Of a stretch of DNA of 64,000 bases, positions 1 through 64,000 are shown one piece after another. The position numbers and the translations under genes are program-made. A model generated the notes under the pieces. The model did no database searches. It saw only the letters and a list, made by a program, of their open reading frames with translations, and had not been told where the DNA came from. The stretch's first letter is position 1. Every line of letters starts with the position of its first letter. Source of the stretch: Brachypterus glaber (lineage: Eukaryota; Arthropoda; Insecta; Coleoptera; Kateretidae); NCBI GenBank assembly GCA_958510825.1, contig OY294048.1:12913589-12977588 (forward strand), written 5' to 3'.

Positions 1-239
1 AAAGTTAAAGGGGGGCCTTTAGGAACGCACTGTATATTTCACAATTATTCGTAAAAATTCACCTGTTAAAAATATGTTTAATTCTATAATATAGGTAGGG
101 GTACGTTCTAGTAATTACGTATATGTAATGCTCATTCAGCAGTTTGCCTTACGGTATGGTCATAGACAAGATATTAAAACAAGAGGATATGTAATGCTAC
201 GCATTCCATTATATACTATTCGCACTGTGAATTTCACGG

Positions 240-830
240 TAAATGGTATACTGCATTTTCCCAAATAATTGATTTTTTTTTTTCAAAAAATAACTTTTAT
301 TATAAGGATCAATTCAATTTTTCAACATTTTTTTAATTTTTTTTTTTGCAAAAAAAAAAACGAGATAAAAATTATTTTTTTTAATTTTTTTCCAATTAAG
401 TCCAAACAATTTTTTTTTAAGTCCAAACCAAATAATTGAATTTTTTTTTTCAAATAAAAACTTTAAAAAAATTTTCAACATTTTTTTAATTTTTTTTTGC
501 AAAAAAAAAACTAAAAAAAAATATTTTTTAAATTTTTTTTCCAAAAAAGTTAAATAAGATCAGTTTTTTTTAATTTTCTTTTTTCGAAAAAATAAATTTT
601 TCAATTTTTTTTTTAATAAAGTCCAAACCAAATAATTGAATTTTTTTTTCAAATAAAAACTTTAAAAAAATTTTCAACATTATTTTAATTTTTTTTTGCA
701 AAAAAAAAAACGAAAAAAAATTATTTTTTAAATTTTTTTTCCAAAAAAGTTAAATAAGATCAGTTTTTTTTAATTTTTTTTTTTCGAAAAAATAAATTTT
801 TCAATTTTTTTTAATTATTTAAAAAATAAG
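240..830. repeat. T/A-rich low-complexity block with ~199-bp internal duplication
   Basis: Long runs of T and A, with a segment beginning GTCCAAACCAAATAATTGAA near 420 that recurs near 619, about 199 bp apart. It continues rightwards into the dispersed family copy at 830-1400. No coding signal is visible; the ORFs here are Lys/Phe homopolymer translations. Positions 1-239 hold nothing recognisable. Confidence 0.6.
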
Positions 831-1400
831 TTTAACCCCCCATAACTTTTTTTGTTTTGGGGGGATTACTTTCAAAATTGGTAGAATTGATCCTTATAAT
901 AAAAGTATTTTTTTCTGAAAAAGTTACGTTAATTGGAATTTTCTTTCAGATTATTTAGATCTTTTTTAAAAGTTTAACTTTTTGTTTTTGGGGGGATTAC
1001 TTTCAAAAACAATAGGGATCTTCCCCTCATAGAACTTAATTTTTCTTGAAAATGTAGAGTCGATCGTATTATTCGTTCTTCTTCTTCTTCTTCTTCTTCT
1101 TCTTCTTCTTCTTCTTCTTCTTCTTCTTCTTCTTCTTCTTCTTCTTCTTCTTCTTCTTCTTCTTCTTCTTCTTCTTCTTCTTCTTCTTCTTCTTCTTCTT
1201 CTTCTTCTTCTTCTTCTTCTTCTTCTTCATGTCTAAAAAAACATGAGATCGGACAGACGGACATTTTCAAAGTATCTTATTTTTTCATGAAACACATTTA
1301 TATCCAAGATGTTTTTTGTAGGACATTTTTGGCGATTTTAGGAAATTCGAAACTACCGTATAATACTATTCTAGCGTATGTGCTGTGAATAGTATAATAA
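830..1400 (-). repeat. Dispersed repeat family A, copy 1
   Basis: Shares with 2050-2310, 3610-4330, 14640-14890 and 22740-23500 an ordered set of blocks: a GGGGGGATTACTTTCAAAA block, a GTCGATCG(T/G)AT block, a GATCGGACAGACGG block (CCGTCTGTCC on the other strand), and a TAGGAC...AATTCGAAACTACCG block. The order and orientation of the blocks are conserved, so these are copies of one interspersed element. No ORF is seen, so it is probably non-autonomous. Strand is assigned relative to the copies at 3610 and 14640, taken as plus. Confidence 0.65.
1074..1228. repeat. (CTT)n microsatellite, about 50 units
   Basis: Uninterrupted CTT/GAA trinucleotide run of about 155 bp. It sits inside repeat family A at the place where other copies read GTTCTTGAGTTATCGTG, so it looks like an expansion seeded by GTTCTT in the element. 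The minus strand reads as a poly-glutamate ORF with no gene context. Confidence 0.95.
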
Positions 1401-1742
1401 TGTCATATTTCTCGGTCTGATGAACCTTAACAAAATTTATGTTAACAAAAATTATGTCCCAAATGTAATAATTGCAAGTTGTTATATAGTAGGTACAATC
1501 AAATTACCAAATTACCTGAGTAATAACAAGTCTAATTCTAATCAAGAGGACCGCAACCACCCAGAGAGACCGGACATCTACAAAGTCGGAACTTCTATGC
1601 TTGTTGACATCTATAATGATATGCTTGGTGATATTGGCCTGGCTAGTTAGTGTCTAAGTGGCGTCTTTAACAAGGCCGCACACGATAATAGGAAATAAAA
1701 TTAGCAGTAGGTACCTACTCCTTGTTTCATTTTTTGATTGTA

Positions 1743-2620
1743 GTTCCGGTAAGTTACCTAGTTGTCGGTACCTCGTTTGTAATTAAAAAGGTATCAATTC
1801 ACAAATTTTAGTGTAAAATTTTGTTTGTTTGGTTTTGCCGCTGCTATACATCATTCTATAAGTTGGCCATCGCCTCTGCCTAATTACGAGTGATATTTAA
1901 ATGCTAAAAAATTAGTTAGATAATAATTACACACAATATCTCACTCTCTCTCTGCCTGTCTCACTTTCTCGCTCACTCTCTACCGCTTCAACACTCTCTC
2001 TCTGCCTCTCTCTCTCTTTTTCTCTTTACTCCGTTTTTAGTTTTAGTATACTATATTATATATAAAATACGGTAGTGTCGTGTTTTCCAGAATCGCCAAA
2101 AAACATCCTAGACAAAATATTCTTGGATACAAATGTGTCCTGAAAAAAAATAAACCCTAAAAATGTCTGTCTGTCCGTCTGATTTAACGTTTTTTAAGTT
2201 AAAAACAAATTATCCCATCGACTCGAAATTTTTAGGAAAAATGAGAAAAAATCCCTATTATTTTTAAAATAATCCTCTAAAAAAAAAGTGGCCTAGTTGA
2301 CCTACGCTCGGCGCTTTTCTATAGTGAAAAAGTTTTAACTCAAATCAACTTTTTTTCTAAAATAATCTCTAAAGGGGTAAGAAAACAATTGGTTAAAAAT
2401 ATTATTGTTCTCGTTTGGTTTTCGTCCAGAAAATCAATGTGAACAGTAGGTACCTCGGTAGGTAGTACCTTGGTAGGTAGTACCCACTAGGTGCTTACCA
2501 TTCTTTGTTAATTATTGTGCCGGAACGCACTTGTCGGTACCTTGTTTATAATTAAAAAGGTATCATTTCACAAATTTTAGTGTAAAATTTTGTTTGTTTA
2601 ATTTTGCCGCGACTATATCA
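1743..2620. repeat. Dispersed ~110-bp duplication (1743-1850 and 2518-2620) with CT-rich tract
   Basis: A segment containing GGTATCA(A/T)TTCACAAATTTT and TTTTGTTTGTTT, followed by TTTTGCCGC, occurs twice in direct orientation about 775 bp apart. Between the copies lie a CT-rich low-complexity tract (about 1937-2035) and copy 2 of family A (about 2050-2310, with CTGTCTGTCCGTCTG). No gene is seen. Confidence 0.6.
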
Positions 2621-2950
2621 TTAAATAAAAAAATCTATAGATTATAATAGAGGATTTTAATATTTACTTGTGATTTTCTATATTTTCCTTTGTTTAAACC
2701 TTCCTCGCGTCATACGTCCTAGCAGATAAAGCATCTCCCAAAACCCTAAATTTGTTTTTTTATACATACCAAATATCAAATGTTATGGCCTTTACTGAAC
2801 GCAGACCGGTTGGATAAATACATTGAAACCTGGATTTTTTTTCCATAATATGGCTTTCTTTGCATTTATGTATCTTATATTATCTGTAATAAACTATTTT
2901 ACTATGCGATGATTTATAGTAGATATTTTTCTTTACCAACATCATCCTAA

Positions 2951-3373
2951 AGCAGGACACTCACTAGCGAGCATGTTGCTCAACATGTTGGCGAACGGAG
3001 TTGTCGTCAACAAATTGCTAAATGTGTGTGTTGGTTCATCAATATGCTTCTATGTTGCAGGCTCCTAGGGCGAAACCGAAAAGCCATTCTTTTACCCATA
3101 CTCTTCTTTTCTTTCTCTTATTTTTTGTGGCTATTGTCAAGCCTATTGCAGTTGGCACTTTTTCCTGCTTTGACAGCACTTTCATATTAACCCAGTTTAG
3201 GTTACATTTTGTCAACAGTTGACAAAACGCAACCTAAACGAGTGGGTTCAGTTACTGAAGTAGCCCAACATGTTTCCTAATGTGTGGGCTCGGTGGGTTT
3301 TGTTGAGAAGCATGTTGAGAACTTCTCAATGAGAAGCATGTTGCCCAACATGCTCCCTAGTGAGTGGCCTGCT
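2951..3373. mobile_element. MITE with TAA target duplication (Harbinger-like)
   Basis: The left end AGCAGGACACTCACTAGCGA and the right end match as imperfect terminal inverted repeats of about 40 bp, each containing an internal CAACATG palindrome. The element is flanked by TAA on both sides. A 3-bp TWA duplication is typical of PIF/Harbinger-mobilised MITEs. It encodes no transposase. Confidence 0.7.
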
Positions 3374-3609
3374 TAATACCATCTGTTTAATTAATTATCC
3401 AAGTTAACTTGACATTATACTATTCACAGCACAAGCGCTATAATTATTCTATAGTTTGACGCACGGATCTGTGGCTACGGGAAATATGTTTGGAATGTGT
3501 GTGCAAGTGGGAGGCCCGATGTAGGCACGCACACCTTATAACGCTCTTGACGGAAAGAAGAGAGCGCGAATGATTCCTCCCCCTTACGTCGTAGACTTTC
3601 TTTCATGCG

Positions 3610-4330
3610 GAGAACTATATAGTATTATACGGTAGTTTCAAATTTCCCAAAATCGCCAAAAAACGTCCTAGACAAAAAGTTCTTCATCAAAAAAAATAAA
3701 AATGTCCGTCTATCCGTTCGTCCATCCGTCCATCCGATTTTTCTAGACACGATAACTCAAGAACAAATAATCCGATAGACTTGAAATTTTCAATCAAGTT
3801 TTATGAGAGGAAAATCCCTATTGTTTTTGAAAGTAATCCCCCCAAAAACGAAAAAGTTATAAGGGGTTAAACTTTTTAAAAAATCTAAAAATTCTGAAAG
3901 AAAATTCCGATTAACGTAACTTATTCAGGGAAAAATACTTTTATAAGGATCAATTCTACAAATTTTGAAAATAATTCCCCCCAAACAAAAAACTAGGGGG
4001 ATTAAACTTTTAAAAAAATCGAAAAAAGCTGAAAGAAAATCCCGATTATCGTAAGTTTTTTTTAAGAAAAATTACTTTTAATACAAGGGTCAATTCTAAA
4101 ACAATTTTAAAAGTAATCCCCCTAAAAACAAAAAAGTTATGGAAGGTTAAACTTTTTAAAAAATTAAAAATACTATCATTTTCAAAAAAAAAAGTCCAAA
4201 CCAAAATTTTTGTTTTTCGCAAAAAAAATTTAAAAAAAAGGTTTTTTTGAAAAAGAAAAACATTTTAAAATTTTTTCGTTTTTCTCAATTTAAAACAACA
4301 ATTGAAAAATTTGGTTTTTAAGTTTGGTGA
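3610..4330 (+). repeat. Dispersed repeat family A, copy 3
   Basis: Begins with TAGTATTATACGGTAGTTTC and continues through CGTCCTAGACAAAAAGTTCT, the CCGTCTATCCGTTCGTCC tract, CTCAAGAACAAATAATCCGA and repeated GTAATCCCCC blocks. It is the reverse complement of the order seen at 830-1400. It contains an internal imperfect tandem repeat (about 3850-4150) of the AGTAATCCCCC...GTTAAACTTTTT module. Confidence 0.6.
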
Positions 4331-4860
4331 AAGAGAATATGATAATAAAAAAAATGTAACTCCACCCCCTAAGAGGCGGGGGGTAGTTTTCGTGAAAAAG
4401 TGAATCTAATAATAAAAAATCCATTTTACGAGCGGAGGTGAAAAATGGGAAAGTTCTTTTACTGGGCAGTGTATTTTCAGTGTAACAATTACACTATAAA
4501 TCATTAGGGAAATATCAATTACACTGTAATTTACCGACGTGTAGACCCTCTTGACAAGACACACGCCTCGTCACGCGTAACCAACCGAATGCAACCCTCT
4601 AGATCTACAGAGGGTTGTTATAAAACAATTTAGTTTATAAATGCCACAGTTATTAATACTTTGTTTAAGTCACGTGCCTGATATTATTTTCAGCCGCTTT
4701 GATTGATCAGAAAAGATATTTCAATTTCTCACGAAAATATTGTTTGTTTTATGCCAAAATAAACAATGTTGCAATTATAAATAGTATAGTATGGCGACTT
4801 AAGCCTTTAGTGCAAGAGAATGAATTTTTATCCACAAGACGCCAGCGGAGTGGCGAAATC
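4331..4860. other. Intergenic, no gene seen
   Basis: AT-rich unique-looking sequence. A short block with ACGCCAGCGGAGTGGCGAAATCAT at 4838-4862 is echoed at about 6143-6175 (CGCCAGTGGTGTGGCAAAATCA), indicating a dispersed repeat. No RNA gene or ORF can be supported. Confidence 0.4.
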
Positions 4861-4988
4861 ATTTGAGTGAACTAAAAGCAAACGAATTTCAAATAAGTAT
4901 AAAGTATAAAATGAAATATATTTTTTCTTCAAGCGTACCACTAATACAGGACAGATGCATTCCCAGCATCAGTGAGATAGTCTCACTC

Positions 4989-5242
4989 CTCCCGCACATC
5001 CCTCCTCTCCCTATCACATCCCTCCCCATCCCCCTCCCACCCACTCCACAGCGCCAAACTATGACAGATGCAACTCGCATCAGTGAGCAGAGACTCACTC
5101 CCCCCCAAATTATGACAGATGCAACTCGCATCAGTGAGCATAGACTCACTGCCCCAAATTTCAATTCAGATTAAGTATTTTTTAGATAAATGAGCCATAG
5201 GCTGCGCCTGTCTCTTAAAGACCCAAACAAACTATTGATGAT
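4989..5242 (+). repeat. Dispersed repeat family B, copy 1
   Basis: A 250-bp block from CTCCCTATCACATCCCTCCC to AACTATTGATGAT is nearly identical to 52365-52605. It includes two direct repeats of a module with ATGACAGATGCAACTCGCAT and a tail module with TAGGCTGCGCCTGTCTCTTA. Both copies stop at the same right boundary (ACTATTGATGAT), which suggests a defined 3' end as in a SINE or Helitron-type element. Translations in both frames are artefacts. Confidence 0.7.
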
Positions 5243-5922
5243 CTTCAAGCGTACTAAAATGTTTTATAACTGAACACACTAGATAAAAGTGATCCATTTT
5301 TTTACAGTAAAAAAATGTGTTCATTGTTGTACGCGGTACAAAAAAGTGATCATTGTTGTACGCCGTAAAAAAAGTTAGCGAAAAATAGTATATTGTTTTA
5401 CTAAGAGAAAAAGCGAACCACTTTCCCTCTGAGTGAAACATAATATTTTTTCTTCAATATATTTTTAAATATTAATTTTTGAATTTAATTTATTCAGCAA
5501 TAAAGTATGTTTTTTTATTAAAATAGGCCAATAAAACCCTTTTGAAATAAACTTAAAGCTTCCTTAGCTCATTTTAAATTTTTTCGTAGGCTAAATCGTA
5601 CACTTTAAGCGATTTCGATGGTAACTTGTCTAATGTAGCATATGCAATATCGGAGAGATTTGTAGATGTATAAACCATATATTCTTCTTCAGTCATTTTT
5701 AATCAATTTCACACAAGGTTTTTGCACAGAATCTCGAGTCATCCACCTGTTTACATAATAAAAAAACAAGTTTGAAGTATGGCTGTCATCAAAGTGAAAG
5801 AGTGCTGCTGCCAGTGGTGGTTTTGCATACAACAATGAACTCATTTTTTTACTGTAAAAAAATAGGTCAATTCTAACTAGTGTGTTCAGTTATAAAATAT
5901 GAACATTTTAGTACGCTTGAAG
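5243..5922. mobile_element. Inverted-repeat element, ~680 bp
   Basis: The ends CTTCAAGCGTACTAAAATG and the inverted copy ending at 5922 are reverse complements over roughly 90-100 bp, extending inward through ATAACTGAACACACTAG and TTTTTTTACAGTAAAAAAATG. Another left end of the same family occurs at about 4926, so insertion was nested. No ORF. Confidence 0.7.
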
Positions 5923-7011
5923 AAAAAATATATATATATATATATAATATTTAGGACAATTGAAGAAAAACTAATATGTTTTACTTAGAGGAAAAGTGCC
6001 TTTTTTAATCATCTGTACTTTCCGGACTCATTTTCGCGTCGCCGGTAAATTCTACATACTAGTAAAAAAGCTTTACTTTTCCTCTTAGTAAAATAATATA
6101 CTATTATCTACCGTCTATAGCTTTAAGTGTTTAGTTTTACCACGACGCGCCAGTGGTGTGGCAAAATCATTCGAGTGCTCTAAAAGCTAACTAATTTTAT
6201 AATATACTATTTCTGCACCCCAATGCATGTGGAAAGTAAATGGGTACCCGAGTGTAAATATTTAATATATCTGTACATTTTTTAATAGTTTATTGTCCTA
6301 TACATGTTTCCGCACTCCTTTAGAAAAAACATACCTCCTAACACATGCGGAAAGTGTTCCAATTGATTCGAAATAGCTCTAGATGCCTGGCCCCAGCCGC
6401 CGCATATTTTATTTCATAATTAAAAATTATCTGTTTAGGACCAAAAGTTATTTTTATTTGTTTTTGGCCACAGGAACATTATAGAGAAATCTGAAATAAA
6501 TCGTTTTTTTACAAATTTGGGAAATTTCTCAGGATTTTGATCGGTAATTTTTTATAATGGAAGGGTATGCTACAAATTAGTGGCAAATTTGTAAGAAAAT
6601 AAATATTTTTCCGATTACGCAGATCTGCGATAAAAAAACCTCAGTCAATAATTTTGGCGTGGGTGTCAAAATGATACAATGCTATAACCCAGATATTGAT
6701 ATAAATAGGCAAAATTCTGGCTGAGAACAAAACTATCTGGGATTAAATCGTTCTTAAGATATTTATCATATATATTTACATAAATATAGTTATGTAACGT
6801 AGGTTCACACGGGTTATCATTTCAAACCTATGAGCTCTTTCGTTATATATTTTATTATACTTTTCACAGCCAGTGCCGGGCACAGCCAGCACGTCCCCGA
6901 GAACAGGAAGGTAGCCGCCCCCTCCCAAAAAGTCTTCTAAAAAAAGAGATTGAAAGAAGTGAATCGGATTTTGGGCTAATTAAAAATTATAAGATTTTGC
7001 ACAGTTATAGA
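5923..7011. other. Intergenic, no gene seen
   Basis: Contains a short palindromic pair (about 5976-6000 and 6072-6097, TTTTACTTAGAGGAAAAG and its inverse) and a (TA)n run at 5928-5945. The rest is AT-rich with no coding or RNA gene signal. Confidence 0.4.
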
Positions 7012-7200
7012 TATAAAAAAATACTTTATCCAATACATACAGATAATGAGACAATTACCAGCTTTATTTTAAATATATAAACTCAATAATAACACCCGCG
7101 TGGCTTTTACTTTATTGAGTGGATAATTTTGTCATGGGCAATATCTTACTTTACCCACTAGTACCATAAATAACTATTTCTCACTACCATCTAGATAAGT
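7012..7200 (-). repeat. Dispersed repeat family C, deleted copy
   Basis: Reverse complement of 24955-25330 with an internal deletion of roughly 200 bp. Shared blocks are ATCCAATACATACAGATAAT, AACTCAATAATAAC, CGCGTGGC, TTTATTGAGTGGATAATT and CAATATCTTACTTTACCCAC. It forms the left flank of the 354-bp tandem array. Confidence 0.65.
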
Positions 7201-7496
7201 TGACATTACTTAATAAAAAAGCCGACAGTAATAGAAAGTTTATTATTCCATCAATCTATTTTCTAATCATCGTACAGAGTGATATTGGTAGACTGACAGT
7301 TTCGGGTGGTACTATGTGCTTGAGACACACAAGTCTTCAACTTGCTACCATTCAAAGTCTCCAGATAAGGAGAGGTATGAGTAGTTGTCTACATCTAGAA
7401 ATAGATGGCGCACAAGTCTACATCAATCTAATGGCTATATTCCTTTTGCGAGTAAAGTCTAAAAACGTTTTCTTAATCAGCGTGCAGAGTTGACTC

Positions 7497-7541
7497 TTGG
7501 TACTGAAGAGGGCCAGCAGCCCGAAACTGTCAGTCTACCAA
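7497..7541 (+). ncRNA. Hammerhead ribozyme, array copy 1
   Basis: Stem I TTGGTA/TACCAA (7497-7502 with 7536-7541); core CTGAAGA 7503-7509; stem II GGGC/GCCC (7510-7513 with 7519-7522) with loop CAGCA; GAAA 7523-7526; stem III ACT/AGT (7526-7528 with 7532-7534) closed by loop GTC; predicted cleavage after C7535 (GTC). Beyond a 6/4-nt internal loop, the outer stem GTGCAGAGT pairs with ACTCTGTAC in the other copies, but this copy lacks 2 nt there (CACTGTAC), so it may be weaker. Confidence 0.85.
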
Positions 7542-7848
7542 TATCACTGTACGATGATTAGAAAATAGATTGATGGAATAATAAATTAATATTTTTATAA
7601 TTTTGTTTAAAATTAAAAATTTCTGTCCTTAATAATTTTACGTCTAACCACCCGTTAGTGGTACTATGTGCTTGAGACACACAAGTCTTCAACTTGCTAC
7701 CATTCAAAGTCTCCAGATAAGGAGAGGTATGAGTAGTTGTCTACATCTAGAAATAGATGGCGCACAAGTCTACATCAATCTAATGGCTATATTCCTTTTG
7801 CGAGTAAAGTCTAAAAACGTTTTCTTAATCAGCGTGCAGAGTTGACTC

Positions 7849-7893
7849 TTGGTACTGAAGAGGGCCAGCAGCCCGAAACTGTCAGTCTACCAA
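7849..7893 (+). ncRNA. Hammerhead ribozyme, array copy 2
   Basis: Same core and stems as copy 1, with the full 9-bp outer stem I (GTGCAGAGT with ACTCTGTAC, one G-U wobble). Predicted cleavage after C7887. Confidence 0.88.
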
Positions 7894-8202
7894 TATCACT
7901 CTGTACGGTGATTAGAAAATAGATTGATGGAATAATAAATTAATATTTTTATAATTTTGTTTAAAATTAAAAATTTCTGTCCTTACTAATTTTACGTCTA
8001 ACCACCCGTTAGTGGTACTATGTGCTTGAGACACACAAGTCTTCAACTTGCTACCATTGAAAGTCTCCAGATAAGGAGAGGTATGAGTAGTTGTCTACAT
8101 CTAGAAATAGATGGCGCACAAGTCTACATCAATCTAATGGCTATATTCCTTTTGCGAGTAAAGTCTAAAAACGTTTTCTTAATCAGCGTGCAGAGTTGAC
8201 TC

Positions 8203-8247
8203 TTGGTACTGAAGAGGGCCAGCAGCCCGAAACTGTCAGTCTACCAA
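8203..8247 (+). ncRNA. Hammerhead ribozyme, array copy 3
   Basis: Same core and complete stem I as copy 2. Predicted cleavage after C8241, releasing a 354-nt unit from the copy 2 site. Confidence 0.88.
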
Positions 8248-8556
8248 TATCACTCTGTACGATGATTAGAAAATAGATTGATGGAATAATAAATTAATAT
8301 TTTTATAATTTTGTTTAAAATTAAAAATTTCTGTCCTTACTAATTTTACGTCTAACCACCCGTTAGTGGTACTATGTGCTTGAGACACACAAGTCTTCAA
8401 CTTGCTACCATTCAAAGTCTCCAGATAAGGAGAGGTATGAGTAGTTGTCTACATCTAGAAATAGATGGCGCACAAGTCTACATCAATCTAATGGCTATAT
8501 TCCTTTTGCGAGTAAAGTCTAAAAACGTTTTCTTAATCAGCGTGCAGAGTTGACTC

Positions 8557-8601
8557 TTGGTACTGAAGAGGGCCAGCAGCCCGAAACTGTCAGTCTACCA
8601 A
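8557..8601 (+). ncRNA. Hammerhead ribozyme, array copy 4
   Basis: Same core and stems; predicted cleavage after C8595. Confidence 0.88.
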
Positions 8602-8910
8602 TATCACTCTGTACGGTGATTAGAAAATAGATTGATGGAATAATAAATTAATATTTTTATAATTTTGTTTAAAATTAAAAATTTCTGTCCTTACTAATTT
8701 TACGTCTAACCACCCGTTAGTGGTACTATGTGCTTGAGACACACAAGTCTTCAACTTGCTACCATTGAAAGTCTCCAGATAAGGAGAGGTATGAGTAGTT
8801 GTCTACATCTAGAAATAGATGGCGCACAAGTCTACATCAATCTAATGGCTATATTCCTTTTGCGAGTAAAGTCTAAAAACGTTTTCTTAATCAGCGTGCA
8901 GAGTTGACTC

Positions 8911-8955
8911 TTGGTACTGAAGAGGGCCAGCAGCCCGAAACTGTCAGTCTACCAA
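8911..8955 (+). ncRNA. Hammerhead ribozyme, array copy 5
   Basis: Same core and stems; predicted cleavage after C8949. Confidence 0.88.
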
Positions 8956-9264
8956 TATCACTCTGTACGATGATTAGAAAATAGATTGATGGAATAATAA
9001 ATTAATATTTTTATAATTTTGTTTAAAATTAAAAATTTCTGTCCTTACTAATTTTACGTCTAACCACCCGTTAGTGGTACTATGTGCTTGAGACACACAA
9101 GTCTTCAACTTGCTACCATTCAAAGTCTCCAGATAAGGAGAGGTATGAGTAGTTGTCTACATCTAGAAATAGATGGCGCACAAGTCTACATCAATCTAAT
9201 GGCTATATTCCTTTTGCGAGTAAAGTCTAAAAACGTTTTCTTAATCAGCGTGCAGAGTTGACTC

Positions 9265-9309
9265 TTGGTACTGAAGAGGGCCAGCAGCCCGAAACTGTCA
9301 GTCTACCAA
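9265..9309 (+). ncRNA. Hammerhead ribozyme, array copy 6
   Basis: Same core and stems; predicted cleavage after C9303. Confidence 0.88.
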
Positions 9310-9618
9310 TATCACTCTGTACGATGATTAGAAAATAGATTGATGGAATAATAAATTAATATTTTTATAATTTTGTTTAAAATTAAAAATTTCTGTCCTT
9401 AATAATTTTACGTCTAACCACCCGTTAGTGGTACTATGTGCTTGAGACACACAAGTCTTCAACTTGCTACCATTCAAAGTCTCCAGATAAGGAGAGGTAT
9501 GAGTAGTTGCCTACATCTAGAAATAGATGGCGCACAAGTCTACATCAATCTAATGGCTATATTCCTTTTGCGAGTAAAGTCTAAAAACGTTTTCTTAATC
9601 AGCGTGCAGAGTTGACTC

Positions 9619-9663
9619 TTGGTACTGAAGAGGGCCAGCAGCCCGAAACTGTCAGTCTACCAA
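9619..9663 (+). ncRNA. Hammerhead ribozyme, array copy 7
   Basis: Same core and stems; predicted cleavage after C9657. Last copy; the unit ends near 9752, where the sequence diverges after TTTCTGTCC. Confidence 0.88.
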
Positions 9664-9752
9664 TATCACTCTGTACGATGATTAGAAAATAGATTGATGG
9701 AATAATAAATTATTATTTTTATAATTTTGTTTAAAATTAAAAATTTCTGTCC

Positions 9753-11397
9753 GTAGTAATATCAAGCACACTTAGTAGTGATGGATGAAATCAATAGAAT
9801 CAATACAAACAAAACCGTAACTAGACAGAAAAAACGTTTTACCGCTAAAGGACACGAAGTGTCCGACACTTACCTAAGGGGGACACTACTAGTATACTAT
9901 TCTTAATTTTATAGAGTGATTCCATAAAAAAAAAGATTTTTCGAATTGTCACACATATAAATGTCAAAAATATTATTAATAAAATACGATTTTAACTCCT
10001 TGCAGTGCGTTCGGCTAGACGGTTCTTTTAACTCTTTACGCTCTTAAAGCCCCTTTTTCCGTTCGGGTAAGTACATATGGAGTAAAAAGTGTCAGGTCTG
10101 CATCGTTCGACTAAAAAAAAAATTCACTTGGAGTTCACTCTCTATGCACAACCTTCCGAGGTTGGGCTCGCAGAGCACGTTGCTTCTTCTTCTTCTCCAA
10201 TGTAATTTATTATAAAAAATAAGCTTAGGTACTGTGTAGTAAATATTTTGCATACATTTTTTGATAAATAATATTATTCAGTATTGGATTGCAACTCCCT
10301 TGGACGGCCGTACATTCTTAACTTTTTGGTTTGGACTGTAACTCTAGCGATAGCTTTTCTCCTCTCTTCTTTGTTCATTTTAACGAGAGAACAAAAACAA
10401 AAATCGTGGTTTGTGGTCGATTTACATAAAATGAAAGGTTATGTAGGTTATGACAGATTATGTTTACATGCACCATAGATAAACTAAATGCACTTTTAGC
10501 TCTCCGTCGTTCGGGTAGGTCCAATTTGCACCTTAAACTCTGTTCCTGCCCTGCAAACTTCCTACTCCATTTACTCCCTCCCCGGGGCTCTCTAGCCGAA
10601 CGCACTGTTGGTAGTGAGAAAAACGTAATGCGCTACAAACATTTAAATAAGCTTTACCCTTAATGGAAAATTTTGATGACTAAAAAAAAAAAGGTTTTCA
10701 ACACCTCTGAAAAAAGATAGGTAACCTATCTACCTATCTAGTGCTCTAGTTTATTAGTTATTGATCTTTTTATTTTTAAAATGTGAAGGAATGGAAGGGA
10801 ATGTCATTCCCTTAACATTGTCCGATAAATATGAACCTTTAAGGAAAATGCCAGTTCTCGTTTGGACTTTTTGGAATGTAAGGAAAAACCCCTTTATCTT
10901 TGAAAAACAAATACATATTCTAACTCATGTGATAAAAAAACGGCCAAAATTATATTACACAATGTTTTTTAGTTCAAAAATATTTACGAGGAGACCCAAG
11001 TAGTGGGTTAGAACACAAACCTGACAAATATTTTTTTCATCAAGGGCGTAATTTTGAGGCAAAAAGTCTCTATTTATCCTTAACAGTCTTTAAACAAATC
11101 TTTATTGTCCCTATTAATAAGCGCTGAAGACTTTTTTTACTTGCCATCAACCTACGAGTTTTGGTTTGGTGAGGTGCAAATATACATACAAGGCTTTTTT
11201 TAAGGTCCAAGTGTACGATACACTTTCAAATTTCTAATTTTTGAGAATAAAACTCTCATTGCTCACATAATAGGGTTAGCTTGTTCCTAAATTGAAAAAT
11301 TAACTGGGAATTGGGAATTCCTATAAAAGTTAATAGGGTAGATACCTAAGTTTATGTTGTGTGTTTTTATTATTTTAAATTCCTTATTAAATATATA
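9753..11397. other. Intergenic, no gene seen
   Basis: AT-rich. A short (CTT)4-type tail at about 10182-10198, preceded by CCTTCCGAGGTTGGGCTCGC, resembles the end of a SINE or LINE copy and recalls the (GAA)n tail at 35370. ORFs at 10284-11003 are short, lack family similarity and have no splice or promoter context. Confidence 0.4.
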
Positions 11398-13595
11398 TAC
11401 AGTGCGGTCCAAAAGTCACCCCCCCTTTTAACTTTTGAATGAGTGGAGATATCGACTTCAAATTTAGAACTCTTAAATAAGAGATGGAGAATGGAGAAAA
11501 TCGGGGTAGGGATATATTTTTTTCAAAATATTTTTTAAATTTTTTTGACAAACCAAGTTTTTCAATATTTAAAAATTATACAGAGCGGTCCAAAAGTCAC
11601 CCCCCCCCCTCTTAACTTTTAAACCAGTTGAGATATCGACTTCAAATTTGGAACTTTTAAATAAGACAACTAAACTATCTTTTAGCATATATCGTCATCT
11701 AAAGGCTCTAACGGTCTAACTCCAAAACGTCATATTTTTCAGGAGACGTAAAAAACGATTTAAAACTTAATTATAGCAATTTAGAACTTTAAAACTAGCT
11801 TGTTCACAGGTAAAAATGTTTGAAATGTGTTAATGTATTTAAAACTTTTCATTGTTATCTATTTTATATAAATTATTTGAAAATTAAATTTTAACCACAG
11901 AATCTAAATTCACTAATGGTCTAACTCCAAGGGAAGATAAAAGAGGATACCTATCGTATTATATCGCGTAATATTATTACAAAAAATTTATATTTTTATA
12001 TTTAATATATAATATTACTACTAGGTAGGCATAATATATATACCTAGATAATATTAATATTATAAAATTTATACATTATAAAACCTTCATAAAAATAATT
12101 AAATCACATGAGAAAAAAATATATTTTATTTTGTAACGTTATGTTATAATAAAAATATAATAATTATTAAGCAACATTCAAAACTTAAATAACTTATTTA
12201 CATTTTTGTGGTCAATATTATTAAAATCTAATATTATTAAACAATCAAATATTATCTAACTAAATTCTAATGTATATTATTATACATAATTATGTATGTA
12301 TCATAAATGTAACGAATCTTTAACAGTTTGCTGCATATTTTTTTAATGTTTTTTGGATTTAGTTAAGTATTTTAGATTTTAAGCTTTCACGGCCATTAAG
12401 ATATAAAGAACTTTCACTTTCAGTTTCAGATTAATCCCTGAAGATGTCTCTAGTAGTAAGAGACGAAACGTCGGAAAGTGAAAATCCAGTAACACGGTCT
12501 AAACCCGAAAGTGAAAGTTCTTTATTAGTTAAGTATTTATTATTATAAAAAAGATTTAAGTTATAATTATTTTAGTTTTTTTTTCTGAAATAGAAACTTA
12601 AACATAAACGGGATCCCCTGTTGTCGAGAAATAGTTTGACATTAGTGACAGTTCTCATTTAATTGTTTTCTCACAATCATATGATGGAGTTAGACACTTA
12701 GCGACTTAAAATATTTACATTTTTGCATTTTTTGAGGCTGATATTGGTTTAATGCAACTTTTTTTTTTTTTTAAGTATGTTGGTAATCAGATAATGAAGC
12801 AAATTTAATAAAAATCTCACTTTTGAAAAATTTGGAGTTAGACAACTAGAGCCTTTAGTGGACGATATTTAATACTTTCAGCTCTTAAAATATGGGCAGG
12901 GGCATGGGCGGACATTTTTTTAAATGGAAAGGGGGGTCGTGTGATACATTATTTTAAAGCTTATAAAATGCTCTATTTAAACTAACATTATTAAATTTTT
13001 TAAATATGTTTTTTAAGGTTTTGATTTTTCAATTTTTCGTGCTAAAACATTCGATTTTTTAAGTTTTTTTTATAAATTTTTTTATTTATGTCAAATAAAA
13101 TTAGTTTAAAAGTACAATTAACATTTTTTTATGATGAAATTAGGCATTTTTAAAAAATTATTTGTTTTTTTTTTTAGAGGAATTTTGACATTAATACCCA
13201 TTTTCAACCCCATTTTAAACCCAATTTTTATTTTAATTAAAAAATATGTAGTTAAATGGAAAAATTTATAAGCTTTAAAATGATGTATTACACGACCCCC
13301 CTTTCTATTTAAAAAAATGTTCCCCATGACCCCCTGCCCACATTTTAAGAGCTGAAAGTATTAAATATATGCTAAAAGATAGTTTAAGTTGTCTTATTTA
13401 AAAATTCCAAATTTGAAGTCGATATCTCTCCTGGTTCAAAACTTAAGAGGGGAGGGGTGACTTTTGGACCGCTCTGTATAATTATTAAATATTGAAAAAC
13501 TTGGTTTGTCAAAAAAATTAAAAAAATATTTAAAAAAAAATATACCCCTACCCCGATTTTCTCCAAATATAAGAACTTTGGATAATAAATTATGT
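11398..13595. mobile_element. ~2.2-kb inverted-repeat element with nested repeats
   Basis: GCGGTCCAAAAGTCACCCC occurs at 11404 and 11586 and inverted near 13453-13475. The sequence inward (GATATCGACTTCAAATTT... to ...ATCTTTTAGCATATA) and outward (AAACCAAGTTTTTCAATATT) is mirrored, giving arms of roughly 200-290 bp. Inside lies a second inverted pair (about 12890-12985 and 13240-13345, with a CACGACCCCCCTTTC block) and a hammerhead-like hairpin at 12412-12483. GGAGTTAGACA-type motifs recur on both strands. No transposase ORF is visible. Confidence 0.6.
12412..12483 (+). ncRNA. Hammerhead-like motif of Penelope-element type (probably decayed)
   Basis: CTGAAGA (12438-12444), an extra T, stem II GTCTC/GAGAC (12446-12450 with 12460-12464), GAAAC, GTC (12470-12472). 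Stem I is TCC/GGA (12435-12437 with 12473-12475), then a bulge, then TTTCACTT pairing with AAGTGAAA (12412-12419 with 12476-12483). Stem III has no loop, as in minimal Penelope-like-element hammerheads that are thought to act as dimers. It is flanked by 17-bp inverted repeats (12405-12421 and 12507-12523). The extra U before stem II makes activity uncertain. Confidence 0.5.
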
Positions 13596-14037
13596 TTCAA
13601 ATTTTAAGTATTTAGCTCAAAGCGTCCTCGTGGTCACAAATCTTCCCGGACAGTCCAACTGACCAACACACCGACTGACATTGCATTAAAACTCGAGAAA
13701 CACAAAAAAATACAGAGACTTTCCTCGAAGAAAGTAAAATTAAAAATGATTACAAGGATACTAATATCAATATTTATGAAGATACATTTATGAAGGTACA
13801 ATAGGGAAGCTAAGAAATACTCTTGCAAAAGTTGCGCTAAGCTATCATTAGAGGCGTTTTGAAAAGTAAAAGAATCGGGACGGGACCGTTTACAACTGAA
13901 AATGCTTTTTATAGTACTATTCAAAATAACAAAACCAATTCTTTGTATTATACAAAAGATAAAATAATTGTTATTATAATATATTATGAGATATATATTC
14001 GCTTAAGAGGCTTACCAAGTAACCCGTTCCTTTTGTA
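13596..14037. other. Intergenic; fragment of a dispersed repeat
   Basis: ATTTAGCTCAAAGCGTCCTC...CCCGGACAG...CGAGAAACACAAAAAAAT...ACTTTCCTCGAAGAAAGT resembles 19140-19325 (TTTAGCTCAAAGCGTTCTCA, CGTCGAGAAACGCAAAAAAT, ACTTTCCTCGAAAAAAGT). No gene; ORFs 13634-13924 and 13859-14119 are not supported. Confidence 0.4.
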
Positions 14038-14038
14038 T

Positions 14039-14551
14039 TCTGTCCTTCTAAGACAAGTTGTCCTATATGCAAAAATTGACTTTTTCAGACAAGCACACCA
14101 TTGTATTACTTTACACTAGCCCCATGTGCCTACTAAAAAGAAATGTCCTATCTAAAACCCAAATCCTCTAAATTAGCCTAAGATGTTTGTCCTGTGTAGA
14201 AAATTTTCAATATTTTCTAAATAAAATTGTCATAACTAGTCTTTACTAGACGAATAAGTCAGGACTAGGACTAACTTTACAGATCTTAGTAATTTGATTG
14301 GACTTTTTAGATCATTTTGTCCTAACTTTCTCAGATAGAACAAATGCATTTAGTCTGACAATTTATTTTTCTGACAAAAAAAAATATTTTTTTTCAAAGG
14401 ATATCACGTATTTTTGATTTAAAATAAAGCAGAACCCAACGCCATATTTATTTAAACATGTTTTCAAAAAGTGCAAACAAAAACAATAAAATTGGCCATA
14501 TCTCCAAACATCTAATTTGCAGATGGGACAACTTGTCTTAGTAGGGCAGTA
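14039..14551. mobile_element. MITE family D, copy 1 (~515 bp)
   Basis: Terminal inverted repeats CTAAGACAAGTTGTCC (left) and GGACAACTTGTCTTAG-type (right, with GGGCAGTA beyond), about 35 bp. A colinear second copy is at 24354-24857, sharing TGCCTACTAAAAAGAAATG, GACGAATAAGTCAGGACTAG and AAGGATATCACGTATTTTTG. No ORF. Confidence 0.8.
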
Positions 14552-14639
14552 TTGCTAATGGCACATGAATACACTAGTTTACAAAGTTTTATTTTCCATA
14601 TTTGTTTTATTATATTATATATTATTATATTCACAGGGC

Positions 14640-14890
14640 CTGCGCTAGAATAGTATTATGCGGTACCGCGGTAGTTTCGAATTTTCAAAAAAAAAATCAA
14701 AAATCGTCCTAGACAAAAAATTCTTGGATATTTTGTTTCATAAAAAAATAAGCAACTTTTTTTTCAAATGTCCGTCCGTCTGTAAGTCCGTCTGTCCTTC
14801 CGCCCATCCGATGTCACGAATTTTGTGAACACGATAACTCAAGAACAAATAATCCGATCGACTTTAAATTTTTAGAAAAAAAAAAAGCTT
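14640..14890 (+). repeat. Dispersed repeat family A, copy 4
   Basis: AATAGTATTATGCGG...GGTAGTTTCGAATTTTC, CGTCCTAGACAAAAAATTCT, GTCCGTCCGTCTGTAAGTCC and CTCAAGAACAAATAATCCGA in the same order as at 3610. This copy gives the uninterrupted (empty-site) version of the region that carries a SINE at 23058-23330 and a microsatellite at 1074. Confidence 0.7.
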
Positions 14891-14997
14891 TCCGCCCTTT
14901 TCAAATCCACAGTCGAAAGGTATATAAACCCCTAAATTTAATTGATTTACCAACGTTTCGGCTCTATATATTTTTATCAGACATAGGCAATGCTTAT

Positions 14998-15826
14998 ACA
15001 GGGTGGGACAGTTTATATCATCAGGATTTTACCAGTCGAAAGCTTTTCGAAAAAAAAAGGTAGTTTGTCCAATAAAACATGGTCGAATTTTGCTTCCTTT
15101 TTGATGTACAGGGTGTTAAAGAAAATAAATAACTTTAAATAATTTGACAAGTCGGCCATCTTGTTTTTTGGTTTTGTTGATTTTCATTTTTTATTGTACC
15201 CCTCCATACCAAATTTCAAATTCTACGACCTCCCGTAAAATAAATTTATTTTGAGTTTTTTATTCATGAATTCAGTAATTGGCTTTGTAATGTTTTTTTT
15301 GTTTAGAGTTGAGTTTGGAAAAATTGTAAGAGACAAAAAAGTTTTTATTTGTATTTGTATTTATTTTTGGTAATAAAGGGACCTTTTTACAAGGTATTTT
15401 ATACCCAAGACTGTTAAAATTACAATAAATCTATTTAAACAGTATCATCATTTCCACTCCAGTTGCTAAATTGAATGAAAAATCCTATCTGCATTTGGTG
15501 TCTAAAAAAAAATCAGTGGCTTACGTTTTATTAAATAAAGTATTTTTTGGGAAATCCGTATGCACGCCACTGGGTTCTAAATAAAATAATTACAACGCTA
15601 TTTAATAGAGAATACAAAAACAAATAATTCATGCACAATTTCTGAAGGCTGCCTTTTTTTATTATTGAAATAAACCAAATTATTTAAAATAATTTATTTT
15701 CTTTAACACCCTGTGCATCAAAAAGGAAGCAAAATTCGACCATGTTTTATTAGACAAACTACCTTTATTTTTCGATAAACTTTCGAATGGTAAAATCCTG
15801 ATGATATAAACTGGACCACCCTTTAC
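14998..15826. mobile_element. Inverted-repeat element, ~830 bp, CAGGGTG ends
   Basis: The left end ACAGGGTGGGACAGTTTATA through ATCATCAGGATTTTACCA, CGAAAGCTTTTCGAAAAA and TAAAACATGGTCGAATTTTG is mirrored at 15705-15826. Arms are about 130 bp. No transposase ORF. CAGGGTG-ended elements also occur at 20811, 33383 and 40938. Confidence 0.8.
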
Positions 15827-16259
15827 ATGTATGTAGCACGCATTTTTACGTAATCGGGTTTTTTGGCACCTCCGCTTCTTTTAAAGTTTAAATGTGAAAT
15901 CAAAATATCAAATAAATTTTGTATAATATCTATTATTCCTTATATTTGCACTGAAATAATTCGATTAACTAACAAGTGTATTTCAAACATATGTAGATGC
16001 ATTAATCTGTTTGAACCTTCGGGGCAAATACACACAAAATGTTTAAAAGGGTCAGAAACAAAAGCGGCTCATGCTATTCGGTTGCGATTGGCTTCTTTTC
16101 ATGACAGCAATCAGTTGAGTAAACAAGCCATGAATACAATGCTTTGCATTCCGCAATATACTCTTCACATTATTTTTTTTTTTTCAAAAGTGTTCCTTTT
16201 TATTTTTCCTTTTTTTTCCCTTAATTTGGCATCCACCGACGGGCTGACCGCATCTGAAA
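15827..16259. other. Intergenic, no gene seen
   Basis: The open frame 15863-16318 has no recognisable domain, runs into the minisatellite and lacks splice context; treated as non-coding. Confidence 0.4.
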
Positions 16260-16260
16260 T

Positions 16261-17010
16261 TTGTACAAAAGAGTTCCTTTTTGCAAAGAGTTCCTCAGAG
16301 TTCCTTTGGAGTTCCTAGGAGTTCCTCCAGAGTTCCTCCGGAGTTCCTCCAAGTTCCTCCGAGTTCCTCCGAGTTCTTCGGAGTTTCTCCGAATTCCTTG
16401 GGAGTTCCTCCGAGTTCCTCCGAGTTCCTCCTGTGTTCCTTAAGAGTTCCTCTCTGGAAGGGGTAATTTTTGGCAAATAAGCCGTAGAAATTACCGCTAT
16501 ACAAGCACTACAAGGCACCCTCAAAAAAAAAAAGCTTTGTCCCTGACGGTTTCAACCAAAACTTGGCGCCCTACAAAAAAAGAAGTTGGCGCCCAAAAAA
16601 TACCTTTATGAAAAAAAGCTTTGTCCCTGACGGTTTCTGCGAAACTTGGCGCCCCTTCAAAACAAAAATAATTAGCGCCCCAAAATTACCCATAGGTAGG
16701 GTAAAGGCTCATCTAGTTTGAAAATAAAAACGTTAATCCGCATGGGTAATAAGTAATAATTGTTTATGACCGCGCCTAAAATTTGTACAAAAGAGTTCCT
16801 TTTTGCAAAGAGTTCCTCAGAATTCCTCTGAGTTCCTTCGGAGTTCCTCGGAGTCTCGGAGTTCCTCCAGAGTTCTTCAGAGTTCCTCAGAGTCCCTCAG
16901 AGTTCCTCGGAGTTCCTCGGAGATCCTCGGAGTTCCTCGGAGTTCCCCGGAGGAGTTCCTCCAGAGTTCTTCAGAGTTCCTCCAGAGTTCCTCCTGAGTT
17001 CCATATAAAA
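16261..17010. repeat. Paired GAGTTCCTCC 10-bp minisatellites
   Basis: Two arrays (about 16270-16460 and 16795-17005) of the decamer GAGTTCCTCC/GAGTTCCTCG. Each is preceded by the same leader (TTGTACAAAAGAGTTCCTTT, at 16261 and 16783), so the leader plus array is duplicated about 520 bp apart. Between them lie two CAAAGC/GCTTTGTCCCTGACGGTTTC...TTGGCGCC modules that recur inverted at 52040-52215. Confidence 0.85.
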
Positions 17011-17104
17011 AAGCTTTTAAGAGAAAATTTAGATACGTAAATGTATTGTTTTTTTGATTTTTTTTTTTTTTCGTTTTTCTAAAAAAGATTGTTTTTTCAA
17101 AAAA

Positions 17105-17765
17105 GTCCAAATATCTTTATTCGTTTGTTTTTTATATGCTTCTAAATTCAAAAAAATACATTTTTTCGTGTTTTTTCGCTATATTTTCATGAAAATTTTA
17201 TATAAATAATAAAGATATGGCTCTGATTTTTACAGGCAACACTAACACACATGTGAGATTTGTAAAAACAAAAAAGTTTTAGACTGAATCCACTAACGGA
17301 GATTTTACGGGGAGTTATTGAAAGCAGAACTACAATATTTTGAATTATTTAATGTTTATATAATGTTATATTAATGTTTTAAAACAGGGAGAAAAAGTTT
17401 TTTTTTATTTCTCGTTTTGTTTTTTTTTTTTTCATAAAAAAATTAATTTATTGTGTAACACAATTTGTGTTGCTCTCCAAAAAATATATAAAATATTTTA
17501 AAAAAATTGTTTTCTTTTTTCGATAATCCCCGGTAAAATCTCCGGCACTGGATTAAATCCAAAACTCCGGCACCCAATTAAATCTAAAACTTTTTTTATT
17601 TTTATAAACCGTATATATGTGTGTTAGTGTTTTTTAGAAAAATTAGAGTTGTATCTTTAGTATTTATATAAAAATTTTATCAAAATATCGAAAAAATGCG
17701 AAAAACAATATTTTTTTGAATTTAGAAGCCTATTAAAAACAAACGAATAAAGATATTTTAAATCC
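17105..17765. mobile_element. Inverted-repeat element, ~660 bp
   Basis: Left arm AAATATCTTTATTCGTTTGT...CACTAACACACATGTGAG is mirrored by ATATGTGTGTTAGTG...AAACGAATAAAGATATTT at the right. Arms are about 150 bp and very AT-rich. No ORF. Confidence 0.6.
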
Positions 17766-18495
17766 GCTTTTTTTGGCTTAGAGCCTCACTAATAGAGAAT
17801 CAATCCACGGCAAAAAAAAATTAATTAGACCTAAATTATTTTTTTTTACTACAGCTATAGGCAAAAAGACACAAAAAAAAAACGAGCTGATCGAGAAAAA
17901 CGGAAAAGGGTTCCGAAATAAGCGCATCAAATATAGTCAGAAGCAACTCCCCGGAAAATAAAAAAAAAATCTTTTTTTGTAGAACAGTGCCATGGGTTGC
18001 TTATCCAAAGTTCTAGGCTGAGATTGTTTTTGGTAAAAATCGAGGGGTGGTAAATTTTTTAAAAAACATTTATTTTTTATTTAGTTTTTCAAAAAAAGAA
18101 TAGTTTTTTAATAAAAATGTGTTTTGGTTTTTTTTTATTTTATTTTTTTTAACTTTTTCGTTTTCAAAAAAAAAATGTTTTTTTAATAAACTTAGACCTA
18201 CATGGATAGTATAATTTTGTTGGCAGCAGCTATCAGACATGCTCTGACAAAAATTAAAAAATCATGTTTTTTTTAACCCCGTACAATAATACTCTTCTAG
18301 CTAGAAAGCTGTGAAGAGTAAATGATACCTACTATGTTATAATTAGGGGATAAGCCAAAATTTTGGTCTGGGTTATTTACTAATTTCTGCCAGTAATGCC
18401 GCATTGTGCTGCACAAATTTTGTGCAGCATTACGTTTTTATATCTCGTATTATATTATCTCAAATGTTATAATTACTGGGTAAAAAATAAGGGAT
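17766..18495. other. AT-rich intergenic, no gene seen
   Basis: Long homopolymer A/T tracts; no gene, RNA or clear element ends. Confidence 0.4.
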
Positions 18496-18529
18496 TTGTA
18501 TTTCTTATACTTACAGGCCGTAGCGAAGA

Positions 18530-18800
18530 AGATTTTGTGGGGGGGGGAGAAGGTAACAAATTACAACTTTTTTAGCCTAAAAATACAACTTTTTTCCTCG
18601 ACAAAAAAGTTAATGACTAAAAAAGAAAAAAAAGTTCTCACCTTTTCTGGAAATATACAACTTTTGTATTTTCAATCCATAAAATATACAACTTTTGATT
18701 TAGATGAATGAAATATACAAATTTTCAAGCCCATAAAATACAAATACAACTTTTGTTTTGGATCAATGAAATATACAACTTTTCAAGAAAAGTGGGGGGG
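18530..18800. repeat. Degenerate tandem repeat with ATACAACTTTT core
   Basis: ACAACTTTT occurs repeatedly between AAAATATACAA and AATCCATAAAA/GATCAATGAAA segments with roughly 45-65 bp spacing. It is a short decayed tandem array. Confidence 0.5.
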
Positions 18801-20157
18801 CGACCTTGCACCTATGTGATTAAATTATGGATATTTATGTGCCACAGGCAAAAAATTTTATAAATACTTTTCCAGACACCCTTTATAAGCAAGTTATAAA
18901 AACTTTAGTTAAAATTTTCTCGTGCATTTGGTTTTTAATTTAAGATTTTAGCTGCCGCGACAAATTTTTTTAGAAATCTGCATTCACATTTCATGTGAAA
19001 GCAACTTTGAAATATTTAAAATACGGATGGGTAATTACCTCCCGTGCCTACACGGTTGCCTGGGGTCAAATTTTTTTCTTTGGAAACATATTTTTTTGGC
19101 AGTCTTATCTTAAACAAGTACCCAACCCATGGTACAAATTTGAAGTCTTTAGCTCAAAGCGTTCTCATCATGGACACAAATTTCCCGGACTGACAGACAA
19201 GCCTACAGATTTTATTTACGAAAATAATCTTTTTTTGATATAAAACGTCGAGAAACGCAAAAAATGAATAAAAATTTTCCAAAATTTTTTACTAACACAG
19301 ACTTTCCTCGAAAAAAGTAATAAAACAACATTTTAAGTGAATCATTTATTTTATTATTTTACCTAAACTAAAAGTACATTGGCACATCTAATAATAAAAC
19401 AAACATTGGGTTTCACAGCTTTTTTTTATTGAACTAAATAATTATAGTCAAGTAGTCAAATACTGAGTATGGCATTTTGGAGTAAATGGCAAATCACGCC
19501 CAAAACGGATTTTTACCAAATTCGGAATAATCAACCATACGCTAGGATATTTTATAAAACGAATTAAAATTAAGGCCGTCCCCTTATTTCGTAAAAATAC
19601 AACATAACATTTGATTAAAAATAATCTACCCTATTGAAAATGACGGGTCTGCGCGGGTATAAATGTTGCATAGACCGGACTTGAGCGGGTGAATTTCATC
19701 ATTATTATTTTTTTTTATTTTTTAGCTGAAATTTGTTACAGTATCTTATTTTTATTTCTTATGACATGATGGGGGTGGGAGGAATTTCGAAAATTGGTGT
19801 TTTATGAAATACCTGCCGTTGTACAATTATTCCAAATTTTCTCAAAATCCATAACATGAAATACCTTCATGATGGAAGACGTGATCTTTTTATAAAAAAA
19901 TAAAATTAATTAAATTAAAAACTAATTAAATAACAATATTTACATATATACAACTTACTTCTACTTTAATTTACTACACACAAAAAAAAAGTATTTTAAA
20001 CCAACTTTGTTGTTTTTTGCTGGTTTTAATTTGACTATATATATTATAGAGTGAAATTTACATTTAATTTAATCATGTTGTATATTTGAATTAAGTGTTT
20101 AGTAGCGTAGATAAAGAAATGCGACATACATGGTTAACACAATCAGCATATAGTCAA
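18801..20157. other. Intergenic, no gene seen
   Basis: Contains the dispersed AGCTCAAAGCG/ACTTTCCTCG fragment (about 19140-19325) shared with 13600-13735. Otherwise AT-rich without supportable features. Confidence 0.4.
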
Positions 20158-20400
20158 ATCAACTATAGTCGTGTCAATCTGAGAATGCGACTCTGACGTC
20201 ACAGCGAGTAAACTAAATACCACTCTGTAGGGTAACTGAAACTTATTTCTTAAGATTTAATAAATGATTTTTGTTTATACATTTTCTATATAATAATTAT
20301 GTATCAAGTCTTAATAAATAAGTTTCAGTTACACTACAGAGTGCTTTTTAATTTACTCGCTGTGACGTCAGAGTTGAATTCTAAGATTGTCACGAGTATA
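20158..20400. mobile_element. Short hairpin MITE (~240 bp)
   Basis: GACGTCACAGCGAGTAAA and AGTAACTGAAACTTATTT-type blocks on the left are mirrored on the right (ATAAGTTTCAGTTAC, TTTACTCGCTGTGACGTC). Arms of about 90 bp surround a ~55-bp AT-rich loop. Confidence 0.7.
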
Positions 20401-20810
20401 TATGACATTATATTAAAGGTTGGATTCACTATATATATATATATAGTTAAATTAACAATACTAAACAAAATAATTGGATAAAGTTTTTGTGTGTGTAAGT
20501 AATTGATATGACTTATTGACCTGGACGAAAAGATTTTTCTACCTTTAAGAAAAAATAAATAAACTTACATTTTAAGAACATTAAATAGAACACTTATTTG
20601 GCTTAACACAATAACATTAAAATATAAACTTTGGCATCAAAATTAACAATCAAATATAATATGGTCGGGAATTTAGAGTTAATACGTCTGCAGGCGCAGA
20701 AAACAATGCGCCTGTGCTTTCGCGCGAATCACCAAACGTAGTCCATTTTCATTTAAACGCCAGCGTTTCATCGACAACAATGCTTATAACTCTATTTCCC
20801 GATCATTAAA

Positions 20811-21990
20811 TACAGGGTGTATTTGAAATAGCGTAGGAAATTTTAACAGGTGATTCTACATGATAAAATATGACAAAAAGTTCCTATAAACATATGTCTA
20901 AAAATGCGTCATAAGAGAGCTACGCCCCTTTGAAATTGGCTAAAAAAATCGGTTTTTATTTAATAACTCAGGAACTCTTTGAGATATATTAACGAGGTTT
21001 TGCACGTGAATTAATCCTAATAAGGCCCATCTTTGTATGTCATTTTCACGTACTTATTTAAACCAGGGGTGTGCGAAACGGGGGGGGCCTTATCAGTTTT
21101 TTGTCCCAAACTTTTTTCTGTGTAACTTTTTTGCAATTTTATTTTTGAAATATGATTCCTCAGGTCAAAATACATAAAAAATGTACTCTTGTTGTAATAC
21201 TGTAGGATTAACCGTTTTCGAGAAAAGTTCATTTGAAGGTGAAATTTCACGGTTCGAGGACGAAAAATTAAATACTAAAATGTCGAAAACCAAAATTTTA
21301 ACGATGCAATGTTATTCTACATCAAAAACTAAGAAAAAAAGTTTCCATACATGTAGGTCGAAAAAACGCTTTTAAAGCTACCATAGCCCTTTAAAAATGG
21401 TGCATATTTAGGAGACCATAGCTCCATTAGGATTGATTTTTGGAAGTACCTGTATATGAGGTTTTTTTCCTAGTTTTTAATGTACATTCGCCCTGCATCA
21501 TTAAAATTTTGATTTTCAACATTTTAGTATTTAATTTTTCGTCCTCCAACCGTGGAATTTCACCTTCAAATTAATTTTTCTCGAAAACGGTTAATCCTAC
21601 AGTATTACAACAAGAGTACCTTTTTTATGTATTTTGACCTGAGGAATCATATTTCAAAAATAAAATGGCAAAAAAGTTACACAGAAAATAGTTTGGGACA
21701 AAAAACTGATAAGCCTCCCCCGTTTCGCACACCCCTGGTTGAAATAAGTACATGAAAATAACACATAAAAACGGGTCTTGGTAGGATTAGTTGACGTGCA
21801 AAACCTCGTTGATATATCTTAAAGGGTTCCTGAGTTATTAAATAAAAACCGATTTCTTTAGCCACTTTCAAAGGGGCGTAGCTCCCTTATGACGCATTTT
21901 TAGACATATATTTATAGGAACTTTTTGTCATATTTTATCATGTAGAATCACCTGTTAAAATTTCCTACGCTATTTCAAATACACCGTGTA
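20811..21990. mobile_element. 1.2-kb foldback element with ~550-bp arms
   Basis: Starts TACAGGGTGTATTTGAAATA and ends with its inverse (TATTTCAAATACACCGTGTA). The two arms are mirror images over most of their length, including AGCTACGCCCCTTTGAAA, GGTTTTTATTTAATAACTCA, CCAGGGGTGTGCGAAACGGG and a GTAATACTGTAGGATTAACC block, leaving only a short spacer near 21400. The two ORFs in the arms are mirror copies of each other and not genes. A diverged relative is at 40938-41644. The element lies immediately 3' of the atonal-like gene. Confidence 0.88.
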
Positions 21991-22006
21991 TAACTAACCC
22001 AAATTA

Positions 22007-22396
22007 TTAACGTAGCTGTTGAACAGGATCGTCTAATAAATCGTATAAGGCTGTGATATATGTTTGAGCCATTTGAAGGGTTTCGTATTTCGATAACTGT
22101 CTATCTTGTCCTAGCTGAGGCAGGAAAGTCCTGAGCCGATCAAAAGCCTGGTTTAGGTTTTGCATTCTCCTGCGTTCTCTAGCGTTCGCAGCAAGACGTC
22201 TTTTTTTCAACACCACCGGAGTAACACGCGTTTTTTCCCTTCCAATAGATTCGTGATTTATGCAGTTTGGTTGGTAATTTTCTTCAGAATAACTATCATA
22301 ACTCGAGGCGGAAGATGCAGATCCCCAACCACTGGTAACAACACTCTGTTGCGGTGCAAGCATGTACAAGTAACCGTAAGATTCGGAGGAGTCCAT
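22007..22396 (-). CDS. ato: Atonal-family proneural bHLH transcription factor
   Basis: Single-exon gene of 129 aa. Residues 64-121 are a complete bHLH: basic region [20 protein letters not shown], helix 1 [10 protein letters not shown], a loop, and helix 2 [28 protein letters not shown] and the [12 protein letters not shown] variant are those of insect Atonal rather than Amos or Cato. As an E-box-binding partner of Daughterless, Atonal specifies photoreceptor and chordotonal precursors. The N-terminus [13 protein letters not shown] resembles the start of fly Atonal (MSSSEIYRYYY), which supports the ATG at 22396 with context AACCATGG over longer non-ATG readings. The linker to the bHLH is much shorter than in flies. 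The protein ends 8 residues after helix 2, and a foldback transposon begins 16 bp past the stop. Orthology to atonal is inferred; family membership is certain. Confidence 0.9.
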
Positions 22397-22680
22397 GGTT
22401 AACGCGATGTATTTTTTGGAAATTCGTAAAAACGACTTTACACTATTAGGTGAACAGTAAAAATGATGTTGAAAACTACCTGTTGGTCCTTTTATGGTCA
22501 AAACATCATCCCCTGTCCTCTGGAGGGGAACGGTTGCTCGTACCGCCCTTTGGCGCGTGCCTTCCGTCCAATAGGCGCCAGGATAAGACCTCTAGAGGAC
22601 CCACTATTATAATACAATATATTGTATGTTCCAATTATGATTATGCCATATGACGGCCAATACGAAAAACTTGTGTAACC
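22397..22680 (-). promoter_or_regulatory. Presumed 5' flank/promoter of the atonal-like gene
   Basis: GC-richer than its surroundings. The minus strand has an ATTGG (inverted CCAAT) near 22570, GGCGCC palindromes, a CCTCTAGAGG palindrome near 22590, and a TATTATAATA sequence near 22610 that could act as a TATA element. No transcription start can be fixed by eye. Confidence 0.3.
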
Positions 22681-22739
22681 CTTTATAATTAATAAAATCA
22701 GTGGTTGTATAAAGGGGTTAACTCCAAGTTTTGAAAAAA

Positions 22740-23500
22740 TTAAACTAGGATATACGTACCTATATCCTAGTTTAGTAAAAAAAATGAAAAAAAAAAAACT
22801 TCAAAAAAATTAACAATTAAAAAAAGATTTTTTTTTAAACAAAAAAAATCAAAAATACATTTTTCAAAAAAAAAAACTTTAAAAAAAAATTCAAACATTT
22901 TTTTTTCAATTTTCTTTTTTGCTAAAAAAGAAAAATTTTTGAAACAAAAAAAAAGTTCAACCCCCCATAACTTTTTTTGTTTTTGGGGGAGTTAATTTCA
23001 AAAACAATAGGGATCTTTCCCTCATAGAACTTGATTTTTCTTAAAAAGAGTCGATCGGATAATTGTTTGTTTGTTTATTTGTTTAACCTCGTACTATTCT
23101 ACTTAATTAAGCATCCCCTAAGTCCAGGACTTGTGTGGGCTAGTAGTAGAGGGAACCACCGGCTTATACTGACTTTCGAACCAGTTTCTAGGGAGTGTCC
23201 GTTTCACTTATCGCCTTCGCCAAATTTCAATTATTAATTAACTGAAAAAGGCAAATCGGCGCCAGTGAGAATCGAACTCACGATAGTAGACTTGCTATAC
23301 ATACGCGCTAGCCACTACGCTATGCCTCCCATTCGTTCTTGAGTTATTGTGTTAACTAAAATCGTGACATCAGACGGATCTACGGACAGACGAACATTTT
23401 CAATGTTTCTTATTTTTTCATAAAACACATTTGTATCCAAGAAATTTTTGTCTAGAAAGTTTTTTGGAGATTTTTCGAAATTCAAAACTACCGACGAGTG
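22740..23500 (-). repeat. Dispersed repeat family A, copy 5 (carries a SINE)
   Basis: Same block order as 830-1400: GTTCAACCCCCCATAACTTT, TTGTTTTTGGGGGAGTTA, CATAGAACTTGATTTTTCTT, GTCGATCGGATAAT, then after the SINE GTTCTTGAGTTATTGTG and CAGACGGATCTACGGACAGA. The SINE at 23058-23330 interrupts it. Confidence 0.7.
23058..23330 (-). mobile_element. tRNA-derived SINE
   Basis: On the minus strand a tRNA-like head (23330-23258) has an A box TAGCGTAGTGG with D-stem GCG/CGC, and a B box GAGTTCGATTCTC in a perfect 5-bp T-stem (GTGAG/CTCAC). A body with CTGGTTCGAAAGTCAG follows, then a tail AAACAAATAAACAAACAAAC. A second copy of the body and tail, with a body block of about 118 bp essentially identical, is at 30844-30962. 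Insertion into repeat family A is visible by comparison with 14860. The likely target duplication is ATTGTT/ATTCGTT. Transcription would be by Pol III with LINE-supplied reverse transcriptase (inference). Confidence 0.75.
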
Positions 23501-24353
23501 AGCAATTTTCACTTTGCAAAAACATGTTTTGTCCCCTCAATCTTTTGTGCTTGGCCGGTCCCTGTATGTAATATTACATAATTACACAATTACACTAAAG
23601 ATGCTCTGCGGAGCACCCCTAATTTTTGTTTTAAATAAAAATATTATACCTACATAAAAATTCTTAAAAAAAAATGCTATAAAAACTATAAATAATAATT
23701 GGAGACTTGTCAGACTTGCCTTTTCGAGAGAAAGAAATAAAAAAATCATTTTTTTATGAAAATACAACATTTAATTTTAAAATATATAGTTTTTAATTAT
23801 TTAGTAGATTACTAGTAATATTAGATAATAACATATCAAGAGGTTGGTTCCAAAAGGGTGGATGTCACAAAAATATTTTTTTAGGAAAGCTACAAAACTA
23901 ACTATAAATTCCGGCCGTAGGTATGCTAAATCCACATAAAGCAAAATTTTGCCTAAAATATGACATGCGCCCTTTCGAAACCAAGCCCCTAATATTAAGG
24001 GTTAAATTCTAAAAATAATTATATATACATTTAATAAATTAAAACTTTTTATAGAAAATTTCATTTATTCAAAGCGAGCCCCATATAAAAATAAAATATT
24101 CCTTGAGCTAGCAAATTTGCAAAAAAGAACTGAGTATGAAAATTTACAGGCAATACTGAAATGTCCTAATATTAAAACTAATTTTTTTAGAAGTTTGTTT
24201 TTTGGGATGTCCAGTGCCGGCAATTTTTTGCACTATGGTATACGTATACGCATTTAATCTCTTAATATGTCCTTTCGTTTTTGGTTTGGACTTTTTTGGA
24301 TTTAGCTATTCTCCTTTCGAGTAAAAGAGGGGTAATTTTCGATGCTCATTTAT
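23501..24353. other. Intergenic, no gene seen
   Basis: AT-rich with no recognisable element ends, RNA gene or supported ORF. Confidence 0.4.
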
Positions 24354-24857
24354 TCTGCCCTGTCCTATCTGCAAATTTTCACTTTTTGAGATAAGCACAC
24401 CATTGCATTGCTTTACACTAGCCTCGCGTGCCTACTAAAAAGAAATGTCCTATCTAAAACCCAAATCCTAAAAATTAGCCTAAGATGTTTGTCCTATGTG
24501 GAAATTTTTTAATGTTTTCTAAATAAATTTGTCCTAACTAGTCTTTACTAGACGAATAAGTCAGGACTAGGACTAACTTTACAAATCTTAGTAATTTGAT
24601 TGGACTTTTTAGATAATTTTGTCCTAACTTTATCAGATAGAACAAATGCATTTAGTATGAAAGTTTATTTTTCTGACCAAAAAAATAGGTATATTATTTT
24701 TCAAAGGATATCACGTATTTTTGATTTAAAATAAAGCAGAACCCAATGCCATATTATTTAAACATGTTTTCAAAAAGAGCAACCAAAAACAAGAAAACAG
24801 GCCATATCTCAAAACGTCTAATTTGCAGATAGGACAACTTGTCTTAGCAGGGCAGTA
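24354..24857. mobile_element. MITE family D, copy 2
   Basis: Colinear with 14039-14551. The right terminal repeat is intact (CAACTTGTCTTAGCAGGGCAGTA); the left lacks about 13 bp between CTGCCC and TGTCCTATCTGCAAA. Confidence 0.8.
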
Positions 24858-24954
24858 TTGATGTGTCACAAAAACAGACCAAGTTATACCTAAAAAGAAC
24901 AAAGTAAGTCCAGATGAAGTGACCCTACGTATATTAACTACCTAAACAGAAATT

Positions 24955-25330
24955 AAACAATAGTTATTTATGGTACTAGTGGGTAAAGTAAGATATTGCC
25001 AATGAGAAAATTAACCTGCGAGGCGTTAGCCAAGCAGGTTAATTTTCGAGAGGGCAATATCGGTTTACCCATGAGTGCCATACAAGGTTTATCCAATAAA
25101 TAGCTTAGGAATTCATATTTTTATTAAAAATTTTAATGACATTTACAAGAAAATAATTTGACAAGTGACAGTTGAGTGGGTAAAATAAATAATTATCCAC
25201 TCAATAAAGAATTAGCCACGCGGGGGTTATTATTGAGTTTATCTATTTAAAATAAAGTTGGTAATTGTCTTATTATCTGTATGTATTGGATAAAAATAAT
25301 TATATTAACAATTTGATTAAAAATAAAAGC
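24955..25330 (+). repeat. Dispersed repeat family C, full copy
   Basis: TTATTTATGGTACTAGTGGG, GCAATATC, an internal AACCTGC...GCAGGTTAATTTTC inverted pair, GAGTGGGTAAAATAAATAAT, CCACGCGGGGGTTATTATTG and ATCTGTATGTATTGGATAAA. It matches the reverse complement of 7012-7200. No ORF. Confidence 0.6.
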
Positions 25331-25883
25331 GTAGACATTAAAATGTCTTTTTTATAAATATTGAATTGCTTAAATATAAGGTTTGTTTTAATTAAATTTT
25401 GGGTTTGTTTTGGTTGGTTTTCAAAAATCGCAGTTCTACACTAGTTTGGATTCCAAACTTGGGAACCAAAGCAGTTGTGACTGTCTCGAAGTTCGGAATC
25501 TAAATCTGTTCAAAAAGAACTTAAATTTTCGAGAACCAAAACAGGCCTATAGATACTGAGAGCCTCTCAATCATAAATAATGTTTAAGGTAAATTGGAGG
25601 CATCTGGATCAGTCTGGAAAAGCGCCAAAGCGAAAGAACCCGAAAAAAGCTGCACTGCAACTGCCTCTAACTTTATTTTACTTTACTTAACTGCCTCTAA
25701 CTTTACTTTCCTCAATAAAAGTCATGCGTAGGTTTCATTTTTCGAATAAAAAATATATCTACGCATTTTTTTTAATAATTTTTCGTTATTCAAAAAAAAT
25801 TGAAACTTTTTCAATTTTTTTTATAGCTGCAGGGGGCTAGGGGTAAGTATTCTCTTGTTAGCGGTCGTATTTTTAAAAAACAA
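25331..25883. other. Intergenic; presumed galectin 3' flank
   Basis: No gene. On the minus strand an AATAAA (25677-25672) lies about 207 nt past the galectin stop codon and is a candidate polyadenylation signal. Confidence 0.4.
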
Positions 25884-28800
25884 CTAAACTAATCCGTATT
25901 TCTTAATAAGATTTTTTTCGTGGTAATTTTCATCAATTTTTTCATTAAAATAGACATCACGGACAGTGAGGTCACCCTGTATGTACACGGTATCTATTTT
26001 ATCCGGTACGGTTCTGTACTTGAACTCGCCGATTAGCTTGCCGTTGATCCAGAAGGAGAAAAACTTGCTTTCCCTGCGAATCGCAATGCTGAAGGGATCA
26101 CCAGCCAAAAACGGGAACCTTCCGGAGCATCTTTCCTCTTGGTCCCATTTCCCGTTTAGCCAAGAGTTTCGAACTATTACGCCATGACCATCTTTCGCTT
26201 CTAATATAATGACTGTATTAATTTTTAGGAAAGCAAGACATTTTTGTTCTTTTTGATCATTAAAAAAAAATCAAAAAAATGACTACGTTTACACCTAAGT
26301 TTATACAATAAACAACTACCGTAGGCGTGGTATTGCTTAACCTCTTTACAGTGATTGACCTCTATAGAGGCAAAAAACGTTCGTGCCGTTAGTGACCGCT
26401 ATAGCAGCATCTAAAATTATCAGTTACCATTAGTTTATTTTCCATGATTTTGTAACACCATGGGGTTTTTGGGGTCGCTGATCACGAATCTGATGCCAGT
26501 TTTCCAAAATTCAAAATGGCGGATCCAATATGGCGGATTAGATTTTTTTAAGTTGCTCGGATTTGCTTTAAACTTGGTACTCGGGGGTTTTGGGGGTCGC
26601 TGATTACGAATCTGGTGCCAGTTTTCCAAAATTCAAAATGGCGGACCCAATATGTCGGATTAGATTTCTTAAAGTTTCTCGGAGAATTTATTAGATCCGC
26701 TATTTTGAATTTTGGAAAACTGGCACCAGATTCGCAATCAACGACCCCAAAAACCCCCGAATACCAAGTTTCAAGCAAATCCGTGCAACTTTAAAAAATC
26801 TAATCCGCCATATTGGATCCGCCATTTTGAATTTTGGAAAACTGGCACTAGATTCGTAATCAGCGGCCCCAAAAACCGCCGAGTAACAAGTTTCAAGCAA
26901 ATCCGACCAACTTTAAAGAATCTAATCCGTCATACTGGATCCGCCATTTTGAACGCTAACTTCTGACCTCGGATTCAGATTCAGCGACCCAAAAACATAC
27001 AATATAAAAACAAGTTTTTTCATAAAAAAAAAAAAATCCGCACATTTTTGGCACGAAAACTTTATTTTCACTGTGAAGGGATTAATATCCATTAAAACCA
27101 AAGCGTTTACAAAACCAGAATATGTACCGAAAATATTACCAACATTCAGAAAAAACACTACTTTCTGCTTTTTATTCAAGTGTATGAGGTAATTTGTTTT
27201 TTTTTTTGCTTCGCATTATCGGTATCTATAAATCTTTACGGTTAATACGACCTTTTTTCACGGCTAAATCCCGATTAGTAACTCTAACCCTGTTGTTCAA
27301 GAGGGTTAAATTGATTAATCCCGAATCGGGATTCCCGATTAATAATTACTCGGGATTCCCGATTAATAAATACTCGTAAATAGCGAAGAAAAGGGCGTTT
27401 ATACGGAAGTTAAGTACCATATTAATATTATGGTATTATAATAACTACGGTAGTTAAAAAAGTCCAGTCAAATAATAGTTAGTTTTTCACCGGGACGTAA
27501 GGGGTGTCCGCTATCTTGAATTTTAGGGGTGAGTTGCTTAATATGCATCTTACGATAAAAATGCATATAACCAATTTTCTTAAAGAGGAAATTTCCAACA
27601 TTTTTTTATTATATTAATGACCATTGAGTTAATTCAAAAATAGCCATGTTGAAGGTGATATTGTTTTTTTTTTTTTCATTTTTTTTTCACCGAAACAAAA
27701 CACTTATGACAATGCATAATATATAAAACTTATAGAGAATTTCAAGAGCTACAAGTTTGCTTATAACCACTTTTATCCTCCGATGAATAATTTGGCTTAA
27801 AAATCGAAAAATCCAATTTCACCCCCATTTTTGAATATAACTCGATTGTTATTAATATATTAAATAAAAGTAAAAATTGATTCAAACAAAAGTTGTTGAA
27901 AATTTTTTTCTTAACAAAATTGGTTATATACATTTTTATCGTAAGATGCATATTTAGCGAGATAACCGCACTCACCCCTAAAATTCAAGATAGCGGACAC
28001 CACTTACGCAAATCACCCGATGAAAAACTAACAGGAGTATTCTGTTACTATCCACTACCACCCTTTAAAATATCAGCCCGTGTACATTTATTGCAATTTT
28101 CCGTTATTTGACTGCACTATTAGCCCAAGTAACATATTAGCTACATAGTATTTCTTACCGCTCTTTCGCAGCAAAATTGCAGCCATATGGCTGTAACTTT
28201 GTTGCGAAAGAGCGGCAAGAGATACTCTATATATAGCTATAGCTACTGTGTTATTTGGTAGGTCTCATGTAAACATAGTCATGTTCAACAATTCTGACAA
28301 AAGTGACCTATATTTTAAAATAGTACGTACCAAATCTAGGATTAATATGGAGATGAATAATGGGATGAGGCCATAAACCAAATCCTTCTTGCAAATTGAT
28401 GTAAAACGAATGAGGAAGGATTCTCACTCGGCCATATATTTCTAATTGCCCCCCTTCTTTAAGCCCCTTTGGTAGCTTACGCATAAATGGCAGTTTCTAA
28501 AACAAAAAAAAAACAACTTTGGATTTAAGGTTCACAACAGTCAGAGCCGGATTAATAGTGCAGTGGGCCCTGAGCCGCATAGTTTCTAGGGCCCCCCTAT
28601 TATCAACTTTTAAACCTATTGTAGTTTTTACTACTTCCATTTGGAAAAGGCACTGCTCGTTTTGGTGCCCTTGTCGTTCTTGGGGGATTATAAATAAATA
28701 AAGTATAAACTATTGTATGAGGCTTTTCTATAGTTGGGGGCCTATAGATGGTATGTTTTGTTTTAGATTTTGTGCACAAGAATGGTTAAAATAGGCCCCT

Positions 28801-31800
28801 TGAAGGTATAATTCCCGAGTAAAAAAATAACAAATGCTATTTTGCTTTTGCTTAGTCTCCATATTTCTTTGGATCTTTAAGGGTATTTTCTGAGAGTCGA
28901 TGATCATGATGATTTTATGCATTATTACTATTTTTTTAATATTCAAATTTTTACCCAAACAGTCTTGGCTCATTTGCGGACCAACCTTTATATGAACTTT
29001 TTTTAATATTTTTGGATGCAGAATCACCTCTTATTTATTTTGGTATGGCAGTTATTACTCACTACAGGAGCGAAAGGTATTTTTAAACATCTGCTAGGAC
29101 ATATATGTCCCAACAGGAGCGAAAGGGTTAAAACTAAAACCGAACTAATACTGAACTAATTCTTAACTAATTACCTGGTCAGTATCAGAGAGGTTATCCA
29201 GTCCAATACCCGAAGGGACGGAAAAAGCATCCAATCCATTTTCCGGGAATGCATTAATTTTCTTGAAATCCACATTTTTCACTTCAACGTTGCCCCAAAC
29301 TTCCAAAGCCTTGATTTTCAAAGTATCATAAGATTTATTGACATAATTGCATACATACTGATTATTGATCGATACGAAATATTCATTTTTGATTGCGAAT
29401 ATCTCGATCACAAAATCAGAATTTGCTTTTAAATTTAGATCATCAAATTTGCAATTAAGCGAATTCTCTTCTGTACCCCAGTGGCCTGAAATTCTTTTGT
29501 TTCTGACTACACACTTTTGGGCTATGCGGGGGTTTAGGTGGAAAGCTATGTCGGCATTTTCGTCCTTTTCCGACACAAAGTTTACGCCAAATCTGTAAAA
29601 TCAAAAATGCTGTCCACAAATTACCTAACGCAATTTTTCAAAAAAAAAATACCTCCTCCCTTTGTCAAAACCTGTCACATTTAACCCTCCGTTTACCAGG
29701 TGAAAAAAAATTACGTTATTAAACCCCAATGGCGATTTCTCCCGTTAGATTAGACAGGGACAAAAGTTCTACCCAAAAAGGATAGAAGACATACATACAC
29801 TCCCACTTCCACCCAACCAAACAAATTCTGTATTTGTTCTTTGTTGAACAAATACAATATTTACTTGGCCGGGCGAAAAGTGTAACTATATTATTTTTAG
29901 TAAAGAAATTACTGGCGCCATCTAAATTTTAGTAGAATTATCTTATTCTACAGATTCACATTAGCTATGTTCGTTCGTGCCGCTCAGTGCTACACTTTCC
30001 GGCCAACCAAATAAATACTGTATTTGTTGTATGAAAAACAAATATGTACAGTATTTATTTGGTTGGCTGGAAAGTGTAGCACAAATGAGATAGAGATAGG
30101 GCAGACGTCTTTTGTTTCATAATTCTAGCTCCATATAAAATACACAGAAAAAAAAATAACAAACACCGTTTATTTCAATAAAAATGATTGTATGATGATT
30201 ATACTTATATATTTAATAAACTTTACTTGGATAATAAAAAAATAAAAAACTCTTTTTAATATTCTGTGAAACTTTATTAAAAAATGCAACTTCAAAGTTT
30301 CACTGCGAAAAAAATGGTTCATTCAAACATAAGCAGCTTTGACACAAAGGTCTAAAGTAATCCATACAAACGTCAGTCAATAAAATTACTCGCATGGAGT
30401 TTCCAGGGAGCTTCCCAATAAACTTCCATGGGATGTCCCATATTCAGCCCTTGGGAGCTTTCAGCCAGTGCGAAATGTCTGCATTGGCCTTAAAGAGCTT
30501 TCGGGTCGTTAGTCCTATAATACTCCAATAATTTGCATATAAGACTCCCACAATATGGCAATAATTTATTTATTTATTTGCTTGAAAAATTATACAACAG
30601 CATGGAGAGCCCCAAATAAGAAAATTCAAAATGGCGGATCCAATATGGCGGATTAGATTTTTTAAAGTTTCTCGCAGAATTTAATCCGCCATACTGGATC
30701 AGCTATTTTTAATTTTGGAAAACTGACACCAGATTCGTAAGGGAACGTTCAAGTATTACGTAACGCAATCATTTTGGACCCCCCCCCCCTGTAACGCTAT
30801 TTTCCTATACCATTAACATGGGCGTAACACTCCAAAATTACATGTTTGTTTTAACCTCGTACTATTCTACTTAATTAAGCATCCCCTAAGTCCAGGACTT
30901 GTGTGGGCTAGTAGTAGAGGGAACCACCGGCTTATACTGACTTTCGAACCAGTTTCTAGGGCGACCCAACAATATATATTTTTTCAAAAAAAAAAACGAA
31001 TTTCAGCAAATTTTTGGCACGAAAAATTTATTTTCTGCACTGCACTGTGAAGGGGTTAAAAACATCTAGCTTTGTCTGTTTTTGTTCAAAAAAATAAAAA
31101 CAAAACTAAGGATATTTAATTTTTTTGCGATAATTAAACAATAAGAAAATATAAGTCAAATGATCTTTAAGATTATAATAATAATTATTGATCAGCATAT
31201 TTTTTTCTTATTTAACCGATCTTGTATCTCTTATAATAACGGAGATAGCTTGGGGTCGAAAAATATTCATCCTATCTTAGGCGCAACTAGGGGGGGGGCT
31301 TGGGCGCTCTTAGACCCCCAAATTTTGTCAAGCACTCCCCCCCCCCCAAAAAAAAAACAATCTATAAAATTAAAATTACGCATATATTTTTACTCTTTTT
31401 GAGTTTGTTTTTAAATTATTGTTTTAATTTCACCCTGTATATGTTCTTTTGGAACGCACCCGTGATTTGCGAGACTAGTATACGCATGCGCTGAATGTTG
31501 TGTTTAGTAATTTAAAACTTCCCTATAATATATAATATTTTTTGAGCAATTTAAAAAAATCTTTTATATAAGTGCTAAATTAATAAAATACAATAATAAT
31601 TAACTTAATTATAAGCAAAAAACTCTAAAAATATGAGTTTTACCCCATTCTCACCTACACCCAATCGTTTACCCCCAAAATCTCTTCTGAATATGATAAC
31701 AAACAATATGCAAAAAACCGCTTGTCGTTATATTTTTTAGAAATGGAGTTATCGAGTTTACACCCAGACAGACGGACGCAAAAAATTTTTTCACTGATTT

Positions 31801-34070
31801 CGACTCAGAAAGGTCTAAAACGTCGAGAAATGTGAAAAAACATAGATTTTGACTTTTCGGCGAATTTTTCAATACATCGGCACTCTTAGTAGTACTAAGT
31901 GCCGATGTAAAAACATGCAATATAGTATCCACCATCAACAGTATATAATGGAATGCGTAGCATTAGGTAGGGGAAGTCGGGGTTTACTGGGCCGCTTTTT
32001 TTCATATCGAGTTTTTGAAAAACCTTTAAACAATTTTCAAATATTTTCTATAACAAAAGGTAATTAATACTATAGTTAGAACATATTAATACTTCAGACA
32101 AATATTATTTATATAAAAAAAGTTATTAACGATAAACCAATTGACCCCGCTGGACCACTTAACCCCATAGGGCAGGGTTAATTGGACCACTATTCAGGGT
32201 TAACTGGTCCACTAACAAAAATGTATTGTATTGTAATTATTGTGAATAAAAGCGATTTGAAATCAAAAATAATTTAATTCTAACATAAAAATAGACAACA
32301 TAATATGTTAAATATTAGATATATCTGAGGGTTAACTGGTCCGGGGTTAACTGGACATGGCCCAGTTAACCCCGAACTAATTAATATTGACATAAATGGT
32401 CCAATTAACCCCGAACCAGTTAACCCTGAGTGACACCACTGATAAAAAACATAAAATTTTATTAATTAATAAGATATCAGAAGGCGGAGATTATGCAGAA
32501 TAATTAATAAAATAGTATATTAGGCAAAATATTAGTCTAGATCCTCCTATTAATAAAAAAGTATCAATTAAAAAATAAAAGTTAAGGTAAATACCCACTT
32601 TTCCTCGAAAAAAATTAACTTTCTTTACTACAATTTACACGTGGACAACACGGTCCGTCATAATACTTTAAACAATACTACTATATCACTAGAATTTGCC
32701 CTAAGGCGCCAATACTAATAAAAAAAGTTGATAAAATCCAGGTGGATCAGTTAACCCTGTAGCCCAGTTAACCCTGACTTCCCCTACATATCATCAAGAC
32801 TTTTTTTTAGGTTATATAAACATATGTTTTCTGGCGATTTAAAGAAAACGAACCTTTAGTGCTTTACCTATACTAGCTATAGGCAAAAAAAATATATAGG
32901 TTATAGGTCGGAAGTAAATAAATATTTAGATATTGAGCAGCAAAAAATACAGTTGCTTCAGGTAAAAGCAGTGCGGTTACAGTTTATAACAGTCAGCTGT
33001 TTATAAGCAAAACAAAAACCATTTACCTTGAGCAATGTTTTCCTAAATATCCTTTGATTGTGACTTTACTTCCTGTGTAAAAATCGTTGGGCAGATTTTC
33101 ATAGAAACTTGGATTCTGTTGAAAATCACAAAAGTCAAAAGCGTCAATACCTATTTCCTCAAATGGGGTCTCTGATTCATTTATACTCATATTCACAAAT
33201 TCCTATACATTTTCCACTACATAATACCTATAGGTACTATAGTATTATGCGGATCTATCGATCCTGGTATTATGTAATAGGTTTGTACATGACATTATTG
33301 TAATATAATATGCTGCTATCAAAGAACACTGCTGCTATACAATACTCTGTGATATTACGTCAGAGTAGTCATACTATAGATATACAGGGTGTTCTAAATT
33401 CTAAGAAAATATTCTGTCGTAACTGATTCTGAAACCCCCAATTTTTGGTTGGTAAACTTTAATAGTACGCAACCAATTATACAGAGGCGCAAAATTTACA
33501 TTAACGTAATTGTATATCCTTTTAAGGCTAGCTGAAATCAAGATTGATATTTTTAGTTTTTGTTTCTATGATCGAAATTTTATTTGTTCAGCAACAGCTG
33601 TAAAATAATAATGAAAATGTTATATAAAATGTCCTATTCTAATATGAACAATGCTGATTACTTAAAAACCTATGAAGGCAATTTGGAGATTAATGGTATG
33701 CAACCGATTATACTGTAGCGTAAGTATAATCAAAAAAACTGAACTCTTTCGAGGTTAGCTAAAATTTTGTTTTTCTTACATCAGCTGCAAAAAAAACTAA
33801 AACTGTCGTCATATTTGCGAAAGTTGAATACCCTCCTAGGACACCGTTTCTGAGAATTTGCGAGATTTCCATTACAAGAAGAGGATTTCTCACACCCTGT
33901 ATACTGTACTGTACAAACTTAAGCAGCAATTATAGTTTTATTTGAAATAAAAAGGCTATAAAATAATTTCTTACTGATAATAATAACAACGTAGAAGCTG
34001 AACTATTTGTCATTTTTTGGTAGTTGTCATTTTCCACGACTGTTTTTTGTTTTTTACAACAACACGGCAT
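25884..34070 (-). CDS. Tandem-repeat galectin, two CRDs, five exons (365 aa)
   Basis: Exons on the minus strand: 34070-33975, 33115-33027, 29592-29175, 28496-28331, 26212-25884 (stop TAG). All junctions are GT-AG and keep frame. Galectins are beta-sandwich lectins for beta-galactosides, made without a signal peptide; none is seen here. CRD1 (about residues 33-175) starts NPSFYENLP...GSKVTIKGY and has HLNPR, VVRN and WGTEEN, so the usual E-x-R arginine is Asn. CRD2 (about 202-350) starts PFMRKLPKGLKEGGQLEIYG and has HINPR, VIVRN and WDQEER: all seven canonical sugar contacts. The linker is about 25 aa. The N-terminus MPCCCKK has a Cys triplet that could be lipidated, then LLLLS; exon 1 is the least certain part. 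Introns are full of repeats. In insects such galectins are linked to gut and immune functions (general knowledge). Confidence 0.87.
26455..26960. repeat. Inverted tandem repeats with GGATCCGCCATTTTGAA core
   Basis: In galectin intron 4. A ~120-bp unit (TTTCCAAAATTCAAAATGGC, GGATTAGATTTTTTAAAGTT, GGGGTTTTTGGGGTCGCTGA) occurs twice on the left, then at least twice inverted on the right around about 26690. A shorter copy is at 30625-30740. The four ORFs in it are translations of the repeat. Confidence 0.8.
27460..28121. mobile_element. Inverted-repeat element, ~660 bp
   Basis: AGTCCAGTCAAATAA...TAAGGGGTGTCCGCTATCTT...AGATGCATCTTACGAT-type left arm is mirrored at 27890-28121 (ATCGTAAGATGCATA, CAAGATAGCGGACACCACTT, TTATTTGACTGCACT). 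A truncated copy is at 35820-36205. It sits in galectin intron 4. Confidence 0.75.
29830..30085. repeat. Inverted repeat with TACTGTATTTGTTGT core
   Basis: Motifs AACAAATACA...TTTACTTGG and GGCCAACCAAATAAATACTG occur in both orientations with CTACACTTTCCGGCCAAC/GGCTGGAAAGTGTAGC ends. Probably a decayed MITE in galectin intron 2. Confidence 0.5.
30844..30962 (-). mobile_element. 5'-truncated SINE copy
   Basis: Essentially identical to 23076-23196 (AACCTCGTACTATTCTACTT through ACCAGTTTCTAGGG), with the tail at the left and no tRNA-like head. 5' truncation is typical of target-primed retroposition. Confidence 0.75.
31510..31909. mobile_element. MITE family E, copy 1
   Basis: Colinear with 48190-48810 (TTTTATATAAGTGCTAAATTAA, CCCAATCGTTTACCCCCAAA, GTTTACACCCAGACAGACGG). 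It ends in the hairpin CATCGGCACT...AGTGCCGATG. The left end is truncated or diverged. Confidence 0.7.
31968..32788. mobile_element. MITE family F, copy 1 (~820 bp)
   Basis: Ends GTAGGGGAAGTCGGGG and its inverse CTGACTTCCCCTAC. The interior is filled with direct and inverted copies of GTTAACTGG(T/G)CC and GGGTTAACTGG motifs. Partial second copy at 37881-38320. Lies in galectin intron 2. Confidence 0.75.
33383..33905. mobile_element. CAGGGTG-ended element, ~520 bp
   Basis: Starts ATACAGGGTGTTCTAAATTC and ends CTCACACCCTGTAT. The interior has two diverged tandem modules (ACGCAACCAATTATACAGAG and ATGCAACCGATTATACTGTA). In galectin intron 1. Confidence 0.55.
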
Positions 34071-34764
34071 TTTATCGTATCGACATTCACTTTTTAATAA
34101 ATACTACAAGTACTAACTACCTACACTACTAAGCTAAAAATACGCGAATTTATTTTGATATATTTCGCAAAAACCACAGGCTGCGATAAAAACTTTTGTA
34201 AATATTTATAAATATTCGCTAAGCGAATGGAATATTAATTAATACAAACATGTAATTTCTCTGATAATTAAATGAGTCATATGTACCGTCCTAAATAGAT
34301 ATGACTCACTAAAATAGGTATAATCTATTAGTTGAGCACCACAAAATTATTAAAGTACATTTGTGGTGAGCACACAAATTTTACTAAAAAAAAATCACAA
34401 TTTTTAAATAGTTATAGCCTATAAGAAATAATTTGGAAGATTTTTAATAACTACCTATAAATTCTGGAAGTACAATGTGGTAAAGTAGTAAATGTTATTT
34501 TTTTGAGTAATGAGTTCTCTCGTCTCGTATCCCTATTTTTTTTAATTGTCAGATTACTAGAGGTAAATGTTCGAAGAATAAATTTTTATTACATGAGATT
34601 TTATTACAATAACAATTATAACTAATGGAAAAAGCGCGCGGTATTATGCCGCGTTCACAAAAGAGCAGCACTGTTGCAACTTGCACAGCAGGGGTTGTTC
34701 TGTGTTGCGCAGTCTGTGCAGCACAAAGCCAAAGTGTATATGGTAAACACAAGCAACCAAGTTA

Positions 34765-35056
34765 GGGCTACTTGCACCAACAATGGTTTAACTTTAAACT
34801 TGGATTAAATTGACGGTCGACCAATCAGAACGCAGCATTTTTAACTTAAACTCGGTTTAGTTGAGATAATCCCAGACCAAAATTTGGTGCAAGTGGCCCT
34901 TAGGGCCACTCTTAAATTGGGATTATCTTGAGTCTAGATTCTTGACTTGAAGATTCTTGACTAAACTGAGTTTAAGTCAAAAATGCTGCGTTCTGATTGG
35001 CTGACCGTTAATTTAATCCAAGTTTATTGCTAAACCATCGTTGGTGCAAGTGGCCC
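34765..35056. mobile_element. MITE with TTA target duplication, 292 bp
   Basis: The ends GGGCTACTTGCACCAACAAT and the inverse of ACCATCGTTGGTGCAAGTGG extend as near-continuous inverted repeats through GACCAATCAGAACGCAGCAT. TTA flanks both sides (34762-34764 and 35057-35059). TWA duplication indicates Harbinger-type mobilisation. It lies between the divergent galectin and Mis12 starts. Confidence 0.85.
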
Positions 35057-35147
35057 TTAGTCACGTTACTATCGTGAGCTCTTTAGTTAAAGAAAAACAC
35101 GTTTTTTTTACAACTTTAATCGTTGACGCAGGACGCAGCTAAAAAAT

Positions 35148-35384
35148 ATGATCAATCAACCCTGGACGCGCGACTACGTCACTAAGAAGAATCGGGGTAC
35201 TACTCACCTCTCGCAGGTCAGACGGCCGGTAACCTTGTGTGAGCGTAGTGTAGGACTTTGGCACACATCAAGATTCCCACATATTCTGGTTCTGACTTGC
35301 TGCTCGCTGCTCTTCTGTAAACCCTACATAAGGCTTCGCTCAATGATCATTGGTTTCGCTTGATGTAGCAAGAAGAAGAAGAAG
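35148..35384 (+). mobile_element. Probable SINE/LINE 3' fragment with (AAG)n tail
   Basis: GC-richer block ending GATGTAGCAAGAAGAAGAAGAAGG. A short simple-repeat tail is typical of non-LTR elements. It ends about 155 bp before the Mis12 ATG and just before a TATAAA (35388-35393). Confidence 0.4.
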
Positions 35385-35387
35385 GTG

Positions 35388-35539
35388 TATAAACAAAGTG
35401 GTCGTTTTTAATGTGTTTACATTTTTTTTTCAAAAAGTTCGTGTGGTATTAAATTAATAATTAAAATATAAAGTAATACATTATATCTCTGCTAAAGGAG
35501 TAGCAAAATAACGTGTTTTGTGCTTTTTAATATTGTAAA
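35388..35539 (+). promoter_or_regulatory. Presumed Mis12 5' flank
   Basis: TATAAA at 35388-35393 lies about 147 bp upstream of the Mis12 start codon, directly after the (AAG)n tail of a retroelement fragment. It may be a core promoter element; there is no further support. Confidence 0.3.
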
Positions 35540-38500
35540 ATGGATTTTAGTCGAATGATTTCAGATGAAAATGAACATCAATATTTTGGATTTAGTTCAA
35601 CTGAATTAATTATAGATAGTAAGTATAGTAGTAAATCATCATCAGTTATCACTGATCACTTATCAGTCCTAAAAGTGGTTATGAGCGAACTTGTAGCTCT
35701 TGAAATTCTCTACAAGTTTTAAGCATTTTCATAAGTATTTTGTTACAGTTACAGTGGGTGCTGAAAGTCGAGTTGTGCTTTCTGTGACCACACCAAAGTA
35801 CCTATGAAAATTTATAATATATGAAACTTATAGAGAATTTTAAGGGCTACAAGTTTGCTCTTATATGCATAACCACTTTTATTGTCTGATGAATAATTTG
35901 GCTAAAAAATGGAAAAAACCAATTCCACCAACATGGCTATTTTTAAATTAACTTGATCTTTATTAATATACTAAAAAATATATCCAAAAAAAATATGTTC
36001 GAAATTTCCTCTTTAACAAAATTGGTTATATGCATTTTTATCGTAAGCAACTCACCCCTACAACTCAAGATAGCAGACACCCCTTACACAAATCACCTGA
36101 AGAAAAACTAACAGAAGTGTTCTGTTACCATCCACTACTACCCTTTTAATACCAGCCCATGTACATTTATTGCAATTTAAATTTATTATTTGACTGGACT
36201 ATTAGTTTTTTCTGTATTTAGAATCAGTTTGTTTTTTTTTTAATCCAGTTGTTAATGGCAAAAAGAAGTGTTTCAGTGTCTGATAATAAATTTCTGATCT
36301 TACTAGGAAATTCAAGAGCAAAACTAATTAGTATTTGTTCTTCATTTTGAAGAGTCACGCATAGGCCATTTATGAATATAATAAAAAGTAGGGGTCCAAG
36401 GATGCTTCCCTGTGGGATCCCTGCTTCAATATTTTTAATATCCAATAGATATTTTATAAAATCTTCAATGATTTGTACCTGTTGAGTTCTATTTGCAAGG
36501 TATGATTTTGGCCACTTAAGTGCCAGTCCCCTGACACCATACCTGTAAAGTTTTTCAAAAAGGATGCTATAATTTAAGCAGTCAAATGTTTTATTTAAGT
36601 CCAAAAGGATACCTAAGTTTTTTTATTCTCAAAACCCTCCAGGATATTGTGCAGGAGACTGAACACAGCATTTTCATCAGACTTGCCTTGCAGGTAACCA
36701 TGTTGATTATCATTAAAGAGTTTGTATTTATTAAAGAAATTTATAAATTTGGGCAAAAATTGTGTTAAGCCTCACATATTTTGTCCGACTAGGCACGCCT
36801 CTGGATAAATTCAAAAAAATAAATTAACCTAAACTTATTGCCCTTATTAATACTAGTATACATGCAAAACCTCGTCGCTCTAGCTTAAAGGCTACAAGAG
36901 TTCTTAATTAAAAACCATATTTTTATTATAATTTTAGAGGCGTAGCTCCCTTAGAACTCGTTTTCGAACCAACCTTTATAACGTAGAATCACCTCTTAAA
37001 TTTCTCGAACTTAATTTTGAATAACCCTGTATATAGCAGCGCTATATACTATTGTGCTAAGTTTCTTTGGGAAAAATTCGGAATAATGAATATTTTTAAA
37101 TAAAAATGCAATTTTATTTGTGTTCTAGTTGAAAAAGCAATATCATGCTCATTAAAAGAAAGTTTAAATGCATTCCAAGAAACAGCAGAAAAAGAAGCAC
37201 AGGAGAAAAATATTCCATTTGACAAGGAAAATTTTGAAAAGAAAATACAGCAAGTTTTTGATATTTACATTGAAAAGGCCAAAGAGCCTTTTAAACTGAT
37301 CGAGGTAAGCAAACATTTTTTTAGTTTAAATACCTATATGATTTTTTTTTTTTTGAAAAACGTTAATTTAACATTGTTAAATTAACAATTTTACCATAAA
37401 TAATAAAAAATAGCTATTGTAAAGAGTAATATTTTTTTCCTACGACCTAGTTAGTGCTTATTGCCATGACAGCGGTCGGAAAGTGACAGTCGGCTGCTGT
37501 CAGGGAATGAGTAAAAAGTCAAACACAAAACGTCAAATTTACAAATTAATTTTAAGAAAATTTTTGCAGTTTTTTAATGTTAGGTCGTAACAAAAATAGT
37601 ATACGCACCTCGACGCAAACCTATTTCATTGCACTACGAGTGCTTTTTTTACTCAGCTACACCTTGTTAAAAAATAAGCCCTCTCATGCACTGAAAACTA
37701 GGTTCGCTTATTTAGTGCGTAATATACTATTTCATCCTACACAAGGTTAAAATCTGTTTCCCGGCTAGACGGGAGAAAATACAAAAATAGATGGCGCAAA
37801 ATGTTTAACTACATTTTTTTTGTATTTTGGGTCATTTAATTAAATTTTATTAAAAAATTATTTAGTACCTAATACATATAGTAGGGAAAGTCAGGGTTAA
37901 CTGGGCCGCTTTTTTTTTCATATCGAGTTTTTGAAAAACCTGTAAACAATTTTCAAATATTTTCTTTAGCAAAAGGTAGATTATTACTATAGTTAGAACA
38001 ATAAACCAGTTTACCACATAGGGCAGGGTTAACTGGGCCACAACTCAAGGTTAACTGGTTCACCAACAAAAAACATATTATGCTGTAATTAATGTCAATA
38101 AAAACGATTTGAAATCAAATAAAATTTAATTTTGACATAAAAATAGACAATATAATACGTAAAATAATAGATATATCTCAGGTTTAACTGGTGTGGGGTT
38201 AACTGGACCTGGTCTAGTTAACTTAGAATTAATTAATATTGACATAAGTGATATTAACCCCGGAACAGTTAACCCTGAGTGACACCACTGAATGAAATCA
38301 TAAAATTTTAAAACTTAAAAAGATGTTAGAAGGCGGCAAGTATAGGGACACTAGATCTAGGTCTTAAGTTAGTAAGGCTAACTTAAGACCTAGATCAAGA
38401 ATAATGCGATGTTGTCGGGTTTACGATAACAAATAATTCCTAAGTTTTTAATTTGTTTTTTCATTTTGTTCTTTATTAACAAACAATACAGTTTTTATCA

Positions 38501-40790
38501 TTTCTTTTCATTATTTTGCAATTTTTTAAACAAAAACATATTGTTCTTATTTAGCCCAAAACTCCTATTTAAAACGATACTCTTCTTTGTCAGGTAAAAT
38601 TAAAGTTAATATCAAAGTAAAAATAATGTTAAATAAAAAAATGAAGCCAACGATTTAAAGTACATACGTTGATCTTAATAATACGATTACTCTTAAACAT
38701 CCGTACTGTACCACTCAATGCAGCCAACAGAAACAGATTTTTTTTACTTGCTTATATGCCGACATTAAGCTATTAAACTTTAAACAGTTAATTTTTAGGT
38801 AGTAATACTTTAATCTGTTTATTTAAAAGTTGGTTTTGCTATTTTTGTCCTGCTAGATTTGAAAAATTCCCCACCCCAAAGTCCTAAGTTTATATTTTAT
38901 TTAAAAAGTTACCTTTTTTACGTACTTGAACAGTAATGATAGATATAGGGTTTTTTTTTCGAGGAAAATCATGTTTTTTGATATAATACACATAAAACAA
39001 AGCAATCAAAAATTTTGAATTTTTTTAATAACACCAAACTTTCCTCGGGGAAAGTAATACTTTTAGGCTGAGGTTAGAAACATAATGGAAATTCCTGCGG
39101 CTTACCTGGATGAACATGAAAAAATTGAATATGAAGAATATACAGAAGAAGAAATTATGCATTTGGAGGAAGAAAATAAAGAATTAAAGAAACAGTTAAT
39201 TAGGGTAAGATTTTTTAAATTACACAGACCTACAAAAATGATTAAAAATACTGTCGCTAGCAAAAGAATACTTTCCTCTGTAGACCTAGGCTTATTAAAA
39301 AATTTTTTTTTTTTCAAAAAACGAAAAAAAATGAAAAAAAAAATTGAAAATTTAAACCCTTTTTCAAAAAAAAAAATGTTGTTTTCGAAAAACTTGACAT
39401 TTCTTACGTCGTTTTTACGTATTTTTTTCCTATTTTTTATATAGAATTCACGTAAATGGCGTAATATTCTCAAAAAAATGTAATTCCTAAATCAAGACCC
39501 TGGTGCCTAATTTTTGAAATAGCTATATGTACGAATTTATTCCCAGGAGAAAATGTTATTTTCAAAATGACGTAATTTGTATGTAATTTTTTTTTTTTTT
39601 TTTCGTTAAAATACCGAACATTTAACCTAAATGATTCTCAGTAATTTTCTCATCATCAGAATTAATTCCTATGATTTCAAAAATTTAGTCTCATTAGAAA
39701 ATGCGTTTGGACAATTTCACGTCTCCCATTTTTTGTTTATAAAGTTCAGAAGAATTCCCGTGAATTTTACTCATGCGACTAAATTCCTATTATTTTAAAA
39801 ATTGAACACCTTTTTTCAAAAAAAAAACTATTCGTATTAAAATGCAAAGAAATAATAATAATAATCCTGTAATGATAACACAGGCCCACAAAAAAAGTAC
39901 CCTGATCTTTTGACTAGACAGGTCTATTCTTATGTATCTTTTATCGCTGAATCCAAATCCGAAGTCAGATTAAGGGGTTTCGCATAAAAAGTTTCGGGAA
40001 AAATGCAAAAAGCATGATTTTTTATGGTTTTTGTATATTTTTTAGAATAAAAATAAAACGGAAAATGATAAAACTAATTCTACGGATCAAAATACATCGA
40101 AAACCATATTTAGTTTTTTTTTACGGAATTTTGAAAACTGTAGCACCGCATAACAGCTGAACAAAAAAAAAGTGTCTTGATCTGGAGACGAGAGGTATTC
40201 CTATGTATTTTGACACGCTGAATCCGAATCCGCCACCAGAAATCGCCAAAATTGCCCTTGCGCTGCTACAGTTTTCATAGCCCTGCAAGGGTCAAAATTT
40301 CGTGAAAAAAAAAAAGTTTTCGATGTATTTTGATCCGTAGAATTCAAATTTGAAGATTAGTTTGATCATTTTCCGTTTTGTTTTAATTCCAAAAAACCAT
40401 ACAAAAACCATAAAAATGATTTTTTGCATTTTTATCGAAAAATCACTGCGGAACCCCTTATCTGACTTCGGATTTGGATTCAGCGATGAAAAATACATAA
40501 GAATAGACCGGTCTCGTCAAAAGATCAGAGCACTTTTTTTTGTTTGTGGGCCTGTGTAACAAATAAATTTTCAGGAAAAACTATTTGTATTAAAATGCAA
40601 AGAAATGAAGAAAATTATGACGGAATGTATAATGCCCATATACGAGGACACCAACAAAATTTCACCAAAAATGACCCAAATCACAGATGATAAATCCAAA
40701 CGGATCACAGACCTACGAGAAGAATTTCTGAAATACGCGGAGAATCCAAAAGAACCAGTCAAAAACTGTTTTTCAACCAAGGACCAATGA
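35540..40790 (+). CDS. Mis12: Mis12 kinetochore complex subunit, four exons (202 aa)
   Basis: Exons 35540-35618, 37129-37304, 39067-39204, 40575-40790 (stop included); donors GTAAGT, GTAAGC, GTAAGA, GTAAGA-type, and frame kept at each junction. The protein is 202 aa; human MIS12 is 205. MIS12 builds the outer kinetochore by joining CENP-C to NDC80 and KNL1. The N-terminal HQYFGF matches the family signature (human AQFFGF). Then come helices with KKIQQVFDIYIEKAKEPFKL and AEVRNIMEIPAAYLDE (human QLILRIPSNILLPED), followed by an acidic coiled coil, EYEEYTEEEIMHLEEENKEL. Spacing between HQYFGF and the IP motif equals human, so no exon is missing. Intron 1 holds a reverse-transcriptase relic and intron 3 a foldback that ends 15 bp before exon 4. 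Assignment rests on these motifs, as the family diverges fast. Confidence 0.82.
35820..36205. mobile_element. Truncated copy of the 27460-28121 element
   Basis: Shares ACTTATAGAGAATTT...GGGCTACAAGTTTGCT, GATGAATAATTTGGCT, AAATTGGTTATATGCATTTT and TTATTTGACTGGACTATTAG with the element in galectin intron 4; the left arm is lost. In Mis12 intron 1. Confidence 0.65.
36206..36640 (-). pseudogene. Non-LTR retrotransposon reverse transcriptase relic
   Basis: The minus strand encodes a fragment of an RT palm: MDLNKTFDCLNYSILFEKLY (the DLxKAFD region), YGVRGLALKW and AGIPQGSILGPLLFIIFING, characteristic of Jockey/RTE-like LINE reverse transcriptases. The catalytic Y-x-D-D segment is absent and the frame ends soon after. 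No endonuclease or full element is around it. Antisense to and inside Mis12 intron 1. Confidence 0.85.
37881..38320. mobile_element. MITE family F, copy 2 (right end lost)
   Basis: Starts GTAGGGAAAGTCAGGG, colinear with 31968 onward (CTGGGCCGCTTTTTTT, TATCGAGTTTTTGAAAAACC, CAGTTAACCCTGAGTGACAC). It breaks off near 38320, just before a 50-bp palindrome at 38349-38399. Confidence 0.7.
38349..38399. repeat. Palindrome CTAGATCTAGGTCTTAAGTTAG / inverse
   Basis: Near-perfect inverted repeat around GTAAGG. The left half matches sequence at 44082-44106, next to the MITE there, so it is likely a junction remnant of that family (two ends joined). 38400-39066 otherwise holds AT-rich intron, with ACTTTCCTCGGGGAAAGT at 39041-39058. 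Confidence 0.6.
39876..40559. mobile_element. Foldback element, ~680 bp, arms ~260 bp
   Basis: The left AACACAGGCCCACAAAAAAA...TCTATTCTTATGTAT...AAAATACATCGAAAAC arm is mirrored by the right arm, which ends TTTGTGGGCCTGTGTAAC at 40559. It lies in Mis12 intron 3, and its right end is 15 bp before exon 4. A 27-bp piece of exon 4-like sequence flanks its left side at 39828-39854. Confidence 0.85.
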
Positions 40791-40937
40791 AAAACAAACC
40801 GCTGACTGAAGGGCAAGTCTATGGGCGCTCAAGACCTCCCTCCCTCCCTATTGACCTTAAAAAATACAGTATATTTTTTATAAGGAGAAAAATTTACACA
40901 TCTTTAATGACGTCAAATTTAATGGCTGATGCCACGT

Positions 40938-41644
40938 ATACAGGGTGATTCAGAAATAAGGTACAAAATTTAAAGGGGTCCAAAAAAAGCTCTTATACAT
41001 CCAGGTTCGGAAATCAGTTTTAAGAGTACTACAGCCTCTTAAAGAATAACACTTTTTAAGGGGCCGTAGCTCCCTTAAAAGCGATTCGTGGATATTTGTG
41101 TTAGGGAACTTTTTTTCATAGTTTTTGATGTAGAGTCTCCCTGCAGTATTAAAATTTTTATTAGCGCATTTTTTAGTTCCTATTTTTCATGTTCAGAACG
41201 TGAAATTGCCTCTTTAACTGCAATTTTCTCGAAAACGCTTGGCCCTATGGTGTTACATAAAGAGTACCTTTCTTATGTATTTTTAAGTAGGGAATCATAT
41301 TTTATTGATAAAATGTCAAAAAAAAAACTAGATAAAAAAGTTTGGAGCAAAAAAGTGACAATGCCCCCCATTTTGCACGTCCCTGGTTAAAATTACCAAA
41401 TAAAAATTACATAAAAAGATAGCCTTTATTGATGTTAAGGCATGTGCAAAAAATCGTTTAGCTCATGGGGTTCCACAGATATTAAATAAAAACTACTTGT
41501 AAGATGTTCCCTTAGGAGGGTCGTAGGTAGCTCCCTTAGAGCTCATTTCCGCGCTAACCTTTATAGGAACTTTTTTTCAGTTTTTTGGACATAGAATCAC
41601 TCCTTTAAATTGTGTACCTACCCTATTTCTGAATTACCCTGTAT
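40938..41644. mobile_element. CAGGGTG-ended foldback, ~700 bp
   Basis: ATACAGGGTGATTCAGAAATAAGG on the left is inverted at the right end (CCCTATTTCTGAATTACCCTGTA). The middle is related to 20811-21990 (TTTTCTCGAAAACG, TAAAGAGTACCTTTCTTATG, CGTCCCTGGTT). ORF 41088-41390 is the counterpart of the false ORFs there. It starts about 150 bp after the Mis12 stop. Confidence 0.75.
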
Positions 41645-43620
41645 AAAGTTTCCCAAAAAATGTTAATTAAATCCTATGTTGAAAATATCGGCTAAAAAAC
41701 AAGTACAATGTTGCACTAACCGGACTAGTTTTTCAGTTTAAGTCAGATTATGCGACATTTAATACGTTTTATACAGTTTCAACTTGAAATATGATTTTGA
41801 TGACTTTGGTCATCTAAGTTACAATTTACTTTGGAGATAGCGGTGTTTGAAAGCAAACTCTGGATATGGCGGCTTTTGAAAATAACGGATGGATTTAGCA
41901 TCCTTTAAACATGACAGGGCTGGCAAATCTGTAATGTATTTAGTATTTATTTATACTCGTTTAGAGACAATTTCTAAAGTATTTTACACCACAAAGTTAC
42001 ACATATGTGACCCTACAAAATTTTTGATAAAATATATCAAAAAACACGAAAAAAGTGCCATATTTGGATTATGTGACACTGTAAAAATTAACTAGGGTAG
42101 ATATTTAAAATCCGCAAGTATTGGCATGAATCGTTTGTATTTAGCAATATTTCCATAGAATTTTTTTTTATCTTTCGGATTTTTTTTTCGGCCTCAAATG
42201 CATACAAAAAACCCATTATGCGCTATATCTCAAGATTTTGAGGGTCAAGAATTTTTTCATTGCCATATTCGTAGAAAAAATATAGTTTGGTTTATGTAAA
42301 ACTAACTTTAATTTTTTTTGTGGTCCTGTGTGATTACAAATAAACCCGTCTATCTATGGATAAGTTACTAATGTGTCTTTTTATTTACTTTTTATTTTAA
42401 CGAAAAATTTAAGATTATTTTTCTTAATAATTTTGATTTTGAATAATGCTGTATGTTCCTAAATGTGTATACTTCTTTGCATGTTTAATATTACTCGTTT
42501 TTATTATTATTTGGTATAAAAATAAGACACTTTTTTTATTATTACAAACTGTAATTAAATAATTATTTTTCTAGATAATTAGTAATATTTTAATTCAAAT
42601 TTACCCTTTATCCATAAAAGCATGATAGTTTTATCTACTTTCATGCATTTCTCCGCCTTTAATGTGCTGTTCAACAATTATGTCACCGAATGTTTGCTAT
42701 TTCGTGACGTATAATTAACCCTTTAAGGCGCAAAACTATTTTTTTTTTGAAAAATGTAGTATTTTTGTTACCTTTAGCTCAAAACACATTAAACAGGTGA
42801 ATTTAGACACTTTTTGATTAAAAAATAACCTTACTCTTAGTTGTGCATTTCCATGGGCTATTTATTGAACCAATCAAATTTAAGTAAACGGCTTTATTTA
42901 TTCAGTTATAGACTTATGAAAATTGCAGTATCTCCAAAATAAGGGGCTTTTACTAAGCTAATAAGCAGTAACTCCAAATAAGTTTGTTATTACTAAATAT
43001 ATTAAAATGAAATTGGAAGGGTGTAATAAAACAGTTTCTATTTGCATTATTATAGTTTTTGTACGGCGCTAGGTTTTCCGGAATTTACAAAAAAAAAAAC
43101 TGCTGACAACAAAATAATACTTTCCTCCGTAAGTCTTAGTTCATTAAAACAATTTTTTGGAAAACAAAAAAAAATGAAAAAAAATCAAAAAATTAAAAAA
43201 AAAATCAATTTTTTTCATTTTTTTTTTACTAACGCAAGACTTTCCTTAAGCCCAAGGGGAAAGTAAAATTGATTTTTAAAGGGAAATTTAAAAATATTTT
43301 TTTTTATATTTTTGGGTTGTTTTCTCCTTATCTTATCACATAGTGCTTTTTAGTTTAGCGTTGCTAAAATTTTTGACTACGAGATACTAGGCTAAAAAGC
43401 AGTATGTGCCATTTTCTATTTAAATAAATAATTAATAATTGCGAAACTTGTGTTATAATAAAGGTACTTTAAACCTAAATTTATACGCCCACTTCTAGAT
43501 TCTAGCTATAACACAAGGGTGTGGCTAAGACGATTTACTGTTTTTGCCATTATCTCAGTTTTATTAAATATGGAGTTGCTGCTTCTTAGGGTAGTTGGGC
43601 AGTATAGAGAGCACCATGTT
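41645..43620. other. Intergenic, no gene seen
   Basis: AT-rich. Two blocks resembling the intron repeat at 39250-39420 (AATACTTTCCTCTGTAGACC versus 43114 AATACTTTCCTCCGTAAGTC) mark a dispersed element ending near 43265 with CTTTCC...GGAAAG. No supported gene; ORFs here are low-complexity. Confidence 0.4.
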
Positions 43621-43625
43621 GTTAT

Positions 43626-43720
43626 TTACTTAGGAAAGGGTTGAAAGCATAAAATACACAAACCTACATTACATTTGGAGCCTACTGGGGGCTTCAGTGT
43701 TGAATATATATATGATATAT
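43626..43720 (-). pseudogene. Possible piggyBac-type C-terminal Cys-rich relic
   Basis: The minus strand reads SKCNVGLCILCFQPFPK then stop. The pattern C-x-V-x-L-C-x2-C-F-x2-F is like the C-terminal cysteine-rich end of piggyBac transposases and derived proteins, where an H usually follows. Only this short tract matches and the rest of the frame is unrelated, so this may be chance. Confidence 0.25.
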
Positions 43721-44096
43721 ATTTTATGATCCCCTTGATATGGTTTGGTTGTCCCTTATGGAACCACTTGCTTGATTTTCGCATGCTATAAAGTAGGATG
43801 CTCAATAAGTGGTCTAACACAGTACTACATTGACTTTTAATATCCTGAACTATCACTCAAGGCGGAAATTATGCAACCCTTTGTCCTACTATGACACTAA
43901 AAGGAGGTGGTCCATATAGGGACCACCAACACTTAAAGGGTTAAAACTTATGATTAAAAAATGTTATATTGGCACTGACTTTCAGCTAGACCCCCTCTCC
44001 TAGGTCGGTTACATAATTTTTGAACAGTACCTAAGTGGCGAGACTGAACAGCATCACTCGTTAGACGCCGATACTAGGGACACTAGATCTAGGTCC
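43721..44096. other. Intergenic, no gene seen
   Basis: No supported feature. GGGACACTAGATCTAGGTCC at 44077-44096 is shared with 38346. Confidence 0.35.
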
Positions 44097-44309
44097 TAAG
44101 TTAGCAAGGCGACAGACAACGGGAAGTGACAGAAAACAAAATCGCATCGGTTGCCAGGACAAGTTTCTTCACGGATTTTACTGACCATCGCAAACTTAGA
44201 AATTAGACAAATCGAGCCATTTTAAAGTGATTTTTTTGCTAAATTTTTTGGCGACCGATGCGATTTTGTTTTCTTTCGCTTCCCGTTGTCTGTCGCTTTG
44301 CTAACTTAA
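44097..44309. mobile_element. Short MITE, 213 bp, ~60-bp inverted repeats
   Basis: TAAGTTAGCAAGGCGACAGA...AACAAAATCGCATCGGTTGCC is mirrored at the right (GGCGACCGATGCGATTTTGT...CTGTCGCTTTGCTAACTTA). The interior is about 90 bp. Confidence 0.85.
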
Positions 44310-44484
44310 CCCACAGAACACACACTTAAACCTTTCGCTCCGGATTTGTTTTCTTTCAATTTCGGAAACTTTTTTTTTGTGTATATAAAATAAAATGCTA
44401 TCAAAAGTACAAAACAAGTGATTTTTTTTTAAATGTTCTTTTACAAAAAATAAGTGGGATATGTTTGTCCCAATATAAAATATT

Positions 44485-44638
44485 GTGACCCTGCACTAAC
44501 AAACCCAGTTAGTGTGTCAACTAAAAAAAAAACAAAAATTTCGGATTCTTATGTAAAAAACATTTCTACATAGGAATCAGACAAAAAAATAAATACGTTA
44601 ATTTGACACACTAACTGGGTTTCTTTGTGCAGGGTCAC
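44485..44638. mobile_element. Short MITE, 154 bp
   Basis: Ends GTGACCCTGCACTAACAAAC / inverse, continuing through CCCAGTTAGTGTGTCAA. Arms are about 38 bp, with a further imperfect AAATTTCGGATTCTTATGTA/ACATAGGAATC pairing inside. Confidence 0.85.
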
Positions 44639-44849
44639 ATATAGTGTTTTAAAGCTGCACAAATATATCCCATTAGTAATTTATAGTTAAGTATTAATAT
44701 CACTTGATATCAAGTTGCGACTATAAAATACTAAACTGTCCCTGTTCTGTGTATTTTAAATGTTCTTTTTGGCTATAGGATTTTTTGAACATCTGCTGGG
44801 ACATATATGTCCCTACAGGAGCGAATGGTATTTTTAAACATCTGCAACT

Positions 44850-45177
44850 CCGAGTTGGTCTAAAGCGGCATTCAAAACCGGAATTCGAGTTACTCTAGTA
44901 ACTTTTAGTAAAGTTAATACCTAGACTATAAAACTTGCGTTGGGTTATGCAATGGTACAAAATGGGATGACTTGAGTATAAAATATTTTTCTTAGTTGCA
45001 CTATCATTTTTAAAGAAACTGCGTTTCGTTGCGATAACTCATGATTCTGGCTAAAATCATTAACTTATCCACGTTTTTCTGGAAAATTAACTTGAGTTAA
45101 CAATACCGATATTTTTTTAGACGTCATTTGCATTTAACCTTTAACCATAGATTTAATCACAGGTAGCCGGTAAATTT
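44850..45177 (-). pseudogene. Diverged, deleted fourth copy of the zinc-finger gene's terminal exon
   Basis: ACCGGAATTCGAGTTACTCT...TTGCGTTGGGTTATGCAATG matches the 3' end of the coding exon (47000 region). After a deletion it continues with TTAACTTATCCACGTTTTTC, matching about 47341. No open frame remains. It is older than the other copies. Confidence 0.75.
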
Positions 45178-46577
45178 TACCGGTAATTTTTTTTTAGTTA
45201 CAAAACGATTTTACAAAAAAAAATAAGTCACTATATTTTAAAAATAATGAATTATATAAATGTATTTCTTTTTTAAATAAATATCGATCGAATAACATCA
45301 CACTTTTATTAATGTTGACACAGTTCTGGTGCAATGGAAGATTTCTCTCAATTTTATGAGCAAGTCCAAAAGGTGCTACTTAAATTGACTGTAGTAAAAA
45401 CTATGACCGGGGCCAAAAGTAGAGAGGTAATAAGCTGTCCAATTGTTTTTAAACGATGACATTGCAGTTGCCCACTCTGAGTTGTCCTAACGCGACAATC
45501 AAAACCGGAATTCGAGTTACTCTAGTAACTTTTAGTAAAGTAAAAACTGAATTATAAAAATTGCGTTGGGTTATGCAATGGTACAAAATGAGAATTAAAA
45601 TTATGACCTAATGGAATAACTTGAGTATCAAACATATAAAGTTGATCATTCAAATCCAACTGAGGTGTAAGTACCAGCTGCGAATACGGCTGCAATTGGT
45701 CAATTTTTATCGTTTCCATATTTTGTAATGGAATCAAATTTTGTAACGTTATAGTCTGGGTGCTGTCGGATTTCATATCGGGACTGTAATTTGACAATAT
45801 ACTTACAGTTTCACCCATATTTTTCCTAGATTCACTCTTAATCAGACTGTTGTCTAAAACTTTGATAAAAATGTCTTGTAATTTTTTTGTAGTTACAAAA
45901 CGATTTTACGACAAAAAAATAAGTCACTATATTTTAAAAATAATAAATTATATAAATGTATTTCTTTTTTAAATAAATATCGATCGAATAACATCACACT
46001 TTTATTAATGTTGACACAATTCTGGTGCAATGGAAGATATCTCTCATTTCTATCAGTTTTATGAGTAAGTCCAAACGGTGCTACTTAAATTGATTGTAGT
46101 AAAAACTCTTTATGACTGGGCCAAAAAGTAGAGAGGTTATTAGCTGTCCAAATGATGACATTGCAGTTGCCCACTCGGAGTTGATCTAACGCGACAATCA
46201 AAACCGGAATTCGAGTTACTCTAGTAACTTTTAGTAAAGTAAAAACTGAATTATAAAAATTGCGTTGGGTTATGCAATGGTACAAAATGAGAATTAAAAT
46301 TATGACCTAATGGAATAACTTGAGTATCAAACATATACAGTTGATCATTCAAATCCAACTGAGGTGTAAGAACCAGCTGCGAATATGGCTGCAATTGGTC
46401 GATTTTTATCGTTTCCATATTTTGTAATGGAATCAAATTTTGTAACGTTATAGTCTGAGTGCTGTCGGATTTCATATCGGGACTGTAATTTGACAATATA
46501 CTTACAGTTTCGCCCATATTTTTCCTAGATTCACTCTTAATCAGACTGTTGTCCAAAACTTTGATAAAAATGTCTTG
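45178..46577 (-). repeat. Two ~700-bp tandem copies of terminal exon plus 3' flank
   Basis: Units of about 699-700 bp (about 45178-45878 and 45879-46577), with the parental unit at 46578-47277. Each holds the last ~101 codons of the gene's final exon (45552 and 46251 mark the stops), then the 3' flank with ACCGGAATTCGAGTTACTCT and CGATCGAATAACATCACACT. The copied reading frames are intact and their proteins identical to each other, and to the parent except Thr for Ser at one site (GETVS/GESVS). The left part of the exon and the zinc finger are not copied. Confidence 0.9.
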
Positions 46578-46950
46578 TAATTTTTTTGTAGTTACAAAAC
46601 GATTTTACGACAAAAAAAATAAGTCACTATATTTTAAAAATAATAAATTATATAAATGTATTTCTTTTTTAAATAAATATCGATCGAATAACATCACACT
46701 TTTATTAATGTTGACACAGTTCTGGTGCAATGGAAGATTTCTCTCATTTCTATCAGTTTTATGAGTAAGTCCAAACGGTGCTACTTAAATTGATTGTAGT
46801 AAAAACTCTTTATGACTGGGCCAAAAAGTAGAGAGGTTATTAGCTGTCCAAATGATGACATGGCAGTTGCCCACTCGGAGTTGATCTAACGCGACAATCA
46901 AAACCGGAATTCGAGTTACTCTAGTAACTTTTAGTAAAGTAAAAACTGAA

Positions 46951-49900
46951 TTATAAAAATTGCGTTGGGTTATGCAATGGTACAAAATGAGAATTAAAAT
47001 TATGACCTAATGGAATAACTTGAGTATCAAACATATACAGTTGATCATTCAAATCCAACTGAGGTGTAAGTACCAGCTGCGAATATGGCTGCAATTGGTC
47101 GATTTTTATCGTTTCCATATTTTGTAATGGAATCAAATTTTGTAACGTTATAGTCTGAGTGCTGTCGGATTTCATATCGGGACTGTAATTTGACAATATA
47201 CTTACAGATTCGCCCATATTTTTCCTAGATTCACTCTTAATCAGACTGTTGTCTAAAACTTTGATAAAAATGTCTTTCTCATTTTTCATAGGAACTGAGT
47301 TTTGATGCGTTAACTCGTTATTCTGGCTTAGTTTAACATTTATTAACTTATCCACATTTTTCTGGAAAATCAGCTTTGGTGAACAAGTACTTTCAATAAT
47401 TTTTTGTATACCGTTTGCCTCCAAAATTTTTTCATTGGAATCCAACATTTCATTTTGTTTCTTTTTGGCCAATTTTTTAGTGGTGTTTAGACCCTTTTGA
47501 ACCATTTCTGCTACAAGTTGTGGAAGTCTGTCATTTGATTGTATGTAAGGTTTGGGTGCTTTTTCTTGAGGTTCGCATAGATGCACGTAAAACGAGTAAG
47601 GTTCGTTTGGGTCCACTGGGTGAAGATGAACCATGTTTATCTGCAAATTAAATTAAAAAAAAATATTTATTGTTTTAAAAAAAAGTATACTTAACCCCCG
47701 GGTACCCGTTGATCAATTTTTTTAAGTGTTATTTGTTAAATGTTGGTATGTCTCTTAATATGTAACCTTTTGAATAAACGAATATCATGTCATAGTTACA
47801 AATGGGATGCAGATAGGGGAAAAACAAATATTTTTCCTGCAAATGTTTTTTTTTTCTTTACTTAGTGAACATACCTACCTATCAGGAGGTGCACTGTGTG
47901 TTTTTTAATAATATTTTATTGCTCTTTTGAATGGAAAATATTGTTTTTTTTTTTCATTTAAGTAAATCTGTAATTAATTTAGTTTTTTGTAAATTCGTAC
48001 ATTATTTTTTATATCGATACATTCCGTCAAGGCCTTGTGTTGTACAAGTACAAATAATTTTTCTTGAAATAATAGCAAGACTGTAAAGTAATACTATTTA
48101 GGATTTATAACTATATTGATTATATTCAATCAATCAAATTGATTGAATTAATCAATAACTAGATGAAACGTTGCAAGCACCCTGTCAAAACATCGGCACT
48201 ATTGTACACTAGAGCCATCTAGTTTGCAAATTTCAAAATAGGTGTTTTGTTTGAATTTAAATTCTGTATCTTTAAAACATTATATTCTAGCAAAAAACTG
48301 TATATAACATTTTTTATAGGGCTTAAAAAGAGCTTTTATTTAAAATATAATTTTTTGAAATCGGGTTATAAATATGTGAGATATGCTAAAAAAACCTTTT
48401 ACTGCTTTAAACACCAATATCTCGAAAACAATGCGTTTTAGGAAAACGTTGTTTATAACATTTTTTGACCAATTTAAAATCATCTTTTATATAAGTGCTA
48501 AATTAACCAAATACAATAATAATTGCCTTACTTATAAACAAAAAACGCTAAAAATAGGAGTTTTGCCCTATTTTTACCCCCTTATCCCCAATCGTTTACC
48601 CCCAAAATCTAATCAGCTCTTCGGAATACGATAAGAAACAATATGCAAAAAACCGCAAGTCGATATCTCATGTAGAAATGGAGTTAGAGAGTTTACACCC
48701 AGACAGACAGACGCAAAAATTTTTTTTACTGATTTCGGCTCAGAATGGTTTGGACTTTTCGGCGAAGATTTCAATACATCGGCACTCTTAGTAGCACTAA
48801 ATGCCGATGTAATTATACATAATCTAAACCCCCCACCTACCCTGAAATTCGAAAAATTTGCATATTTCATGGGTTAAAAATATAAAATTTATAACTTTAG
48901 CAGTAGTGGGTCTTGACATTTGAAAAAGTTGCATATTTCATGGGTTAAAAATACAGTTATTTACGGAAGTGGCCTATTAAAAGTTTATGGAGAAACAATA
49001 ATTTTAAAAATATGATATTTTGCACTTTGGGCTTTTTGAATATGGCCAATTCATTAAAAATATTTTCATGCTTGTGCCCCTTGCTTTATTTTGATGTGCA
49101 ACATTTTATGTCTATCTCTGGTAGTTTTTGAGTTATTCAAGTTTTTAGCGAAAATTAGCAAATTCAAGCACCCCTAAAAAAATTAATTTCTTCTTGATTT
49201 TTTAAATTTGAGAAAAGTTGTTTTGTAGTTAACTTAATAATAATAATAAAAAGTCCAAACCGAATTATCCTAAGCCAAAACAGAACCCAAAACTTATACA
49301 GGGTGTCTCAGAAAGCAGGTCAATTCTAACAAATTTAAAATAGCCATAACTCATTTGTTTTAAATGGCACCCCATATATATTTTTATTTAGCTAAAGAAT
49401 TAAATTTGATTTAAAATGAACAGAGGATACCCTATAGGGTATATATACCTAACAGTTACCTTTTTCGAGTTATTTGCAAATTATTGTGAAAAAGCTGTGT
49501 TTCTGTTAAAATTTGTTATAATCGTTAATCAAGTAGGCCAGTAAAATTAATCCATTTGTATTTAGGTATTTACCTCAAGGACCATCAATATTAACTGTAA
49601 AAGTAAAGTCCCTTTTGACTTAGCTAGAATATTTTTGAAATTCATCAGGTTTAAAGGCCTGTACTTTTTTCTTTTTGTAATCTTGTGGTTTTTTAAATGC
49701 TTGAATAGAAAATTCCCAAGTCGTAACTAGCTGCAAGAATTTAGCCATGTGGGTGAGCATAAAAGTAATCCAAAACATTGACTTAATTATCCTTGTTGTT
49801 TCTAATTGGCTTTGTTAGAGATTTCACTGTGTTTTCTTTCCCAAAATGGGAAAAATTTGTGTGAATTCTTTAAATCTTTTACATGACAGTCTTTGTAAAT

Positions 49901-50708
49901 CAGGATATTTTGTATCAAATTTTCTGCAGGCTCTACTAATTATTAAATGATTTTCATTAAAAATAGCAAATAAATCCAAAATATAACAGGGTAAGAATAA
50001 GCCTCGGCCATTATTTTACTCTAATTTATCTTGATGAATAAAAGAAATAAAAATGAAATGTCATTTACCGGCCGACTTGATTAAATACTATTTTATTTAT
50101 AGTAAATCACATAATTAATTTACCATAAATCCTACTTTAAAAAGGAGTAAAAAAATATTCCTCAGAGTGTCCTAGATTTTTAACCTGTGTCCTTTTTTTA
50201 AGAACTTTACATTGGCAACCCTATCAAATGAAATTTCTTTGATACATCTTAACTGAAATAGGATAGTTTTTGTACTGACCTTAACCACAACATTTAAGCC
50301 CATTCTAAAATGCTTGTTCTTCCTCCTCGACAAAGGGTTATCATTTAAAACCTTCATATCCAATGTCCCCTTACATCGTCTACTATCAAACAGCAAATCC
50401 TTTTGTACAATTTTACCCCCATGGGTCCAACATTGGTATTGTTTTCTAAACTTAATTTTGGGGCCAGTGTTCGAGATTTTCTTAGCCCAAACTGTGTTGG
50501 TCACCTCCGAAAACAAATCGACCCATTCATCACAGAGTGCGTTGAAATTGTCATCGTTTCTTGGTATTTGTGTACGAAACTTCGCTTCGAAATTTTTCTC
50601 GTCTCTCCATACTAGTTCCATAATCTCAAATTTTCTGTCGATTGTTTTTAATACATCGTTAAACTCTTTGTAAGATTTACACGAAAATAATTTATCCGTG
50701 TCAGCCAT
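46951..50708 (-). CDS. C-C-H-H zinc-finger protein of FAR1/FLYWCH-like type, unknown function (372 aa)
   Basis: Exon 1 50708-50280 (donor AAG/GTCAGT) and exon 2 47640-46951 (acceptor TTAATTTGCAG), phase 0. The ATG at 50708 is used because the upstream in-frame codon is GTG. The joined protein has C93-x18-C112-x35-H148-x-H150 (YQCW, RRCKG, then VHLHP formed across the splice). This resembles the WRKY-GCM1/FAR1-like zinc finger found at the N-terminus of many MULE-transposase-derived animal proteins, which read CxxxxCPA... then HxHxH. No transposase domain follows. After a Lys-rich stretch (TTKKLAKKKQNE), the C-terminal ~100 aa is Leu/Gln/Pro-rich (LQNLIPLQ, DQLQPYSQLVLTPQL) and could be an activation or interaction region. 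It is divergently transcribed from Jarid2. I do not recognise an orthologue. Confidence 0.75.
48190..48810. mobile_element. MITE family E, copy 2 (~620 bp)
   Basis: ACATCGGCACT at the left; CATCGGCACT...ATGCCGATGT hairpin at the right. The middle is colinear with 31510-31909. It sits in the intron of the zinc-finger gene. 48811-49619 holds further AT-rich intron, with a CAGGGTG-type end at 49297. Confidence 0.75.
49620..49730 (-). CDS. Candidate alternative last exon of the zinc-finger gene
   Basis: On the minus strand a good acceptor (AAATTCTTGCAG) opens a phase-0 frame of 36 codons, starting LVTTWEFSIQAFKKPQDYKK and ending EFQKYSS then TAA. It is compatible with the phase-0 donor at 50280. 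Using it would drop the H-x-H of the zinc finger and give a 179-aa isoform. Lys/aromatic-rich composition and no repeat similarity suggest real coding, but it could also be chance or an exon of an unseen gene. Confidence 0.35.
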   Translation of the reverse strand, partial: LVTTWEFSIQAFKKPQDYKKKKVQAFKPDEFQKYSS

Positions 50709-51305
50709 TTTCACCTTTTACTAATGTTTATTATTGACTTTCGTTAAGAAAACACACAAAAATAAGCCTTATTTGCAATAGCAATAAGGCTTAAAATGGC
50801 ATAAAACGAATTATTTAACGAGATATTAGTTCTAAGAATTTCCGATAGATCGCGTCACCTGTGCGATATCTTTGTTTTTTAAAAAAAAGTTTATCAGTGT
50901 TATCTAAAAGAAAATGGTTGTGGTCTGTACATCTCTTGCGTTTTGTGCAATTCAAATCAAAAGCTTGAGTTTTATATTCACTTTTGTAGTGCCAGAGATG
51001 TAGAGTCATAGATTTAAATATTTTTGTTTATACAGATCGCGACATTACCGATGTAGCGTTCGGCTTGCTTGATTGCAAAAAATAAACAAAACAAATGGCA
51101 CTAGATTTTCTAAAATTTGCGATCGATTTGTGTTTAAATAATTGAAGCTGGACGCCATTAGTGTATTTTAAACAAATTTATAAACTACATGCAAAAGTCT
51201 GATTTATGTAATGGATTTTGGGATTTTTTAGTGGACTTCCACGTCGCGATTGGACTTTATTGCGTTTTTAACGGTATTTGTGGTTATGTTTGACTTTTGA
51301 GCAAA
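50709..51305. promoter_or_regulatory. Presumed bidirectional promoter between the zinc-finger gene and Jarid2
   Basis: The two start codons face away from each other across 597 bp. The interval is free of the repeats that fill the surroundings and has local CG dinucleotides (GATCGCGACATTACCGATGT, ACGTCGCGATTGG with a reverse CCAAT). No TATA box is placed. It also contains both 5' UTRs. The in-frame TGA at 51291-51293 limits Jarid2 exon 1 upstream. Confidence 0.5.
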
Positions 51306-51877
51306 ATGAACAGGAGCAAGACGAAAAGGAAACGAAAGGGGCCCAGTTCACCTGTCTTGGATGATAGCCCCAAACGGTAAAGTGTTGTACTAAGCAGTAC
51401 ACTGAAAATTTTACATTTTTTTTTTGTTATAACAATTTTATGAGCTTTACATAGGGACATCAAGTTCAGCGCCGTGGACAGGGGGAATTCCCCCGGGCCC
51501 GGTGTGCAGTAGGGCAAGGGTCCAAATCACTATTACTTTACATTTTATAGGGGCCTCTGGCATAGTCCCCCAGCTGCTCTGGAGTTTGGAAAATCCACTC
51601 TCCAGTTGGGAAAATTATGTAGTTGATAACCTTTTTTTGTCAATAACTTTTTGCCATCATGTAAAAAGTTGGGAATGTTTCAATCTTTGGTTAAAAGTTG
51701 CAGTGTTGAGTAAAATCTTAAATTGGAAATTTTTGTTTCTGCTGCCCAAAAAAAATATCTAGTGGCATCACCGATTTCAGTAGATATTAAATCAGTTGCT
51801 TTCTTTTAACCCTTCATTAGAATATACTACTAATTTTGTGTCATATATGATATGCATAGTCTATGATCCAAAGAAAT

Positions 51878-51930
<53 letters not shown>

Positions 51931-54900
51931 TTTTAAAATATTTTTTATACTGGGTGCTCAGTAGCTGCTAAGCCCCCCTAGCCTTGGTAGCTAGCCTCCC
52001 TGGCGTTTTCGCTGAGCCCCCCCTGGTATTTTTAAGTTGCCTATGTTTGGGCGCCAATTTTTTTTTGCAGGGGCGCCATGTTTGGGCAGAACCGTCAGGG
52101 ACAAAGCTTTTTTCATGAAGGTAGTTTTGCGGGCGCCAATTTTTTTTTTAGGGGTGCCAAGTTTTGGTTGAAACTGTCAGGGACAAAGCTTTTTTTTGAG
52201 GGTGCCACCCTGGGGGCTGAGCTCCCCTAGACTTTTTTCTGGTTATGGCCCTGATTTTTATGTAATTTCTTTTGTATTGTTTTTTTTACTCAATTTATTA
52301 CCCTTTATTATTGTGTATAACTATACTTAAATGTCATAACAAGTCCTATAATACTTTGTAGCTCTCCCTCCTCTCCCTATCCCATCCCTCCCCATCCCCC
52401 TCCCACCCACTCCACAGCGCCAAATTATGACAGTAAAACTCGCATCAGTGAGCAGAGACTCACTCCCCCCAAATTATGACAGATGCAACTCGCATCAGTG
52501 AGCATAGACTCACTGCCCCAAATTTCAATTCAGATTAAATATTTTTTAGATAAATGAGCCATAGGCTGCGCCTGTCTCTTAAAGACCCAAACAAACTATT
52601 GATGATGACTTTGTAGCTCTGAAGATATCCAAATAATTGGAAGAAACGTCAGCTTGTTTAAACAAAAGCACAAACTTGCTTCATAACCGAGTGTTATTAC
52701 ACAACCCCACATAATCATTAATATTTTTGCAAAAATTTTACTTTACAGACAAATATACCTATTTTAGTAATAAAAAGTAAAAAAAATACATAAAAAGAGG
52801 ATAGACAGACCAAAAACAAAATTGACAAAAGACAAAAATATTTTGTTAAAAATTTTACGTTACGGACAAACAGACAAATTAACTTAACTCTTTAACTTAA
52901 GATTTTTTTTAATTTTTAATCAAAATGTAAAAACTTACAGAACCAAAGTTCATGCTCAAAGAAAATTTGCGCAAGGCTCCAATGTCCCCAGCCCTGTAAT
53001 CACCCCAATCAAGGAACTGGAAAATGAAGGTCCCCCAATTGAGATCCTGCCTGAGCCAGTGGAGCTGATGCCCATCAAACGACCCAACACTGAGGATTTC
53101 TTGACTTTTTTGTGTTTCAGAGGCACTCCTTTATTGCCTCAGAGTCTAAATTTTTTCAACACAGCCTCCATTGTTGATACAAATGGCCAAGTCCATAAAA
53201 TTAAGGCAGAGAGTCCAAAAAATGGACCAATCGATTCAACAGTTATATCAAAAGGTGGACCAAGCACAGACAAACCTTTTATTGCTTTTGGAGTTAGAAA
53301 AAGAGCGGACCCGATAGTTATTAGTAGGCAAATGGATAGAAAACGCAGACATGCTTTAGCTCTTCAAGCTTTACGCAGAAAATACCAAGAACAAAAAATG
53401 GCTAAAATTAGGGCTTTAACTATTAGCAAACTATCAGAAAAGGTTACCAATAAGACGATGGTTAGAACAAACTCCATCTCAAAAACAGAGACGGTAACTA
53501 AAAAAACAAACACTATTCAAAAATCGCAGAATGTTAAAGTTATAGCGACAAAACACGTAAAAGTGACTACTAGAACTTTAAAAACTACTCTAAGGCCAAG
53601 CGCTCTGAAACAAAAAATGTGCTTGCGGAGTTTTCGCGGTAGATTCGTACAAAAGGAACTTCCTTTTATCAATAAACGCAAAGTTATGGCGGAAAAACAA
53701 AAACGAAATATACAAAATAACAAAAAAGAGAACGAGGGTGAATGTGTGACAGAAGAAGAGACAACTCCGGCTGCGAAAGTAAAGAAAATCGTACGTAAAC
53801 CAGTGGTTAAAACGAAAACTTTAACTCGCAGAACTATTCTGACTAACCCGAAAAAACCGCCCGATTTAAATTCTAGAATTACTAGATCCGGGCAAATAAA
53901 TAATACGTTGTCGGCCAAGATTCAGAAAATAAAAAAGCGGATTCTATTGAACGCGCCGAAAACTATTGTGAAGCCGAGAACGTTGCGTTCAACAACTATT
54001 AAAAAATCGGTGATATCGCAGAAAAAATGCAAAAGGCAGAAAAGGGAGAAAACGATGATTATAAGAAAAGAAAGTGTGGCTGTAAAGAGGGACACAAGGA
54101 ACAATGAAAAGAAAAATGAAGGAAATGAAAATACGGGAAAGGATGATCCGATAAATGAAGCAGGGACTAAAAAAAGTAGTGAAACTAAGAAAGATGTACC
54201 AAAACAGACCACAGAAGAAGGCAAAAAAGTAATTAAAAAGACCCTGTTAAAAAAGGATGATTGTAAAAAGGAGACAACAAAAAGAGTGGATACGCCGGCT
54301 AAAAAATTGGACACAGCATCTAAAAACGACGATTGCAAAAAAGAAACATCTAAAAAAGTAGATATTTCAGTCAAAAAAGAAACACCTAAAAAACTAGATG
54401 CTTCATCCACAAAAGATGCTTGCAAAACTGAGTTATCTAAAAAAGTGGATGTAGATTGCAAAAAAGAAAAATCTAAAAAAGTTGATGTAGATTGCAAAAA
54501 AGAAAAATCTAAAAAAGTTGATGTAGATTGCAAAAAAGAAACATCTAAAAAAGTTGATGTAGAGTGCAAAAAAGAAACATCTAAAAAAGTAGATGCTTCA
54601 GCCAAAAAAGATGATATCAAAACTGAGTTATCTAAGAAAGTGGATGTGGAAACTAAAAAGGATGATAGCAAAAAAGATGCACCTAAAAAAGTTGTGGGAG
54701 CAGGGAAAAAGGATGAATTCAAAAAGGAAACAACTAAAAAAGTAGATGAAAAAGCTAAAAATGAAGACAATAAAAAGGAATCTTCTAAAAAAGTTGAGGC
54801 AATAGATAAAAAAGATGAACTAGTTGAAGTAACAAAACCTCCAATTAAAAAAGGGCAAGCGATTGAAGTGACCAAAACCACACAGAAAAACAAGCCTGTA

Positions 54901-57900
54901 GCAAAAATATCACCAGAAGAAGTAAAATCGGGAGAAAATAAGATTTCAGAAAGTCAAAGTTCAAAAGTTGTTTCGGGTAAAAAAAATAAAAAGGCGGAAA
55001 TCGTTGAAAATGAAACCAAAACTAACGAAAATACAAAGGATATCGTGAAAAGTAAAAATGAAACATCGGAGAGTATCCATAAAGAAGATCTTAAAACTGA
55101 AAGTGTACTAATAGTTGATAAAAAGAAAGAAGTGGAGAAAAAAATTAACGAAAAGACTAAGAATATTATCAAGGGTAAAAATGAAGTTGTAGAAAATATT
55201 GATACAAAGAAGGAAATGGAGAAGAAACCTAATGAAAAAACGAAGAATATTTCAAAAAGTAAAGACGAAGTTGTAGAAAATAAAGATAAAAAGAAAGATA
55301 TTGAGAAAAAAACTAGTTTAGCCAAAAATACAGTCAAATCAGTTGAAAAAGCTGCGAAACAAGAGAAGGCTAGCGCAGTCGATAAATCAAGTATTACAAA
55401 TTCAGAACCGAAAGTAGCCGAGAAAAAACGAAGATCCGTTCCAAAATTAGTAATTGAGGAAGTATCAAAGAGCTGCAGCCAGAGACCTAGTAGAAAAAGC
55501 AAAGAGGCAGCAGCTATCTATATGGAAATTTTAAGTCACAAATTGGTACATGACAGTATTATTGACGATGATAATGTTTCCATTGACAGTTTTCCGGAGT
55601 TACCCAACGTTAAAAAAATGGAACAGCGAGAAAATGAGCTAAAAGCCAAACATGCTAAAGATGGAGAGACCGAAGTTGCGGGGGAAAGCAAATCTGGTTC
55701 AAAAAACACTCAAAAGAGAACGCCAGTTAAGAAAAACATTGCAGAAACTAAAAGAAACGATGAAAATAAACCGACTGGCGAAAGCAGTAAGAATAACAGA
55801 AATGATGATGTAAATAAAAACACTGAAATAAATGTAAAAGTGACAGAAACATTTACAAAAGATCAAGACAAACACACAATCATCACAAAAATAGTAGAAG
55901 AAGAGATTAACGTGGTGATGCAAAATGATACTAAAGTTTCTGAGTGTAAAACGCGTAAAGAAGAAAACATAACTCGAATAGAGAAAGATAATTCGAAGAA
56001 AGATGTAGATTCGAGTAAAGAAGATGACTTGCCTTTAAAAGCAACTGCTCAGATCAAGAGGCGTTCGTTGACAAAACGGAAACCGGAATTACCCGCGGAT
56101 ACAGGTTCGTGCGACGAGCAACCTAAGCCAAAACGCAAGTCATTGGGGAGACAAAGTGATACAAAAAAGGAAGATCTAATTACCGAAGATAACAAACGCA
56201 CGACCCGTAATTCGACAAATAAAATCACAGTGACAGAAGACTCCGATAGTTCCTTTCATGCAGAAGTTAGTGTTCCTAAAAGAAAACGTAAAGTTACCAG
56301 AAGTTCTAATACCAAATTAGCAAAAAACGACAGTGATAAAGAGGTGTTATCGCCGAGAAGATTTTCAAAAAGCCCAAAGAAAATTGATATGAAAGATGAT
56401 ATTAAAAATAATGATTCAGATAAATCAACAACGTCTGATGTTAATTTAAAAACGTTAAAAAATCGTCAAAAGAATATTTCTGCTAAATCACAAAAAGTTA
56501 AGAAAGACGGAAGTTTAGAGAAGGTCGATAGTGATGATTCTATGTCTGACATTGATTTAAAAACTTTAAAAAACAAACAGCTAAATTTATCGCCAAAGAA
56601 TAGTAAAACTCCGAAGGGATCTATAAAGAAAAAGGGTGATAGCAAAAAACATGATACTAAGGAAGAGAATCAGCAAACAAAGGTTGAAAGTAATAAATCT
56701 CAAATCGACGGTAGTGTTATTAAAAAGGATTCGAGTAAAAAGAAAAATCATAACTCTGATGAATCAGCAACGTCAGATTTAGATTTAAAAACTTTAAAAA
56801 ATCGACAAAATATGTGTGAAAAAAATAAAATTCAGAAGAAAGATGATCCAGTTGTCCAAAAAGACGAACCAACAACATTAAAAAAAGATAGCATAATCAA
56901 AAAAGACGAGGGAAGTAGTAATTCCGATCAATCTACTACTTCAGACGTCGATTTGAAAACTTTAAAGAAGCGGCAGAAGAATAAAAAGTTTTCGAAGACG
57001 AAGTCGATGAAGAAAGTAAGCGCTGACGAACTCTGCAGCGATTCCGATGAAGAACCGCTTTCTAAATTGACTCACAAAAGTGTGGACGGAAGTCAAATTT
57101 CTACAGCATTTGAGCAAAAAACAGCCGATAAACTTACCAAACGAGTGCCACAGAAGAAAACGGTTGTGGAAAAACCAAGCGAGGAACCAAAAGGAAAACC
57201 TAAACGAGAGTGTGCCAAAATCCCTCAAAATTATTTACCGATGTTCAGTTCATCCTCCGAAGATGAATTCTTTCATGGGTTCAGTTCTACTCCTACTAAA
57301 CCAGTCGAAAATGCAATGGAAAAACTATTGGTTCCCAAGACTGAACCAGTGGAGCCACCGCCTTGCACCTTGCATTTACCACCATCTTTGGATTTGTTGA
57401 GCAAAGAACCCAGACGACACAAGGGCAAAGTAACCTTGTCGAACGAGCAGATAGAAAAATGGCTAAAAGAGTCTGCGATGGCTGGGAGTAGCGTGATAAA
57501 AAAGGAAAACGACGAAATGTTGAAGTTCGGGGAAAGAATTCCCACCGAAACGACGTTGCAGATAACGGAAAGCTTTGATACGCAAAAATTGAAAAAGTCG
57601 TTGTTGATCGAAAGCACGGCGGAGCAGAAAGTCAGCATGCCAGTGTTGGAACTAGGTAAGTCATGGTAAGAGCAGATAGAGCACTGGATAGACATGTTTG
57701 TTATGGTACCACCAACCTAACAAACCTGCCTATCTAGTGCTCTAAGAGCAGAGTAAGGTACCCTAAAGAAAATGTCCTTCTGCAACAAGGTGTAGTTATA
57801 CTCGCAAGGTTATCCGGCGACGAAATTTTTAAATGCACGTGCGCCAAATTTAAAATTTTGCTCTCCTGAATATATGGAATGTTTTTATACCTTCCTTCGC

Positions 57901-60900
57901 GACGATGCCACTGTGTATTAATTACTTCACAGCTGGTCTAAAACAAGGCACAGTAAGCTGCGAAAAAGCTTGATTTAACAACCATGAACGCGTGACCAGT
58001 GGTCACTGACCACGACACTAAGGAATGAAGGATAATATCACCCTGCGCCAGCAATACGCCATACAGTTGGTGGTTTGGGGTGTAGTTTAGAGAACTTTTT
58101 TCCGGAAACGTACTTAGTCGGTTTTATTAAACGACGAACACCATATAAAAATAATCGGTTGATCAACACTTCTACTTTTTATGTACATAATTGACAGTGT
58201 ATTTTCAGTAGGGTATTAAATGTAGGTACCCGTATGAATCAACATTTGTGGAGGAAACGTGCAAAAATGGATAAATCCACTTTTTGCATATTGTGACCTA
58301 AGCAGAGATTCTTACTAGTTTTGTAGCGCTTTCTTGATATAGCGCATCATATAAAAGCAAAAACCGATAATTATATGACCCATGAACAGTTTTCGCCAGT
58401 TTTGGGATTTTTAATTTTTTTTTGGGATTAGGCTGTCCAGGTTTTATGCTAATATCTTAAAATTGGAGAACATGGATTTATCGGTTTTTACATGTTTGCT
58501 ACACATTGTCGTCACAGTTGGCCAATCTCAACAAAATTAAATTTTTGGTTTTATCAAAGAAGTTTTAATATATTTGATGTACTGATCTAAACAAAATATT
58601 TCAATTTTGCGCCTTAAAACTTTACCAATAAATATCAATTGTTTTATTCAGTTTGTGCAGTTGTAACTTTTTTTCCTAAATCAAGGGTCTAAATCCTTTT
58701 TTAGAATCAGGACATCTTTTCCAAATAATTTGTTTTGACCTTTTGCTTCATATTTGTAAAATCGTAATACGCGACTTTTAAGAGTTAAATTCTAAACTTG
58801 GTATAATTATTTTAGCGTCACCATCAGTTTCAACCCCTGAAAAAACTCCAACAAAAATAGTTGACAGCCCATCGAAACTGTTGGACCGCAAACTAATTTT
58901 CAAGAAAAAAGACAACAAGCAACTTCCGAATGCGAACGCGTTTTCACCCGAGAACGAAAGTAGCGTTTACGCGTTCGGGGAAGACGCCGAACCGCTGGTA
59001 AGCACTCCTTTCCGACGACCCTCGCGTCGACCGTCGAGCACCGCGACTTCGCGTTCTGAAGATGAGAGCGCTAGGTTAGACCTGGAGCTGTCAAAGTTTC
59101 GTAAACCTTCCGCGAAAGCTGACGCGTTCAAACCCAAGGATGATATTTTAGATTCATCCCAAGCCGACTCTGACGATCGTTTTAACGTCCCTTTAAAACC
59201 CAAAGGTAAAATACCAAAGTGCGATTCACCCATGATCTCAAAATTTAAATCAAGGGCTGATAAACATTACGATTATTTAGACGATTTCAAATATAAGGTC
59301 CCAAGTTCACCTAGCGCTAGTTCTAGTTCTAGTGCTAAGTTATCGAAACGGAATAACTCGAAAGGAAAAAATCGCGCGTCGGAGGTTTTAACTCCAATTC
59401 ACCTGCCCGAATTCCCGAAAGATGCTTGTCCTGGTATTCTCGTGGAGGCTCCAGTTTTTTATCCCACTGATCAGGAATTCCAGGACCCTATCGAATACAT
59501 CGAAAGGGTTAGACACAAAGCTGAACCATTCGGAATTTGCAAAATTGTACCGCCGAACAGTTTCAAACCAGAGTGCAAGATTCAGGATGATATGCGGTTT
59601 ACCGCGTACAATCAATACGTTCAGAAGATGTTTAATAGATGGGGCCCAAATTTTAAAGAGCTTATGGCGATTAAGAAGTATTTGGAGACTCAGAGTATTA
59701 CTTTAACGCAACCGCCATGGGTAAGTCGCAACGAACTAATAACTCTTCTCTCTAGAATAGGCATTTCATTTGTAAAAACTGACAAAAACGTAGCCAACAT
59801 ATACATTTGTCTGTCTTACTCGCACAGCTTTGTTATAACAGAGACAACAATAACAGTTACTGGTAACTGTTATTGTTCAGGCCTGAATACACGTACTATT
59901 TGTTTACAAACAAACCGAGACGTTGGCGATACTTTATATTAACGGTATGCGTATTCTAGAGAGAAGAGTTATTAGTTCGTTGGTAAGTCGAGTTTTTAAC
60001 AGTATTCTAAAAGGATATCGTTTTAGGGGGTTATTTTGGGCCACATTAAAAGTGTTTGTTTTTAGATTTAAAATGATAAGAAATGGAGAATTAATCAGTT
60101 TAAACTGTTTATTTCGTAGTAATTGTTAAAAAAAATAATAAAATTAACTAAAAATGTACAACTTAGCAATATTGCTTTTTATTACGAGACAAAGTCAACT
60201 AGTCAAGCTTTTCTGACATGACTTGAATAAAAACTAATTTCCAAGTAAATTTTTGATAAAATGGCACCAATAAAGTATTTTGGATGCGATGGGTACATTA
60301 ATAAAAAGAGTTTTTATCTGAAACTTTATGAACAACAGTAACATAACCTATACAAACTTAAAGCTAGAAACTAATTTAAAGGGGATACAAAATCTTAATT
60401 TAAGGAAGATTTGCCGTCCGCAAAAAGTGAAGGACGCCTTGATTTACTACCAAAAAATAACAGGTTTGATTAATTTCAAAAATGATTTTTAGATTGGAGG
60501 TGTTGAAATTGATTTGCCGCGACTTTACCAAACCGTGCAAACTTTGGGAGGTCTGAAGGAGGTCATTGAAAAGAAAAAGTGGCCCAGGGTCTCAGAACTG
60601 ATGAAGATTCCCAAATCTGCACAAGACAGGGTTACCAAACTCGATGACATATATTGCAAATATTTGCTGCCATACGACACACTATCTCCAGGTAAGTCAT
60701 GAGCCACATTTAACAATAATTTTTTTGTCTGAATTTTGGTTTATTTATTCGTTTTTTGTATGTTATTATAAGAAAAATATTAAAAAGTGGTTCCTTACCA
60801 CCTTAAACCGCTGAAATACTTTGTTGTATTTTTCTGGCAGTGATAATAAAAGTGGTTGAGTTAGGTCCTGAGGGGGTTTTGATATGACAGTCTTTTTGGT

Positions 60901-63139
60901 CCCATTTAATCTCTTTTTATGCAGTTTTTATATTTTATAATAACAACGGACTATATCTCCGGATATAGGCTGCATAAAATATTGTAGGACACCCTGTAAT
61001 TTATTGTTTCCAGACGAACGAGAAAAATTATTCGACGAAGTGGAAACGGAGTGGGCGAAACGCGAATCGAAGGGCCTGTTGCGGGCCCAGCAAAAAGGCC
61101 CGACGGAAAAACCGCAACCGAAAACCAGCAAAGAGTCTTCCGACACGGAGTCGGACAACGATATCGAGGAGTGTACAGTCAAAGGCAAGAATATGGCCTT
61201 GAACGGCTTCTACAGGATTGCAAGAAATACTATGGCGATGTATTTTAAAGGCACGGAGCCAACTCCAGAAGAGGTAAGTTTTCGTCATGCAGTTTTACAA
61301 ATTATGTTAGTGAAAAGTAACTTGAAATGAAAGAGATAAACTCAATGCAGAATCTATCTGAGTAAAAAATTGGATTGCGGTAGCTACAATTAGTGGTTTA
61401 AAAATGACTTTTAGTGATATTTTTTATTACCCATGGTGCTTTTTACGTTTTACAAATAATTATATGAAAATGTTTCTAAAATGTGAAAGTTCATTTAAAA
61501 TTATGATTAAAGAAAGTTTTTTTTTTAATTCATAATGTGCTTTTAAAATAAAATTTTACACTTTTTGAGCTAGTGATTTAAAATTGTATTTTTTAAAGTT
61601 TCATCATTTTAACAAAACATTTGTAGATTGATGCTTTTGTTTCATTTTTTAGGACTTGTTACTTCTTGATTTCAAACATTATTTGCATCTTCTTCTTTTT
61701 TTAAATGTCAAAATAATGTTTTGAAACACAAGATAGCCAACCTTTCATAGGGAAATAAGTTTATTCTGCCAACCATAAAACAAGAAACAAATCAACATTA
61801 ACTAAGATAGATTATGCGCTGAGTTTAATAAGGTTGGAATGGTAACAAATAGTATATTAAAGTACTAGTTTCATAACATAAGATTTTAGCGCTTGCGGCT
61901 ATTTTCCTCTAAAATTAAAAAAAAAACATTTAAATTGATGACTGACTAAGGGATTTTTGTTATGGGTTGGTATTACAGTTTCCACCATGTTTAAAATTCT
62001 AAGAACAAATGATTTTTTTACTGCAAAAAAGCCACAAATTTAACACGGTATAAAATAACCCAAACACAAAATTTTGTAGAAAATTAAACTTTAAAACGAC
62101 CTTGACATTTGCACGGAAAGCGTCAAGCGATTATATTTGGTTCTCTTGCCAACGCGACAGTAAAAAAGTACTAACCTGTTATGAGCCTATAAGAACACGC
62201 AAAATGCGTGTGATTATGAGCTTATAAGAGTAGCAAAATAGAACAAATATATTTGGTATGGAACCAGCCTAAATGGACTTGCTTTTTTTCTAATATTATT
62301 TTTGTTAGTTATTACTGGAGAAAAGATGGTTAATTTATTAGCAGGTTTATTCTTTATCTTTAAAATAATTTTTCAGCAAGAAAATAACTAAAAATCTTTT
62401 TCTATTTTGCGACTCTTATAAGCTCAGTATCACACGTATTTTGCATGTTCTTATAAGCCAATAAGAGGACTGTACTTTTTTTTTCTTTTGGGTTGGCAAC
62501 AGACAAAAGCCTATCACTTGACGTTTTCTGTGCATATTTCAACGTTGCTTAATTTTCTACAAAGTTTTGTGTTTAGGTTATTTTTTACCCTGTTAAAATT
62601 ATGGCTTGGTTACTTGCAGTGAAAAAGAGAAGACATGACAGTACAATATATCAAAATGTCATTTGTTCTTAGAATTTTAAACATGGTGAAAACTGTAATG
62701 CCAACCCGAAACAAAAATCCCTGAATCAGTCATCAATTTAAACGTAAGTTTTTTAAAATTTTAGAGCAAAGTAGAAAAAAATTGTATAAAGCACTCGTTT
62801 CATATGTTATGAAACTAGTACTTTAATATACTATAAATTAATAGGTGGAGCAAGAATATTGGAAACAAGTGTCTGCGGGTACGCAGCACATTTGCGTACA
62901 CTCCGGTTCTATAGATTCGGGCGGCAGTGGCTGCGGATTCTCAGTGTCTAAGAATTCACCATTCGCGCGGCATGCTTGGAACCTGAAAGTGTTGACAAAC
63001 AGCGCCAACTCGCTTCTTCGCTCGCTCGGACCCATAATGGGCGTGACTGTGCCCACGGTGCACGTCGGGATGGTGTTCACTGCATGCTGTTGGTACAGGG
63101 ACCCACACGGCCTGCCCTGGATCGAGTATCTGCACACAG
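51306..63139 (+). CDS. Jarid2: Jarid2 (JmjN/ARID/JmjC PRC2 subunit), 5' six exons, runs off window
   Basis: Exons 51306-51376, 52941-57655, 58816-59720, 60493-60691, 61014-61273, 62845-63139; all GT-AG, in frame, 2,148 codons so far. JARID2 guides PRC2 to chromatin. Residues 29-35 AQRKFAQ match the human K116 methylation site that activates PRC2 through EED; residues 72-87 [16 protein letters not shown] match the SUZ12-binding motif. Exon 2 (4.7 kb) is a Lys/Ser/Glu-rich, probably disordered insert with repeats, which makes the protein far longer than human (about 1,250 aa). JmjN is about 1807-1850 ([20 protein letters not shown]), ARID about 1871-1965 ([30 protein letters not shown]), and JmjC begins in exon 6. 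CWYRD replaces the CWHxED iron-binding motif of active KDM5 demethylases, so it is catalytically dead like other JARID2 proteins. The ATG is chosen because an in-frame stop lies 15 nt upstream. The stop codon is beyond the window. Confidence 0.95.
51880..51926. repeat. (TA)n microsatellite
   Basis: About 23 uninterrupted AT units in Jarid2 intron 1. Confidence 0.95.
52035..52220 (-). repeat. Copy of the GGCGCC/CCCTGACGG module
   Basis: Two direct copies of GGCGCCA...GTCAGGGACAAAGCTTTTTT, inverse of 16540-16680. A dispersed repeat in Jarid2 intron 1. Confidence 0.65.
52365..52605 (+). repeat. Dispersed repeat family B, copy 2
   Basis: Nearly identical to 4989-5242, with the same internal doublet and the same 3' boundary ACTATTGATGAT. 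In Jarid2 intron 1. Confidence 0.8.
52615..52654 (+). ncRNA. Hammerhead-like motif, second Penelope-type
   Basis: CTGAAGA (52619-52625), stem II TCCAA/TTGGA (52628-52632 with 52637-52641, loop ATAA), GAAAC (52643-52647), GTC (52648-52650). Stem I AGCT/AGCT (52615-52618 with 52651-52654). There are extra nucleotides on both sides of stem II, and stem III has no loop. Likely a relic of a Penelope-like element or retrozyme. In Jarid2 intron 1. Confidence 0.4.
54447..54600 (+). repeat. 36-bp coding minisatellite in Jarid2 exon 2
   Basis: About four copies of a 36-nt unit encoding [12 protein letters not shown] (variants [12 protein letters not shown]), within a longer degenerate run of KK-D-x-KKE-x-SKKVD modules (about 54255-54830). 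Confidence 0.9.
61851..62832. mobile_element. Foldback element, ~980 bp, in Jarid2 intron 5
   Basis: Left AGTATATTAAAGTACTAGTTTCATAACATA is mirrored exactly at the right end (62803-62832). Arms of about 380-440 bp include GGGTTGGTATTACAGTTT, AAACACAAAATTTTGTAGAA and TTATAAGAGT(A/C)GCAAAATAG pairs. Its right end is 12 bp before exon 6. Confidence 0.9.
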
Positions 63140-63299
63140 GTACGTTTATTATACTATTTATTTTTTCTGATTAAAATACGAATAATTTAGCAAAAAGTAT
63201 ATTGAGCCTGAGTTTGAATAGTTGATATTTAACACCAACCAAATTTTAATTTCGTTACATGAAAAAAAAATTACTTACCTTCTTGACAGTTGAATAGTA

Positions 63300-64000
63300 A
63301 TTATACCGGGTGTCCCACCAGGTTCTTGACAAGCTATATCTCCGTTATTTTAAAAGATAGAATTTTTTGCAAAAAACAGTATTAAATGGGAGCCATTGAA
63401 GTTTTTATTGACGTGTTCAAAACCACCCCTTGCTTAGCCACCCCCTTAAAACCACCCCCAACTTCTGTTTTTCAAATAGCACCCCTCCATTTTTATTAAA
63501 GAATATGCAAGTAAATGTTATTCTTAATTCAACCATGTATTATAAGTAGTGTCTTATTTCTTAAAAGGGCTCCAAATAACAACTATTATTTATTAATAAT
63601 ATTGTCCCGCCAGGTTTTAAACAGGCTATATCTCCGTTGTTTAAAAAGATAAAAAAAAAATCGAAAAAAACAAAAGTAAATGCGATTCAAAGTAGAATTT
63701 ACTGACTTATGCAAAAACTACCTCTTACTTACCCACCTTCTTGGAACCACCCCCAACTTTTGTTTTTTAAATAGCACCCCCCTATTTTTACTAAAGAATA
63801 TGAAAGCAAATTTTATTCTAAATTCAACCATATATTATAAGTGATATCTTATTTTTTAAGGGGCTCCAAAGTACAACCCCATCAGATCACAAGCAATATT
63901 TTTCATCAATTTTTTTTTCCAAAAACAAGTTAGATTATATCTAAAAGAGAACTGATTGATGTATCCAAAACCCACCCTTAATAACCCACTCTCCTGGAAC
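63300..64000. repeat. Direct tandem repeat, unit ~292 bp, in Jarid2 intron 6
   Basis: GTCCCACCAGGTTCTTGACA/GTCCCGCCAGGTTTTAAACA, CTATATCTCCGTTGTTTAAA and CACCCCCAACTTTTGTTTTT recur at 63312 and 63604. A third weak CACCC...CTCCTGGAAC block is at the window edge. A CCGGGTGTCCC start suggests a transposon end. Confidence 0.7.

What the first reader, a model, noticed from the sequence alone, without database searches (positions are those of the whole stretch)
7225..9752. 354-bp satellite in which every monomer encodes a near-ideal hammerhead ribozyme
Seen directly: seven copies, each with core CTGAAGA + 4-bp GC stem II + GAAA + 3-bp stem III with triloop + GTC, and a stem I of 6 bp, a 6/4-nt internal loop, then 9 bp (GTGCAGAGT with ACTCTGTAC). 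All conserved core positions and the A-U and C-G pairs at the base of stem III are present. Known precedents are newt Sat2, schistosome SM-alpha and Dolichopoda pDo500 satellites and metazoan retrozymes, with units of similar size. Inference: the transcript self-cleaves into 354-nt monomers that could circularise and be re-inserted. This insect family may be undescribed.
Basis: partly seen in the sequence, partly recalled or inferred. Interest (0 to 1): 0.92.

Follow-up and report, generated by a model that had tools for sequence, protein, structure and literature searches.

The report
Beetle ribozyme repeat with Penelope-style insertions
A 354-letter non-coding repeat in a beetle, each copy carrying a self-cutting hammerhead RNA motif, appears to be a recently active jumping element, and the scars at its insertion sites resemble those left by Penelope retrotransposons, its suspected but unproven mover.

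Summary
The array is real: 6.9 direct copies of a 354-bp non-coding unit, seven with an intact type I hammerhead core. It is not an ordinary satellite. At least 39 dispersed short arrays lie in the same 648-Mb beetle genome; 120 of 128 variants are private to one locus. They look like retrotransposition products. In 26 of 39, exact 11-33-bp duplications flank the insert (35 of 1482 mismatched pairs reach 10 bp). In 30 of 39, a head-to-head inverted partial unit abuts the array's 5' end. Arms start mostly at two template sites about 45 nt apart, A (~281) and B (~327), one of each in 23 of 23 two-armed inserts with such duplications. Two Penelope-like loci of this genome, chosen for their head-to-head layout, show 12-13-bp duplications and 58/42-bp end offsets, like the published Penelope 'tail' and two-strand priming (PMC3846280, PMC11167929). 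Best reading: a metazoan retrozyme inserted by Penelope machinery, so far only proposed (PMC7229834). 'Near-ideal' is overstated: no hammerhead hit at Rfam threshold, and a core-blocking fold is 8.1 kcal/mol better. Cleavage, RNA circles and the enzyme are untested.

The parts
7227..7238 (.). left target-site duplication AGTAATAGAAAG (partner 9755-9766, 10 of 12 identical)
   Evidence: exact 7-mer found, chance 1.8% for such flanks; 12-bp extent read; exact 11-17-bp duplications in 25 of 39 loci plus one composite
7239..7306 (-). inverted partial unit (68 bp), head-to-head with the array; outer end at start site A (unit ~282)
   Evidence: such an arm in 30 of 39 loci
7306..9752 (+). direct array of 6.9 units of 354 bp; 3' end at start site B (unit 325 by eye; BLAST runs on to 333 with mismatches)
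7503..7535 (+). hammerhead core copy 1, cleavage predicted after C7535; outer stem I lacks 2 nt
7855..7887 (+). hammerhead core copy 2, cleavage predicted after C7887
8188..8260 (+). hammerhead copy 3 with both segments of stem I (core 8209-8241, cleavage predicted after C8241)
8563..8595 (+). hammerhead core copy 4
8917..8949 (+). hammerhead core copy 5
9271..9303 (+). hammerhead core copy 6
9625..9657 (+). hammerhead core copy 7
8646..8692 (+). segment between reverse-transcription start sites A (unit ~281) and B (unit ~327) in copy 4, the counterpart of the Penelope 'tail'
   Evidence: start-site clustering
9755..9766 (.). right target-site duplication AGTAATATCAAG

Best explanation
It is a non-autonomous, non-coding retroelement of the metazoan retrozyme kind. 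A multimeric transcript carries one type I hammerhead per 354-nt unit (inferred to self-cleave, perhaps as paired hammerheads, and to be ligated into circles). A Penelope-like reverse transcriptase/endonuclease cuts AT-rich DNA with a stagger of about 13 bp. The two target strands each prime on the RNA, one at site A (~281) and the other at site B (~327). The two cDNAs run towards each other, one long (several units, needing a circle or an uncut multimer) and one short, and are joined head to head, giving TSD - inverted arm - direct array - TSD. Shown: units, cores, dispersed copies, duplications, two recurrent start sites used one per side, the same architecture in two Penelope-like loci of the genome. 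Inferred: RNA cleavage, circularity, the identity of the enzyme, second-strand steps.
For: Dispersed copies: 39 arrays of 1.5-14.2 units examined; 12 of 39 have no difference from the consensus at unit positions 1-275; 120 of 128 variants are private to one locus. Duplications >=10 bp in 26 of 39, against 35 of 1482 mismatched flank pairs. Inverted arm in 29 of 39, plus L026 re-read as L047 with a 13-bp duplication. Start sites: 35 of 39 array 3' ends lie at unit 281-299 or 327-340, and 21 of 24 inverted-arm outer ends at 281-288 or 328-344 (counted; Rayleigh p ~4e-14 and 4e-8), while array inner starts are spread (p 0.35) and inverted-arm inner ends only weakly clustered (p 0.014). A/B pairing: 24 one-of-each, 3 same-class, Fisher p 3e-4; 23 of 23 one-of-each among two-armed inserts with duplications >=10 bp. 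Targets with 12-nt flanks are 79% AT (27 targets; window 68%). Penelope-like loci: L071 (813-aa frame with RT and GIY-YIG) has an inverted copy, direct copies, a 12-bp duplication and a 58-bp end offset; L072 13 bp and 42 bp. [quoted passage not shown] a recombinant Penelope protein cleaves and extends both strands in AT-rich DNA from internal start sites whose interval is the tail (PMC11167929, main-text section). Circular-fold energy of the unit z -5.0.
Against: L071 and L072 were picked because the listing already showed opposite-strand neighbours with long frames, so their inverted arms are no random sample; random 60-nt windows share a word of 10 bp or more in 87 of 4000 trials. The A and B ranges were set after seeing the data and tested on the same loci. 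No sequence of the retrozyme was found in the 22 GIY-YIG loci apart from a diverged piece in L054 and AT-rich matches, and the strict hammerhead descriptor found none there, so the partner is not identified. No hammerhead hit at Rfam threshold. The core-blocking fold is 8.1 kcal/mol better than the hammerhead, versus 0 for a S. mansoni-type control, though 181 of 500 random hammerheads of this architecture do as badly. Hammerhead positions are not better conserved than the rest (0.48% vs 0.40%). Pfam found no RT in the L072 frame. 9 of 39 loci show no adjacent inverted arm (two of them composite), 13 of 39 no duplication >=10 bp (two recovered; the window has 7 exact). The authors of PMC3846280 explain inverted pLTRs by self-priming on an antisense template, not by two-strand priming. 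LINE twin priming (recalled) can also give 5' inversions. The PAc hammerhead was dispensable for insertion in vitro.
Confidence: 0.82

Rival explanations
1. Retrozyme mobilised by a LINE-type reverse transcriptase; the inverted arm is LINE twin priming.
For: 11-17-bp duplications resemble those of LINEs; 15-bp TSDs of Nematostella repeats were likened to LINEs (PMC4918200 passage). A reverse-transcriptase fragment (RVT_1) of undetermined type lies in the window at 36227-36622.
Against: The two strands start at two recurrent internal sites used one per side, close to the documented Penelope tail signature; no consistent poly-A or other 3' tail is seen at the array ends (read); two Penelope-like loci of this genome show the same architecture.
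Confidence: 0.1
2. Ordinary satellite DNA spread by unequal crossing-over, with the hammerhead a passenger.
For: Tandem units; within the window units 2-3 and 4-5 share the same two variants in alternation, variants seen in no other sampled locus, so local exchange has probably occurred.
Against: 39 dispersed short arrays, 26 with target duplications and 30 with head-to-head arms, with recurrent ends.
Confidence: 0.03
3. DNA transposon or Helitron with an internal tandem repeat; the 68-bp inverted piece is a terminal inverted repeat.
For: Inverted repeat at one end of the window copy.
Against: Inverted arms vary from 46 to 450 nt and their inner ends vary widely along the unit; the outer ends of the two arms differ by about 45 nt in most two-armed inserts, so they are not matching terminal repeats.
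Confidence: 0.02
4. The hammerheads are inactive relics; the element is simply a short Penelope-dependent SINE-like element whose RNA is never circular.
For: Blocking fold; no Rfam hit at threshold; uncut multimers would also allow long arms; the PAc hammerhead was dispensable for insertion in vitro (PMC11167929).
Against: The consensus keeps a full core with 4-bp stem II and a 15-bp two-part stem I; 125 of 135 full-length copies pass a strict core pattern; chance of such a motif is low.
Confidence: 0.2

Closest known systems
Metazoan non-LTR retrozymes (Cervera and de la Pena 2020, PMC7229834)
   Same: Type I hammerhead in tandem non-coding units of 150-450 bp, GC below 50%, strongly self-paired RNA, Penelope-like elements in the same genome.
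   Different: Here the insertion anatomy is resolved; the parts read (1-4 of 6, supplement not seen) propose Penelope or LINE mobilisation but describe no inverted arm and no paired start sites. Circular RNA is untested here.
Penelope-like elements with pseudo-LTRs, inverted pLTR and tail (PMC3846280, PMC11167929)
   Same: Tandem copies, shorter head-to-head copy at the 5' end, short target duplications, AT-rich targets, two template start sites some tens of nt apart, hammerhead in the unit.
   Different: No protein coding; unit of 354 bp instead of several kb; hammerhead has a stem III and a long stem I; no sequence homology to the Penelope-like loci inspected beyond core motifs.
Dolichopoda pDo500 satellite (PMC2837043)
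   Same: Insect tandem repeat with a hammerhead; a double hammerhead has been proposed there too, but one in which stems I and II, not stem III, pair between copies.
   Different: About 500-bp unit making up about 5% of a cricket genome; insertion footprints do not appear in the passages I saw.
Plant LTR retrozymes (PMC4918200)
   Same: Non-coding hammerhead retroelement with RNA-circle model.
   Different: Type III hammerheads, LTR/PBS/PPT and 4-bp duplications there; type I and mostly 11-17-bp duplications here.

Membership tests
Hammerhead ribozyme | conserved core CUGANGA ... GAAA ... UH with three helices | tested here: met
   7 of 7 window units; 125 of 135 full-length genome copies by a strict pattern
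Hammerhead ribozyme | Rfam covariance-model score above gathering | tested here: not met
   (best RF03152, 21.3 of 56.3 bits). No positive control with a known metazoan hammerhead was run
Hammerhead ribozyme | hammerhead is the preferred secondary structure | tested here: not met
   8.1 kcal/mol above the best fold; tandem double hammerhead 7.8 for two
Hammerhead ribozyme | loop I - loop II tertiary contact | not testable with these tools
   internal loop in stem I and loop II sit at the same distances (6 and 4 bp) as in the S. mansoni-type control; contacts not computed
Hammerhead ribozyme | self-cleavage | not testable with these tools
   needs transcription assay
Metazoan retrozyme | tandem units of 150-450 bp with type I hammerhead, GC <50%, no coding region | tested here: met
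   354 bp, GC 36%; no frame of 110 aa or more in the array
Metazoan retrozyme | dispersed, with target duplications longer than 4 bp | tested here: met
   26 of 39 with 10 bp or more
Metazoan retrozyme | highly self-paired monomer RNA | tested here: met
   circular MFE -93.3, z -5.0, 0 of 200 shuffles as low; but 64% paired, below the 'above 70%' quoted in PMC4918200
Metazoan retrozyme | linear and circular RNA in tissue | not testable with these tools
   no RNA data available
Metazoan retrozyme | absence of LTR, PBS and PPT | not tested
   no dedicated search; array ends are the A/B sites, not LTR ends
Penelope-type insertion | inverted partial copy at the 5' end | tested here: met
   30 of 39 loci; also L071 and L072, which were chosen for this
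Penelope-type insertion | two template start sites separated by a 'tail' (30-40 bp in print) | tested here: met
   A ~281 and B ~327, about 45 nt; L071 58 bp, L072 42 bp; slightly longer than in print
Penelope-type insertion | sequence kinship with an autonomous Penelope-like element | tested here: not met
   no convincing match in 22 GIY-YIG loci; the genome search scored 150 matches of 419 candidates, so most were not inspected
Satellite DNA | long arrays at few places without insertion footprints | tested here: not met

The most novel reading that the evidence does not exclude
Insertion is a paired-priming event on one RNA: a Penelope-like enzyme dimer loads the two 3' ends of a staggered cut onto two fixed sites of the same circular RNA (A and B, about 45 nt apart), one per strand, and the long arm is made by rolling round the circle. 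The hammerhead's blocking fold (core CUGA with UCAG of the stem III hairpin) acts as a switch that keeps the circle closed, with cleavage restored in tandem double hammerheads or by the bound protein.
Probability: 0.3. Interest if true: 0.88.

Novelty: new member of a known kind. Interest (0 to 1): 0.7.

Why it matters
How animal retrozymes move was left open in 2020; Penelope-like elements were named as candidates on grounds of shared hammerheads, tandem layout and co-occurrence (PMC7229834). A family with dozens of near-identical inserts, clean target duplications and two recurrent start sites turns that into a mechanistic claim that can be tested with one recombinant protein, and it suggests a one-site-per-strand rule that also bears on how Penelope elements themselves insert. 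Among the papers listed by the searches made (several lists were cut, for example 10 of 14 and 12 of 61) none appeared by title or abstract to describe these footprints on a retrozyme, nor a beetle hammerhead repeat; most subscription papers are not held and no supplements were seen.

Tried and rejected
Other copies in the window: none beyond the array and its inverted piece. Relatives elsewhere: exact patterns in viral contigs and prokaryote contigs, and blastn against phage records, all without match. An empty site in the window: the left flank repeat at 7025-7178 has a second copy at 24959-25294, but homology stops before the insertion point. Copying of a single monomeric RNA circle as the source of the 708-bp alternation (units A B C B C A A'): the two variants repeated in units 2-5 occur in no other sampled locus, so later local duplication is simpler. 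Selection on the hammerhead among copies: not seen. Pile-up of arm ends at the hammerhead cleavage site: not seen, 1 of 29 inverted-arm inner ends and 0 of 39 sense starts lie within 5 nt. ARAGORN found no tRNA.

Rows handled separately: L026, whose 5' end lay outside the first fetch, was re-fetched as L047. L018 and L041 are composite loci; longer fetches (L049, L050) show inverted arms further upstream. L020 was mis-bounded; one search gives a 13-bp duplication and an A/B pair. L012 and L020 could not be classed; L010 and L032 were B/B and L022 A/A there. The 39 loci are those that the genome tool scored (39 of 471 first-look candidates), chosen by best match, so they favour close and full-unit copies and are no census. 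The window's 12-bp duplication and the one-of-each verdict for the 23 inserts were read by me. Of 29 arms, 16 cross the cleavage site by script, and L024 and L046 do so by wrapping round the unit.

What I saw of each paper: PMC7229834 parts 1-4 of 6; PMC11167929 the main-text section and passages; PMC3846280, PMC7761336, PMC6155905, PMC4918200, PMC2837043, PMC7118274, PMC10085705 and PMC8969392 passages only; all others search listings. LINE twin priming is recalled.
Full report
WHAT WAS CHECKED. The described array exists: 354-bp period, 6.9 copies, 99% matches, seven hammerhead cores. A structural descriptor finds those seven and nothing else in the window on either strand, and practically nothing in random sequence of the same dinucleotide make-up. 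I did not run a known metazoan hammerhead through the same tool as a positive control.

HOST. The atonal-like bHLH gene in the window has its best named relatives in beetles, with the nitidulids Brassicogethes (83%) and Aethina (81%) on top (family placement of these two genera is recalled).

THE RIBOZYME. All conserved core positions are met. Stem III is 3 bp with a triloop, ACU-GUC-AGU, an almost palindromic stretch that can pair with a second copy (eight pairs and one U-U), so tandem double hammerheads with a longer stem III are possible, as described for newts (passage); the double hammerhead proposed for pDo500 is of another kind. But the core CUGA can also pair with UCAG of that hairpin: this fold beats the hammerhead by 8.1 kcal/mol, while a S. 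mansoni-type control folds straight into its hammerhead. The double hammerhead lies 7.8 kcal/mol above the best fold of a two-copy construct, that is 3.9 per unit. Nearest-neighbour energies ignore the loop-loop contact and core stacking, and 181 of 500 random hammerheads of equal architecture are as disfavoured, so this lowers confidence in efficient monomer cleavage without excluding it. Among 256 stem III and triloop variants only 4 are as strongly blocked. The whole unit as a circle is markedly stable, z -5.0, with 64% of bases paired.

THE GENOME-WIDE FAMILY. One answered genome search listed matches on many contigs; I fetched 38 further array loci and analysed them with the window copy, 39 in all. 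Direct arrays have 1.5-14.2 units. The tool scored 39 of 471 candidates and loci were picked through full-unit matches, so shorter and older inserts are under-sampled by design. Of 128 variants at unit positions 1-274, 120 occur in one locus only, and 12 of 39 loci show no difference from consensus at positions 1-275. That is what a recent star-like burst from one master sequence would give. Variation is no lower in the hammerhead than elsewhere (0.48% vs 0.40%), as expected if inserted copies drift after landing.

INSERTION FOOTPRINTS. In 29 of 39 loci a partial unit in opposite orientation abuts or overlaps the 5' end of the direct array, and one more appeared when a truncated fetch was extended. 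Exact flanking duplications of at least 10 bp, the commonest length being 13, enclose the whole structure in 26 of 39 loci; the same search on mismatched left and right flanks gives 35 of 1482. One of the 26 (L018, 33 bp) is a composite locus; the other 25 measure 11-17 bp. The window copy has an imperfect 12-bp duplication, of which 7 bp are exact. In the two-armed loci with duplications, inverted arm and array were therefore most likely inserted together.

TWO START SITES. The 3' ends of the direct arrays and the outer ends of the inverted arms mark where reverse transcription started on each target strand. 35 of 39 array ends lie at unit 281-299 or 327-340, and 21 of 24 outer ends at 281-288 or 328-344; trimmed of the duplications they centre on A near 281 and B near 327, about 45 nt apart. 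The array 5' ends are spread over the unit (p 0.35) and the inner ends of the inverted arms only weakly clustered (p 0.014). Inserts use one of each: 17 have B on the inverted arm and A on the array, 7 the reverse, 3 the same class (Fisher p 3e-4), and 2 could not be classed. Among the 23 two-armed inserts with a duplication of at least 10 bp, all 23 are mixed. The window copy is mixed too (A on the inverted arm, B on the array). The class limits were set after seeing the positions. Targets with flanks are 79% AT, with A-rich bases before the cut (A in 20 of 27 at position -2 on one side, T in 19 and 17 of 27 at the first two mirrored positions on the other); no background test was made, and shared bases at the edges blur the exact cut. 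Arms read through the predicted hammerhead cleavage point in 18 of 29 inverted arms, without an excess of ends there, so those templates were not cut linear monomers; circles and uncut multimers both fit.

PENELOPE. A GIY-YIG search of the genome scored 150 of 419 candidates, nearly all above the family cut-off. I inspected 22 loci: 20 short ones from the search and 2 longer fetches picked because the listing showed opposite-strand neighbours with long frames. Twelve of the 22 hold a minimal hammerhead-like core of the CTGANGA...CGAAACGTT kind, and none of 42 retrozyme loci nor the window does; that pattern was drawn up, and the strict descriptor with stem III found none in the 22. L071 carries an 813-aa frame with reverse transcriptase and GIY-YIG domains, direct copies 3,228 bp apart, a head-to-head inverted copy, a 12-bp duplication and outer ends offset by 58 bp. 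L072 shows an inverted arm, a 13-bp duplication and a 42-bp offset; Pfam found no reverse transcriptase in its frame. Random 60-nt windows share 10 bp or more in 87 of 4000 trials. L071 also holds a hammerhead-like core with GAAACTGCAGTC, close to the retrozyme's GAAACTGTCAGTC. These traits agree with the literature: Penelope copies with direct pLTRs, a shorter inverted pLTR, short duplications and an optional tail (PMC3846280, passages; its authors prefer self-priming on an antisense template); and the purified Anolis enzyme, which cuts both strands of AT-rich DNA, extends both, and starts inside the template at two sites whose interval is the tail (PMC11167929, main-text section). In that work the two strands did not differ in start site overall; the one-per-side pairing seen here is not described in the parts I read.

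MECHANISM. The simplest account is a retrozyme whose RNA is taken by a Penelope-type enzyme, with one target strand primed at A and the other at B, and head-to-head joining of the two cDNAs. Penelope mobilisation was proposed for metazoan retrozymes on indirect grounds (PMC7229834, parts 1-4 of 6 read). The present data are footprint evidence for it. They do not identify which element does it, and no shared sequence was found in the loci inspected beyond core motifs, AT-rich matches and a diverged retrozyme piece.

NOVELTY. As an object it is a new member of a known kind. What seems new, as far as the listings seen here go, is the resolved insertion anatomy and the paired-start rule.

Noticed in passing
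45183-47286: A roughly 700-bp tandem triplication that includes a repeated coding-like segment (frames 45552-45905, 46251-46604 and the end of 46951-47652), 93-96% identical.
   Followed up: no
20810-21991: A 1.18-kb stretch that is 89% its own reverse complement, just next to the atonal-like gene at 22007-22501; a further partly palindromic 122-bp repeat block lies at 26464-26877.
   Followed up: no
23257-23329: Rfam calls a tRNA (38.5 bits) but ARAGORN does not; perhaps a tRNA-derived repeat.
   Followed up: no
25884-26270 and 29163-29600: Two galactoside-binding lectin (galectin) segments on the minus strand.
   Followed up: no
4999-5242 and 52365-52606: 97% identical dispersed repeat pair with internal periodicity of about 50 bp.
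   Followed up: no
L054:325-361: An 84% identical piece of the retrozyme unit (226-262) in a GIY-YIG locus, probably a diverged older family.
   Followed up: partly
L071:6359 and 9587: Penelope-like element with a hammerhead-like core whose stem III is the perfect palindrome ACTGCAGT, one base short of the retrozyme's ACTGTCAGT; two retrozyme units show exactly that shortened form.
   Followed up: partly
L024: Largest array in the sample, 14.2 units with a 349-nt inverted arm.
   Followed up: no
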